NCBI GenBank assembly: GCA_950295325.1
Contig: OX485803.1
Location: forward strand, 54,945,554-55,009,553
Length of the DNA: 64,000 nt
Reading direction: 5' to 3'
Source: Polytrichum commune
Lineage: Eukaryota > Streptophyta > Polytrichopsida > Polytrichales > Polytrichaceae
The notes beneath the pieces are model-generated. The model had not been told where the DNA came from. It saw only the letters and a list, made by a program, of their open reading frames with translations, and made no database searches. Positions 1 to 64,000 of this stretch are shown here, in pieces. The stretch's first letter is position 1; every line of letters starts with the position of its first letter. The position numbers and the translations under genes are program-made.

Positions 1-1495
1 TTTCTAAACTACCTTATACACTCGTATTCAACAACTGATTGATTCTTCAAATCGTAGATACGATTTTTCTGGGTGAGATCATGCCAAGACTGTGACGAGT
101 TATTTGGCTGTAAAATACGATGTTATCTATATACTCACGGCGGATGTAACATATGTTAGTATGCTTCCTATTAATTTAATCACCGCCTGATATATAATCC
201 GCAAGAAGTGCAAAAAATATAAATATTGAGCAGAACCTGCCGAAGTCAGTGCTGCTGGCGGGGTCTTTCTCTCGAATGCTATTAATCCTTGCGGCAACGG
301 AGGACCGAGCCCCCCACCCCATGCCTCCTGCCTCATTTTCCTCCGATTTCTTTCTCTTCAATGACACAACCTCCTTCCCCGCCTCCTCGCCCGCCATAGC
401 CGCAATTCTCAACCAAAGTCACATATACCAGAAAAATCTCCGAACCGGAAAAGCAACCATAAATTGCTCCCAGTCCATCAGAGGTCCAGAAACCTCATCA
501 AAATCACATACAAGTACGAAACCAATGCCCGAACTCCGAAATTCTCATCCGAATTTACGATAAATATGAAACATACGGAATTCACACTCTCTCAGAGCTC
601 ATCAGGGTTTCATACATGTCCATCACGTCGAACTTGGTGTACAAATCATAACATCGGGAAAGGAAAAGATAAAAGGAAAGGAAAATACTATATTCGAATC
701 ACGTGAAAGCAGAGAGTCTATAAGGAGGAATATATCGTGGAGATGTCACTTTGCTTGTCAGTAAGTTAGAGCGAGCATTGCGAATTGAGAAGCCCCGCCA
801 TGGCCATAGCCGAGAAAGGGGAGTGAGATGGAAGCTTGAAGAGGAAGTTCTCAGTTTCCTTCAAACCTTCAAATTTCCCTCCACCTTCGAGCCCCTTGCT
901 ACTACCATCTACCCAAATCCTAGATACTAGATGGATGGAAAGAACTTAACCCGTAGAGGCCCTATCCTGGATATTGGTAGATAGAGGTGAAGAAGGGTTT
1001 AAGGATTAACCTCTAAGGGTTTAAAGGTTTAAGGGTAAATAGAAACAAAGCATTTGAGCTACATATCCTTGTTTTTAGCCAATAGCGGCCCTATCTGTTT
1101 TCAAATGCACTTCTTACATGATTAATTCCTTGATTTTGGGAAGATTTGGGTTCAAGTTCATGATATGGGTGTCTGTCATGCAAACACATGTGTAAGTATT
1201 TTGATTATGAATGTCACATATGAATATCATTATTTTCTCTGGACATAAGACAATGTACTACATAAAATTTCAAATTTATGAACGTAAAATTTAATTATAG
1301 ATTTGGTGAGGCTCGTAGATATTGTGTACACCTATCTATATATATTGGAAGACTTGGTGTTGGTGGTCATAGTGTTTCATACAACAATTTTTTGTTTTCC
1401 CCAACTACATAGACATTTTTTTTCTATGTGACATCATGGCAAAGGCATATATATTTATATATAAGGGTCTTCAAAAAATGGGGATTGCGAGCAAC
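1..1495. other. Non-coding stretch, no gene recognised
   Basis: Short open frames here (for example 249-563 and 464-706, plus strand) show no recognisable domain or codon pattern and overlap one another in conflicting frames. Around 960-1040 there are short repeats of a 'gggtttaaggtttaaggg' type. I see no TIRs, tRNA boxes or paired splice sites. Confidence 0.5.
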
Positions 1496-2712
1496 CTAAA
1501 AATCCAATAGCTTGTGAGTCAAGTAATTGGCCAGTCGCCTCCCGGACAATGCAAGAAGCCACCAAGTGGCGACATCACTGCCCTTGAATTTGCAGCCCCG
1601 TCCAAAGGTTCGGGTTTGGGGAGCCCATCCCTCCACCTTAATCATAGCAACAACCAAATATACATGCCAACATCTTGATTTTGCCAATCACCTCTTTTCC
1701 CGCCAACATTGGATTTGTTGGAATGTAGTGTTGGGGCGGCGTTTCCCACTTCAACTCCTCAATCTACAAGTGGATTCACAAAAACGATCCAAGGAGGCCG
1801 CCATATCACTAGCTAACTTCCACCTCTTCACGGGTTGCCCTTTGACTCCAGGCATTTTGGAGGCTTTGGTTTTAGGGGACTGTAGTTCCTCCTCTGGAAC
1901 CTGTTGTATTCCTTCTTCATGTTGACTTGGAGGTTGGTTCTCCACACCCACATTCAGATCATTGTCTTATCAATCAATTTGAACCAAATCCACTACGAAC
2001 CCGCATTGTCACCCGTGACATTATGCAATTTCTTCTCCTTGTGGTAATGCCGTTTGAGCTTGTACCACTTGTCCCGAACTTGAGTTTGAGTTCGTCATGC
2101 CTCGCTCAGATGATCTTTGACAACCTCTCTGATCCTCTATCAATGTTGTTGCTTAAAAATTGTTGTGCCATAACTCTCAATGCGCTTCTTTACCAACTCT
2201 ACTAGGTATTTGGTAGCTCCATGAGTTCACTCCCTTGCCAGAAAAGGTGGCGACCCTAAACCCACAACGTGCCCATCATTTGAAGGTCCTGGAGTGCCCA
2301 AAACTAGAGGTGATCCAAGTACCATGGTCCCCAAAAATCCTAACCCTTCTTCCATGGTACAAATAAAGAGCCCTAACTTGTAGGTGAAATGCCCAACTAA
2401 ACCCTCAATATGTGTTTGTGAATGGGAGAGCAAAAAATAAAAAGTGAGAGTCTAAGAGTGAGCAAGCTCTTCTTAAACTTCATTCCAAAGGAGTTGGACC
2501 ACTTTTATTAGAAGTCGGTTAAGGTAATTCCCAGGAAAATTTCCCAAAATGAGTGGTGGAATTAGATGTGGCTTATGGAGGCGGACCCGTCCCTTCCGGG
2601 CTAGGGCGGACGGTCCGCTCTGCCTCCCACAGCCGGTAAAGGGAGGGCTGCCATTCACCGGCGGATGATTTTTGTCGTCCATCGCCTGGCTAACTAGTTG
2701 GTGGGCGCTCAT
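1496..2712 (-). pseudogene. Degenerate coding relics, family not identified
   Basis: Three consecutive minus-strand open stretches (about 2712-2473, 2433-2227 and 1951-1751, then 1687-1496) read in the same general direction with plausible soluble-protein composition, for instance a Lys/Arg stretch followed by 'ASDMAASLDRFCEST' near 1760-1820. They are broken by stops and frameshifts and I do not recognise the family. The acidic/basic composition and the way they follow one another resemble an old transposon gene. This is a weak call; the frames may be chance. Confidence 0.25.
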
Positions 2713-4064
2713 GTTCCCTCGCCTATAGTCATTGCATGTTTGATTAGTTTAGGTTGTTTACCTGACCTCGCATATGCCTACTGCTAGTGTTCATCGTTGT
2801 CAACTACAACATGATACATGTTTGCATGCACTATTGTGCGTCCACCACCGTTAATCCTAGTTCTACTAGTATTCCTCGTCTACTGTTTGTCTCCCCGCCA
2901 ACATGTGTTGGTTGTCATTTTCATCATTCGTCACTAGCATTTACATATTTGATCATCCTCTAGCCTTTGCTTGCTCATTCCTCATCCTCGTGGAGTCTCG
3001 CCTTTGGTCGCCTACCCTCATGTTTTATTGTTGATCTTAGTACACTTGCCTTGGTTGTCCTATGCCAATGATGATTGTCGTGTTGTTGTTGTCTTGACCC
3101 CTCCCCCCCCCCCCCCCGCAACCCCTCCCCCTATTCGTCGTGGCCGCCTTTTACTCATCTTTCTAGGGCTCCGCCCCATTTTTGTACATGGCCTACCACA
3201 CTTGTTGCTTTGTGATCTCGATCGTCATCTTCTCAACTATCATCGTCATGGTTACTTTGCCTCACTTGTTTGGTCGACTGGTTGTGTCCGTCCTTACATG
3301 TTTGTTGCTCTTGCCTCCTTTGCAATGTATTTGCCAAGGATTTAGATGCATTTAGTATGTCCTAGTAGGTGGCTAATTTCGGGCAACAAAATGGCTATTA
3401 TCATGTACCTCTCCATGAGGAGTGCCCGCAACACCATGGGCACAAGGGGGATCCCATAGTGACACCCGGGACTTGTGGCGCCATAGGTAAGAGGGCCCAA
3501 TTGATCCTAGTATGGGTGAGGGCCCCCCAATAACACAACAACTCCACACCGGCTACCATTTGATCCATCCTTCCTACCCCATGTGTACCCACAACTTCTT
3601 CATGACCTTCAACCAATCCCATGGATGTTCCATTAAGCAAGTGTAAAAAAAATTGTCGGGGGGAAGGTGGTGTCACTTGATTCAACAGATTGTGCAGCAT
3701 ACCTCTTGTCCACTGGGGTGGCAACAAGACACTCTATCTAGTGCAAACAATGGCAATGCAACATTTCCAGTGCCACCTCTCCTGGTAAATGCGTACAACT
3801 CACTCCACCGATTGCATTTCACAAGTAATTCTTTTGGCTAAGCTTAGGGGCCATGCCCTGTTATAGTTTCCCACCCAAAAAAGCTACAAAATAAAATCAA
3901 AGAAGAAATGAAAATGCTCTGCATTCTTGCCTCCAATTCAAAGCGGTTAACATAAACTGTCTTTTCCACAAAGAGGTTTGGTATTTTCGATGAAATATTT
4001 TATCATCAACAGATCGCAAGCACAAACCTCGGATATGTTTATACTCTCTAACTACCTATAATAA
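2713..4064. other. Non-coding stretch with pyrimidine-rich tract
   Basis: No gene recognised. A C-rich run lies near 3102-3118 inside a wider pyrimidine-rich zone, which explains the proline-rich chance frame on the plus strand (2971-3345). No repeats with other parts of the window were noticed. Confidence 0.5.
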
Positions 4065-4443
4065 CTACACTATATATGATATTTAGTGGCATATGGTATT
4101 TTATTTCACTATGGTAACTTTTTGGATGTCACTTCTTATGAATAAGTGAACAAATATTTGTCATGGATGATGGATGAATTCAGCCATTGGCCAAAACCCT
4201 GCCTTCTCTTGCCAGCAACTTCTGATGAACTATTCTCATGAATGATTGAAATTTGGATGAAAAAATCACTTGGTAAATGATAGTAATTGTAACACTGTAA
4301 ATCTATAATTCTCCCCAAAAATACAAGGAATGACAAATAATGTTGGGTTAACATTTAGTGTTGGTGACACTACACCGTGGTTTACAATTAGTATTGAGCA
4401 AGATAATTAGAATTGGTGACACTAAATATCATATTTAGTGTAG
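4065..4443. mobile_element. Stowaway-like MITE, copy A
   Basis: The 379-bp segment begins ctacactatatatgatattt and ends with the near-perfect reverse complement (one mismatch over 24 bp), so it has terminal inverted repeats. Counting a TA dinucleotide at each end as target duplication gives termini CACTA..TAGTG flanked by TA, as in Tc1/mariner Stowaway MITEs, although CACTA-type termini cannot be excluded. Internal sequence is shared with copies at 18740-18956, 19731-20054 and 35690-36135. It encodes nothing. Confidence 0.75.
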
Positions 4444-4721
4444 TTCACAATTTAGGATCACATGAAGCTCACCTCAGTTTTGTTTCCTTCCTCTTCCTTG
4501 GTTGTGTCATATGAGTACAATTTTAAGCCTTAGGAATCGTCAAAGGTCTCCATACAGTTCAACTCCTGATAAGGATCTTGCTCACTGTTCTCCGGTCCAC
4601 TAACATGGTGGCATCAAAACTCCTCCTTAAATCTCTGCTCTTGTGTGTTTCCTTGTGCTTGCGATAGAGTTGGGTAGAATGTGCAGTTGCATTACTAAAG
4701 TCACTGAGTTGCATTGAAGAG

Positions 4722-5060
4722 CAGAGTTATCCTTTAACTCAACCGGAGTTTTAGTAGGGAGTTGGTTGTTTCGCATGCATAACTTTCCATGTTCGGTAAG
4801 TTGTGGGTGCATGCTTGGAGTCAATGTGGAGGTTTGAACGAAGGACATTCCATATTGGTTCATTGGGTATCAAACTCATTTTGGCGTCTCTTGGCATGCC
4901 AAAATGAGTTTGGTACCCAATGAACTAATATGGAAGGTCCTTCGTTCAAACCTCCACATTGACTCCAAGCATGCACCCACAACTTATCGAACATGGAAAG
5001 TTATGCATGCGAAACAACCAACTCCCTACTAAAACTCTGGTTGAGTTAAAGGATAACTCT
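4722..5060. repeat. Long inverted repeat (hairpin), 164-bp arms, 12-nt spacer
   Basis: Left arm 4722-4885 is reverse-complementary to right arm 4898-5060 with only a few mismatches. Transcription across it would give a near-continuous double-stranded hairpin of about 160 bp. There is no protein in it and no clear target duplication. It could be a foldback MITE or a young inverted duplication that yields small RNAs. Confidence 0.85.
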
Positions 5061-5634
5061 ATTGTCTCAAAATTTCTCCATCTTGTTGACCAATTTTTGA
5101 CATAATCAATTGTGGGTTGTATGGATGAACTTTGATGAAAATTGAAGCCTTCATAGTAACAAAATGGTGCCTACAAAGTTCCTAAACAATTACAACATCT
5201 TGCAACCCACTAGAGAGATCTTATAATAACATAATTTCTTTCACCAAGAGGTAAGTGACATGTAGCCACTTTCCTCATGAAAAAATTTCAGAGCTCATGT
5301 AGATGATCTTTTTCAATGCAAAGGTGAAGATTCTATCCATTCATAAATGATTATATAGTTTCCTCCTCCCCCCTTTATCTTGAGTTTTGCATTTAGAATG
5401 ACTAACACAATTGAGCATGTACTCAATTTTTTTTTTCAACACATGTTTTTTTGGTATTCATTCTTAGATTCACACCTAATCATGTACTATTCAACTATAG
5501 GTCTCCATTTAAGATTTGTCATTGAATTAGGCACATCTACCTTAGTCTCCAATAACTCCTAGAAGACATACATGAAATTGAATATTCTCATACTACGAAT
5601 TGAACAAAGGTGTCCTCACTGGAGAATCTTGTTC
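5061..5634. other. Non-coding stretch
   Basis: AT-rich sequence between the hairpin and the LINE 3' tail. No gene or repeat recognised; the 60-codon open frame at 5380-5562 has no domain signal. Confidence 0.5.
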
Positions 5635-5877
5635 AAGAAGAAGAAGAACTCCGGCCTCCGGAGGAGGCCGGAGTGAATAAAGTGTCTGTTCGTAGAACAT
5701 CGTAGGCCAAGCCTTACGGCATTAGCTTTAGATGTAAAACTACTTCGCCCCTTTCAGGACATAGACACTATATTTAGTAATCAATGTTAACTTTCGGTAG
5801 CTGGTGAGTTATATGTGGTTCTTGTTTGGGGTTTTTGGTGGGAGGGGGGGGGGGGAATTTGCTTTAGGTGGGGAAGT
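5635..5877 (-). other. LINE-A 3' UTR with terminal hairpin and (CTT)n tail
   Basis: Read on the minus strand, the UTR ends with the block gacactttattcactccgg, a perfect 12-bp-arm hairpin (5648-5659 with 5663-5674, loop of 3) and a short CTT repeat at 5648-5635. The same block, with a differently sequenced but still pairable hairpin, ends the SINE at 30795-31172. A terminal hairpin and short-repeat tail is what stringent LINE reverse transcriptases recognise for target-primed reverse transcription. Confidence 0.7.
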
Positions 5878-7557
5878 TTAATTATGGGGGTCTTGGAGAT
5901 CATTAATAGTTTGTCGGTTTTCTAGCCTTCGTTTATGTATAAGTATGGAGTGCGCGTATTGTGTAGCAATTATATTAATTTGTTTAAACGTGTTTTTTAT
6001 TTTCGTGATAGGGAGTGTAAATGTTGATTCCAAGTTTTTCATTGAGGGGATATATGTTGTGCCTCTTGCTCCCGTAGCTAGTACCATGAGTGGGGCCACC
6101 TTCCAACCTTTTGTGGTGATGTTGTTTATGAGTGGTCGGTATTTCATAAATTTTCTGTCTAAGGTGTCAGTGGCGAATCTGTCGTTGCAGTATGTGAATT
6201 CTATGAACTGTATGGTGATATCGGGTGTGGGGGTTTCTGGGGGTGGGTGGTTATATGGGTGGCCTAAGATGCATAGTATGTCGGGTTTGAGCCGAGCGTT
6301 GCAATGACATCTTTGGGAGTTACATGTATATGGGAGTAGCCATGATGGGACTGTATTTTCTTGTGGTTGGTCATTATGTATTCCTGCATTCATTAATGTG
6401 TAGTGCCTTGATGTACGGTTTGAGACAATGAGTTTACGTATTTCCCATACCGCTTTATTATGCCTTTTAGTGATTAGTGCATGGATATGTTGTTGCTTGC
6501 ATTTAAGTAGTACATGTAGCCATGTATCGACATCTGTCGAATTGCATATGGGGCATGTTCTTGATGGGAAGGCTTCTCTTCCAAAAAAGAGTTGTTTTCG
6601 AGCATGGCCCATATATTGACCGGTTCGGAATTTTACTAAGCATGTTTTTTGTTTATCTGTGACGTTAGGATTCGTCCAAAAGTCATTTGATAATGTTTTA
6701 TCTATGTCGTCATTGTCCAGCCATTTGTGTAATTGATGCGTTTGATTTGCTATTGTAGCTAAGTTATGTTCATTGTCATGTTTGAGGATATGTTTGTTGA
6801 GGTGTCTAATGGGGCCTTTGTCAGGTGTTTCTTGCATGGAGTGCCACCAGTCTTTTTGTAGGTAGTATGGTGTGGGGTGTGCGTGTTCATATGGGAGTGT
6901 AGCATCTTTGTGGTCTAGTTCACATCCTTGTTTGGCTAGTATATTTGTTTGGTCATTTCTTCCTATGTTTGTGTGAGCCTTGATTTTATGTAGTGTGGTT
7001 ATTTGTGTTCGGGATGTTAACATTCTAAGCATGCTTTCTAGGATTATTTTGTATGGGTGATTGTTATGGCTGGTGGGGTGTTTGATTTGTGTGTTTAAGA
7101 GATATAGTATGTTTAGGCAATCTGTGAATATGTATGCTGGCTCATTTCGGTATGTTGTGGTGAGGAGTTGTAGAGTGTGATGTATGGCCATCATTTTTGC
7201 CCGGAGAATATTTTGTAGTCCTGGTAGCCTTTCTATAATTTTTAGATTTTTGAAAGGGTTGTAAATGCCGTAACCAGTTTTTTCCCGTCTCCATTGTCCA
7301 TTGTTTCTTTGTTTTGGTGGTTTGAATGACCCGTCCGTGTAATAGCATAATTGAGGCGGGTATTTAAGCGGTAGGCATTGTATCGGGTTGATGTTCCATA
7401 GGTTGGTTGGTATTTGTGTGGTTGGCGGGGTAGGTGGAGGTGGATAGGTGAGTTTGGCCCATTTTTTATTGTGGTTTACTGGTGTGTCTGGTGGTGTTGG
7501 TGGAGCAATTTGACATACCATTTCAGGGATTTGTAGTGTGTTGGCAGTATCATTCAT
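5878..7557 (-). pseudogene. LINE-A ORF2 C-terminus: RNase H and CCHC zinc knuckle
   Basis: This 559-codon open stretch has an RNase H domain at roughly residues 70-210: first Asp in YYTDGSFK, a second block ending MMAIHHTLQLL, third Asp in IFTDCLNILYLL, and a final KIKAHTNIGRND block. A CPICNSTDVDTWLHVLLKC zinc-knuckle-like motif follows at about residues 335-355. The usual Glu of the second block (xAEM) is Lys here, and the usual last Asp (NDxAD) is Asn, both explicable by G to A, so RNase H is probably inactive. It is in frame with the block at 8505-7654, separated from it by a single TAA at 7654-7656 and about 30 further codons. Confidence 0.85.
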
Positions 7558-7653
7558 TTGTTGGGTAAAGGTATCTGTTCCTATGGGTGTGTTTTTGTGA
7601 TGTATGCATATTATTTGTATAGCGTGGGTTTCTGTTCTAGGTTCTGTACGTAG

Positions 7654-8505
7654 TTATGGGGGAATTGTTGGTTCTTCGTATGTGATGGTGTCGGCTTTGA
7701 AGTGAATTATGATATGTGAGTCTGGGAAGGGTCCATTATGGGGGTTAGGATTGTGATACCAATTTTCATCTGGCATTACTAGTATTGTGACATAGTTGGA
7801 ATCATTTTCGGCTGCGAGGCGGGCCCAGTGGAGGGCTTGTTGAGTTTCGGTATTCGTGTGTGGATGTGCATAGCCATTTCTATGCCATTTATGTTGGAAT
7901 GCCTTTCCAGTTGATCCAAATATTGCATCCCTAGGAAATGGGGAGTAGAATTGTTTGAGTGTAGTGGGGCATGTTACTGGTGACGAGAAATATGAGTGTG
8001 TTATTTCGAATGTGTTTATGAAGTTTTCAAGGATGGCATTTGGGAGTGTGTATTGGGAGAGTTTAAGAGGGTCATTTTTGGGGGTTTTGTATTTATACCT
8101 TTGGTATAGCCATGCTACTTCTGTTTCGAATGATTGAGTGGGTGGTTCTAGGTTGTGTGGTGTGTTTAGTGCTGAGTGGTATTGGTCCCACAGCCAGTTT
8201 AATCTTGTTTTCGGGATGGTAATTAAATGGCGTCCGGTGTTGTCGTAGATGTGTGCAGTGTCATGTTGGGTTTGGATAGTATACTCTGTGCTTGCAATAT
8301 CATCCTCTGGATTACATTCGTTGATGTGTATGTGGCATAAGGGTATGGTTTGTGGTGGGGGGATATATCTGGTGTCTCTCATTTGTTCATGGTTGAAGTT
8401 TGTATTGAGGATGTTAGTAAAATGTTGGTGTTGTTTTCGTGTATAGTGTTGTGTTAATAGCAGAGTGTTGTGGTTTATGGCGTCTTGGTTGTTCCAAGGG
8501 AACAA
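7654..8505 (-). pseudogene. LINE-A extra domain between RT and RNase H, methyltransferase-like (tentative)
   Basis: A 283-codon stretch between RT and RNase H contains an ordered set of motifs: YFSSPVTCPTTLKQFYSPFP, RDAIFGSTGKAFQHKW, NGYAHPHTN, ALHWARLAAEND and TILVMPDENWY. The order SP..F.S.F.D..FGS.G / G.(F/Y)..xPP / hydrophobic strand ending PDxxW recalls PCIF1-type N6-adenine methyltransferase domains, where the middle motif is NPPF. Here that motif is AHPH, so catalytic ability is doubtful. This identification is from memory of the family pattern, not a search. A plain structural domain specific to this LINE clade is the main alternative. It continues the frame of the 9393-8776 stretch and stops at a TAA. 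Confidence 0.45.
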
Positions 8506-8775
8506 TTCTTTTTGGGGTAGCCATTTATCATAGATTATATCGTTTGGGAGTGTCCATTGGCATAGGTAAGATGTGTATTTTTTTCTTGATTTTGTACTTG
8601 TCCGTGTATGCGCATCTCCGGGTCATTTTTTATTTTGTATATCGGGAAGTGTGTTGGGTCTTTAAGTACGTAAGGGGGTGGTTTGGGAATTCTTCCATTA
8701 TTGAAGGTGGTACATAAGTATGGTGTCTTTGGGGGTTCAGGGGTATATTATGATTTATTATTTTATATTCATCTT

Positions 8776-11022
8776 TTAGGGTGTTTGGTGTCGTATGTAT
8801 TGAGCATTGTCGTGTGCATGGGGTAAGCATGTTGGCTTACAGAATAGTTTTCTGGCATATTCTAGTGCAGTTTTCTCTAATTTAGTGGGTTTATTGTAGT
8901 GACTTTTAAATTCTTCGTTATTCATTAAGTGTGTTCCATTGGGGCATGTGATATGTTTTATTTCATATATGTTATGTAATATTAGTTTGTGAAGGTATTT
9001 TAGTGATAGTTCGGGGGTAAGTGTTGAAGTGTTTCTTGCTTGTAACATCCATTGTGTTTCTAGTGGTGTAGGGGTGAGAGGGAAGTTTCCTCGTGTATTT
9101 TTGAGGTGGGTTCCACTTGTTTTTTTCAGTAGGAATAAGGATCTTGTAATTGGTGATCGCATACAATTATGAGATGAGAGACGTGTTAGGTTTTGGGTTC
9201 CTCTGTGTTTGGCAAATATGTGTTGTATTAATCCTTTGTATATTCTACCGAGCCTCCCTTTGTCGTTTAGGGCATTTATGAGTTGTTCTCCCATACATGT
9301 TATGTATGCGTTTTTAATGAAAAGTCTTCTGTCCCGAACATGTCGTGTGGTAGTTGTGTGACGGCGTTTGACATACATTTTGGTAAGCCACATATAGTTT
9401 TGTGTAGGGCGATGATTTTCTTGTCTAGTTTTTTAATGGCCGGTAGAAAGTACGGTACGGCATAGAAGATGTAGGCAATACCAACTCTTATGATTGTATC
9501 GACCATTTTTATTTTTTGTTTCATGGTCGCTGGGCATGTTATTAAGAGTTTGCTTTGTTTGGTTAATTTAGCCGTGATGATGTGCATTTGTGTTTTCCAC
9601 TGTAATGAAGGAAGTAGATTAATTCCAAGGTATACATATGGTTCATGTTGGCTAAGTATGGGTATTGGTTGTTATCTGAAATTTATATTTGCTTCTTGTA
9701 AGTGTGTTTTGAAGGCTTGTGGATTTAGTTTTGACTTGTTGGGGCATCCAATGATCGCGCATTTGGGTATACCTAGGTCCATTCCTGCCCATTCACAGAA
9801 CTTGTCTAGTTTGTCTAGTTGTAATTGTAAGTATGTTACTTTGTTGGCTAGGACGGCTAAGTCATCGGCATATGCTGCGGAGTTCAACTTAGTGGTAGAG
9901 GTTTTGAAGGTATATCCATAGTTTTCCCTTTGTAACCACCGTAAGAAGGGTTCTATAAAAATAATAAACAAATATGGGATTAATGTATCTCCTTGTATGA
10001 TTTCCTCGTTGTATGGGGATTGGTTGTGTTTTACAAAAGTATTGTCCTATGTATGTGGTGGTAGATTGTGAGTAGATATTTCCTATCAATGCTACGGTAT
10101 CTTGTGGGTAACCTAGGTCTTTCATAATGGCTAGTAGTCTAGCGTGATCAATTGAGCCAAAGGCATTTTTGAAGTCTATGTATAGGATGTAGATATCTTG
10201 GTTTGTGAATTTGACATCTTCAAGTGTTGATATTAGGGTTTGTAGTTGCCTTGACGTACATCTCTCAGCTCGAAATCCTTCTTGGCTGTCATGTAGGATT
10301 TGATGTCTTTCTCCATACGTGGCGAGGATGCTAGTGAGTGTGCTAGTAAAAAATTTGTATATTATGTTGGCAAGAGCAATTGGTCTGTGGTTGTTGAGGC
10401 AGTATGGGTTGCCTTTCTTATACAATAGTATGATAAAACTTGTTTTCTAAAATGTCGGGATGCATTTTTGTTTATAGCAATGGGTAAAGAAGAGAAATAG
10501 GAGTGTATGGAAGCGTGGAGGCATGGATTTTAATATGGCATTAGGGATTTTGTCTGGCCCTGGGATTTTCCCGGTTGCTAGATTTCGGAGACATATGTCG
10601 TATGTTTCTTGGTCTAGGTATGTGTGTAAGGGAACATTTGGTTCACCTCTTTTTTCGATAGTATATCCGTCTAGGTCATGCCATGGGTATTGCCTAACCC
10701 TACATGTGCAGTATTGTGGGTGATCAGGTTGGTAGTGGCATGTGAGAACTGTAGGTTTGTTAATGATAGATTGTTGGGTGTGAATTTCTTTGGCGATGTT
10801 TTCTGGGTTGGTGAGGATGTTATTATATCTATCTATAATGCAGTCTAGTGGGGGTGATTCGTTTTCTTTGAAGACATTTTTGTTAATTTTTTTGGGGCTT
10901 TTGTCATATAGTTGTTGGTATTTGGATATGGTTTTTTTATTTGTTTTAATGAATATTCCGTTGTGATTTTTCGGGCTTATTTTTTGGCTATTTTTGCTTT
11001 GTTGGCTAGATCTTCTATCCAT
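8776..11022 (-). pseudogene. LINE-A reverse transcriptase, frameshifted
   Basis: RT blocks are spread over three frames. 11022-10447 holds the N-terminal part with GKIPGPDKIPNAILK; 10425-9889 holds NHRPIALANIIYKFF, the GFRAERCT block and LYIDFKNAFGSIDHARL with the first catalytic Asp; 9971-9672 holds the YADD box (SAAYADDLAVLAN); 9587-9300 and 9393-8776 hold the thumb and connection region. The stretches 11022-10447 and 10425-9889 share a frame, as do 9971-9672 and 9587-9300, so there are at least two net frameshifts plus stops. Catalytic Asp residues are intact but the enzyme cannot be made as one chain. LINE-B (54236-58689) aligns block for block. Confidence 0.9.
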
Positions 11023-11164
11023 GTATTGTGTGGTAGAGGATGTATTGGGGGTGTTGGGAGGGTGCCATGCGTGTGGTTATTCATTTGTTGAATGATGGGG
11101 TGGTCTCGCCAGTTCGGGTTATTTTTTGTAATGTATATTATTTTCCGGGTAAGGTGGTATGTGG

Positions 11165-12310
11165 CTAAGTATTTTTTCCATTGTTTTTGGAGTTTTTTTG
11201 GAGGTAGCCTCCTTGTTTAGCAATGTTGTTTGGTAAGTTCGGAATTGGTGGTGCACTGCATGTTTCTAGTACTATATTAGAGATGTTATTGACGAGGGTT
11301 TCGAATGATTCACATACCATTTTCCATTGTGTTGTTGCTAAGGTCGTATTAATTTCAAGCAATTGTGTAAGTTCGTTTATTTGGATTGAATTGGTCTCGA
11401 AGAACTGCACGTTAAAGTTTTCTAAATTTGACTTTGGTATGGGGTTGAATATTCTTGGGGGTGGTTCCGGTTTGGGTAATGGTATTCTGGCTATTAATGT
11501 ATTAGGTGGGATATGTAATTATACGGGTATGTGGTCGGAGTTGAGGTTTATATCTTTGTTTGTGGTTGATCTATATTGGTTATTGTTTAGGGTTTTTATG
11601 AAGAAGCCATCTATTAGGCTATTGTGCGTGTAGTTGTTTCCTCCTTGTCTTGAGAATGTGGAATTTGTTGTAACGTATGTTAGATCTAAGTTGTCTGTAA
11701 ATGCCCTTCATTGATAATCTTCTGTTTGGGGTGGTGTAGTTTGTTGGTCGTTTTGTCTTCCTATGAGCGTTATGTCTCGGTTAAAATCACCACATAATAC
11801 ATAGGCGTGGTTGGGGTGTGCATTAATTTGTTCAAGTATGGTGGTTTATATGGTGGGGATGAGGGGTAGATCTTCGTCGTAGGATTGCATATATATGTTT
11901 ATTAATAGCCATGATTAGAGGGGTTCATTAGCTATACGAATTATCTGAAGAAAAGGTGATATGTTTGCAGGAGTGGGTATTTTGGATAGGTTACCAGGGT
12001 ACGCATGGTTATTATGGATGAGAGTGAGTAGACCACCTCTGTAATTACTATGTGTCATTCTTTGACGTATAGTACGTGTGATGTTGTGCGTATTGTTGAA
12101 GAAAAGTTTGTATTGTGGGAAGATGTTTTGTATGTATTTGGTGGATTTTGTGGCAGTAAGTGTGGTTTCTTGTATAGTTATGGTTGTTGGGGGGTATTGG
12201 TAGTGGGTTAGTAGTTCGTGGAGGCATGGCATGGCCGTGTTGAATGACGCGGCATTCCACGTTATGTTGTATGCTTCTTGGCTTGTGGGTGTTGCTGGTC
12301 TAGATGACAA
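11165..12310 (-). pseudogene. LINE-A APE-type endonuclease, broken
   Basis: The minus-strand frame starting at 12310 reads ITWNAASFNTAMPCLHELL then TITIQETTL (the Glu-containing motif), a YKLFFNN block and YRGGLLTLIHNN, which are the first strands of an apurinic-like endonuclease that nicks target DNA for primed reverse transcription. A GDFNRDITLIGRQ block is readable at about 11810-11745, the conserved GDFN motif, after a stop. 11410-11165 is the linker before RT. Frame breaks between these pieces make it a pseudogene. Confidence 0.85.
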
Positions 12311-12853
12311 TATTTGGTTGTGTACTGTCGGGGGGATAGGGTGTGTATATTCTGTAATAGGTTATGTACATCTTAGTAATTGTTGGGGTAGGTATGGGAA
12401 CGTGTCATGTAGGTCCTAAAGATTGGGTGGTATGACGTGTCGGTGTATATAGGCATATAGTTGATGGTGTATTGTGTTTGGGGGAGATATTTTGTCTTGA
12501 TGTGTAGACATGAGTTGTGTATATGGGTGCGGGGTTTCAACGTGTCTTTCTGGCGGATTAGGTAAATTTGCCATTTTTTCTAATATTTGTGCGGCCCAAT
12601 TAGGCATTGGTTGTTGTTGTAAGTATGCATTGCAATCTTTGGTGGAGGGGCTAATTGTTACAATTAGGGCGTATATTAGTCTAGGGGGTAGGTGGTTGGT
12701 ATTTTGTTGTATTTTGTTGTGTAAGTGTGGGAGTGAGGATGCAACTTGTTTGTGAAGGGGATGTGTATTTTGGAATAATGGTTTGAAGTTAGTGGCTAGG
12801 TGTTGGTATTCTGGTTGTAGTTTTATAGTGCTAGGTATAAAGTAGGTTGAGTA

Positions 12854-13372
12854 TCATCTTTTATGAGCGGTTGGGTGATTTTGTAGTATATTAGGCATTG
12901 GGCCGGGGTGAGGTTCAATGTCTCCACAATACAATAATGCTAATTGATTAATAAAGTGATATTCTAGGTATTGTTTTACTTTTGGTTTTTGTTTGTTTAT
13001 TTTATAGTATTTTATTAATGTATATTTACTTGTAGTGAATATATTAGGTAGGGCAAGTATTATTTTTTGAGATTGTTTAGGGAGGTAGTGTGTGAATTTG
13101 GTTTGTTTGTGTATAGTCCGTGTGATTGTATTAAAAGTTTGTTGAAAGGTGTGGTAGTGTGAAAAAAAAATTTGTTTGGTTTTGTGGCGAGGCCGAAAGG
13201 CCGAGCCAATTTGGTGTTGTGTGTGCCATATTATAGGGGATTTTGCAAGGTGTAGATTAAGGTATGTGAATTGTTCTTGTGTATGGTTTAATGTGTAATG
13301 TTGTCTTTCCCGTATGTTAGGAGAGTGGTTTAATATTTGGTCTTTGGTTCTGATTGTAAATTTAACTATCAA
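12854..13372 (-). pseudogene. LINE-A N-terminal ORF with 2A-like motif
   Basis: This 172-codon frame is basic and ends, near residues 147-160, with LALLYCGDIEPHPGP, close to the 2A ribosome-skipping consensus D(V/I)ExNPGP (encoded at about 12926-12899). 2A-like sequences at the start of ORF2-type proteins are known from several APE-type LINEs in animals and trypanosomes. Here the Asn of NPGP is His, so skipping may be weak or lost. The frame stops shortly after the motif; the segment from 12607 to 12310 in another frame joins it to the endonuclease. Confidence 0.6.
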
Positions 13373-13705
13373 TTTGTGTATATTACATAGTATTTTGATT
13401 ATATTTTGTCTTTTTATTGTAGTGTAAGTTTGTTTGTAGGTTTGTTTGTATAGGGGTTTATTGCTTGTATGTTTATTGCTTTTGATGTATTTGGATAGAT
13501 GTATTGATTTGGTTTTTATTTGTATGTTTTTTTTATTTGTTGTTTTGTTTGAATATCGATAGATACTTTTTTTATTTTAGTTTTATTAAAGTGGTGTTTA
13601 TATATTTTGTGTATAATATTTAATAATATTTGTTTTTTTGTTTATTTATTTTTGTATATAAATATATTTTTATAATATGTGTTTCCATAGCTACATATGT
13701 CAAAA

Positions 13706-15437
13706 CTAGTTTGACATATTCATTTGATTTTCAATTTCGGGGGTGTCGGGGTAATCGGCTTGAAGGGTTTCCAAGGTGATGCGTATTTGTTTTTGGAGGA
13801 GTGCAATATGTATTCTTGAGTTTCGGTTTGACTCTGCTTGAACTTTGTCCGCATGTATTTTTGCTTCTTCTACAATTTCTTCTTTGAGGATGCTCATTTC
13901 TTTTCGAATTTCCACAGCCCCTTTGTGGACCGCCTCTTCTACCATTTTGCTCAAATCTGCCTTCGTGTAACCTTTGGATGGAGCGTTCTCCAATGCTTGA
14001 ATCGTGTTGGCTAGTGCGGTGTTGACATCAGCAAAGCCTAGCCTAGCAAGTTCTATTGCGGAGGGGGCGTCACTTCCGTCCAAACTTTTTGGATAAGGTG
14101 AAAATTTTACGTATTTACCGAGAATTGGGTGATTTTGTTTTACATATTCCTTATAGACGGCTGCATTTAGACATTGCACATTGCATGACCCCGCATGCTT
14201 CCCATTTTCTAATCGGAAGAAAATGCCCACCACATGTTCTTCTCCAAAGAGTTTCTTTATCCCTTCCTCTAGGGCGGCGGTATTTTTGGTTTTTCTTAAG
14301 TTCTTTGCAATCAAAACTACCGCATTCTTTTTGGCCTTGTCATCCTCGGAGAGTTTTTGCATACTAGCAAAGTGTACTTCCATAATTTCATTAAAGAATG
14401 AAACTTTGAAGGTTTTAACTTTCTTTGCTTGGTCCGGAGATGGGGTTTTTATCCATGCAAATTCGGCACTATCATTCTTTTGCACATTGATAACTTCAAA
14501 TTTATACCCTCGCTTGAAGCCATCTTTGACAATTTCTTCATGTAATTGGAACCATTTTCTATCCTTGAGTGTTGGGCTAGAGATTTTGACCGAGAGCAAG
14601 CTTGCGATGGCTATAGAATCAAATAATTTAAATGCCTTTCCTGTACAATAGGTTATATTATCCAACTTGAGGATAAATAACCTATTGCCGTGTAGGAGGT
14701 CATTGGCATCTTTCATTGGGTTCTTGAGGTGGAGTTTGATTGTACCACTCCACCTCTTAGAACCGTAGAAGCAAAGGATGGCTATAAGTTCTTCTAGGAT
14801 CTCTCCTAGTTCAATGTTCATAGCTTTTAACCTTGTTTCCGTTTTTTTCATATATTTCATCACGTGACAAGTTTCGATCACAAAGCTCAAAAGTTATGGC
14901 TACTTGGTAGTCAAGAGAAAGCCCTCCCTCATCCACTTCTACATCGAAGGGCACTTGAGTGAGATTGAAGTGCCCACCTTCTTTACCATCCATCCTTTTG
15001 GAAGGCCAAGCCTCTTGGGGGATGTATGGGAAGGAAGGGACCGCTTCTAGATGTTCTAATGCCTTATCATGTTCCATTCCAAATTTAACAAGTTCGCTAA
15101 CCGAATATGTTGGTTCTAATGCATCACCATTTTCACATGCAATTGCATTCATCGCATGATATCCCAACCAAAAGAAGGGGTGTTGGGATACAACTCCTTT
15201 GCCCTTTGCCTTCTTTTGGCTAGACACAATCATGGCACCGACTTGTCTTTTTTGACCGTTTGCTAATGCATCTATCATATCAACATTTTGCTCAAATAAT
15301 TTCCTAGTGGTGGCAGCAACATTGGTGGATGTAGTCATTCTGTGACAAATACAATGTTCAAATGAGTGGCATGGTTTTTGTAGAGTTTTAACAAAGTCTA
15401 TACTTCTTATCATCCCTATGTCAAATCCATTCCACAA
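13706..15437 (-). pseudogene. LINE ORF1-like RNA-binding protein, in two overlapping frames
   Basis: Two minus-strand frames overlap by 80 nt: 15437-14811 (208 codons) and 14890-13706 (394 codons). The second has an RRM-like stretch at about residues 190-275 (VVLIAKNLRKTKN strand, helix ending KKLFGEEHVV, then FFRLENGKHAGS and GKYVKFSPYP strands) followed by a charged coiled-coil near residues 310-380. RRM plus coiled-coil is typical of LINE ORF1 proteins that coat the RNA. The first frame has no domain I recognise. A single-base frameshift around 14850 is the simplest reading; programmed frameshifting is possible. Assignment to LINE-A is by position and strand only. Confidence 0.55.
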
Positions 15438-15478
15438 ATTAAGTTGTGGGCCAAATTAGATATTGGTTTTTGGGAAGA

Positions 15479-16016
15479 CACGGGTAGATCACTTAGTGAA
15501 TTTTAAAAACGACGTGCGGCATAATATAGAGAGGATTAAAATCATTTGAAATAAAAATTATAAAGGAATTCCAAATAATGAAGGGGCCATTAAATGTAGA
15601 TAATCCCATTATAAGTAAGTTAGATGGACATAAAACGTGGGCCATTATTTTTTTGTAAAATTAATATAGGGGCTGAAGATAGGATCCTAGAAGGTATGTT
15701 TACTATGATAGGTAAATGGGTTTAGGACTCACGGGGATGGATGATAATTGGGATTTCCGTCTGTCCAAAAATGAATCAAAAGGGAACGTGCCGTCGTTGG
15801 GGTCGTCTTCCCCACGTTAAAAGGAATATAGAGTACAAAAAAATGCAGTGACTTGGACAATATAAGTAATGGAAGGGTGCAAACAAATGGGCCATTTTTG
15901 AAATTTAAGTAATTATAGGGAGGCTTTAATTCGGCCCTTGAAGGTAAATAACCCCAAAACAAATAATCCCCAGCCGCACGTGGTGCACAAAAATGCCTTA
16001 GAGTGATCTACCCGTG
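15479..16016. mobile_element. hAT-type non-autonomous element with 8-bp TSD
   Basis: The 538-bp segment has perfect 15-bp terminal inverted repeats (CACGGGTAGATCACT) and is flanked on both sides by tgggaaga (15471-15478 and 16017-16024), an 8-bp target duplication as made by hAT transposases. It encodes no protein. It sits at or near the 5' end of LINE-A and probably inserted into it or into its flank. Confidence 0.88.
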
Positions 16017-16024
16017 TGGGAAGA

Positions 16025-18739
16025 AGTGTGTTGGTTGTTTTACGTATATTTTATTCCTATTTAGTTTGTCATTTTTGTAGCAATGGCCATTAGCAAACCA
16101 AGCATGCAAAGATTTTGAGTTTTTATATTCTAGATTAGTGTATTGTTGTGTTGGGTGTTCAAGGTGTGTGGGTGTTTTGATAAGATACATGAGGTTTCAA
16201 TATGGGGAGGCATAAAAACATGGTGGTACTACTTTAGATGTTGGTTTGTGTTCATGTATTTTTTCAAAACAACAACTTGAATACCCTATCAAAAGAGTGT
16301 GAGAGGAGACACGGTGAGAGAGTTTCCAATATGAAGCGGCTACTATGAGTCATAATACAAAAGCAAAGATGGTTGCATATGCAACCTTCATTCTACCTCC
16401 TATCCTAACAAAAGAATTGCAATGTGATTACTTATTGTGTGTGTGCAACTAAATCTATGTGCAATAGGTTTTAGGAATCTTACCTGGGATGGGAGTTCTT
16501 CACACAATGACCTCCAACAAATTGAGTTGCTTGCAGCTCCAATAGCTCCAATAGCTCTCAGTTTGGTCAGCTCTCCAACAGGTCCTAAGTTGGTTGCAGC
16601 TTCCAGCACCGTATCACGGCTTCCGGCACTTGGATTTTGGCTTACTGGTCAGCAAGCAGTAGACTTCGAGGCGGCAACTTTGTCTGTTTGGTGGAGGGGG
16701 TTTTTCGAGGCAGAGTGGTCCTTCAGTGGTCAATTCGTTAAGTGGTCCGGTAGCTCCAGATCTGATCCCAGCTTCAGTAGTTTTCAAGGTAGGCCGCTTC
16801 TCCGACTGCAACACCAGCTTCAAGTTTGGACGGCCTTCTTTCTCTATCAATTCCACAGTCATCTAGTTTGTAGCACAACCTCTACAGGTGTTGCTTGCGG
16901 TATTTTTGTATCTCCGGGGCCGGCTGCAGCTCTAGTGGCCTTGCTACTTCTGCTTACAGTCCCCTTTTCTATCTATTAGTGGCAGTTTTCTTTGACCAGG
17001 CAATTTCGGTAATCGGACAGCAATTTTGGTAATTGGTGGTGACTCTGTATGTTTAAAAGGGAGGATCTGTATGGAAGGGGGAGGGTTTGGAGGAGGGTAT
17101 AGCAGTACTGGTGCTATAGAAAAATTTCCAAGGCGTTTTGCGGATCTGTGAGAGGGAAAGATCTTTGGGTGTAGTCTATAACAGTCTTTATGAGAGGAAG
17201 ATTGTAAGCACCCTAAGAATGAGATTTGAGAGATTGGGGGAAACAAACTTCGAACAGCTATGAACAAGATTTGGATGAGCAGCTAAGGATTCCTGCTTTC
17301 CGGATCTACCTCAATCCACACCTACAACTGTTTTTGACTCAGATCTGACTTGTGGGTCTATTGGTAGCTTCCGTATGAAGAGATTTGGTGTCCTCAGGGA
17401 GCATGTGCGATATGGAGACTCTGGATTTCGAATCGCAGTTTCTAGTCTACGGTGTAGGAGGGCTCCTGTCGACGTTGCTCGGCATCAGCGGCGGTGGTGT
17501 GACTTCGGATGCAGCCGGTTTCGGTTGTAACAACGGCGTTGGAGTGGAGCAGGTTTGCCGACTTCGGCTGCAGCAGCAGCATTGGAGGGTTGCCGACTTC
17601 GATTACAGCAGGTGAGATCGGTGTTGCTGACTTCGAGGGAGGTGGGGTGGGCATCAGCGGCGCATCCTTCTATACGTCAACGGGCAGCGCAACAAAGTTT
17701 CTTCAGCGGCGGCGGCTCATCAGCTACTGTTCATGAGCAGCTTACTTCTTCTCGGGATCTGCGACTGTGTTACTCTGCATCAGCAGCTCTTCACTTCCTT
17801 GTTGGCTGGGGTTTTCAGGAGAGATATCTGCAGAGTGGAGAATGTAGGATTGACGCGTCTACCAGTGTGTTTTATGTTGAGGTGGTCCGAGGATTACGTT
17901 GCCCCTTCAGATTTTGTGGAGGTGGATGATTGGGGGGAAAGAGGTTTGAGGAGCAACAAAAGATGCCGCTTCTACTCTTTTCCCTTTCCCCCTTACCTCC
18001 GGCGGCCTCTTCAGATCTGCAGGGCTTCGCCGTTTGTTAGTGTCAACAGTGCTAACTTGCCATCATTTCTCCGGCCAGAGCTCCCGTCATTCAAAGTTCG
18101 GAGTTTACAAACAATCTTGTTCAACAAACTACATGAATCCAGAGAGAAAAACAATATTGAAGAGATAATAATATACAAATGTCACCATGTCTTTATCATG
18201 ATTGTCCAATGAATGCAAGTACTAGACGATTGTTTTACCATCACAACATCAGAAAGGTTGTACCATTACTTATAGAAAGCTTCTATTGCAATGCCATTAT
18301 GTGTAACCATGGGCCGATAATCCACTATTCTAGAATTATACTGCTCTTTGAAACACAAACATTGTTAATATCATCACAAGGTGTGCGTAATATTGCTCTA
18401 CTCTTCCAAGAGAAAACAATCATAGGAGTGAATTCCCACCAATCTTTCTCCCCACTTGCCAAGGACATAAGGTGATCAATGAATCATACCAATATTAATT
18501 TAGACTACAACAATTGATGGTGATATGGATTGCTAGAAAATCAAAGACATCCATCTCGGTAGTTACTAACTGATGCCATAAATTTCACACCATTGATTTA
18601 AATATGTGGTGAGAAGCTATCACTATTTAGCAAAAAATCACGTCATAATCTGTATACACTTTGTACAATTTCAAATATGCCGCATGTAGGAGAGACCTAA
18701 CTAGGGCTCCGAAAGCATTTAGTAGTTAAAACACTCTCT
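16025..18739. other. Unrecognised region with GC-rich core, no supported gene
   Basis: Open frames such as 16437-16979, 17385-17615, 17555-17929 and 17733-18212 (plus) lie in a GC-richer zone with CAG/GGC-rich short repeats (about 17480-17700), and several frames are open at once, which is more consistent with composition than with coding. There are fair splice-like sites but no coherent exon chain. It could be a leader or LTR-like part of an unrecognised retroelement. Confidence 0.35.
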
Positions 18740-18956
18740 ACAATGGGGACATCGTGGCTGATTGGAATTTAAATGAATAATCACATTGTAAGTGACAGTA
18801 ATTACAACATTATAAATGTACAATGCCCATTTTGTTTTGTAAGAAAGGACAAATAATGTGAGCATAATTTAGTGTTAGTGACACTGCAGAGGCAGTTTAC
18901 ATGTAGTATTGAGCAAGACAAATAGAATTGGTGACACTAAATACAATATTTAGTGT
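18740..18956. mobile_element. Stowaway-like MITE, copy B (left end missing)
   Basis: The interior and right end match copy A: shared gacaaataatgt block, the sequence gtattgagcaagacaaatag, and the terminal cactaaata..tatttagtgtag repeat ending near 18956. No matching left end is visible, so this copy is truncated. Confidence 0.55.
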
Positions 18957-19057
18957 AGTTGAGAAGAGTGACATAGTCCCCACGGGCATCACCAGTCTGC
19001 ACCCAACACCTGCCATGTCGAACACGATGTGTGAGCCAATGACAATGGCTCTTGTTA

Positions 19058-20453
19058 GGGGCGGTTTACACTATGGACCATGAAGTTGTCCCAGGGCGAT
19101 GTTAGAGCATTGATTGGATGTTGAACTTGTCCCATGACCACTTCGGTTTACACCAAGGAAAAAATGGCAGAGGGACCATGAAGGTCGAGGTCCCCAAAAT
19201 ACAATTTTCAAGGCCTAATAAATGCATTGTCATGGTCCAACATGTTTTGCGGTGAGAGATCATGGCAGAGGAATGCCATTAAAATACTTTTCCACTAGAC
19301 AAGGCTCATAAGGCATACTTTTCAACATCAATATGTTGTAATGAATCTTGAGGAGCATGTCCACCCTCTATGTGCCTAGATCATATCATAGCCCAAGAGA
19401 CATACCATTTCTTCCATGCCCTATCACTTAAACTTGCTCCCACGTGTTTCATCAAACAATGTGGGACATCTAGAACTCAAGAATTTGAGTGCAAATTTGT
19501 TTTTTTGGTCTACCAACTGAAATGCTTGGAATTTGGGAGATTGTAATATACAGTTGGAAAGGTCTTGAAAATACCTTTTCCAATGGTATATTACACACCC
19601 CACAACTTTCAAAAATTATAATTGCAAAACAAAAAGGAAAAATATGTAGTCGTCTAGCGACTGTAGATCATGTTGGTGAAAAGAACCACAATGGGAAAAC
19701 GATTGTAGTTTTTTTTTGCATAGTATTCTACTACACTAAATAGGATATTTAGTGTTTGATACATTAAATACGAACGCATACACTAAATATCAACAACCCT
19801 ATAAAAGTAAGTAACATTAAATGTAAACTCAAACACTAAATAACAACTATGGTATTATGTGGAAGTCACATGTTTTAATTTAGTGTTAGTAAGGATATGA
19901 AATAAAAATAACAATGATAGAAGCAAAATTCCAACATATCTTCTAGCAAATCTTGTAACACTAATTATCAAAGAATTGAAAATTAATGTTGAGCAAGGTA
20001 TGGTGGTAACAACATTAAATATAAGAATTTTTTAAAATATCCTATTTAGTGTAGTGACAACACAAGGTACATCTCACATGTAAATTACATCTCACATGTA
20101 CAAATTAAATTGCTCATTTTTTTTTGGTAACAATTATTGTGAGAAGATTTGCAAGCCATATCTTCGACACGTTTAACAAGAATTGAAGACAAGTGAAGCC
20201 TAAGAGAAGACAAGAGAGTGGTCAAACTTGAATTTTTTTCATAAGCTACCTTTTTTGGGCATTTATTAAAAAAAATCACCACATTAACTTTTTGGTGCAT
20301 GGTCATTCTTCTTGGTCCACATTCGGTTTACACCTAGTGAGGGGACCAAGGCTCTCAAAACTATTTTTTTATGAAGTCGGACCATGCACTCGGACCATTG
20401 ACAAAAGCCATCTTTCATGATCCGACTTCATGGTTCATAGTGTAAACCGCCCC
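19058..20453. mobile_element. Non-autonomous TIR element (1.4 kb) with nested MITE
   Basis: Left end ggggcggtttacactatgga is repeated inverted at the right end (20415-20453) with few mismatches over about 30 bp. Flanking trinucleotides are TTA and TAA, which suggests but does not prove a PIF/Harbinger-type 3-bp target. No transposase is present. The element at 19731-20054 is inserted inside it. Confidence 0.7.
19731..20054. mobile_element. Stowaway-like MITE, copy C, nested
   Basis: Perfect 20-bp terminal inverted repeats, ctacactaaataggatattt at 19731-19750 and its reverse complement at 20035-20054; the outer TA at each end may be target duplication. The left half (gaacgcata..aagtaagtaacatta) matches copy D at 35690 onward. 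It lies within the 19058-20453 element, so it inserted later. Confidence 0.85.
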
Positions 20454-20737
20454 TAAGATACATAACATCACAATGGAGCGCATACAAGGCCACTATTACC
20501 AAGGTAAAAAAAAAGGTCTAGTCAAAATTGACCTCCAAAAATGTATACTTAACTCATATCAAATGGATCCCACAAGATTAATTCAGGTCCTATGATGTCA
20601 ATTCTTAGGTCAAACTATCTTACAACAAAATAACAACATGCTATAACATAGTTGACTACATTGTTACGTTGGAGAATGTTGGTTTTAAGTGAATGTTGGT
20701 AATGTTCGTCTAGCCTTAGCCCACATAGCAACGTCCG

Positions 20738-20945
20738 AGGAGATTTTTGGGCATATTGGTCAAGATCCTAGTGTTTCCAAGTCCAACCAGTTACATGTTG
20801 ATATCTTTCAATGTTTCTTTATAGAATTGGGGTATATCCTCTAGATCACTCTATAATGATCAATAATTCTCATGATGTCTTGAATTTCAACCAGTCATTT
20901 CTCAAACTCAACCAATTTAGAAAATAACTAGCATCCGGTTCCCCC
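20738..20945. repeat. Diverged copy of the CGGGGAGA repeat found at 25297
   Basis: The order of blocks (gagattt-tgggcat, gatcctagtgttt, caagtccaacc, catgttgatat, tttctcaaactcaacc, ccggttc) follows the repeat at 25297-25514 in direct orientation with roughly three quarters of bases matching by eye. Ends are too worn to show TIRs. Confidence 0.7.
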
Positions 20946-22773
20946 GTTGAATGCCACATAAGGTATGTGGGTGTTATTTAGTTCTTCTTCCATGTTTACC
21001 AACTTCTACCGATTAGATTTACACAACAAAACTCGTGTTGCATTAGAGATTCTACATTAAATCATGTGCAAAAAACTGCATTAACATCGGACCTCTCTTG
21101 CTTTAGTTATGGCTATCGAAAGTGCATGTTTGTTGATTTCTTAACTGGATACACATGTCCTTTCAATCGTGTTCACTATTGAGTATAGAGTAATTATTAA
21201 TAATTGAAGACGTAATCTAACCTCGTTTAAACATATGATATTTGTTCTTTGACCCTATCCGAACCACATTCCATTCAAATCTAGAGGTCCGATTAAAAAA
21301 ATAACTGCATAGCACCCACATACTTTACATTACCTTAAAGTTAGCTTGAGGACAAAAGGCACGGGCTCCTCTCCAACTAATGAAATGAATATCGACCTTG
21401 TGTCAACGCTTGGAGATAAGGTCAATGTTATGCTCGTGAGATACGGGCACCTGGGTGACATGAGACAGTCCACAGCATGCCCATTCCATGGGCTGAACAC
21501 TACAAATCACTACACACTATTTGTCCTTGTTGGCTCCGGCACAAAAGATTTTAATGTCATGGGGCCCTACCGTTTGCATGTCAAAGTATCCCTACTTCCT
21601 GCTAAGTGGCTGCACCACCTTCACCATCACCACCTTGCATTGGCTTCTCTGCTTAATGTATTCTCATTTCCACTGTCACCAATTGGCATGCTTGCCATAT
21701 CTTCATATAAATATCATATCATTATAGGACTTTGAAACTCATGCAATATTGGGACTCATCACACCGACTGTTTCTAGTACCATCCGTCGGCATCTCTGGT
21801 TGTAATATTGTGAAAAGTGGTGGGCCAACATCTATTTCTCAACATAATCCCTAGAAATTTCACGGCTAGAACCGGACGGAAAGTTTGGTGTGACGTACTG
21901 GAGCCTGATCCAGTCGGCATGATTTGTGCAATCACATCATTACAATATAATTTGATGCGCCACTTAGTGAGTGGAGATAACCTTACGTAGGGCCACTTCA
22001 CACACAAGCTTGAGGGCATGTGAGCATTGCACCTCAAGCACTCTCATCGGTGGGAAAGGTGGAGCCGGTCCAAGTTTGCTTCACACTATGTTTGGGAGAT
22101 CCACCAAGTAAGTGAATGCAAAGATAGATGTAAAGTCTACATGGATTGTTATATGGCATCAATGGATCATGTTTCCTGAGCACTTGGATTATTTTCAAAA
22201 ACTATCTTTTGGAGGTAGCCTTAACACAAAACCAAGAAACCATGACACTTTAAAATCTCATAATCATTGGTTTATAAAATTTTATCATGTGTGAGGACCA
22301 ACTTTAATCAAGTGTGAGGACCCCGCATGAATAGATAGTCATTGAAGTAGCATTTGCTAAAGGACCTGTGATTACACTAGATGATTTGGAAGTGTCTCGG
22401 GACGACTTTTCGACAGCGTTTGGACACTTCTTCTGGGCTCTCACAACATAATGGACATGGCTCTTGGCTCGTATGTGAAGTGGCCCTAAGCCACTTAGTT
22501 GTGGATCTCCCCGTTCGTCACTCTACTGCTTCCAGGGTTGTGCCGGAAGCTTCACAGGAAGCTTCACCGGAGCTCTTGAATCCAATGATATGAGACTATG
22601 ACTTCAATCTGCAATGTCCTTGGACCTATAATCCACTCAAGTTCCATCCTGAAAATCGCAATGGATTAAGTTTGGTGCCTCCGAATCCACTCATGATGTG
22701 CTCTTTCAGATCCAGTTCTTCAAAACGATAGACTTCTTTCTCAAAGTTCGTCACCCTCTGGATGCACGGCTGG
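20946..22773. other. Non-coding stretch, no gene recognised
   Basis: The longest frame, 21346-21735 (plus, 129 codons), has no domain I recognise and the alternative frame 21521-21727 is also open. No repeat or RNA signal seen. Confidence 0.45.
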
Positions 22774-23007
22774 GGATTCGTGGCACTCAAGTAAAATCAT
22801 CCATCCAAGATATCATGGATGAAGTGGCTCCAATAAAAAAAGCCCCCCTATGGGGTTGAGGGCCGATTCATTCGAATGTGACGTCACTAGACTAATTCGG
22901 GGCCTTTGACTCTATTTCCGGAATCAAATTGCCCAAAAATAGCCATTTAGATGATTCCTGTGTTTTTTTCATCCGCACGGATGATTTTACTTGAGTGCCA
23001 CGAATCC
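22774..23007. mobile_element. Short foldback MITE with perfect 29-bp TIRs
   Basis: 22774-22802 (beginning ggattcgtggcactcaagta) is exactly reverse-complementary to 22979-23007, enclosing about 176 bp. Flanks (cacggctgg and aggccctgg) agree only partly, so a target duplication is uncertain. It ends about 200 bp upstream of the oxidase start codon and could carry promoter sequence. Confidence 0.8.
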
Positions 23008-23214
23008 AGGCCCTGGATGCACCCATATGTACGTCCCATCGATCGGATGACGGTGAGTGGATACTGCAGATAACAATATCAGAGCGTTTCAGACGGGTAC
23101 CGGCTTAGTGGTTTTATTTACTTACCCCGCATGCATGCAGTTGGCCGTCATTACGCTTCAAAAGCAGGCTGCAATTTGCTGGATCGATTTCAAACAATGC
23201 TTGTTGGAGCAAGA

Positions 23215-25298
23215 ATGTCCGGAGTTAAGAGCTTCGTGGTTTTCATGTTGGCCATATCTATGTCGATATGGCCGGGTGCCAGTGGCAACCAAAACATCAG
23301 CTGTCGCTGCTTGGATTCGGAAGCTTGCTGGCCAACTGCCGAAAAATGGGATGCATTTAATATGACTATCGGCGGTAGACTAATTGCTCCAAAACCCACA
23401 GGTAAGTACTGCTCTCAGCAGCGATCGAGTCTTGTGTGCTCGCCTCGCTTCAAGTTCACTCAATTAAGTTGTACAATCTGACCACATAATCGACGATTCT
23501 GAACTGTGAACTCTAATGCGAAACCGAAACCGAAACCTGCAAGTTTCGTTTACATTTCTCCTCGTCGTGCATGGTCGAATTGCAAGAATTATCACGTAAT
23601 AATCATCGCAGCTTACAACTTCTGCACTTAGAATAAGATGCACTGTCTTCGCAGAGAGATTTGATGTCAAGTGTCTAGATGACATGATGTTTCTGTGAAC
23701 TAATTCCTGCAGGATACCCTTGCCACAATCCACATTTCGATGCGACAAAGTGCCTTACCATCCAAGAAAACTCTACCAATGCTTACTTGCGAGCAGCCAA
23801 TCCCGGGAGCATGCAAGCAGACAACTGGGAAGACAAAGGCACGCAACGGTGTGCATTCGAGGCGCCCCGGAGTGCACCCTGCCGCCAAGGCCAAGTATCC
23901 ATCCTCGGTGTGCAAGTGGAGAGTGTCCAAGATGTGCAGAAGGCAGTCAAGTTCGCATCGGATCACAACCTCCGGATCGCAGTGAAGAGCAGCGGGCACG
24001 ATTACTTTGGCCGAAGTGCAGCGACAGGCTCCTTCCTCATCTGGATGCACAAGATGAAGAATTACAATCCTAACAACATAAGCATCGATTACACATTCAC
24101 CGCAACTGACAAGAATTGTAAGAAATTTTCCACCCCTGCGGTGACAGTCACAGGAGGGGTACAATGGGGGGAAGTCTATGATGCCCTCAAGCCAACCGGG
24201 TACATCGCTCTAGGAGGCATGGGCCTAACCATCTGCGCAAGCGGCGGGTACTTCCAAGGGGGTGGCCATGGTGTGCTTGGTCCATCCTTCGGCCTGGCTG
24301 TAGACAACATCCTGCAAATCGAAGTTGTCACCGCAGACGGGAAATTCCACATCACAAACGCATGTAAGGAGCCTGACCTATTCTTCGCCCTCCGGGGGGG
24401 CGGGGGGGGCACCTTCGGTATAGTCACTTCTGTCACTTACAAACTACACAGAAACCCTGACAACTTCGCCGGCACCATTCTCACCATCTCTCCACCAAAC
24501 GGAACAATCTGGACTCGGGAGACACAAGAATCTGTGTTGGCCATCTGGGCCAAAGGCATGGTTGCAATGGACGCTGCAAAGTGGGGTGGGTACTGGTACT
24601 TTCAGGATACTGGATTCACAGGGTCCTTTTTGGTGCCTGATACTGTGGAAAGTGCAAACCTTACCATAACCCCAGTAGTGGAAGAGCTTTCGAAGATTGA
24701 GCAGGTGACACCTGCTGTTTTTACATTCAAAGTTGCAACATTCCAGGAGTGGCATGACGATATCTACGCGACTTCGAAGACGAACACGGATGCTACAGGG
24801 GAACGCCAACTTTTGGGGTCACGAATTATCCCTTACTCGGCCCTGGAGGATCCCAGTAGTCTTGCAAGAAGCATTGTTGATGCCATGGTTGAATCTGGTG
24901 TAAAAGTCATGGTTGGCGTCCAAGTGATTGGACCCGGTGTCCGCAAGGCTGACCCACACGGCCTCACGGCTGTCACCCCTGCGTGGCGAACAGGCGTCGT
25001 GCATGTGGTAGCAACCTCGGCATGGTCGTGGAATTCTACGGAAGCTGAGGAGGATTCTGTAAGGCAATCTGTACTCGCCTTCACCAAATTGCTGCAGAGA
25101 TCGTATCCTGATTCCGGTGCTTACTTCAACGAAGCCAGCATCGATGAGCCGGGGTGGAAGCAATCCTTCTGGGGCAAGTCCAACTATGCTAAGTTGCTAG
25201 CCATCAAGATGCGAGTCGATCCGTTAGGTCTCTTTACGTGCCGGAAATGTGTTGGCAGTGAGCTGTGGAGAAACAGTGGCACGTGCCGAGTTCCATGA
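23215..25298 (+). CDS. Secreted FAD-linked oxidase, BBE-like, two exons (23215-23401, 23713-25298)
   Basis: A vanillyl-alcohol-oxidase-superfamily flavoprotein expected to oxidise small molecules such as sugars, alkaloids or phenolics with O2 outside the cell; the substrate is unknown. Splicing at cccacag/gtaagt and ctgcag/gatacc removes a 311-bp intron and gives 590 residues in frame. The start at 23215 is chosen because it is directly followed by a signal peptide (SGVKSFVVFMLAISMSIWPG, cleavage near residue 26); an in-frame ATG at 23197 is possible. Visible motifs: SSGHDYFGRS with the His that binds FAD, GGYFQGGGHG, DLFFALRGGGGGTFGIV, and a C-terminal BBE block (YFNEASIDEPGWKQSFWG, DPLGLFTCRKCVG). 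The second covalent Cys of BBE is not at its usual spacing. Several N-glycosylation sequons support secretion. The N-terminal CRCLDSEACWP..W is typical of fungal members. Confidence 0.9.
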
Positions 25299-25514
25299 TC
25301 GGGGAGATTTATGGGCATAATCGGTTGAGATCCTAGTGTTTGCAAGTCCAACCGGTCGCATGTTGACATACTTCGGCTTTCCTATATTAATTTGAGGTAC
25401 ATTCCATGAATTCCTCTAAAGTGATCGGTAATTCTCCCGAAGTCTTGGACTTCAACCGGTTATTTCTCAAACTCAACCGGTTCATCTGTAACTAACTGCC
25501 GGTTCTCCCCGATC
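25297..25514. mobile_element. MITE abutting the oxidase stop codon
   Basis: The segment has 11-bp inverted ends, gatcggggaga at 25297-25307 and tctccccgatc at 25504-25514, and internal aaccggt-type repeats. Its first two bases overlap the TGA stop of the oxidase gene. A diverged copy is at 20738-20945. The right end is followed by a short tandem copy of ccgatcttagg. No clear target duplication is seen. Confidence 0.65.
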
Positions 25515-25614
25515 TTAGGCCGATCTTAGGCCGAGTTTCGCAATAGAAAGGTCGATCCATGGTTTATGTGACCCGCTGCGAGGATACTGAGGAGGAGATC
25601 TACACAAAGCCAAT

Positions 25615-27015
25615 CACTAGTACCTAGGGGGCATACATTACAACATAATTGTAACATTCTTGCAACATTTTTGCAACGGTTTTGTGGGTTTTGGGAATCC
25701 CAATATTTGTGTCAAGTTCTCAAAAGTGTTGTAATCTTGTTGCAAGTATGTTGCAAATATGTTATTAGCTTGTTTATATACCATTTGCAAAAGTGGCGTT
25801 TAAAATGTGTTGTGGCTATGTTTAAAACCCGTTGCTAATGAAGAAAGAAATGCTCATATTTTGCCTACCTTTATATTGGTTTTGCAACGGCTTAGCAATA
25901 GTTTTGAAATGCATTTGTAGCGCTTTACAAATGTTGAAAATATACCTCTACAACAAAGGAAGAGTAAAACATCCACATATTTCGTGCGTTATGTTTACAA
26001 ATCAAACTCATTTGCATTTCAGACAACAAATACATTATATATTGATTGTGAATTGTTTAGTACCAAGTTTTTCATTAATTGAACATGTGTATTTCACATA
26101 CTTCCACAACATTACATCCATAATGACAACAGTGGTTGTATACAATCGACACTCTTCATTGACATTCTTGTAACAATATGCAATCATTGTGCAATCAAAT
26201 TAAAAATGTATGTGTAGGGTTTTTGAAAGATTATTTCATTAGTATTTAAACTTTTATCATATGAATTTGGTGTTGTTTTGTAGGAAGTTGCCAACAAAAG
26301 CCTATCACATTCTATGTGATTTTTTCTACCATATAAATCATATCATCCGCAATTGCATAGTAAAGAACGTGAAATATTTGATGGTAAAAATGAAATTTAT
26401 TGACTTTTTTTTTGTAATACATGTAAATTGGAGCACTACGACCAAAAATCATATCACAGTGAGCTATTTTGTCACCCGGGGGATAGCCATCCGGACGTTC
26501 CTAGAAATTCATAATATTCCTAGATTTCAAAATGCGTGCAATACAACAATGGCTCCTTAATACAACTTCTTAAAATTGAAATTTTTGCAAAATTTCAAAA
26601 GTCGCTGACACGTGCATGTGAAACAAATAATTACCATCCCCAAAGTATTGAAAAGCACACGTAACAAATATTTATGTATTTTTAATATTGGAAGCCCATG
26701 GATGATATCACTTAATTGGAATAAGGATGCACCCAACCTTTTTCTCCGTGTCATGAATTGGTATACCATGCAATATGGCAAGGAACTCGGTTGTGATCAG
26801 TCTAGAGTTATCATGCTCTTCCCACTCCAGCTCGGCGTGGAAATCCATGTGTGTGTAATGCATCTCTTTGGCAAAAATTGCGAGGTCCTGAATTATGAGT
26901 TCTGAGGCATCGTCGAGAGCATCATATTCTTGCCCAATGACGTTGTCGGCATAATCGACATACTCCTTCCAGCGCATAATGCTTCCTTTGTTCTTGAGGT
27001 TGGAAGCAAATGTTG
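25615..27015. repeat. Left arm of the 1.4-kb inverted repeat
   Basis: It matches 29128-30528 in reverse complement. It includes an antisense copy (27015-26708) of the NB-ARC RNBS-D-like segment reading LKNKGSIMRWKEYVDYADNV. Apparent open frames inside it (25832-26173, 26261-26560) recur in the other arm and have no recognisable domain. Confidence 0.85.
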
Positions 27016-28289
27016 CCAAAAATACCTCCCCTCAAAATTCAATTAGCAGTGTGAATGACTACCAATTAGTGTCTAGCTCCATGCACTCTTACTGAAAAAG
27101 GTATTCACAGTGCACCAAAATGAACAATTTTTCCACATTTTGTACACAATGCTAACTTGAACATGAGCTATAATCTTCATGCGTTTATTTTGGGGTATAA
27201 TTTGGACATGAACTGTATATTGCTGATAGTCATGGTTGAGGTTTTAGCGCAGCAGAATACAAGGTTTGTTTCCAACTGTACAATTGACTGATCAGTTTGG
27301 TATTTTTTGAGGTATGAAAGTTGTCTCATTGATCAAGGTTTTTATGACTGATCATTTTTTAGTTCTAAAATCTTTGTGTTGTATTTATCCTTTTGGACAT
27401 CATACAGTTTGTTAATTTATTTTTTCTTACAATATAGTAGGTCAATGAATAACGCGACAAAGTCAAGATATCAACGGCAGGGGTGTTGGGGGTTATTCCA
27501 ATAATAGGTTCACCTATACAACCTCCATTATGTAATTTAAATTCCAACCCACCAGTGCTAAGACAAAGGTTTAACGAAGTACCCATAAGCATACATGCTC
27601 GGGTTAGATGCAATGCTACCACGCGATTAGGTACATGATAACAATACGGAAAGGACAATTATGATGATGTGGAAAGTGAACCTAGCGCTTCGCCAAACAC
27701 GATGTATGCGGAGACGTCGCTTGATTATATTCGTAATAGAGAGGACGAAGCACTGCACAAGGTCATTTCATAACCAAAATTGAATTTAAAACCTTGTAGA
27801 AGAAGTAAACAAAACATAGATGTTTTGGATTTCCTGCCGGTTAAAATAACAAAGCCTTTTGTTCTCGAGTGAGGACATAAGTACATCATTACTTGAGAGA
27901 TATACATGTCAAATGGATTGATCTTAAAAAAAGATCAGGTTAATCTAGCATTATGGGGAAAATGAGGAAGCAATTTCTTGGACAATGGAACGACGCTTGC
28001 GTATATGTTATGATATGTAGCATACTACGTCAAAAAGTGTGCAAGTTGAGAAAGTTCGCCATCAGTGGAGGTAAGTTTTTGACATATGTTTATGATAATT
28101 AAAATTTTATATCTTTTATTATTGCTTAAGCAATGTGAAATTTTAATTAATTGATTTTTTATATAGATGAAAGGCCACCTAATTGTATTGCAGTAAGTTA
28201 AACTTTTTTTGTTCGAGAGGCCTAAGAGCACGTTCAAAATCCAACTTGGAACGAACAGCATCGGAAAGCCTCTCAAACTCATTTAGGTC

Positions 28290-29438
28290 CTAGGTCTAAA
28301 TTTGGAAGCGGTGGTGCAATATCTTTTTCTCAAAAATTTGTAAGTTTATTAAATCCTAAATTTATTTTGATGTAGATTTTTGAATAATATATTGATTATT
28401 CTAACTGATTTGAATGCCGTTGTTTCTTACCAAGAAGATACGTTTGGGTACAACCGACTACGGAGCAAATTAACAAAGCCGAATTGGTTGGCTTGAAGGA
28501 GTTATTTAATACATTTGATGTAAGTGAATTAGTATATGAAGAAAAAAATCAAACTTATGGAAATCTAAATTCGGGTTCATACGTTTCAAATCACTTTCCT
28601 TTCTTATAATTGGCATGAAGTTGTCTTGAAGTTCAAGTCATGGTCGCTTCTTACCCGGTTTAAAATCTCATGAAGACCTTATCTGAGATTCAATTATTGA
28701 GTAACTTGTTGAATTTTGTGGATGCACTGCAAGGCAAGACGTATTTAAGAAACCATTTGGATCACATGAAGTGACATGTGTTTATAGTTGTTGATAATGT
28801 TTCGGTTATCACTTAGGACAAAGCGAAATGGTATGTGAGTTGCGAGTTTCCGACAAACAGTTTCGTGTTAGTGACATCTAGGCGTTGCGATCTTCTGGAG
28901 TATGTGCTAGAAGATCCAATGTATTGCAAGCATTTTTCCCAATCTGGATCCTAAAGAAGCTCGACTTTTTTTTCTGTCCAATGCTGCTCTGAGCAAAAAA
29001 TCCCTTGTGACAGAAAGTGAGGCTCGAGATGTCATTGTGGACGAACATCTTACTTTGGAGGAGTTCGAAGTTGTGGAAGAATGCCTTCGGAGATGCTGTG
29101 TCGACAAAAAAATTATTCCAAGGATGTTGACCACGTTTGTTTCCTTCCTCAAGAACAAAGGAAGCATTATGCGCTGGAAGGAGTATGTCGATTATGCCGA
29201 CAACGTCATTGGACAAGAATATGATGCTCTTGACGATGCCTCAAAACTCATAATTCAGGACCTCGCAATTTTTGCCAAAGAGATGCATTACACACACATG
29301 GATTTCCACGCCGAGTTGGAGTGGGAAGAGCATGATAACTCCAGACTGATCACAACCGAGTTCCTTGCCATGTTGCATGGTATACCAATTCATGATGCGG
29401 AGAAAAAGGTTGGGTGCATCCTTATTCCAATTAAGTGA
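28290..29438 (+). pseudogene. NB-ARC (NLR-type) ATPase fragment, decayed
   Basis: In order on the plus strand are a kinase-2-like strand VFIVVDNV (about 28779-28802), an RNBS-B-like SFVLVTSRRCDLL (28859-28897), an RNBS-C-like LDPKEARLFFLSNAALS (about 28943-28996, after a frame change) and a final open frame from about 28970 to 29438 with FEVVEECLRRCC and YDALDDASKLIIQDLAIFAKEM, which matches the RNBS-D/DIACFF region. A degraded P-loop (GSGGAIS) may lie near 28300. Stops and a frameshift in a T-run make it non-functional. NB-ARC proteins are immune receptor switches; no LRR or N-terminal domain is seen. Confidence 0.75.
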
Positions 29439-30528
29439 TATCATCCATGGGCTTCCAATATTAAAAGTACATAAATATTTGTTACATGTGCTTTTCAATA
29501 CTTTGGGGATGGTAATTATATGTATCACATGCACGTGTCAGCAACTTTTGAAATTTTGCAAAAATTTCAATTTTAGGAAGTTGTATTAAGGAGCCATTGT
29601 TGTATTGCACGCATTTCGAAATCTAGGAATATTATGAATTTCTAGGAACGTCCGGATGGTTATCCCCCGGGTGACAAAATAGCTCAATGTGATATGATTT
29701 TTGGTCGCAGTGCTCCAATTTACATGCATTACAAAAAAAAATCATTAAATTTCATTTTTACCATCAAATATTTCACGTTCTTTACTATGCAATTGCGGAT
29801 GATATGATTTATATGGTAGAAAAAATCACATAGAATGTGATAGGCTTTTGTTGGCAACTTCCTACAAAACAACACCAAATTCATATGATAAAAGTTTAAA
29901 TACTAATGAAATAATCTTTCAAAAACCCTACACATACATTTTTAATTTGATTGCACAATGATTGCATATTGTTACAAGAATGTCAATGAAGAGTGTCGAT
30001 TGTATACAACCACTGTTGTCATTATGGATGTAATGTTGTGGAAGTATGTGAAATACACATGTTCAATTAATGAAAAACTTGGTACTAAACAATTCACAAT
30101 CAATATATAATGTATTTGTTGTCTGAAATGCAAATGAGTTTGATTTGTAAACATAACGCACGAAATATGTGGATGTTTTACTCTTCCTTTGTTGTAGAGG
30201 TATATTTTCAACATTTGTAAAGCGCTACAAATGCATTTCAAAACTATTGCTAAGCCGTTGCAAAACCAATATAAAGGTAGGCAAAATATGAGCATTTCTT
30301 TCTTCATTAGCAACGGGTTTTAAACATAGCCACAACACATTTTAAACGCCACTTTTGCAAATGGTATATAAACAAGCTAATAACATATTTGCAACATATT
30401 TGCAACAAGATTACAACACTTTTGAGAACTTGACACAAATATTGGGATTCCCGAAACCCACAAAACCGTTGCAAAAATGTTGCAAGAATGTTACAATTAT
30501 GTTGTAATGTATACCCCTAGGTACTAGT
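29128..30528. repeat. Right arm of the 1.4-kb inverted repeat
   Basis: Reverse-complementary to 25615-27015. It contains the end of the NB-ARC fragment up to the stop at 29438, followed by non-coding AT-rich DNA. Since the reading frame runs into it uninterrupted from the centre, this arm is probably the original and the left arm the duplicate. Confidence 0.85.
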
Positions 30529-30794
30529 GTTTGTAATTAAAAAGCCACGGTATGTATGCTTATATCGCTTCTCGAAAGACAAGTTGTGTTGGTAAAGCAA
30601 GGCCTTCCTAATAATGCAGGGAGAACAATAGAGACTGTCTCAATGAGCGGAGAGCCAACCCAGTTCTCAATGTTTTGCAAGTCATTTTAAAACTAGGCAC
30701 AAGACCATCAACAATGTACACCATGGAGAAAGGGTTAAGAATGTATAGCACCGAAACTGTGAACTTTGCATGGGCTATTTGTTGATTGGGATAA

Positions 30795-31172
30795 GGCACC
30801 ACGGGCCTTGGCTTGGTGGTTAGGGCTCATGGCCCCCCACTGAGGAGGTTGTGGGTTCTATTCCCCATGCCGGCGTGGTGCTCACCACCTTAGTCCACCC
30901 AACTATGGTGGGGGGTCCTTGGACCTTGTTGTATGGGTACCTCAAAGCCCTTTGGGGGGATACCATGTCCGGTATCTTCAAGGCACTAGTGGCTAGTTAG
31001 GAACTAGTATAGTGTGTCACTATAGTGCCCATACTCGAAAGGGGAGAGTAGTATTGCCCCAATGTCCCCTTGTCCAGTGGGCATCGGGTCATTGACATTA
31101 CGAACGGACACTTTATTCACGCCGGCCCCTTGCTAAAAAGGGACCGGAGTTTCTATCTATCTTCTATCTATC
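30795..31172 (+). mobile_element. tRNA-derived SINE with 13-bp TSD
   Basis: A 378-bp insertion is flanked by ttgattgggataa at 30782-30794 and 31173-31185. The head has Pol III internal promoter elements, an A box TGGCTTGGTGG (30809-30819) and a B box GGTTCTATTCC (30854-30864). The tail carries ggacactttattcacgccgg, a 10-bp imperfect hairpin (ccggcccctt / aagggaccgg) and a CTAT-type repeat end. The tail block matches the 3' end of LINE-A, indicating that it was mobilised by that LINE family. The exact TSD suggests a fairly recent insertion. Confidence 0.88.
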
Positions 31173-31185
31173 TTGATTGGGATAA

Positions 31186-31700
31186 TTGCTTTTGAGTCTG
31201 TCTACCATCACCCTGGAGCCATTTTTTAGTCCCTCAATAAGTGGAGGTGATGTCATTCTCCAAGTAATGAGAACATCTGCCACACAATAAAATTGAGGTG
31301 AGTACTGATAATATCCTCATGCGTCAACCAAGTTCAAGCTTACCATCCGTTGCAACAAGGACTTGAGCCGTCCAAATCCTATGGGTACATATATACATAT
31401 CAAGAAAAGAACGTAGTGAACAACATTCATTTTCCAACTATATCCATTGAGTCTATGTAAGAGACAAACTTGGGCTCTCCATGCACAGGTTGAATATTAT
31501 ACTGAACGTCAGCATCCTATAAGACACCTATAAGACACAATACATGAACAACGTAAAGAAGTAGATTTATAACCAACCTGCAAGTGCTTTGATTGGATGA
31601 AGGCGCGCAATTATCAACTCCCTTTGGTCCATACAAACTTGGGAAGATGGGTCCAATATCCTGCAGAGTGTGCCTCTTGCTTTCAACAAAACCGATGTCA
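31186..31700. other. Non-coding stretch between SINE and Harbinger
   Basis: No gene or repeat recognised in this segment. The sequence before 31186 was joined directly to the SINE target. Confidence 0.5.
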
Positions 31701-31905
31701 GAGCATCGCCACCGTTCACTCCAACGGTCACGCCAACGGGAGGTGGCCGGGGTGGGTCCCGGTACATCCGCCACCGCCCTCACGGCAACCCTAAACCCAC
31801 TGCCGGTCACGCCATCCAAGCTGCCTTGGACGGCAACTTGGTGTGCAAATTTTTGACCCTCCAAAGCCTGACTTTTGCAGTCTGACAGTGTTGAAGGTTT
31901 TGTTA

Positions 31906-33891
31906 ATGGCTGGTCGCAGGGAACGAGGTGTTGCTTTGGGGTCACCGGAAGGGGGGCCAGCAAAAGTTGGTTGCAAAGGGAAGAATTTTATTAGGGTGGA
32001 AGAAGAGCAATTATGCAAGAGTGTGATGTTGGTTTCGCAAGATTGTGTAGTGGGGAATCAACAAAAGGCAGGTGTGTTTTGGGAGAGGATTACTGAACAC
32101 TACAATGAAAACCGGCCGGATGGAGTGCGGCCCTTGCGAAGTCTAGAGACGAAGTGGGGTTTGATAAAACACAATGTGTCAAAGTTCTGTGGCATTTACA
32201 ATCAGATCCAGCTTTTGCACAAGAGTGGCAGCAGTGCTGCAGATACATTGAGAGATGCAAAGGAGTTGTATAGGCAAAAAAGTCCCAAAAATACAGATTT
32301 TTTATTTGAACATTGTTGGTTGTTACTTAAAGATTGTCCCTGCTGGGCGGACGGATGGACGCAGTCGCCTATGGGTAAGAAACGATCTGCTGATGAGTGC
32401 GAGGGAAGCAACACACAAGATCCAGGCATTTCGGAGGGTGCTGCAAGGTCTCAATCTGTGTACAATGAGCGGCCTGGGGGAGTGAAAGCAGCCAAGCAAG
32501 ACAACATACAACAAAAATCGAGAGACGGCGCATTGTATGCTCAAGCTGAGGCAACAAGGAGCATGGCAGCTGTTCAAATGAAAAAAGTTTCTCTTATGGA
32601 AGACCAGAATATGTTGCTGTTGATGACCATGCCATTAGAAGATAGTGCAGGGGAGGATGCACGCGAATATTTGAGGCTTAGGAGGGGGGAGGAGCTAAAA
32701 AAATTAAGGAGAAGGCTGTCTGAAGAGCAGTGCAGACAGCAGGCACAGGAAGCAAGTGTTGTCGCCGCTGCAGAGTTCGATCAGGGGCAAGAATACAGTC
32801 CTGTTCGATCTCGGCCAGGGACTTCGATGTCGGGGGGAGGCCTGTCTGCAGGCGCGGCGGGGGCTTCTGGTGCGCCGGGGGAGGGCCCTGTGGGAGGCCG
32901 CCTGTCTGGAGGGAGAGGGAGATCTGCACCTGAGCGTGCTGCTGCTGCTGCTGCCGGCGGAGGAGTGTCTGCACCTGGGCCTGCTGCTGCTGCCGGCGGA
33001 GGAAGATCTGCCGCAGGTGGGATGGCGACAGCGAGGGAGATAGGCGCCGACAGCTTCGGCGAAGGGGGCGGTGAAGGAAGCGGAGGGGGAGAAGGAGGGC
33101 GGGCAGGTGGCGGAGGACTGCGGCAGGGGGAAGATGAAGGGAGGCGAGCTGCAGGAGGAGAAAGCGAAGAAGCAGAGGGAGGGAGGCGAGCTGGAGGAGG
33201 TGGGAGCGAAGGAGCACAAGGAGGGAGGCGCGCTGGAGGAGCAGAAGGAGGGTGGCGAGCTGGAGGCAGCCAGGGAGCAGAAGGAGCGAGGCGAGCAGGA
33301 GGAGGAGGCAGCCGAGGTGCGGAAGGAGGGAGGCGAGGTGAAGGAGGAGGATTTCAAGAGGCAGAAGTCGGGAGAAGAGCTGGAGGAGGAGGAGGTCGGA
33401 GAGCAGCGGAGGAGAGCTCCGATGGTGGGAGAGCGGGGGGAGAGTGGGATCCCGAAGTGCAGGGCAGAGAATGGGATGGGGGAGATGGGAGGGAGGAGGA
33501 GGTCAACCTGTGGATGCAAGCAGAGAGCGCTGAAGGAGGCAGAGAGCGTGGGCAGCTACCGGCCGTTGCAGCTGGGCGGCGAAACTGGAGCGCAGACAGC
33601 CGAGACGTAGCAGGTGATTTCTTCAAGTATTTTTCATGTTTCCGGATTTTTTTGGCGCCCAACCCTCGCAGCTCCACTCTGCTGGCACCGCCTGCCACTT
33701 GCAGGCCGCTCTCCTTCGCGCCACAGCCTGGCAGGCCCCCCGGCGTGGAGATCCCGCTGCCATCTCGGGAAATTCAGTCGCCTTCCTTCTTTTTTGAGCT
33801 CTTGCCATTCTCGGTGCCATTTTTTAGCTCTTGCCATTCTCGGTGCAGGAAACGGATTCCACGGATTAATTGGCCGAATTTTGGCCCCTAA
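31906..33891 (+). CDS. Harbinger ORF1, SANT/NAM-associated DNA-binding protein
   Basis: ORF1 of PIF/Harbinger binds the element ends and helps bring the transposase into the nucleus. Residues about 25-110 form a Myb/trihelix-like domain (FIRVEEEQLCKSVMLVSQDC, VFWERITEHYNEN, RSLETKWGLIKHNVSKFCGI), followed by a NAM-associated C-terminal region (SPMGKKRSADE basic patch, then a charged helix YLRLRRGEELKKLRRRLSEEQ). ATG at 31906 is chosen because the domain follows within 25 codons. From about residue 300 the frame is a Gly/Arg/Ala-rich low-complexity stretch, while an alternative frame over 33071-33610 is also open and reads as an acidic coiled coil. A CAG/GTGA donor at about 33613 suggests that the last 90 codons may be intron. 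The C-terminus is therefore uncertain. Confidence 0.65.
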   Translation: MAGRRERGVALGSPEGGPAKVGCKGKNFIRVEEEQLCKSVMLVSQDCVVGNQQKAGVFWERITEHYNENRPDGVRPLRSLETKWGLIKHNVSKFCGIYNQIQLLHKSGSSAADTLRDAKELYRQKSPKNTDFLFEHCWLLLKDCPCWADGWTQSPMGKKRSADECEGSNTQDPGISEGAARSQSVYNERPGGVKAAKQDNIQQKSRDGALYAQAEATRSMAAVQMKKVSLMEDQNMLLLMTMPLEDSAGEDAREYLRLRRGEELKKLRRRLSEEQCRQQAQEASVVAAAEFDQGQEYSPVRSRPGTSMSGGGLSAGAAGASGAPGEGPVGGRLSGGRGRSAPERAAAAAAGGGVSAPGPAAAAGGGRSAAGGMATAREIGADSFGEGGGEGSGGGEGGRAGGGGLRQGEDEGRRAAGGESEEAEGGRRAGGGGSEGAQGGRRAGGAEGGWRAGGSQGAEGARRAGGGGSRGAEGGRRGEGGGFQEAEVGRRAGGGGGRRAAEESSDGGRAGGEWDPEVQGREWDGGDGREEEVNLWMQAESAEGGRERGQLPAVAAGRRNWSADSRDVAGDFFKYFSCFRIFLAPNPRSSTLLAPPATCRPLSFAPQPGRPPGVEIPLPSREIQSPSFFFELLPFSVPFFSSCHSRCRKRIPRINWPNFGP

Positions 33892-35689
33892 TCTCAGAGC
33901 AGCTAACAAATTCAATGAAAACAAAGAATCTATGATATGCAAAGTGCTATTCGCTTGCACCCTTTACGTTGTGGAGGTTTTAATGCAAATTTTGTTGGAG
34001 ATCAAATGTTGAGGTTCAATGTTTTTTTTTTTTGCCTTGATGGTTTTGGTAATCCCTGTCTTGTTGATGTTGTTCGTCATCTCTTCTTGTTGTAGGGGCC
34101 GATTTCCATTTGATGTCTGGTGGTGTCGCATCGTGGCTGCAAATGCAAGCGGGCAATTCTGCATGGAGTGGAGTGGTTGGTGGGGGTCCCGATCCGCTAG
34201 AATTAAATGGTGATGAGGATATGGTAGAAATGAGGCACTCAAATGGAACAATCCAATTTTATTGAAAATAACCCAACGCCAAACTTTGATTGAGCATTTG
34301 ATCACATCAACACTTGTTTTGAATTTTTGAAATGAAAGACCGTGTTGATTCTTCAAACCGTGGAATGGGAGAGCTCATATGTGCACCCATTGTGGTATTT
34401 AGTATGTCATGTGCATTATTTGTGAAAGGGCCTCCACACTAGATGCCTATAGGTTTCAAAGTGTCATGTTTGTCCGCCAACTATCAATATGGTACTCTAC
34501 GTCAGCAATTAAAGTTTTTGAAGCAAAAATCTATTTACATAATGGCATTTAACGTAGAACATTAGGATACATTGAGATGATAGTTTTGGGTTTGAGTATG
34601 CAAGGGAGAGCTATTCCCGAGCATACTAAAGCCAAGTGTCATTTGTGTACACTTTAATGAACTTGAAGACCATTGGGTATCATAAGCATATAACACTTTT
34701 TAATACTATTAAACATACTCAAATGAAGATATTTGTAAGCGAATTTGAACACCAAATATCATGAGGTGACATTGTTATACATAAGACATTATGAACCATT
34801 GGCCTATCAATAGTATAGAAATACTTTTAAAATATCAAATTTGGACTTAAGATGCATACATCGTAAGAGGTTAATGTGAAGATTAAATGTCTCTTCAAGT
34901 TTATCTCTCTCTCAAGAAGTGACTGTAAAACTCAATGTAGGCTTAGTGGATTCAAAACAGCAGTCGTGAAACCCGAGATGAAACACAAGTTTCAACCACC
35001 TGTAAGGATATAATGCAGCGATTTGTTTTCAACCTGACTTTCCTCTTAATCAATTGTTTTTCAAAAATGCCTTCCAAATTGGTCTCCACCGGTATGCGAT
35101 ACAATGTTGCCTTTGCGAATGCAAAATAGAAGTAGTCGAATCCAATCGTCCAAGACCATATTTCAGTCATCCATAAAGCAACCACACTCACCACAAAATT
35201 GATGTGTTTTTTGGTTTATTGTGTTCCCAGGTATGCAAAGCCGTGTGTAATGTCAACAGGTTGATGTGCGGCACCCTAATTGCACGTATCGATGTGAGGG
35301 TGCTCACAAATGGAATAAAACACCTCTTCCTTCAGGTTGTTGTTTCAGCTACGCTTATCTATGCCACTAGATGATATCATATTTATTATTTAGTTTAGTG
35401 AAGTTAGTGTACATTGCTTTGATTTTCCAATAGTGTGTGTTACTGTTCCAAGTTGCGCAGTGCATTTATTTCTTCCTCGGGAGTTCAAAACTTACTAACA
35501 AAGGTTCATTGAGATGTTCGGAGGATGTAACATTTATATAGGGGAGATTGTATTGTGAATTTTGTTGGTCTTAATGGGTTTATTGTTGTTGGTAAAAATA
35601 GTTGTCCAAAACACTGAATGTCAATTGAAAGTACTATTAGTGTTAGGATTTCCTTTGTCTTTATTATGCATTGTCAAAATTTCCATTTA
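33892..35689. other. Non-coding interior of Harbinger copy 1
   Basis: AT-rich sequence between the two convergent genes. Frames at 34019-34213 (plus), 34356-33964 (minus) and 35194-34952 (minus) show no domain. No terminator-like or RNA signal recognised. Confidence 0.5.
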
Positions 35690-36135
35690 GTGTTAGAGAC
35701 ACTAAATACGAACGCATACCCTAAATTTCACCAACCCCATGAAAGTAAGTAACATTAACTGTGAACTCAAACATTAAATTTCAACTACGTACAAATTTAG
35801 TGTCCGTAAGGATATGAAACTAATTGCTCATGACACCAATTTGAATACAATTTTTATTGACACCTTCTGTTAATAAGTTCATAAACATTGATTGAATGAA
35901 TGCAATTTATATGAAATTTCCGCCCACTATTTGAACAAAATATGATACAATTTGCAACATAACATATATGTGACGAAACATTGTTATGGACGATTGAAAT
36001 CCAACAGAAAATCACCTAGTAAGTGTTAGCATTTGCAACTCAGTAAATGTATAATGTCCAATAACTTTCACAAGGAATGACAAATAATGTTACATGATCA
36101 CATTTAGTATCGGTGACATTGCAAGTGCGGTTAAA
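35690..36135. mobile_element. Stowaway-like MITE, copy D (ends worn)
   Basis: The left part matches copy C (cactaaatacgaacgcata, aagtaagtaacatta) and the right part matches copies A and B (gacaaataatgtt, atttagtatcggtgacatt). It therefore links the two halves seen separately elsewhere and gives a family length near 450 bp. Terminal repeats are degraded. It lies inside Harbinger copy 1. Confidence 0.6.
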
Positions 36136-36614
36136 AGAGTTCTGTATAGCTAGTGAGTGGAGAAAACATTAAACAATAAATATTTAGGGGGGGAATACAA
36201 AAACAAAAGAAATATGAGATTTAAAACATATGCAACAAGTTTACACAATACAGATTGTATGGAAGAAGGGCTAACAATTCCCAATGAATACCAATGTGCT
36301 CAAGAACTCTCAAAACAAGTTTCCAAAGATTTTCGGTGTTGTCTACCCGAGATAAAAAAATGTCATATTTGAAAACCAACAATTACATTGACATCAAGCT
36401 GCAAAGAGTTGTTTAATTAGAAATTAAACAACAACGATCCATGTTGTCTATGATCACATGAATGAAATGAAGTGTGTAAGAGTGCAAGGGAATGCACAAT
36501 GATACTATCTCACCCATGTACAAGTCAACAAACGTTTACCTAACAAGCAACATGTAATATTCTACCAAAATAAACACAAGTTCTGAAGGATTATTGCGTT
36601 CACTCTCGATCTTC

Positions 36615-37916
36615 TCAATACATGTTTTGGCCTTTCAAAGCCCACAAGTGTTCAATGAGGTCTCCTCTCAGACTGTAGTGCAAATCCTCATCTTCTATTT
36701 CCTCTGTGTACTCCTGCAACTGCTCGAAAGTCAGTCTTCTTTCCATGGGCACATTGTCATCAAATGCAGCCCCTAGCACATTCTCAAGACCATGGACACC
36801 ACGTTCATCTTCAAGTATCATATTGTGCAAGATGCAGCAAGCAAACATAATGTCTGAAATTCCTTGCATTCCCCACTGCCGGCACGGATTGCGAATAATC
36901 GCAAACCGAGCTTGAAGAACGCCGAAACACCGCTCCACATCCTTCCGGCAAGCCTCTTGTCTCTGCGAAAAGTGTTTTCTCTTCTCGTCCCCTGGGTTGT
37001 GGATGCTTTGCACAAAGCAACTCCACTGCGGGTAAATACCATCAGCTAACAAGTAGTAACGGTTGTACACCTGCCCGTTTACCTCGAATGTCATGTCACA
37101 TGCGGCGCCAGTCAGCAAGTCATGAATCAATGGGGACCGATCCAATACATTTAGGTCATTGTTCGCACCGGGAAGGCCAAAGTAAATGTGCCAAATGTGC
37201 AAGCTCTGGTCAGCCACTGCTTCCAAAATAATGGATTTTTTTCCTTCACGATCGCCAAAATCACCCTGCCAAGCCACTGGACAGTTCTTCCACTCATAAT
37301 GCATGCAATCGAGCGAGCCAAACATACCGGGAAATCCACGGGCTTCGTTGATGGCGAGTTGTTCACGACAGTCCTCGTACGTGGGTTTCCGCAGGTAATA
37401 ATAACCGAACTCTGCACGCACTGCAGCACAAAATCTCCCCATGCACTCCATGGCAGTGGACTCACTGGTCCGGCAGTAGTCGTCCATAGCATCTGCACAA
37501 ACTCCCAATGCTAGCATCCGTAGTGCAGCGGTTACCTTTTGGTGCGAAGACAATCCCAGCAAGCCAGCCGCATCCCTTTTTTGAACAAAATACACATCCC
37601 GGGTACAAACCTTCTCCAAAATAAAACAAAAAAGCGACCTCCTCATGCGATACCGACGACGAAATATATTTGGGCCATGAGTAGGATGCTCTGCAAAATA
37701 ATCCTTGTGCATCTGCGCATCCATAATCACTCTGTCTCGCTCGATGTTGGCTGCCCTACCTTGGCGCGAACCACCTGCAGCTCCCCGCGACGGGGGTTCA
37801 TAATCAACGAAGTTTTGGAACTGGTCAATGGCCATCTCCATGTTCACGTCGTCTTCTTCGTCGTCCTCCAAAAACCTTTCCCGCGACTCCCTAAACCTAG
37901 ACCGCCAAGCCTCCAT
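36615..37916 (-). CDS. PIF/Harbinger DDE transposase, copy 1
   Basis: A 433-residue protein starting MEAWRSRFRES; this ATG is preferred because upstream in-frame sequence runs into a poly-G tract that varies between copies. DDE catalytic residues: Asp in FGSLDCMHYEWKNCP, Asp in YYLLADGIYPQW and Glu in CRKDVERCFGVLQARF, with the helix-turn-helix-like N-terminal part RRYRMRRSLFCFILEKV ahead of them. It cuts and pastes the element together with ORF1. The protein is identical to copy 2 and has no defects, so it may be active. The conserved C-terminal CCILHNMI block is present. Confidence 0.95.
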   Translation of the reverse strand: MEAWRSRFRESRERFLEDDEEDDVNMEMAIDQFQNFVDYEPPSRGAAGGSRQGRAANIERDRVIMDAQMHKDYFAEHPTHGPNIFRRRYRMRRSLFCFILEKVCTRDVYFVQKRDAAGLLGLSSHQKVTAALRMLALGVCADAMDDYCRTSESTAMECMGRFCAAVRAEFGYYYLRKPTYEDCREQLAINEARGFPGMFGSLDCMHYEWKNCPVAWQGDFGDREGKKSIILEAVADQSLHIWHIYFGLPGANNDLNVLDRSPLIHDLLTGAACDMTFEVNGQVYNRYYLLADGIYPQWSCFVQSIHNPGDEKRKHFSQRQEACRKDVERCFGVLQARFAIIRNPCRQWGMQGISDIMFACCILHNMILEDERGVHGLENVLGAAFDDNVPMERRLTFEQLQEYTEEIEDEDLHYSLRGDLIEHLWALKGQNMY

Positions 37917-38680
37917 CCTCCCAAGGGGAAAAAAACTCAACTTTGAACACAACCACACAAACCCCCCCCCCCCCCAATTCTCAACAAAACCCAGCTCAAA
38001 CCTTTAGAGAACTCCGCAAAAACACCATGAAACCTCCTATATGTCAATACGGCATCGCACCCATATATGTCCCCACTCAAACCTCGCAACAATCACACTA
38101 AAGGTCCCACACAACCACCCAAGCACTCCCTCAACAATTCCTAAAAAATATAAGAACACCGCTTTATGAAATCCTTCAACAACACCCCTAAACCTTCACC
38201 CTAAACACCACATAATATCCCCAAACCTCCCCAAACGCCAAGCCCTACACACCTTCGAGAGAAACCGTGGAATTTAACCCTAAACCATAATCCAAGTTCC
38301 GAAAAATAAAGAAGCAGATCTGCTTGAAAAAACGCCGAGAAAATAATGTGCGCAAACCTTGCTGTGCACTGCCAAGGGAGGGAATAATGGAGAGGGGGAG
38401 GAGAGGCGGGTGGGAAGCAGCTTGGAAGGGGCTGGGAAGTGGTCGGAAAGCGAGGAAGGGGGGAGGAAGGCGCCGCTGTCAGGGACCCCCCCCCATCCAG
38501 CCGCCACGTGTCCCGTTGGAGCGTCTGTGCCCGGGCCCGCTGGAAACCTGCCGCCCGCCTGACACCGGGATGAGCCCGGCCCCCGCCATCCCTGCCCTCC
38601 CCCCGTTGCCGTTGGGGGGAATGGGTGGCGGTGCCCTAAACGAGCGTAGGGCCTCCGGATGCTGGCCTGCCCCGAAGGTC

Positions 38681-39320
38681 GCTTGTCCATATAATATTGA
38701 GTGTACTTCATTTTTAAAGATCCAAAATCCAATATATATGTTCACTTCCATTGAGTAAATAAGTAATTGATTGGGATTTCCTATTCAAAGTGAAATCGTC
38801 AATAAAACATGTAATTAACTTGGAATTCGAAAACATTACAAAACCCTCACTAACATTGAGATTATAATTTTTGTGACTTATCATTGAAAGGGTCTTTGTC
38901 GTTTGAAAATGGAATCAAAATTAGTGTTTCATTTTTAGTATGTTTATTTTATAATATTTTAGGTAATGCCTTCTACTTTCACAAAGTACTCATGATTCAT
39001 GAACACACTCAAACTAATTAAGTGTGATTAAATGTAAGTAAGTCTAAATAACTGTATTAGAAGGTAATTCAGCGCAAGGCCTAGGTTTCTATAAGTATAG
39101 ATACACATTCAAACTAATTAAGCCTGATTAAGTGCAAGTAAGTGCATTCAGCCTCATTAAGCGTAATGAAGCCTAAACAAGTGTAATTATGCACATCATT
39201 CCTCATATATGAATTAAATCATAATTAGGTGCATTTAATTAGGCTTATATTATTTGATAAGCATACTTTCTGATTTAATTGGGCTTAATTTGTATTAATT
39301 AGGATAATTAGACTTAATTA
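38681..39320. repeat. Dispersed repeat shared with 61141-61600
   Basis: From cttgtcc at about 38681 the sequence runs in parallel with 61141-61600 in direct orientation (shared atatatgttcacttccattg, cattacaaaa, ataatttttgt blocks). The second half (39000-39320) is rich in TTAAGC/GCTTAA motifs. The repeat is non-coding. Harbinger copy 1 ends 45 bp before it and may have inserted into it. Confidence 0.7.
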
Positions 39321-39429
39321 GGCTTAAACCAACACTTTAACCTGGTCCACCTATTTGTGGGCACCTGTTTAACTAAATAAAATCACTTTATTATTGGCCA
39401 GAGCAGCTAAATTTAGGGGAATAAATTAA

Positions 39430-39975
39430 GGGGCACTTTATATTAGGGCCCATTTGGAGTTGAGCCCACTTGGACTTGAAGTGGGCCTTAACTTTAGCCC
39501 TACTTTACAAAGTGGGCCGTAGAGTGGGCCTTGCAATATAAAGTCCATAGGCCCACTTGTAGGGCCCAAATTGGAAATTCTACTTTAAAGTGGGCCTTCC
39601 AAATGGGCCTAGGGACTTTATATTGTAAGGCCCAATCCATGGCCCACTTGGGCTTAAATGAATTATGCCCTTGCTTGAACTAAAGTCATAAAGTCATAAA
39701 TGACTATATGACGGAAGTTGGGTGAAGTGGGCCGAAGGTGCGAAGTGGGTCTCCATAAACCCTCGACCCAATTTTTTGGCATCGGCCCATTTCTTTCCCT
39801 CCAAAATGCCGCCATGTCACCCGCCATGTAAGCTTTAGGAGAAGTGGGCCGACTCTCAATATAAAGCCCTTGGGCCCATATTAGGGCCCATTTGGGCAAT
39901 CTAAGCCACTCTCATTGGTTGATGCCTAGGGTTTGGAAATGGGCCCTAGAAATGGGCTCTAATATAAAGTGCCCC
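39430..39975. mobile_element. Tourist-like MITE with TAA target duplication
   Basis: Ends are ggggcactttatattagggc... and its inverse, 26 bp with one mismatch, flanked directly by TAA at 39427-39429 and 39976-39978. The interior is packed with gtgggcc, gggccca and atataaagt repeats in both orientations. The TAA target and the GGGCAC terminus place it with PIF/Harbinger MITEs; the Harbinger in this window also ends GGGCAC. Confidence 0.88.
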
Positions 39976-40213
39976 TAAGTTACATACGACTATGTTGTGA
40001 ATATGTTATGAATATTTGAAGTGCAAAGCAGCAAGATTCCATTGTCGTAAAGTGGGCCCTTGGTATGTGTGCCAAAGTTTATACTGTATCATGCCTTTCT
40101 TTTAAGGTGTCCCTATATACATGTTCGGTATGTTTGGTGTTATTTGGTTCATTTTATATGTTCTCCAATAAAATAAAATAAAAGTAACGTGGGGGTTTCT
40201 CTTTACAGCACAG

Positions 40214-41307
40214 TCCGGGGAGTTTTATACAAAAATCGGTACATTTCCGATCTTTTATAAAGACATTCGGATTTTTATTTTTTTGCTCGGAAGCTACCTA
40301 AATCCAATTTTTATTCTCGGTTAAAAACCGATATTTAACTTTACCATTCGGTAATTTTCTGACTTTGTGAATTTCATTTCGGTATGTTTCCGAAGATTTG
40401 TATTGTATGTCAGATTTGTTTTTTCAAATATTGTAAAAAAAATTGGTGTTATGATTTTAAAGGGGTGAATTTGTGTTGATAGAAAATCCAAGTATCCTTG
40501 GAAGGATTTGAACCTTGCCAAGCCCCCACCAACTTGGGGCCAAGGATTTAGCTGAGGATCGAAAAGCTGAGCGCAAGATGCACCGAATTGGAGTAAGTTC
40601 GAACATGATGATTATGGAGTCCCTGACCTCCGAACTGGACCTCCGAAACAGATGTCTCCAACTAGATCACAGGTGGATCGCTGCAGGTGGATGCAGAAAC
40701 AAACGATCGCCGCAAACAGAGAGAAATTGCACAAACAAACGTGGATCCCAGTAGATCGCAGGTGGAGCACAAACAATCGATCGCCGCAAATAGAAGAGAA
40801 ATCGCAGGTGGATGCACAAACAAACGATCGCCGCAAACAGAAGCGGAAGAGCAGTAGTGAAAGAGCACAGAGAGAAATCCCAGTAGAGGAGTGAGAGGAG
40901 TGAGATACTTTGCACATGGGACTCAAACTCCTTATACTTGTGAGAGAGGGTCCTTGGGTGCTTAGAGCCTCAAAACCCTAATCGGCCCAGTGAACAAAAC
41001 CAACCCTAAATTAATTAGCCTCCATGGTTCTTGACCTTATGAGTCATGACTCTAGTATTACCCTAGTAGAAATTTCCGCCCTATCCCTAGTCCTTTCGGC
41101 TACTTGCCTAAAATTTTAAAATTGGCTCGGTAAATATCCTAAAATATGATGCCTCAACCGGCTATATTGCCGATCTTTTCTCATTTGAACCGGTCAATTT
41201 CCGACCTTAACAATTTTAAGTCGGTACCTCGTCCGAATCATTGCGAACTCATTCGGAAATCTCCAAAAAAATTCGGCTAGCTCGTAACTAAAGTTTGGTA
41301 CTCCCCG
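40214..41307. mobile_element. Possible TIR element with CGGGGAGT ends
   Basis: cggggagt near 40215 and its complement actccccg near 41300 bracket a segment with repeated cggta/ccgat motifs near both ends, the same style as the element at 25297-25514. The interior contains a tandem repeat and a tRNA-like stretch. Inverted ends are only 8 bp and the target duplication is unclear. Confidence 0.35.
40679..40850. repeat. Tandem repeat, about 45-bp unit, three to four copies
   Basis: Units share ggtggatgcacaaacaaac followed by gatcgccgcaaacagaa, with an insertion in the first unit. Frames through it are open on both strands because the unit lacks stops, which explains four overlapping chance frames here. 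Confidence 0.75.
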
Positions 41308-43002
41308 TTCATTGCTTTACAGTGACATGAATGGGAGCCCGTTCCTCCGTACTATGATCATGTTTGACCAAGCTTTGCCATACGGGTACTTCCTTTCTCT
41401 CGGAAGGTGGGCTCCGGACGACACTCCTATGTGAGCAGTGAGCGGAGAGCGGAGAAGAAGTAAAAATAGTAAACTTCCTAGATTAAATTTAGAAATATTA
41501 AAAAAAAAGCACATAATACTCATAACATTCCGGATTCTTCCAATAATAGTAAAAATTTATGACATATTTCCGTGGAATGTATAGGTCCTAAATTAAATAA
41601 AAAGGCCCTGAATTTGAAATGGTCTCATTAAGTTTGGAAACCGTGAAGTACTAAAATGATAGGAAAATTGTGATGTAATAGATAAGTACATGATCAAAAC
41701 CAAGGATGATCCCAAGAAAGAATAAAGGAAAATGATTTTTTTGAGATTGGTATAATTGAAGAATGAGTCAATCAAAATACAAAGGGCGACCAACTTGCTT
41801 CGTTTTTATTCCATCACTTTTCTATTTGTCCTATGTGTGAGTCAACTCTAGAGCTTGGACTGCAACATATTTGCAACTAAAATAGTTGAAATATGGATGG
41901 TGTAGTTGATTTGAGAATACACAACATATATTGAATTGCTACCAAGATTTAGATGCTCAATCTAACCATGGTGGAGACAAGCTGACAATCTTATATTACT
42001 GAGTGCAAATCTTATATTACTTAGTCAATGTCGGACTCGATTAGAAACATGGATGAATAGGCACTACTTCATCGACCAGATCGATTTTAGAAAGGGACAC
42101 TCCTAGACTAATTCCTAGGTCCAATCCAAAGGGTGAATTAATTCCACTCTCGAGGACTACTTTGACCTCGTTGAAGCTGAAGGTTGGCACGTGGATGAAA
42201 AAGTCTACATCACGATTGCGATGGCAGACCTTTAAAAGGATGAAGTAGACATGCTTGCAATACGAGAACTGACTCCTCCCTCAAAAGTTGGTCATTGTCT
42301 TCGGGGGCATTCACGGTTGGGGTACTACTTTTGGGTGTCTAACGGTTTAAGGACTATTTTAGACAACTTTACATACTTGGTGTGCTTAGATTTGTATTGT
42401 GGAGCATATTTTGGATCATACCTACATTTCATACTCCATATTGAGTACACCGACAAAGTTAATTTACAAGGAATAGGGTCATCTAAGATATCATTTTGAT
42501 TCCTTAAAGGGCATTCATGGGTGCTATCAAAATTGTTCACCTTAGGATCAAGGAATGAAAAGGACAACAAAAATTAATCGAAACGATCCCAATTTTTTTC
42601 CTCACAATCATCGTTCAAGTGTGTACCAATAGAACCAAAAATATATTGCATACCAATTGTATAACTTTACATGTGGCACCAAACATGGCCAACAATACAC
42701 AAAATCATGGCTACATGAAAAATGAACGTTTAGTATTAGAGTTGGACATTAAAAAATAAATATGTACGGATACATGACACTTACACCAAGGTACTAGGAT
42801 GCAAAACAAGAAAAAATTGACCTATGATGTACACTTGAATAGTAAAAATTGCCATTGATGTGGCCCAAACAAGTCATATGACCTCTTTACAAGTTTTATG
42901 ACTTATCTACTCATTTCATAGGAAATTTATCCATTATTGGTGATTATTTAATAAGAAATAGTATCTTTCTTGATAAAGCCTATGAACTACATACTTATTT
43001 AT
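41308..43002. other. Non-coding stretch with small inverted relic of the MULE-like gene
   Basis: No gene recognised. 42309-42333 is a perfect 25-bp inverted copy of 43083-43107, at the end of the MULE-like gene, with weaker similarity continuing for about 50 bp, so a scrap of a related element lies here in the opposite orientation. Confidence 0.55.
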
Positions 43003-46000
43003 TTAAAATTTATTGATCAAATAATAGTAAATCATGATAAACGCCGAGATCCAATGCGACATAGTCCTTAAGTTCTTTGTCTCAAAAGTAGTACCCCAAC
43101 CGTGAATGGACCCCTTCTTGAATGCGGGGCAGGTGCAACCCGGAAGGGAGCTGATGGTGATCTGGTATTGTGTCACGTCGGGTGGCGTCATCAAGTCTAG
43201 CACAATGATGCAGCCATGGCCAGGGTGAGGAATCATCGTGACCGAGCGGAGTCGAGCTTTGAGGGAGTCCGAAGAGCCCATGGATAGCCTCTGCTGAGGG
43301 TTTGGACGGGTTGCGGTGCGCTTGACGATCTTCCCTTCTCTCTTCCCAGGATACATGTCCGCATCCGCGGGCACCGACACGAAGTCTAGATTTGCCGGAG
43401 ACGGGGCTGTGGAAAAGAGCCTTCTGGGCGAGACCGGCACTTTCTGCAGCAGTTGGAATCCGGCTGCTTCGAGGGCCAGGATCTCACATTGCTTGAGGTT
43501 TGTACCAAGTTTCACTGGCCAAACATCCGGAATGCTTGGTCTCTCCTGCTGCGCAGAGTATTGAACGACCCATTTGCGCCTCCTACCCTTGACGCACCTC
43601 TCGATATCATCTGAGCAGAAGAAGAACTCTGTGGACTCTTTCACATTCTTCCTAGTGTTGTGCCATAGACCGGTGTACGTAGGGGCGGGGGTTGATTTTG
43701 CACCCCTTACGATTCTCTCAATACACTTCTTTTTGGTGACAACTCTCTGGGCCCAACAACATTTGGCAAAAGTCTTTGGCAACCGAGCGATGTGCCACTC
43801 CTTCACGTTCACCCTAGTCTCCTCGATGGCAGAGACGTGCCGGATCCGTCCCTCGGGGGTGGGGGACGGGACGACATCGTCGGCATGTGGCACCGGGGGT
43901 GCAACTTCTTGGACATCGGAATCTTCCTCTTCAAGAATTATTGGCATGTGAGTGGAACGAGTCCTGACATCCCTACCAGAGCCACGGGGATGTGAGAAGT
44001 TGACCTTATCAGGCCTGTGCGACTTTTCATCAGCTCCAAGGGGCAAGTCTAGCTTCCGCTTCATCGAGCCAAACACTTCCTCTCCCGCCATGTGAGGGTC
44101 GTGTGTACAGAACTCGTCGGCTCCGGGCATGTCCAGCATGGGGTCCTGGAGGACCTTAGGGTCACCTATTTTTTGGGCCCTACGTTCCGCCATCCGCAGC
44201 CTTAGCTCCTTCTTGCTCGGTCCAGTCCCGCCCACGTCGCCCTTCAAGTACTGGTAGTAATTGACGACCTGTAGGAATGCCCGGATATAGTCATCCACCG
44301 TGGCGATGTAAAGATCACCGCCATTATTGCCGGATGCTTGAAGCCACTTGTTGTGGATAGTCTCCGCAAGGTTGCAAGACGGCATCTCCGCAAGTTCTAC
44401 CTCCGTGAATTTCTGGGCATCGCATGCAAGGTCAAGTTAGCATAAAATTCAGAACTATATCACCCTTCAAAGTCCGGATTGATGTTCACGGTAAAATTTG
44501 AATGAGCGGATGTTCAGCGTAAAATTTGAATGCCTTGTCATAAATCCACCCCATTGGCGATAGCGGAAGTGCCAAAAGGCAAGCCACAACTCCAATTTAC
44601 TCAACGCTCTTTCAGTCACGGCCCCAGCGGATACCCACCAAGCCCTCAGTCCATGGTAAAGACTCTCGGCCTCGGCCAACGTCCGTGCCGTCCTATACTA
44701 GTGGCACATCTTCACGTGTTGTTCCCTCATGTTTTCAACGATGTGTTTGTCCGTGTATTTTAACATGGACTGGGTCCAGTGAAATTGACAAGTCCTCTCT
44801 CGATCGTCCATGCAATCCTCCTTGCCGTTCCCGTATACGACCCGGACGGCATTCTAGTTTGCATGCGCACTGTCCGCCATGAATCCTTTGAAGTAAGGCC
44901 TCTCAATGCCATGTCTCTCCATCATTGCGTTGAGGTTTTTCCATAACACCATCTGCGCATCAATATCCTCGGATTGCATGTCGCAACATGCGATGGTCAT
45001 CACACGGCAATAAGTCGAGTCGTAAACATGACAAACCATGGTGGTCCACTGCCTCACCCGTTTGACGTGGTCGAACATTATCCAAGCATTCTCGAGGTCC
45101 CCCTTGGGCTGCATTCGCTTCACCAAGTCCACCCCACTTCCAGGCCCCACCTCTGACATCTTGAACACAAAGACCTTGTCAAGCTCTGCACCTTGACCGG
45201 GAAACATATTCTTTTGCACAAAAACCCAGTTGTTGAGACCCCGCAACTTGGTAATGCTATCCATCACGCCATACCTCCTCAAGTATCTAAAGGTGACGAC
45301 CTTGTTCCGGATATTGGGCGACGCCATGTCCTTGCATCGGTCAAGCACCGGAATGAGTTCCTCAAAAGTAAGCGTCTTCGGCGGATCGTCCTCGGACCTC
45401 AACAAATAGTTGCCAACAAGCATCTTACTTGCTTCCAACACAACTGCACTCTTCGTGGCCTGTGGAGTCTTCTCGATCTGATCTTTGATGAGGCTACTAA
45501 TTTTGACCTTCGTATCTCTATAGTCGCCAACTTTAACAAGATGCTCATGGGTTCCAAGGTGGATGCAAACACGGGTGCTGTTACGCTTGCCCGAGACATA
45601 ATAGATCTTAGCTCTACAAGTGGCAAGACAAGCGGGAGGTTCCTTACATACCTTGCAAACCAGAGTCGAATCTTTGGGAGGACCCTGGCCAACAACAAAT
45701 GCATGCAAGGTACATCCGTCAAACTTTGTCTCGTTCACTTCGAAGATGCGATGCTCACGGGTCAGGTAGGCGCACTCCTTATTCTCACACTGCAGGTGAC
45801 CGACACAACTTGAGAACCGGAAAGAGAGACCCATATCATTAGTGATGTTGGTCGTGATGGTTTTGGTCCAGACATGACCATCGTATCGTTTATCCATGCC
45901 CGGCATAGATTTTGCATGCGTCCGTGAGGCTGAAGTACCGGCAAGAGGCAACTCAAACATGACATCACCATTAAATATTGCAGGCAAGTACTCAACTCTC

Positions 46001-46689
46001 TCATGTCTAATAGAACTGTAGTCAAGCTTCTTTAGGAGATTATTTTTCCCTGGCCTAGTAGCCAGCTTCTTCAAACAGTCTACGATACTGACGCACACAT
46101 ATGAAGAAGGCGGTTGCAATGGAGGACACTTATCTGAAACAACTACAGGAGACTTCGACCGAACATAATGGTTGGGTGGACTAGGAACTAAAGGCGTGGA
46201 TATGCGAGGACTGTCGTCGTTGTCTGATGAAAGGGTGATGACTGAATTAAAAGTGTCCGGTTCGACCTTAACTTTTGCAAGAAGAGGAGTCTCTGGTCCT
46301 GGCTCTACCTTGACCTTTACATCAATAGGAAAAAGGGTATGCATAGTGCACGTAGATGAACGTCTAGGGGTAAGAATTTCTGTAGATGCTGCCATCTGGG
46401 AATCTGTCAATCCATAGACCCTATACCTGCCGGGATCAAGTCTCCACATCTTGTAGTCATTCTCATCATGAATTGATAGCTGGCCAATTGTGTGAGTTAG
46501 TTCAGACGTGAGGTCATCGAAAACCTCCTCCTCAATACTAATAGTGTCTTCTAGAAAAGTGAATCTAAGACTCAAACGCTGACTAGACACTAAAGCATGT
46601 CCGTTCTCATCCACGCGAAAGGTAAGAGGAAGGCCCATGCCATGGGCGCGGAGCACAGCCAACGCAACGGTTGAGACTGAATCCGCCAT
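43003..46689 (-). pseudogene. MULE-like transposase with SWIM-type zinc finger, decayed
   Basis: The frame from ATG 46689 runs in one phase to 43003 but for stops. Parts: an N-terminal region without known domain; a WRKY/GCM1-like Cys/His zinc module (CVGHLQCENKECAYLTREHR, later CKVCKEPPACLATC, VCIHLGTHEHLV); a DDE core with VCHVYDSTYCRVMTIACCDM and GFMADSAHAN; and a C-terminal CTCPAF that starts a SWIM CxC motif. In-frame TAG codons occur at 44854-44856, where Trp is expected after SAHAN, and near 44694. A 29-bp tandem duplication near 44480-44535 and a possible small intron shift the frame before MPSCNLAETIHNKW. The SWIM end is lost. I know similar open frames from bryophytes and lycophytes but cannot name the subfamily. 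Confidence 0.7.
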
Positions 46690-46746
46690 GGCGAGTAGAG
46701 ACTGAGACCAACTCAACTGGAATGATGTTGCTATGTAGAAAGGCAA

Positions 46747-48099
46747 TAAAGAGAGGCGCGTGCCAATGCATTTATTGAATTGGTAATGGCCTACTCTAGA
46801 GTATCACCAGCTGATGAGAATGGAGTTCGATAATTTAGAGGCTTGTAGGATAATTGGTTGCTTGCTAAAATTATTATAGCAGCTCTAAAATTCATGGGCA
46901 AGGGTGATCGAAGGTATGTCAGCACATAAGTAGCCGTGTGGAATGTGTGGCAACCGAATTTAGGCACAGCTGACGTCATTTATTGGATCAATTAAATATC
47001 TATCCAATTTAGAATCAGAGGTTTAGGTGTAAAATCGATTTCCCTCGGCCGCAATTTGAAGGATGAAAATAACAATTATGCGATATTCTAAGTAAATCAT
47101 TAAAGGGGTCCATTAAATTGGAATGTAATGGAGATTTAAACAAGATGCAAAACATCATAAAAGTCCTCTCATATTGCAGAAAGATGAGCTGAGTTTGTAA
47201 ATGAGGTAGTATCTCAGATGCGTGCCGTGTATCCATTAGACGGTGACACCTTCGATCGCAAAGCGAAGGAGAAGGAGAGAGCCCCTATTCTCTAGTTCAA
47301 AATAGATTAGACGTGCTAAGATGAGAAATGCAGAGACTAATAGAATGCGGTTTGCAAACTTGGATGATACCGCCAAGTCATTAACGAGCCAGTTTGCCAA
47401 GCTTCCAGTCGAGATTGTACAAAATCAAGTTGTTGAACAAGAATATACTTTACCTTCCCACTCAAAGTGTGAGACCGAGCTCCAACTATCGGTGGACTTC
47501 AATATTGTCAAAGAGAGTCAACTATTTGATTGCCCCCTCATTAATTAATGTTGCTTTTGATATTCTAAATTTCCATTTGGTGCAAGGTTAGGAACAATCT
47601 CGAATGGGACGTTCACGGATGAGGACTAAGGCTTAAAATTTATATGCGTTGCTCGACTGGACTGCGGGGGTGACGAAAAATAATTAGGGTTACAATTTTG
47701 GAAATGGTTGGATAAGAGCAAAGGGGTGCCACAAAAGGCGAGGGAGTTGGCAGCCAAAAAAGGGATAGTGAGTGCGGACTTCGTGGGTCCGAGAATTTGA
47801 ATTGTAGACAATGATTTAGATTCTGGGGAGATCCGTGAGGGGGAGATTAGAGTTGAGGGCGGAACCTTGAGTCCGACTTGCACTGCTGTTGAGTTGCTAT
47901 TAGTTATGTCAAGCGCTAGATTATGTTAGGTTGGAGCCATATGTATTGCTAGCCAAACCAATCAACTAAAACCCATCAATTGCGGTCCCAGGAAGTTGGT
48001 AGAGAAATGAGCAACTCACCACGAGAACAACCAAGCAGTACAAACCGAGCCAGGGTATGTTGTCTGAACCCGAGGTGTGGGATTTTGTTTTTATTTTTT
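46747..48099. other. Non-coding stretch, no gene recognised
   Basis: Short frames at 47321-47548 and 47394-47591 overlap in different phases and show no domain. The segment separates the MULE-like gene from the palindrome repeats. Confidence 0.45.
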
Positions 48100-48985
48100 T
48101 TAAAGTTTTTGCGAAGTGAGGCCACCGAGTCTGAGTCCAGTTCAGGGTTCGTAAATGGTGTTGGATGGTGGTGGTCGGGTCCGACCACCACCTCTGGATC
48201 CTTAGCTAGAAGCCCCCAGCAGCTTCAGACCTTCATAACTTTCACGTGTGATCTCTGATGCGCACATATGACCACTCTATTGTCATCTATGTTTCACGTA
48301 GATGCGGATGTATACCTCACATGCACCGTTCATGCAAGTATTGAGGAAATTATGCTTGTTCACATCTCCGCAGTCTCGAGAGAGGTACGCGACATACCAC
48401 CACCTCTAGATCCTCATTTTTTTGAAGTTTTTGCGAATTCAGGGTTTGTAAGGGGTTCTAGATGGTGGTGGTCGGGTCTGACCACCACCTCTAGATCCTC
48501 ATTTTTTTTGAAGTCGTTGCGAAGTGAGGCCACCGAGTCTGAGTCCAGTTTAGGGTTCGTAAAGGATGGTGGTGGTCGAGTCCGACCACCACCTCTGGAT
48601 CCTCATTTTTTTTGAAGTTTTTGCGAAGTGAGGCCACCGAGTCTAAGTCCAGTTCAAGGTTCGTAAAGGGTGCTGGATGGTGGTAGTCGGGTCCGACCAC
48701 CACCTCTGGATCCTCAGCTAGAAGCCCTAGCAGCTTTAGACCTTCATAACTTCCACATGTGATATCTGATGCTTACATATGACCACTATATTGTCATCTA
48801 CATTTCACGTTGATACGGATGGACACCTCACTTGGACCATTTAGGCAAGTATTGAGGAAATTATGTTTGTGCAAACCTGCGCAGTCCCGGGAGATATGCG
48901 CGACGGACCACCACCTCTGAATCCTCATTTTTTTTGAAGTTTTTACGAAGTGAGGCCACCGAGTCTGAGTCCAGTTCAAGGTTCC
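48100..48985. repeat. Repeat cluster with near-perfect ggtggtggtcgg palindromes
   Basis: A module of gcgaagtgaggccaccgag, then ccagttcagggttcgtaaa, then a palindrome ggtggtggtcgg-gt-ccgaccaccacc, recurs complete or in part at about 48112-48193, 48440-48489, 48515-48592, 48625-48703 and 48945-48985. A longer unit (48187-48420 and 48706-48935), including ttcataacttycac and a ttcacgt block, is duplicated about 520 bp apart. The cluster lies just upstream of the ParB-methyltransferase gene in its sense direction. Confidence 0.85.
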
Positions 48986-49108
48986 TAATGGCTGTTGGAT
49001 GGGTTAGTTTAGAATTTGAGTTGCATTTGTTTTATTTCTATTTTGAGGGGTGATGTTTGTTTGTTACCTAGACTGAGGCCATTTAGAGTTGTTTTTGTGT
49101 AAATTTGT

Positions 49109-49993
49109 ATGATGTCGATTGTGAGTGAAGTTGTGGAGGTTGCAACTGGAGGGTCATCAACAAGCTTATCGGGGAGTCCTTGCAGAGGAACCATGGACTT
49201 GGAAGTTACCCACGGGTCGCCTAATGTAGGCATTGCTCCAAGGAAGGGAAAGGGAAGGGTGCGGCGCATTCCTCAGTCTGAGTCCAGTGAGAGTGGAGAT
49301 CGCGACGACGGTGATGAGTCGCAGCCTTCGCTTGTGATGGACTCAGTAGGGGATCATAGTCACCATCCTCCTGCTAGTTCTAGTAAAGGCCAGAGTAGTG
49401 GTGATAGAGGCCATTTTGAGTCACCTATGGAGCGTGCTCGAAGGCAAGTTAAGGGCCTGACGAAGGTTGGAAACAATGTACAAGCCACATTGCTTCATGG
49501 CAATATGTATGAGGTAATTGAAAGTATGAGGCGGCAACCCGTCTCAAAAGCAGTCATTTGAATTCCATTGTGTAGGATGATTCAGATGCCCATGGTTAGA
49601 CCTACACTTCGATGTGATGTTGTTAAGTTGATGGGAGCGTTTCGCTATGGGTACAAGCTCCATTCAGGTGCTATTTATGTGTTCGTGACGGATGTCGAGG
49701 GTCATAGCAGGGTTGTCATTCAAGAGGATGTACAGCAATGGAGCCTTTGTTGAATTCAAGAAAATGATGCATTCAAAAATTGCTTGAAATCCGATCCTGA
49801 CCTCATGGGCTTGAGTGGCTCAATGTTCTTTGTTTATGATGGTAACCATAGTGTCTTAGCTTGAAAGGAGGTGATTGAAATTCTTCATGTTGAAGTTCAA
49901 CATTGGGTTTCGAAGAATGGTAATTCCAAATGCGTTGTATTTGACAGCGTTGGAGGTCGTGGAGATATCCTCACTGCCATGCACGATATCAAT
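49109..49993 (+). pseudogene. Exon 1 with ParB/Srx-like domain (part of the fusion gene)
   Basis: One frame runs from 49109 to the exon end, interrupted only by TGA at 49559, 49751 and about 49871. The last falls directly after SVLA and before KEVIE, where ParB-like domains often have Trp. A conserved-looking stretch, DVVKLMGAFRYGYKLHSGAI, precedes the ParB box. The exon end ATCAAT/ATATAA lacks a GT; G to A in GTATAA would restore one. Confidence 0.65.
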
Positions 49994-51220
49994 ATATAAT
50001 TTCTTGTTGATCTCATATTGCTTTTGATCCTCTTATTTGGCCTTCACAATTTATGCAATCTGACATGCCAACTGTGTAGGTCCAATCAAACGGCACATGT
50101 GAAGACTAGTTTAGTTCATACTCTTCACCGTATTCGGAAATACGGATCGTATGACATTGAGTATTTCAAGCCCATGCTTACTCCGGAGCAGATCAAATCA
50201 TGCCTCACGAAGTCAAAGAAGACGTGGTACCCACTTACTAGAGATTTGATGGTCAACTTCATCTTCAGTGTAAGGATCTCATTTCCTTATGGTTTCTTCC
50301 TTATCCGCAATCACTTGATTTGAGAGTTTAGTTTTGATTATTTGCTTCATTCTTCATGATGACGTAGTCCAAGTGGCTAGCGAGGCTGGGCAGTTATATT
50401 TGGAAAAGGTGGATGAAAGCGCGCATAGCGATTCAGACCTCCAGGAATATGTTGACAAGGCTATTGCTAAGAAGAAAGAGGAGCTATTTACCTACTTCAA
50501 CAAAGCCCAATCAGTTGCTAATCCAGCCGTAGGGGAGGGCTTCATGGAAGAGGTGAGTGAATTTTACTTGGATTTTGATTTCGACTCAAGACCTTAGCTC
50601 TGTTTCTGCTGATGCATTATTTCCTTGGACATGTAGGTTATTGTGTATTACAGTGCACACGTTGCTGCCAAAGTTGAGATGTCACTGGAGAAACTGCAGA
50701 TGGTGGCAACTGCAGTACGAAGTGCGCTGGCTCAAGTGGTGGAACAGTTCAGAAATTGTTCGAAAGGACCTCATGTTTCCAAAGTACCCTGCTCGTGAGG
50801 ACACGCTGAAGAAATGGATGGACCATGCTGCTCTTTGGACAGGGATAGAGGAGAGTGCCACTCAAGAGCTTTTTTGTTACATAGCACTAGTGGGTGGGGT
50901 TGATAAGTCCAAGGATGTAAAGAGTTTTGAGGACTATATTGACACTTGGCGGATTTGCCTTTGGACCAAGGCATTTAACTCCCTCTTATCTAGTTCTGAT
51001 GTACACAATAAATCCCTTGTGTTTGATAAAGTCAAGGATGGGGATCTTCTTGTGAAGCGGCTTTGCCTCAGGTATGAGTTAGTTATTTATTCATTTCATT
51101 ACATTTTTTTTTTCAATGCCGATGGCTGCTTGCGGTTTTGCTTTAGTGTGATGCTATGTGTGCCTTGCTCATTCATGTTTTTTACCAATCTCATCTAGTG
51201 TATTTTGTTGAATTTTGAAG

Positions 51221-52743
51221 GTATATGAAGCACGTGCTCCTTAAAGCTGGGGCAATTCGGAAGCTACCTCGTTGTGTGCAGGGGTGGTGCGATTCTTCTT
51301 CGCCAACCTTCATCTTCTCAAAGGCACAAAAGAAGAACTTCAGTAGAGAGCATCTCATTGAATGTTGTTGGTACATCGAATGTCCTAAGGGCTTTGTGCC
51401 TGACTCGGAGTCTAAGATCAAAAAATCCTTTAATTGTCACATAGGATCTCCCTAATGATGATGATGCACAAGAAGTTGAAGAGATTGCTCCTCTTGAAGT
51501 TTCACCTACCTTAGATGGAGAGAAGTCTTCTGGTAAGAAGAAGCTTGTTGCGGAGACTTCAACAACTGGAGTGTCCAAGAAGAGTAGAGCGATTGTTGCT
51601 TCAGTGGTTGCCACTAGATCTGCCACAGTTGAAGACACTCTGATGGGCAAAGCTGATAGTGAGCCCCTTTTACTCACTTAGAGCCATGTGAAGGTACCAA
51701 CTCCTCCCTCTCTGTCTCAACATCTTTCTTCTGAAAGCAGACCGCAAGTCCTTGTCATTAACGACTCCATTCTTAAGCAGCAACGGTTCTTTCGTGAGGT
51801 GTGCAAGTTTGTTGTATTATGCTCTCCTTTTCGCTCATGGAGAATCCATGGCGTGCCTTCATTGCGTGGAGCAGCTGACTTGGTGACTGCAGACTTACCA
51901 TAAGGTTTGCCGGTTCCAACTGTTTCGGTGCCATCATCAGTAGTACCCACTTGGAATGAGAAGAGTGAAGACTACTTGTAGGAGCTGTTTGATTTTGTAG
52001 ATGAGATTGTACACGATAATGGTGCATTGTTATTTTTTTCCATTTGATAATGGAGAGTTTCTCGAGGACATTGAGAGGTTTTATATATGATTTTTTTGGC
52101 TTTGTTGTGTGCAAGGAGTGGATGGGGGTCAATCTCTTGCCCATTAGCTCGGCAAGGATTCCCAATACCACCACGAACAGATTCAATATCCTTCTTCTCA
52201 AGCGGGTTTCGCGGCCCGAGGACTCCGTGTCTTGTCACTTCTACATTTTCCATTCGCTATGTACCAGAGTTGGTGGCGCAGGGTGTGGACGTTGGCCTCA
52301 ACGACACATTGATTAATTTCTACACCAATCCACTCATGGATGGTGCTTAACCGTGGAGAGGCCCAAGAAAGAAGGATGAATATTTTTTTTCATGCCTCAT
52401 TATGGCTCTAACCACAGTCGGGGACTTGGTTATTGATGTTGCAGCTGCCACTAGTATGAATTTCACTTCATTGATGTCCTTGATCTGAATTCAAACTAAT
52501 CACTTTGTGAATATGGTACTTATTACAAATTGTTGATTTCTTTGTAGGCAATTCTATTCGTGCTTGCAAGAGTACTGGCAGGCACGTACTGGGCCTGGAG
52601 AGTGACAAGAAGTTGTTTGGGGTTGTTCTTCAGCCTATGATGTCTATTGCTCCACCACCTCCACCTCCTCAAGCTCCTGTGCTAGTTGCAAAGGAGCCAA
52701 AGAAGGTTGCTGCAGTGAAGCGGCGTCGTGTTGAGGACTTTGA
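51221..52743 (+). pseudogene. Methyltransferase core exons (part of the fusion gene)
   Basis: Readable blocks are VPTWNEKSEDYL, ELFDFVDEIVHDNGALLFF, PFDNGEFLEDIERF, FGFVVCKEWMGVNLLPISSA, ELVAQGVDVGLNDTLINFYT, PWRGPRKKDEYFFSCLIMAL and the motif I block across the last intron. The block RGPRKKDEYF..LI..LT..GDLVID corresponds to the KP..L...I...T..GD.VLD signature of beta-class DNA methylases. Stops at 51901 (TAA), 51979 (TAG) and about 52349 (TAA, before PWRG) and frame slips near 51440, 52045-52095 and 52240 break it. Confidence 0.65.
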
Positions 52744-53384
52744 GTAAGTAAGTACCGCTTACTCTTTCTATTTCATTGGTCAATATTCATAGTTTTTTTA
52801 GAACCATGATATCACTTGTGCCTAAACTCTTTAAAATGTTGCAATATTGTAGAGACTATCCTAGTCCAACTAAGAGTTGGAGACTCCCTTCGTATGCAGA
52901 AGAAATTGCTAAGCTGCAAGCACTACAAGCATCTCCATCTCTCCAGTCAAATGTCTCTCCGAAGTATAACCTTCGTGTTTTGAAATTCTTAGATGTTGCT
53001 GCAGATGTTGATTTTGAGATTGGCTTGACTGACACTCAAACCAGCCCTAGTGATTTTGTTGGTGGTTCTATTTCTCTATCCACCAGCTTTGTTGGTAACG
53101 GTTTGATTTATGTAGATGATGAGGCTATTAGTAAATAGACCTCAGTTTTGTTTTTCTCAACTAGTTTATCATATCTCCAATCTGGAGAGCCATTGTAATG
53201 GCTACTTTTATGTTTTCAAACTGTGTGAATATCTCATTTTTACCACTGAATTACAATTGTAATCAATCTTTGCCTATGGTACATCCATATCCTAAACCCT
53301 CGCATGAAACATGCATGAGTTATGTGTTTTTGAGAGAAATTAGAAAAATTTAGTATGGCTGTAAAAATGAAAATAAGCAACAAA

Positions 53385-54010
53385 GAATTGAAGAGTAGAA
53401 GTCTTTGAGAAATCATGAGAAGAGAGAAAAATGAAAATTAAGATAGATAGGGCATTGATGTTATCCAAAGAGTTAATCATTAGAAGAGATCATTGACAAA
53501 TAAACAACCCAAAAATGAGTTTTTTCAGAAGGAAAAAAAATAGAAAAAAAATCAAGAATGTAAATTTTTTTTAAACAATGGACAATGGATAAAATTAAAA
53601 AAAAATTAGAAATGGCAAATGGAAAAAAAATGATAGGATAAAAAAATTGAAGGTAACAAGTCTTTGAGACTAAAAAATGAGGAAAATAAAAATTAAAGAT
53701 GATAGGGCATAAATGTTAACAAAATTGTTAATGAATAGAAGGGATGATTTACAATTGAACAACCAAAAGAATTAGGATTATATAAGGGATAAAAAAAATG
53801 TCAATAAAAAAAATTGAACATAGAAGATCATAAGTCTTTGATAAGTCTTTAATGTAAATAAAAAAATATTTAAGATTGACTGGGCATGGATGTTAACCAT
53901 TTAGTGAATAAATAAAAGAGATTAGTGACAAATGAACAATCACAGAAATTTCGATTCTTAAAAGGAAAATGGATAAAAGATATTGAGATAGATAAGTGAA
54001 GGCCGATATG
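53385..54010. repeat. AT-rich tandem repeat, three diverged units
   Basis: Three units share aagtctttga.., a gat-agggcat-gatgttaac block and ..gacaaat-aacaaccmaaa, starting near 53385, 53645 and 53812, about 170-260 bp apart. They are non-coding. A short ccctaaaccctaaacc stretch follows at about 54073-54089; it is two telomere-type units only. Confidence 0.6.
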
Positions 54011-54235
54011 CGGCTCTTGAACTTTGACATCATCATGACGTCAACCCTAATTGATGCATAGAAATTGTGATGAACCCTAAACCCTAAACCAAAGCGGTGG
54101 AAACATGTACAGAGATTATATTTTTAGATTGAAAATCCACAGTTATACATATCAAAAGTTTAAACTAGTAATAAAGTTGTCAAAAAATTCCACGGTTATA
54201 GGAGTTAATTCATCTTAAAATGGCATTCCAAATGT

Positions 54236-57200
54236 CTATTTCTGCTCTTCAACCTCTACTTTATGCTCTCCGCTCTCCGCTCTTTGCTCGCATACGACCT
54301 TTCCCCGTGGGGTGTATATTGGTTCTTGTTTGGGGGGGGGAGGATTGTGCGTTGTGGTTGGGTCATGTGAGAATAGTAGTTGGGCTTGTGCCAAGGTATT
54401 TTTGATGAGTTTTGGGGCAACTTCAAATTTTTGTTTGAATTCTTTAGGGGATATGATTTGGAGAGTGTTAGGGTTTTGGATTTGATTAAAGGTGGTGATG
54501 TTATATGTGTGTAATTTATCGAGGTATTTCTTTGTGGCTTGTTTATGCTTTGGGGAGAAGTGGGCGTATCTTGCGGTTTGTATCCATGCAAGTTCTATTC
54601 CTGAATGTTTTATGGAGAAATGTTTTATGGTGGTGTGTATATGGATTTCATATTCCCTTTTAAGCAGGTATAATGTGCAGGTTGTGGGTGATATTGCACA
54701 TGCTTGATATTTTAGGTGTGGGAGGTGATAGAACCCTCCATATTTTGCTGTAATGTATTTGGTCAGACCTTGGTAGATTTGGCCTAATTGGCCTTGGTTG
54801 TTGAGGGCGTTTATTAGTTGACCAATACAATTGATGTAGACATGGGAGGAGAGAGGTGGTGTTAATGCCAAAATTCTATTGGGGAGGTGGGTTAGTATGT
54901 TCGCTATACTTTGGGGTAGTTTGCATATTTGTTTGGTTAATTTACTGAGGATTTTGTCAAGTTTTTTGATGTTTGGTTTAGAGAATGGGATTGCATAATA
55001 GGTGTAGGCTATTCCTGGTTTTATTACTGTGTTGAGGATCTGTATTTTTTGCTTGATTGTAGCTAGGGATGTCATTAATAATTTGCTATGTTTTTTTTGG
55101 ATGTTCCATTTTAGGGAGGGGACTAGATGGATGCCAAGGTATGTGTAGGGTTTATTTTGTGTGAGGGTAGGGAAAGGTTGATTTTTGAAGTAAAATATGT
55201 TGTGCTTGTATGTATGCTTTAAAGATGGTGGTTTTCAAGTTTGATTTGTTTGGACATCCTGTAATTGCCCACTTGGAGAGGTTGAGGTTTAGGTGTGCCC
55301 ATTCTAAGAATTTTTGGAGTTTGCGGATTTGTGGCTAAATGTATGCTATGTTATCGGTGAGGATGGTAAGGTCATCAGCGTATGCCATGATGTTACATGT
55401 GGTTGTTGATGTCTTGAAGTGGTATCCTATGTTATTTTTTTCCAGCCATAGGAGGAGTAGGTCTAAGAAAAGGATAAAGAGGCATGGGGAGGTCACTTGC
55501 AAAAATCGTAGAAACAATGTGCGATACAAAATAAGGTCTAATATATTCATCGTAGGTAAATTTTGCAAAAAATGTACATATAATGATGTAATATAGGGGT
55601 TTTTTTAATAATGAAACATGTTTACATGTAAAATACCATCACATATAATGGCCTCTTTATCTAGTCAGTACATGTAGAATAACGTGGAAACAATTACTAG
55701 GGGTAGTGGGTCTAGGGTAGGGTTTGTGCTAGTGGATGAAAAAAAGCAATTTTCTGTTGAAATTGTTGGGATAGATGACTTCGCATGTTGGCTTGCTTGA
55801 AGGTTACTGAACCAACGGTTCCAATGTGGAGTTAATGGTCTTTATCCACATGTTGGGAGGGAAAATTTCGGCGCTTTGTTTGACTATATTTCACAATCTA
55901 AGACAATGCTTCAATTGCATGCCTTTGCCTTAAGTTGATTGTTTTGATTTAGTTCATGTGAGTTTAGCATTGTGGTTGAACTTCACAATTCATGGTTGTA
56001 AGAAGAGAAAATGTCCTTCATGAAAAAAATTGTCGCTTATAGAACCAAAAAAAAATGGGGTGTACGAAATAAAGTATGGTTCAAGAAAAAAATGGACAAC
56101 AATTGGGCTCTGGAAAAAAAATTGGTTACTTGGAATATAAGAAAAAAATGCAGTATTTTAAAATATTTTTTTGCAAGGTAAATAGGCCCCTGATAAATAG
56201 GTCATGAGCACGTGTATGCATCAATTAAAGAGGTAGGGGCTTAAGGTGTCACCTTGGATGGAGTCTCTATTAATTTGGACAAGTAGGGTTGTTCCAAAGT
56301 TGTTGCTATGAAAGGAGGTAGTTGAGTTTGTGTATATGTTACCTATGAGTTCGACGGCGTCTCGGGGATATCCTAAATCCTCCATTAGTGCGAGGAGTCT
56401 TGCATAGTCTATGGATCCAAAGGCATTTCTAAAGTCTACGTAGGTAAGGTAAATATCATTGTTGGTTAAGCGAGCATCTTTTAATGCAGCTGCTATTATC
56501 ATTTGGATTTGTTGGGTTGTGTTTCTTTATGGTCTAAAATCTTCATGGCTAAAATATATTATTTTGTGTTTTTTGCAACAAGTTGTGAGGTGGGCAGTGA
56601 GTGTGTTGGTGTAGAATTTATAAATAATGTTGGCCAGAGCGATAGGTCTATAGTTGGTAAGTAATAGCGGCTCGCCTTTTTTGTGGATATTGTTTTACTG
56701 TGTTTCCAATATTGGGATATGTTCATCTGGTGATAGCCTTGCCGAAAAAAGAGAAATAACAAATCATGGAAGGTTGGATGGAGGGCTTTGAGGATTTCGT
56801 TTGGGATGTTGTTAGGGCCTGGGGTTTTTCCCCTAGCTAGTTTCTTGAGGCTATTGTTAAACACTTCTCGAGAGAAGTTTTCCGAAATTTTGGAGTTGTG
56901 GGGGCCTCTTTTCTCAATAATGAATCCGTCTTGGTCACGCCATGGGTATTTGCGGACTACACATTGGCATGCAATGGGGTGATCCGTGGGGTCATCACAT
57001 AGGGTGTTTTTTCTATTAAAGAAGCTTTGTTGTGTTTGTAGGATTTCTTGTTTTATATCTATTGGGTTTGTGAGTATGTTGCCATTAGTGGCTTTAAGGC
57101 AATCTAATGGTGTGTTTATGGATGGTTTGAATATTTGTTTATATGTGTTTTTGGTTTAGTGTTTAGTAGGAGCATGTATTTTGTGATGGTTTTTTTGCAA

Positions 57201-58689
57201 TTGATGGTGGTTTGTTTGGTAGTGAATTTGCGGGCTTCTAACTTAGTTGTATGGCCTATAGTAGCAAGTTCTTCAATCCATTGCTTGATTGTTGCGTCGT
57301 TAACGGGGGTGGGAGGGATGGCCGTATTTTTTAGAGGATATAATTGCTGGATGTTTTGGTGGCTTGGCCAACTTGTGCATGGTATGGAGTGCGTTGTTCG
57401 TATTGCTTTTCTAGTGTTGTGGTAGATCTTAAGGTGGTGTTTCCACATATTATGTTGTTTGCGTAGGAGGAAACCACGTTGTTGGCGGGATCTGTGTGTT
57501 GAGGTATGTTTCCTCAATGCATGTACTTAGTGTGTTGATTATGTCTTGGAATTTTTCTTGGGCTTCTTCCCATTCTGTATGATGAAGGTGTGGAGTGTGT
57601 AGTTTTTGAACGAATGATTGTGTGGCAAGGTTGGTGGTTTTTTGGAATTGGATGTGTATTTTTTGAATCTTTTCTAGTGGTATGGGGTATGTAATTCGTG
57701 GGGTGTGTCTTGTAATTTTGTCGACTTTTTGGGCTAGTGTGTTGACACCAAGGTCTAGGTTGATGGGATAGTGATCCAAGTTTTGATTTTGGTGAAGTAG
57801 GGTTGTGCATGTTATGTGTGTGTGAAATGGCATGATAGTATAGAAACCATCAATGAGACTAGTGGATGAGTAATAGTGCCCTCCTTGTGGGGAGGGTTTT
57901 AGTGTTTTGAATTGGATGCAAGGTTAGGGTTTGCATGTGCCGTGCCCATTCTCTATCTTCATGGGTGGGAATTTGTTGTGTGCCTTCGTGGGTATGTCCT
58001 TGTAGGAAGATGTTTATGTTGAAATCTCATGCGAGTATGGTTTTGTATGTAGGGTGATGCTTTATTAGGATGATGATTTGGGTTACGATGTCTGGTATGA
58101 GGTTTAGGTCGTGTGGGTGCAATGGCATGTATAGGTTCATGAAGAGGAATGGTGTTAGTGGCTTGTTGGACATGTTGAGGGTTTACAAGTAAGGTGAGAT
58201 GTGCGATGGGTGGGGATTTTGGTTATGTTTTGAGATGTATAGATTTTTTTTGAATCATGACTAGTACGCCTCCTCAAGGGGGTTCATTCGTAGTGTACTG
58301 TCGGTTTCTTCCAAGGTCTTCAGTATTCATATTGTTGTATAATATCTTGTAGTATGGGAACATGTTGTCTATATATATGGTGGACTTATTCTTGGTTAGT
58401 TTGGTTTCTTGTAGGAGAATAATGTTGGGTTTGTTGTGTAGGTTATGTATAAGTTCTATGATGTGTGGTAGGCTTGAGCTAATGTGCCCGTGTTCCATGT
58501 GACAATGTGGATGTTGGTGTTGTATGTGTTTGTGCGTTGTGGTTGGGGGGGTTGGTTGTGTGTGGGATTATGGGTAGTTGTATAACTAGTGATTTGGTGG
58601 TTCCGCTCAAGTGGCGCTTGCTGGTGTGCTTCAATTCCTCTATCTAAGGTAGAGTTTGCATGGGCAAAGCTGCGGCTCTGGCTCACCAT
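54236..58689 (-). mobile_element. LINE-B, truncated decayed non-LTR retrotransposon
   Basis: Minus-strand blocks parallel LINE-A: endonuclease start HIVTWNTGTL (58689-58456) and IILLQETKLTKN (58498-58274, shifted frame); linker (57833-57116); RT N-terminus GKTPGPNNIPNEILKA (56864-56559); LTYVDFRNAFGSIDYARLL (56502-56221); MAYADDLTIL (55568-55335); thumb and connection (55075-54236). RNase H and the 3' hairpin tail are missing, so the 3' end is lost, and the 5' end stops before any ORF1. Frameshifts occur at several joins and a 0.7-kb insertion splits the RT. It belongs to the same clade as LINE-A. Confidence 0.85.
55483..56225. mobile_element. 0.74-kb insertion inside LINE-B reverse transcriptase
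   Basis: The RT sequence breaks at GDTLSPYLF and resumes with a repeated SPCLF; both borders carry taaagagg (55475-55482 and 56226-56233), extending imperfectly to about 14 bp. The insert is AT-rich, without coding sequence and without obvious inverted ends, so its class is unknown; a short retroposon or a worn hAT element would fit. Confidence 0.6.
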
Positions 58690-59354
58690 TCTTCTCTATT
58701 GTTTTGCATGAAACAAGTGAAGCAAGCAACTGGATGGATAAGATGAAGGATCTTCATGCATGATTTCTCCAGTTACAAGCAAGACATGGTGTAGAGAGGT
58801 TAGTACATATTCTTGTTATTATAATGAGAACAAACTACATGATATTTGGTTTTGACAAGGTATATCTAGAATTACCTTGCTACCTCCTCATATATTTTCA
58901 ATGTGGAGAAGATGCAAAAATGAACCATCAAATAAGTCATTTGAAAACCAAGGATCCAACATTAAAATCCTTTAAGATTGTATTCAACTATTATCATTTG
59001 AGTTGCAGATTGAAGATGAGTTTGTTGGCACAAGACACAGACATAGTTATCTGATACATATCAATCTTGGGTTTGCTCCCCAAATTCCAGCAGGGTTGGC
59101 AAAGGAATATGCAGGCATAGTAGAAGCATGGGCATCAGGGGTCTCTTGGCAGGAGCTAATAGAAAATAGTAGCATGGATAAGGGGGATATTGCCAGACTA
59201 CTGGTCACTCCCTGGATCTTCTTGTACATGATGGAACCATACTACCCAGCCTCTTTCAGTTGAATCATATTCATGTGTTGTTTCTCAAGTGCTCGAGGAG
59301 TTGCACCAGGTAGTTCTGTAACTTATTTTTCATTTGGGGTAATTGGATGCTAGG

Positions 59355-59952
59355 GTGCAAGCACGGTAAAGTGGACGGCTCCTAATCCCATCCTAGTGTT
59401 AAGTGAAAGTGATTCAAAACTATACACTAACTTTTGAATTTTGTGAATAAAAAAATTAAAGATAATTTTAAAAACATATTGATCTACAAAGCCAAGAAAC
59501 TTATGACAAAAACAAAAATCAAGAAACGTCTACATACTTTAGAAGACGGTGCAAGTAGGTGATGGTGAACAAGCAATTGTCTATTTTTAAAATATGATAA
59601 AATTACATTAAATTGATGGTTTTATTCAAAAAAAATTTGATGATGCCCTCAAGTGGGTAATGAATTTAAGGAATATGAAAGAAATTATGAAATCTAACTT
59701 TAAAATACATAAGGCCAACGTTCAAAACCATATTATTCAACTATTTGCTTTTGAGCATCACTTTTAATGATAAGTTTTGAAGATCTCAACTTTATATTCT
59801 ACATTTGAGTATTTATCACAACAATAAAGGTCATCATGAAAAAAAATTCCCTATTTAAACAACACTTTCCTACTATTTTTAGGCCTTTGACCCAACAATT
59901 AAGGTTTTAATATACCACATGACTATTTTGGTCCACTTTACCATGCTTGCAC
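59355..59952. mobile_element. MITE in the helicase pseudogene intron
   Basis: Inverted ends gtgcaagcacggtaaagtgg at 59355 and the complement ending 59952 (one mismatch over 22 bp) bracket 598 bp of AT-rich non-coding DNA. Flanking octamers atgctagg and ttgctaag match at six of eight positions, fitting a worn hAT-type target duplication. Confidence 0.75.
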
Positions 59953-59959
59953 TTGCTAA

Positions 59960-60832
59960 GCTTCCCATTCTGAGCATCCTTTTGCAAGTCCAAACACACT
60001 ACCCCTTTTTAACTTCATAGTTGAGATAGATAGTGGCATGCTTCATTCTCCAACAAGCCATGCTAGCTAGTCTTACCCACCATGGTCCACCCAAGCATTG
60101 TAGGGTCACTAGGTTGATTGGTCATCTTAAAGGTTGTGGGCACATGTGCTTGGCAAGCAGAGTGGGGTAGGAACCATGGGCAATCAAGTTGCCCCCATTC
60201 CAATCATTAGATAGAGTGCACCTCTTATTTGAGGTAGTAGCATGTGGGCAAAAATACTCTATAAGGTAGAAAAACGAAAAACAATGAATGATCACTATTG
60301 GTGCACTAGACTAAGAGTAAAATGATTCACATATCCAAACCCGAAATGGCTAATTATAATTGTGATGCCCCAAAAAAGATGCAATGATAAGCTAGTTATA
60401 GTGATAGGCAAGATGCAGTGATTGACCAAATAGGTCATGTTTCATTCCACTTAGGATCACTTTTGGTTTCCCTTGAGTTAATTGTTTTGTGTGCATGCAA
60501 ATATAAGTATGATATCCTGATGCTCGATGTAAAGAAACTCTAGTATACAAGTAGGGTTTCAACTTACTTGCTTCTTGAATAAATACTAGTGATTATTTAC
60601 ATGGAAAATTACGAAACCACTTGCATTCCTCATAATTTCCTCTACTCCATCTCTGAAAAGTATTATACAAATTTCAAGAGACTATTTATGGTTGAATCAG
60701 CTTATTTGCATGGTTTCCCGAAATTCTACCTTATTTCATAATTGTTGGCAAATATAGCGTTTTCCTTCTCCTTTAACTTGAGAACAACTGTAAATATCTT
60801 CCTTGTTGGTATTATGGGTACTCTCCCTCTTT
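59960..60832. other. Intronic or intergenic sequence, nothing recognised
   Basis: No coding exon could be found here for the missing part of the helicase C-terminus, and no TIR or tRNA signal is visible. Confidence 0.5.
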
Positions 60833-60867
60833 AATTTTGGTGTCTTTCTTTCAGGCTCTCTCTATAG

Positions 60868-61608
60868 GCTAGGGTGAACCAACTCCCACGGACCCACACT
60901 CGTACCTTCGGGGGATAAAGGCCTCGCGGATGACACTGAAAACGTCATCCTTCTTTATGGGAAAGCCCTCCTTTAGAAAGCCTATCTTTATGGCATGGGA
61001 AATATAGGGAGGACGTTAAGTACCCCCACGAACTTTTCGGGGGGGGAATATTCTGTCAGGGGCAGCCCCCCGACATTTTTTCTGCACCCGACCGAAAACT
61101 GCTGCCCGCCCGCCCAATTTCGAAAAAACTAGTGTACGTGCATTTTTGAAGGCTACTTGTCCACAAATCCCATATTGAGTGCACTTCATTTTCAAGGTCT
61201 CAAATCCAATATATATGTTCACTTCCATTGAGTAAATAAGCAATTGACTAGATTTCATTTTCAAAGTGAAACCGTCAATAGAGCATGCAATTAACTTGGA
61301 AGTCAAAAACATTACAAAATCCTCATTAATACTGAGGTTATAATTTTTGTCACTTACAATTGAAAGGGACCTTGTCATTCTAAAATGAAACTAAAATTCA
61401 TGATTTATTTATTTTATTTTTAATATTTTAATATAATATAGTTAATACCTTCTACTATCACATAGTTTCCATATGCATTTAAATTAGTTAAGTAAGATTG
61501 AATGCAACTAAGTCTAATAATTTCTGGTTAATCCTAATTAAACCCAATTAAATCAGAAAATACGCTTACCAAATTAATTAAGCCTAATTAATCATAAATT
61601 ATTAATCA
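60868..61608. mobile_element. Insertion flanked by a 35-bp duplication containing a splice acceptor
   Basis: The 35-bp sequence at 60833-60867 recurs exactly at 61609-61643; it includes tttctttcag, the acceptor of the last helicase exon, plus the first 13 bases of that exon. The 741-bp insert between them matches 38681-39320 over its latter part (61141-61600). It has no coding sequence; its first half carries a G-run and Cys-codon-rich chance frames. A long exact flanking duplication fits a retroposon or staggered-break repair. Confidence 0.75.
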
Positions 61609-61875
61609 AATTTTGGTGTCTTTCTTTCAGGCTCTCTCTATAGAGCAACCCACAAATGTCGCATTTGCTGCATCAGATTCCACATCAAACCCTTGTGCAT
61701 CCTGGGCTAGAAAGAAACGCGAGAGCGCCGCTCGGGTAGCTGTGGACAGACCTCCTATCAGTGAGCTGATCGGATGATATGCTTTTTCTATTGCAAACTG
61801 GGCACATTTCTTGTCACACAAAGTTATCAGCTCATTTAACCTCCAAAGCACAAACCTGATCGGGAGTAACATATG

Positions 61876-64000
61876 AGGGCACCGCCACCCATTCCCCCCA
61901 ACGGCAACGGGGGGAGGGCAGGGATGGCGGGGGCCGGGCTCATCCCGGTGTCAGGCGGGCGGCAGGTTTCCAGCGGGCCCGGGCACAGACGCTCCAACGG
62001 GACACGTGGCGGCTGGATGGGGGGGGGTCCCTGACAGCGGCGCCTTCCTCCCCCCTTCCTCGCTTTCCGACCACTTCCCAGCCCCTTCCAAGCTGCTTCC
62101 CACCCGCCTCTCCTCCCCCTCTCCATTATTCCCTCCCTTGGCAGTGCACAGCAAGGTTTGCGCACATTATTTTCTCGGCGTTTTTTCAAGCAGATCTGCT
62201 TCTTTATTTTTCGGAACTTGGATTATGGTTTAGGGTTAAATTCCACGGTTTCTCTCGAAGGTGTGTAGGGCTTGGCGTTTGGGGAGGTTTGGGGATATTA
62301 TGTGGTGTTTAGGGTGAAGGTTTAGGGGTGTTGTTGAAGGATTTCATAAAGCGGTGTTCTTATATTTTTTAGGAATTGTTGAGGGAGTGCTTGGGTGGTT
62401 GTGTGGGACCTTTAGTGTGATTGTTGCGAGGTTTGAGTGGGGACATATATGGGTGCGATGCCGTATTGACATATAGGAGGTTTCATGGTGTTTTTGCGGA
62501 GTTCTCTAAAGGTTTGAGCTGGGTTTTGTTGAGAATTGGGGGGGGGGGGGGGGTTTGTGTGGTTGTGTTCAAAGTTGAGTTTTTTTCCCCTTGGGAGGAT
62601 GGAGGCTTGGCGGTCTAGGTTTAGGGAGTCGCGGGAAAGGTTTTTGGAGGACGACGAAGAAGACGACGTGAACATGGAGATGGCCATTGACCAGTTCCAA
62701 AACTTCGTTGATTATGAACCCCCGTCGCGGGGAGCTGCAGGTGGTTCGCGCCAAGGTAGGGCAGCCAACATCGAGCGAGACAGAGTGATTATGGATGCGC
62801 AGATGCACAAGGATTATTTTGCAGAGCATCCTACTCATGGCCCAAATATATTTCGTCGTCGGTATCGCATGAGGAGGTCGCTTTTTTGTTTTATTTTGGA
62901 GAAGGTTTGTACCCGGGATGTGTATTTTGTTCAAAAAAGGGATGCGGCTGGCTTGCTGGGATTGTCTTCGCACCAAAAGGTAACCGCTGCACTACGGATG
63001 CTAGCATTGGGAGTTTGTGCAGATGCTATGGACGACTACTGCCGGACCAGTGAGTCCACTGCCATGGAGTGCATGGGGAGATTTTGTGCTGCAGTGCGTG
63101 CAGAGTTCGGTTATTATTACCTGCGGAAACCCACGTACGAGGACTGTCGTGAACAACTCGCCATCAACGAAGCCCGTGGATTTCCCGGTATGTTTGGCTC
63201 GCTCGATTGCATGCATTATGAGTGGAAGAACTGTCCAGTGGCTTGGCAGGGTGATTTTGGCGATCGTGAAGGAAAAAAATCCATTATTTTGGAAGCAGTG
63301 GCTGACCAGAGCTTGCACATTTGGCACATTTACTTTGGCCTTCCCGGTGCGAACAATGACCTAAATGTATTGGATCGGTCCCCATTGATTCATGACTTGC
63401 TGACTGGCGCCGCATGTGACATGACATTCGAGGTAAACGGGCAGGTGTACAACCGTTACTACTTGTTAGCTGATGGTATTTACCCGCAGTGGAGTTGCTT
63501 TGTGCAAAGCATCCACAACCCAGGGGACGAGAAGAGAAAACACTTTTCGCAGAGACAAGAGGCTTGCCGGAAGGATGTGGAGCGGTGTTTCGGCGTTCTT
63601 CAAGCTCGGTTTGCGATTATTCGCAATCCGTGCCGGCAGTGGGGAATGCAAGGAATTTCAGACATTATGTTTGCTTGCTGCATCTTGCACAATATGATAC
63701 TTGAAGATGAACGTGGTGTCCATGGTCTTGAGAATGTGCTAGGGGCTGCATTTGATGACAATGTGCCCATGGAAAGAAGACTGACTTTCGAGCAGTTGCA
63801 GGAGTACACAGAGGAAATAGAAGATGAGGATTTGCACTACAGTCTGAGAGGAGACCTCATTGAACACTTGTGGGCTTTGAAAGGCCAAAACATGTATTGA
63901 GAAGATCGAGAGTGAACGCAATAATCCTTCAGAACTTGTGTTTATTTTGGTAGAATATTACATGTTGCTTGTTAGGTAAACGTTTGTTGACTTGTACATG
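61876..64000 (+). mobile_element. PIF/Harbinger transposon, copy 2 (runs off the window)
   Basis: From gggcaccgccaccc at 61876 to the window end, the sequence is the reverse complement of 38636 down to about 36514 with almost no differences; the poly-G tract is 16 here and 14 in copy 1. The flanking triplet is TGA. The ORF1 half would lie beyond 64000. High identity implies recent transposition or gene conversion. Confidence 0.9.
62599..63900 (+). CDS. PIF/Harbinger DDE transposase, copy 2
   Basis: 433 residues, identical over the whole protein to copy 1 at 37916-36615, with the same DDE residues (FGSLDCMH, LLADGIYP, DVERCFG). The start MEAWRSRF is used, as in copy 1; an ATG at 62536 gives 21 extra codons through the variable poly-G tract and is unlikely. 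The gene lies downstream of a GC-rich 600-bp end region that may hold its promoter. Confidence 0.95.
   Translation: MEAWRSRFRESRERFLEDDEEDDVNMEMAIDQFQNFVDYEPPSRGAAGGSRQGRAANIERDRVIMDAQMHKDYFAEHPTHGPNIFRRRYRMRRSLFCFILEKVCTRDVYFVQKRDAAGLLGLSSHQKVTAALRMLALGVCADAMDDYCRTSESTAMECMGRFCAAVRAEFGYYYLRKPTYEDCREQLAINEARGFPGMFGSLDCMHYEWKNCPVAWQGDFGDREGKKSIILEAVADQSLHIWHIYFGLPGANNDLNVLDRSPLIHDLLTGAACDMTFEVNGQVYNRYYLLADGIYPQWSCFVQSIHNPGDEKRKHFSQRQEACRKDVERCFGVLQARFAIIRNPCRQWGMQGISDIMFACCILHNMILEDERGVHGLENVLGAAFDDNVPMERRLTFEQLQEYTEEIEDEDLHYSLRGDLIEHLWALKGQNMY

Follow-up and report, generated by a model that had tools for sequence, protein, structure and literature searches.

In bacterial ParB-parS systems, the ParB protein carries a DGNHR-type box and iterated palindromic sites are found near its gene. 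VANDAL transposons are Mutator-type elements. In Arabidopsis, the VANC protein binds family-specific repeats of the VANDAL elements and removes methylation (PMC5735166, PMC10398659). In the brown alga Ectocarpus, the element Sola1-1_Ec32 encodes, opposite its transposase, a 1104-aa protein with ParB-like and N4/N6 methyltransferase parts, and ParB-methylase transposon proteins of green and red algae are cited in the same paper (PMC12477816). By that account, transposon proteins of this kind are already known in brown, green, and red algae, where their prokaryote-type ParB and methylase domains were noticed without a known target or mechanism, and the moss elements described here extend them to the land-plant lineage. 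An earlier note on the DNA analyzed here had held that no plant gene with such an architecture was described. This holds for plants within the literature searched, in which we found no plant report of the architecture among titles and abstract openings, with few subscription journals covered, but not outside plants, the algal transposons being in print. Marchantia DN4MT1a/b are 4mC DNA methyltransferases encoded by sperm-specific host genes (PMC8566409).

The window is the whole stretch of 64,000 nucleotides of the Polytrichum commune genome that was analyzed, and it contains on the plus strand a gene with an ATG at 49109 and a stop codon at 53136-53138. The reading frames, splice borders, and ends agree with the eukaryotic, intron-containing fusion of a ParB-like part and an amino-methylase that the earlier note had proposed, with the ParB part standing at motif level, and the matching phase of the last donor and acceptor, near 52743 and 52853, was seen again by eye. 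The copy is dead, as had been claimed: the ParB exon alone contains three in-frame TGA codons, and there are further stops elsewhere, including one in motif IV. At about 49.8 kb, the ParB-like box has the sequence MFFVYDGNHSVLA followed by a stop, the methylase segment at 51.9 kb reads ADLVTADLP-stop-G, and the methylase segments VGDLVIDVAAAT and NSIRACKSTGRHVLGLESDKK lie at 52.4-52.6 kb. None of ten single pieces of the window gave a Pfam match to ParB or N6_N4_Mtase. The positions of all features are collected in Table 1.

Table 1. Features of the transposon and its accessory gene in the P. commune window
Feature	Position	Strand	Basis and remarks
Whole transposon, about 12.9 kb	41415-54306		Ends within about 5 bp; inverted end repeats; gene order as in element A
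Left terminal inverted repeat arm	41425-41455	+	87% complementary to 54267-54297
Degraded transposase gene, with two nonsense codons and an insertion nested in it	42140-46803	-	Similarity to the element A transposase
Nested insertion of about 0.8 kb with 31-bp inverted ends, apparently splitting the transposase	42303-43113		Arms 94% complementary; transposase matches resume on either side
26-bp palindrome GGTGGTGGTCGGGTCCGACCACCACC and variants, four copies, partly in repeats of about 104 bp	48167-48192, 48464-48489, 48568-48593, 48679-48704		Palindrome scan
ParB-like/N6-N4-methylase-like accessory gene, about 7 exons, dead	49109-53138	+	
ParB/sulfiredoxin-like region, IPLCRMxxxPxVRP ... DGNHRxxAW	49502-49993	+	Alignment; three TGA inside; motif-level only
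Methylase motif IV position, D-L-P-stop (DLPEG in sibling L017)	51892-51903	+	Alignment
SAM-binding motif I region, split by an intron	52417-52615	+	Reading frames, family alignment
Subterminal CCACGGTTATAGGA	54190-54203	+	Found in elements A and B too, close to their right ends
Right terminal inverted repeat arm	54267-54297	-	Pairs with 41425-41455

Within the window element, the transposase and the accessory gene are divergent and the inverted repeats bracket both. Two copies of a related family, A (C1:~63.98 Mb) and B (C3:~17.5 Mb), are about 11.7-11.9 kb long and 96-99% identical in long blocks; their alignment ends at matching inverted ends, and they are flanked by the 9-bp target duplications CTGCCTACA and GTCTACGGA. 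Element A likewise has both genes, divergently arranged as in the window. The inverted ends, the divergent transposase, and the identical arrangement in element A show that the window gene is the accessory gene of a DNA transposon. No target duplication was recognizable at the old window copy, and a flanking LINE, used as an empty-site test for this copy, had no continuation on the left flank. The span of the gene given in the earlier note takes in neither the adjoining transposase and palindrome array nor the inverted ends.

The window transposase is 43.6% identical to that of element A over 746 columns and has siblings elsewhere in the genome with 89-94% identity; its C-terminal CxCx(n)CxH is presumably a SWIM-like motif. 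It was not among the 142 genome matches to the MULE transposase profile PF10551 (best 150 of 271 candidates), its two ORFs had no Pfam match, and the 742-aa transposase ORF of element A gave only a chance match. The KDZ transposase profile PF18758 did not match either, although the positive controls were likewise without a match; KDZ target duplications are 8 bp. We call the element Mutator-like on the basis of the approximately 9-bp duplications of A and B and do not file it as a MULE member.

The accessory gene belongs to a large Mutator-like DNA transposon superfamily abundant in the moss genome. Above-threshold hits to the SAM_LFY (LEAFY) profile at four places in this genome likewise indicate a land-plant lineage. 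There are at least 11 element families carrying ParB-MTase relatives, by our own grouping, in which ParB exons sharing less than about 65% identity count as separate families and L029 was assigned from its methylase exons (50-58% identity to L007). Six-frame genome searches gave at least 84 matches for the methylase exon (best 76 of 1419 candidates), at least 150 for each of two ParB exons used as queries (best 150 of 843 and of 1116 candidates, respectively), and at least 68 for the transposase (best 68 of 2082 candidates). Together, the two ParB-exon lists give at least 300 distinct places, and 112 of the 150 places listed for the second of these queries have no internal stop. At least 41 of the 68 transposases listed have a divergent ParB exon upstream within 20 kb, against about 2 of 68 expected by chance; two others have another arrangement, and 25 have no ParB exon among the matches listed. 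For the 24 transposases closest to that of the window among the matches listed, the proportion is 23 of 24. Only best-scoring candidates were followed, and all these copy numbers and pairings are lower bounds. The suggestion that the gene is multi-copy and part of a mobile element was borne out by the ParB-exon places, and by the inverted ends, the transposase linkage, and the 9-bp duplications of copies A and B, respectively.

The paralogues settle the methylase identity of the window gene: PF01555 (N6_N4_Mtase) is matched at E<=0.1 by every one of the seven spliced family cores, the best at 1.1e-6, as the check suggested beforehand had anticipated. A profile of the family cores matches DpnA (5.5e-10) and CcrM (2.1e-8) in the PDB, in a match covering the SAM-binding half and some of the remainder. 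Few individual copies reach the PF01555 cut-off unaided in the six-frame genome search, which without splicing gave five matches, three of them on the small contigs C10 and C12. Conservation across the family cores extends to motif I and to a WRGxxxK motif. The consensus of the canonical amino-methylase motif IV is (D/N/S)PP(Y/F/W), and it is the family state in none of the ten families read. The DPPY is replaced by [D/E/Q]x[P/S][D/E], and where the aromatic is expected, the family state is Asp or Glu in 10 of 10 readable families; the eleventh is represented by L009, where a methylase core was not found. The motif reads DLPEG in the window sibling L017 and in L025, DLPEN in L020, QFPDG in A and L027, EYPDG in L007, L022, and L029, DYPDG in L026, DVSEN in L024, DVPDN in L028, and DIPDG in the L005 family. 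L005 itself has DIPYG, which we rejected as the state of its family, the Tyr being private to this copy and the other nine close copies read (L006, L030-L037) having Asp. Among five decayed relatives, L038 has DIPDG, L042 has EILDG, L040 and L041 have Asn, and L039 has IPYG in a shifted frame.

In eight between-family comparisons, pN was 0.23-0.39 and pS 0.74-0.91. These values indicate purifying selection on the accessory protein, including its methylase core, with a between-family pS that is saturated, so that dN/dS was computable for only one of the eight pairs; within families it was 0.34-0.80. Canonical base methylation by the accessory protein is doubtful, because the motif IV aromatic is Asp or Glu and seems to be held there by purifying selection. 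The proposal that the element writes its own DNA methylation is not supported, in view of the same residue.

The ParB-like part has a conserved order of boxes across families, IPLCRxxxLPxVRPxLxxDVxxL ... GY ... DGNHRxxAW, and this order, with the DGNHR, fits the ParB/sulfiredoxin consensus. The Pfam ParB profile (PF02195) matched none of nine members, a PDB profile search of this part gave no ParB match, and hhalign against P1 ParB returned a probability of 0.05%, so the profile support expected by the earlier note did not materialize. The region may be called ParB-like at motif level, with homology lacking statistical support. No separate DNA-binding domain was identified in the accessory protein, and AlphaFold single-sequence models had pLDDT values of 38.6 and 33.7, too poor for use.

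In most families, the region upstream of the ParB-MTase gene contains a repeated palindrome specific to that family; these palindromes share a CG-N4-CG centre and differ in their arms. The window family has GGTGGTGGTCGGGTCCGACCACCACC, with strict counts of 4 in the window, 14 in L017, 20 in L018, and 12 in L019. The palindrome of A and L027 is AAACCCTGTGCGTTAACGCACAGGGTTT, and that of L010 is GACCCTCTCGGAACCGAGAGGGTC, present in a GATC form in L024, which is of the same family (90% ParB identity). L026 has a 36-bp palindrome centred on CCGTTAACGG (27 CG-N4-CG copies), L028 has CCCACGGATCCGTGGG, L020 has ACTGTCGGATCCGACAG (count 14), L009 has GTGCCGGCAACGGCAC (count 4), and L005 has TTGTGCGCTGGCGCACAA. 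Requiring at least two CG-N4-CG palindromes per region, they are found upstream of the gene in 8 of 11 families. The exceptions are L029, with one CG-N4-CG palindrome, L025, with one of other sequence plus a different palindrome, and L023, whose upstream region has none; L023 alone represents its family because the upstream DNA of L022 and L007 is masked. The four bases at the centre agree partly with the ParB tree, being GGTC, GATC, or GAAC in the clades of the window family with L020 and of L028 with L010, and TTAA in A, L026, and L029. Another palindrome type in family A, TTTGGGTCG, is also found outside the element, is not element-specific, and was excluded from the counts.

Block-shuffled controls of the same regions contained 0-0.8 CG-N4-CG palindromes (five shuffles per region, with two-base blocks permuted, which only approximates dinucleotide shuffling). 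With the strict criterion (arms of at least 10), there are 4-21 palindromes where an array is present versus 0-0.6 in the shuffles; L020 then has single palindromes only and L009 none, their repeated CG-N4-CG palindromes appearing under the looser criterion. Counting all 18-bp palindromes by the looser rule gave only a small excess over the shuffles in some regions (4 versus 2.6 in the window), and the signal is therefore taken to be the repeated CG-N4-CG type and the strict count. The CG-N4-CG test is post hoc, because the core was spotted after inspection of the strict-criterion palindromes. CG-N4-CG palindromes are absent from the 51 kb of the window outside the element, from the two genes of the window element, and from 2.5 kb downstream in L005; in the 18 kb flanking element A there are two, neither of them repeated. 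A search of 408 Mb for the exact 20-bp core of the window palindrome gave 49 occurrences, one of them in the window, and 0 for the reversed-pattern control. All 49 copies lie within 6.6 kb upstream of window-family ParB exons, at seven of the eight exons listed, an exclusivity established for the window family only. The eighth exon, C4:58387299 (82% identity, with stops), is without the exact palindrome.

These arrays might belong to the transposase, leaving the ParB-MTase protein with another job. Transposases commonly bind iterated sites, the transposase here could be the palindrome binder instead by means of its cysteine-rich regions, and one of the palindrome types of element A is also present between its two transposase reading frames. 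Against this, the arrays are upstream of the ParB-MTase gene and not at the element ends. A copy at C6:34.73 Mb keeps the array and the gene but shows no transposase over the 8 kb examined past the array, which plain deletion would also explain, and two close transposase copies, C6:41986456 and C2:5084257 (92-94% identity), have no exact palindrome nearby. From these three copies we conclude that the array goes with the ParB-MTase gene and not with the transposase, and ownership by the transposase seems rather unlikely to us. Slightly less probable still is that the protein is catalytically active as a DNA methyltransferase and places 4mC or 6mA on its own element, at the palindromes or close to them. 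The conserved PF01555 core and SAM motif and the two CG sites in each palindrome would fit such an enzyme, and the authors of PMC12477816 suggest for the algal protein binding to its own transposon and epigenetic modification; the acidic residue in place of the aromatic in every family read speaks against it, and the sole canonical Tyr in a good copy is the private one of L005.

The introns and plant-like context would suit a domesticated host gene of which the window copy is a stray pseudogene, as the earlier note had offered as its alternative, but the 300 or more ParB-exon places, the transposase linkage, and the target duplications of A and B rule this out for practical purposes, and we consider it very improbable. 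Bacterial or phage contamination is the least probable explanation of all. The domains are of bacterial type, and a 47-kb contig of the assembly has intact methylase frames and, where it was read, a GC content of 0.61-0.64; however, the window and the relatives studied are on contigs of 42-78 Mb (C1-C7) and have introns, and no phage or viral relative was confirmed. In the searches for a phage or viral origin, the methylase exon found five phage records at E 3-8 only, the ParB exon found seven at E 0.7 or worse, and none of 33 pattern matches in viral contigs was confirmed.

The explanation we prefer, to which we give about an even chance, is an accessory protein that acts sequence-specifically on the element encoding it, similar in design to VANDAL/VANC but built of unrelated protein parts. 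The ParB-MTase protein would bind its own palindromes, as ParB does on parS or VANC on VANDAL repeats, and this binding would confine its action to its own element family. The family-own palindrome arrays beside the gene suggest that the protein acts on its own element, and, with its catalytic aromatic lost, it more probably has a role that is non-canonical or does not involve catalysis. The protein would more likely block or counteract host silencing of the divergent promoters than canonically methylate DNA, because the base-stacking aromatic is gone and the SAM-binding part is kept. A more specific and more tentative proposal, well short of an even chance, is that plant transposons have independently evolved a second system of sequence-specific anti-silencing (or self-marking), in which a bacterial-type ParB-box and amino-methylase pseudoenzyme with a fixed acidic catalytic motif reads a parS-like CG-N4-CG palindrome code with family-diverged arms. 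At least 11 families each have their own gene, and most have their own palindrome, which makes target specificity accessible to simple swap experiments. Should the protein bind its own palindromes and protect them, this would be a second type of sequence-specific anti-silencing machinery in plants, and the families would form a natural collection of DNA-targeted modules.

The Marchantia DN4MT1a/b proteins, compared here by their description, are likewise from a plant lineage but are products of host genes, not transposon cargo. The moss protein resembles DpnA and CcrM, beta-class N6-adenine DNA methyltransferases, in the profile match over the SAM-binding half and beyond, and differs from them in the change of motif IV from DPPY. 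Like ParB-parS, the moss gene has a DGNHR-type box and iterated palindromes nearby; unlike ParB-parS, it gives no significant profile match and resides in a eukaryotic transposon. Sola1-1_Ec32 and the moss element are both giant DNA transposons with a two-domain protein whose gene lies on the other strand from the transposase. The brown-algal element is a Sola1, whereas the moss elements have 9-bp duplications, another transposase, and many families in a land-plant lineage; iterated palindromes and a motif IV change are not mentioned in the Sola1 account of PMC12477816, with which the comparison is by description. VANC carries DUF1985/DUF287 and no methylase core, whereas the moss protein has one; the VANC21 motif is short (YAGTATTAY), whereas the moss motif is a long palindrome; and binding and demethylation are proven for VANC, whereas for the moss ParB-MTase protein we infer them. 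What the published descriptions of VANDAL/VANC have in common with the moss element is an accessory protein together with rapidly evolving, family-specific noncoding motif repeats that differ between related families, and in the moss such a repeated motif was found in the noncoding element DNA of 8 of the 11 families.

The dead transposase gene of the transposon under study apparently harbors a smaller nested element, and elsewhere in the window an open frame is predicted from its domains to be a berberine-bridge-type oxidase. These features are listed below with the other transposase and LINE-like frames of the window.

Additional features of the Polytrichum commune window
Feature	Position	Strand	Characteristics
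Apparent nested element, ~0.8 kb	42303-43113		Inside the dead transposase gene; 31-bp inverted ends, 94% complementary
Open frame, 536 aa	23688-25298	+	FAD_binding_4 and BBE domains
Transposase frame	36615-38003	-	Plant_tran/DDE_Tnp_4 match
Transposase frame	62533-63900	+	Near-identical to the 36615-38003 frame, in opposite orientation
LINE-like frames	5878-13576	-	RNase H domain
LINE-like frames	54236-57155	-	Adjoin the right end of the transposon

Upstream of the ParB-MTase gene of the L005 family, protein kinase-like frames were recognized by eye (L005:2100-3261; GSYGVVWK, HCDLSFTN, and DWG), and are possibly a further accessory gene; two pieces of these frames had no Pfam match at E 0.01. 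On a 47-kb contig of the same assembly (C10; loci L001 and L003), N6_N4 methylase frames are open in high-GC stretches (0.61-0.64), and the contig looks like bacterial contamination.

Several palindromes (TGGACTTCCATSGATGGAAGTCCA, GGGCGCTGTCCCGGGACAGCGCCC, and GCCATGAGCTAYGCRTAGCTCATGGC) occur in one repeat common to genomic loci L006, L009, L010, L019, and L020, which are members of different families, and this repeat does not belong to the family-specific palindrome arrays. A piece similar to it is found near window position 48280. Palindromes of the TTTGGGTCG...CGACCCAAA type are repeated both within family A and beyond the element, at L012, in the right flank of element A, a family A transposon copy.
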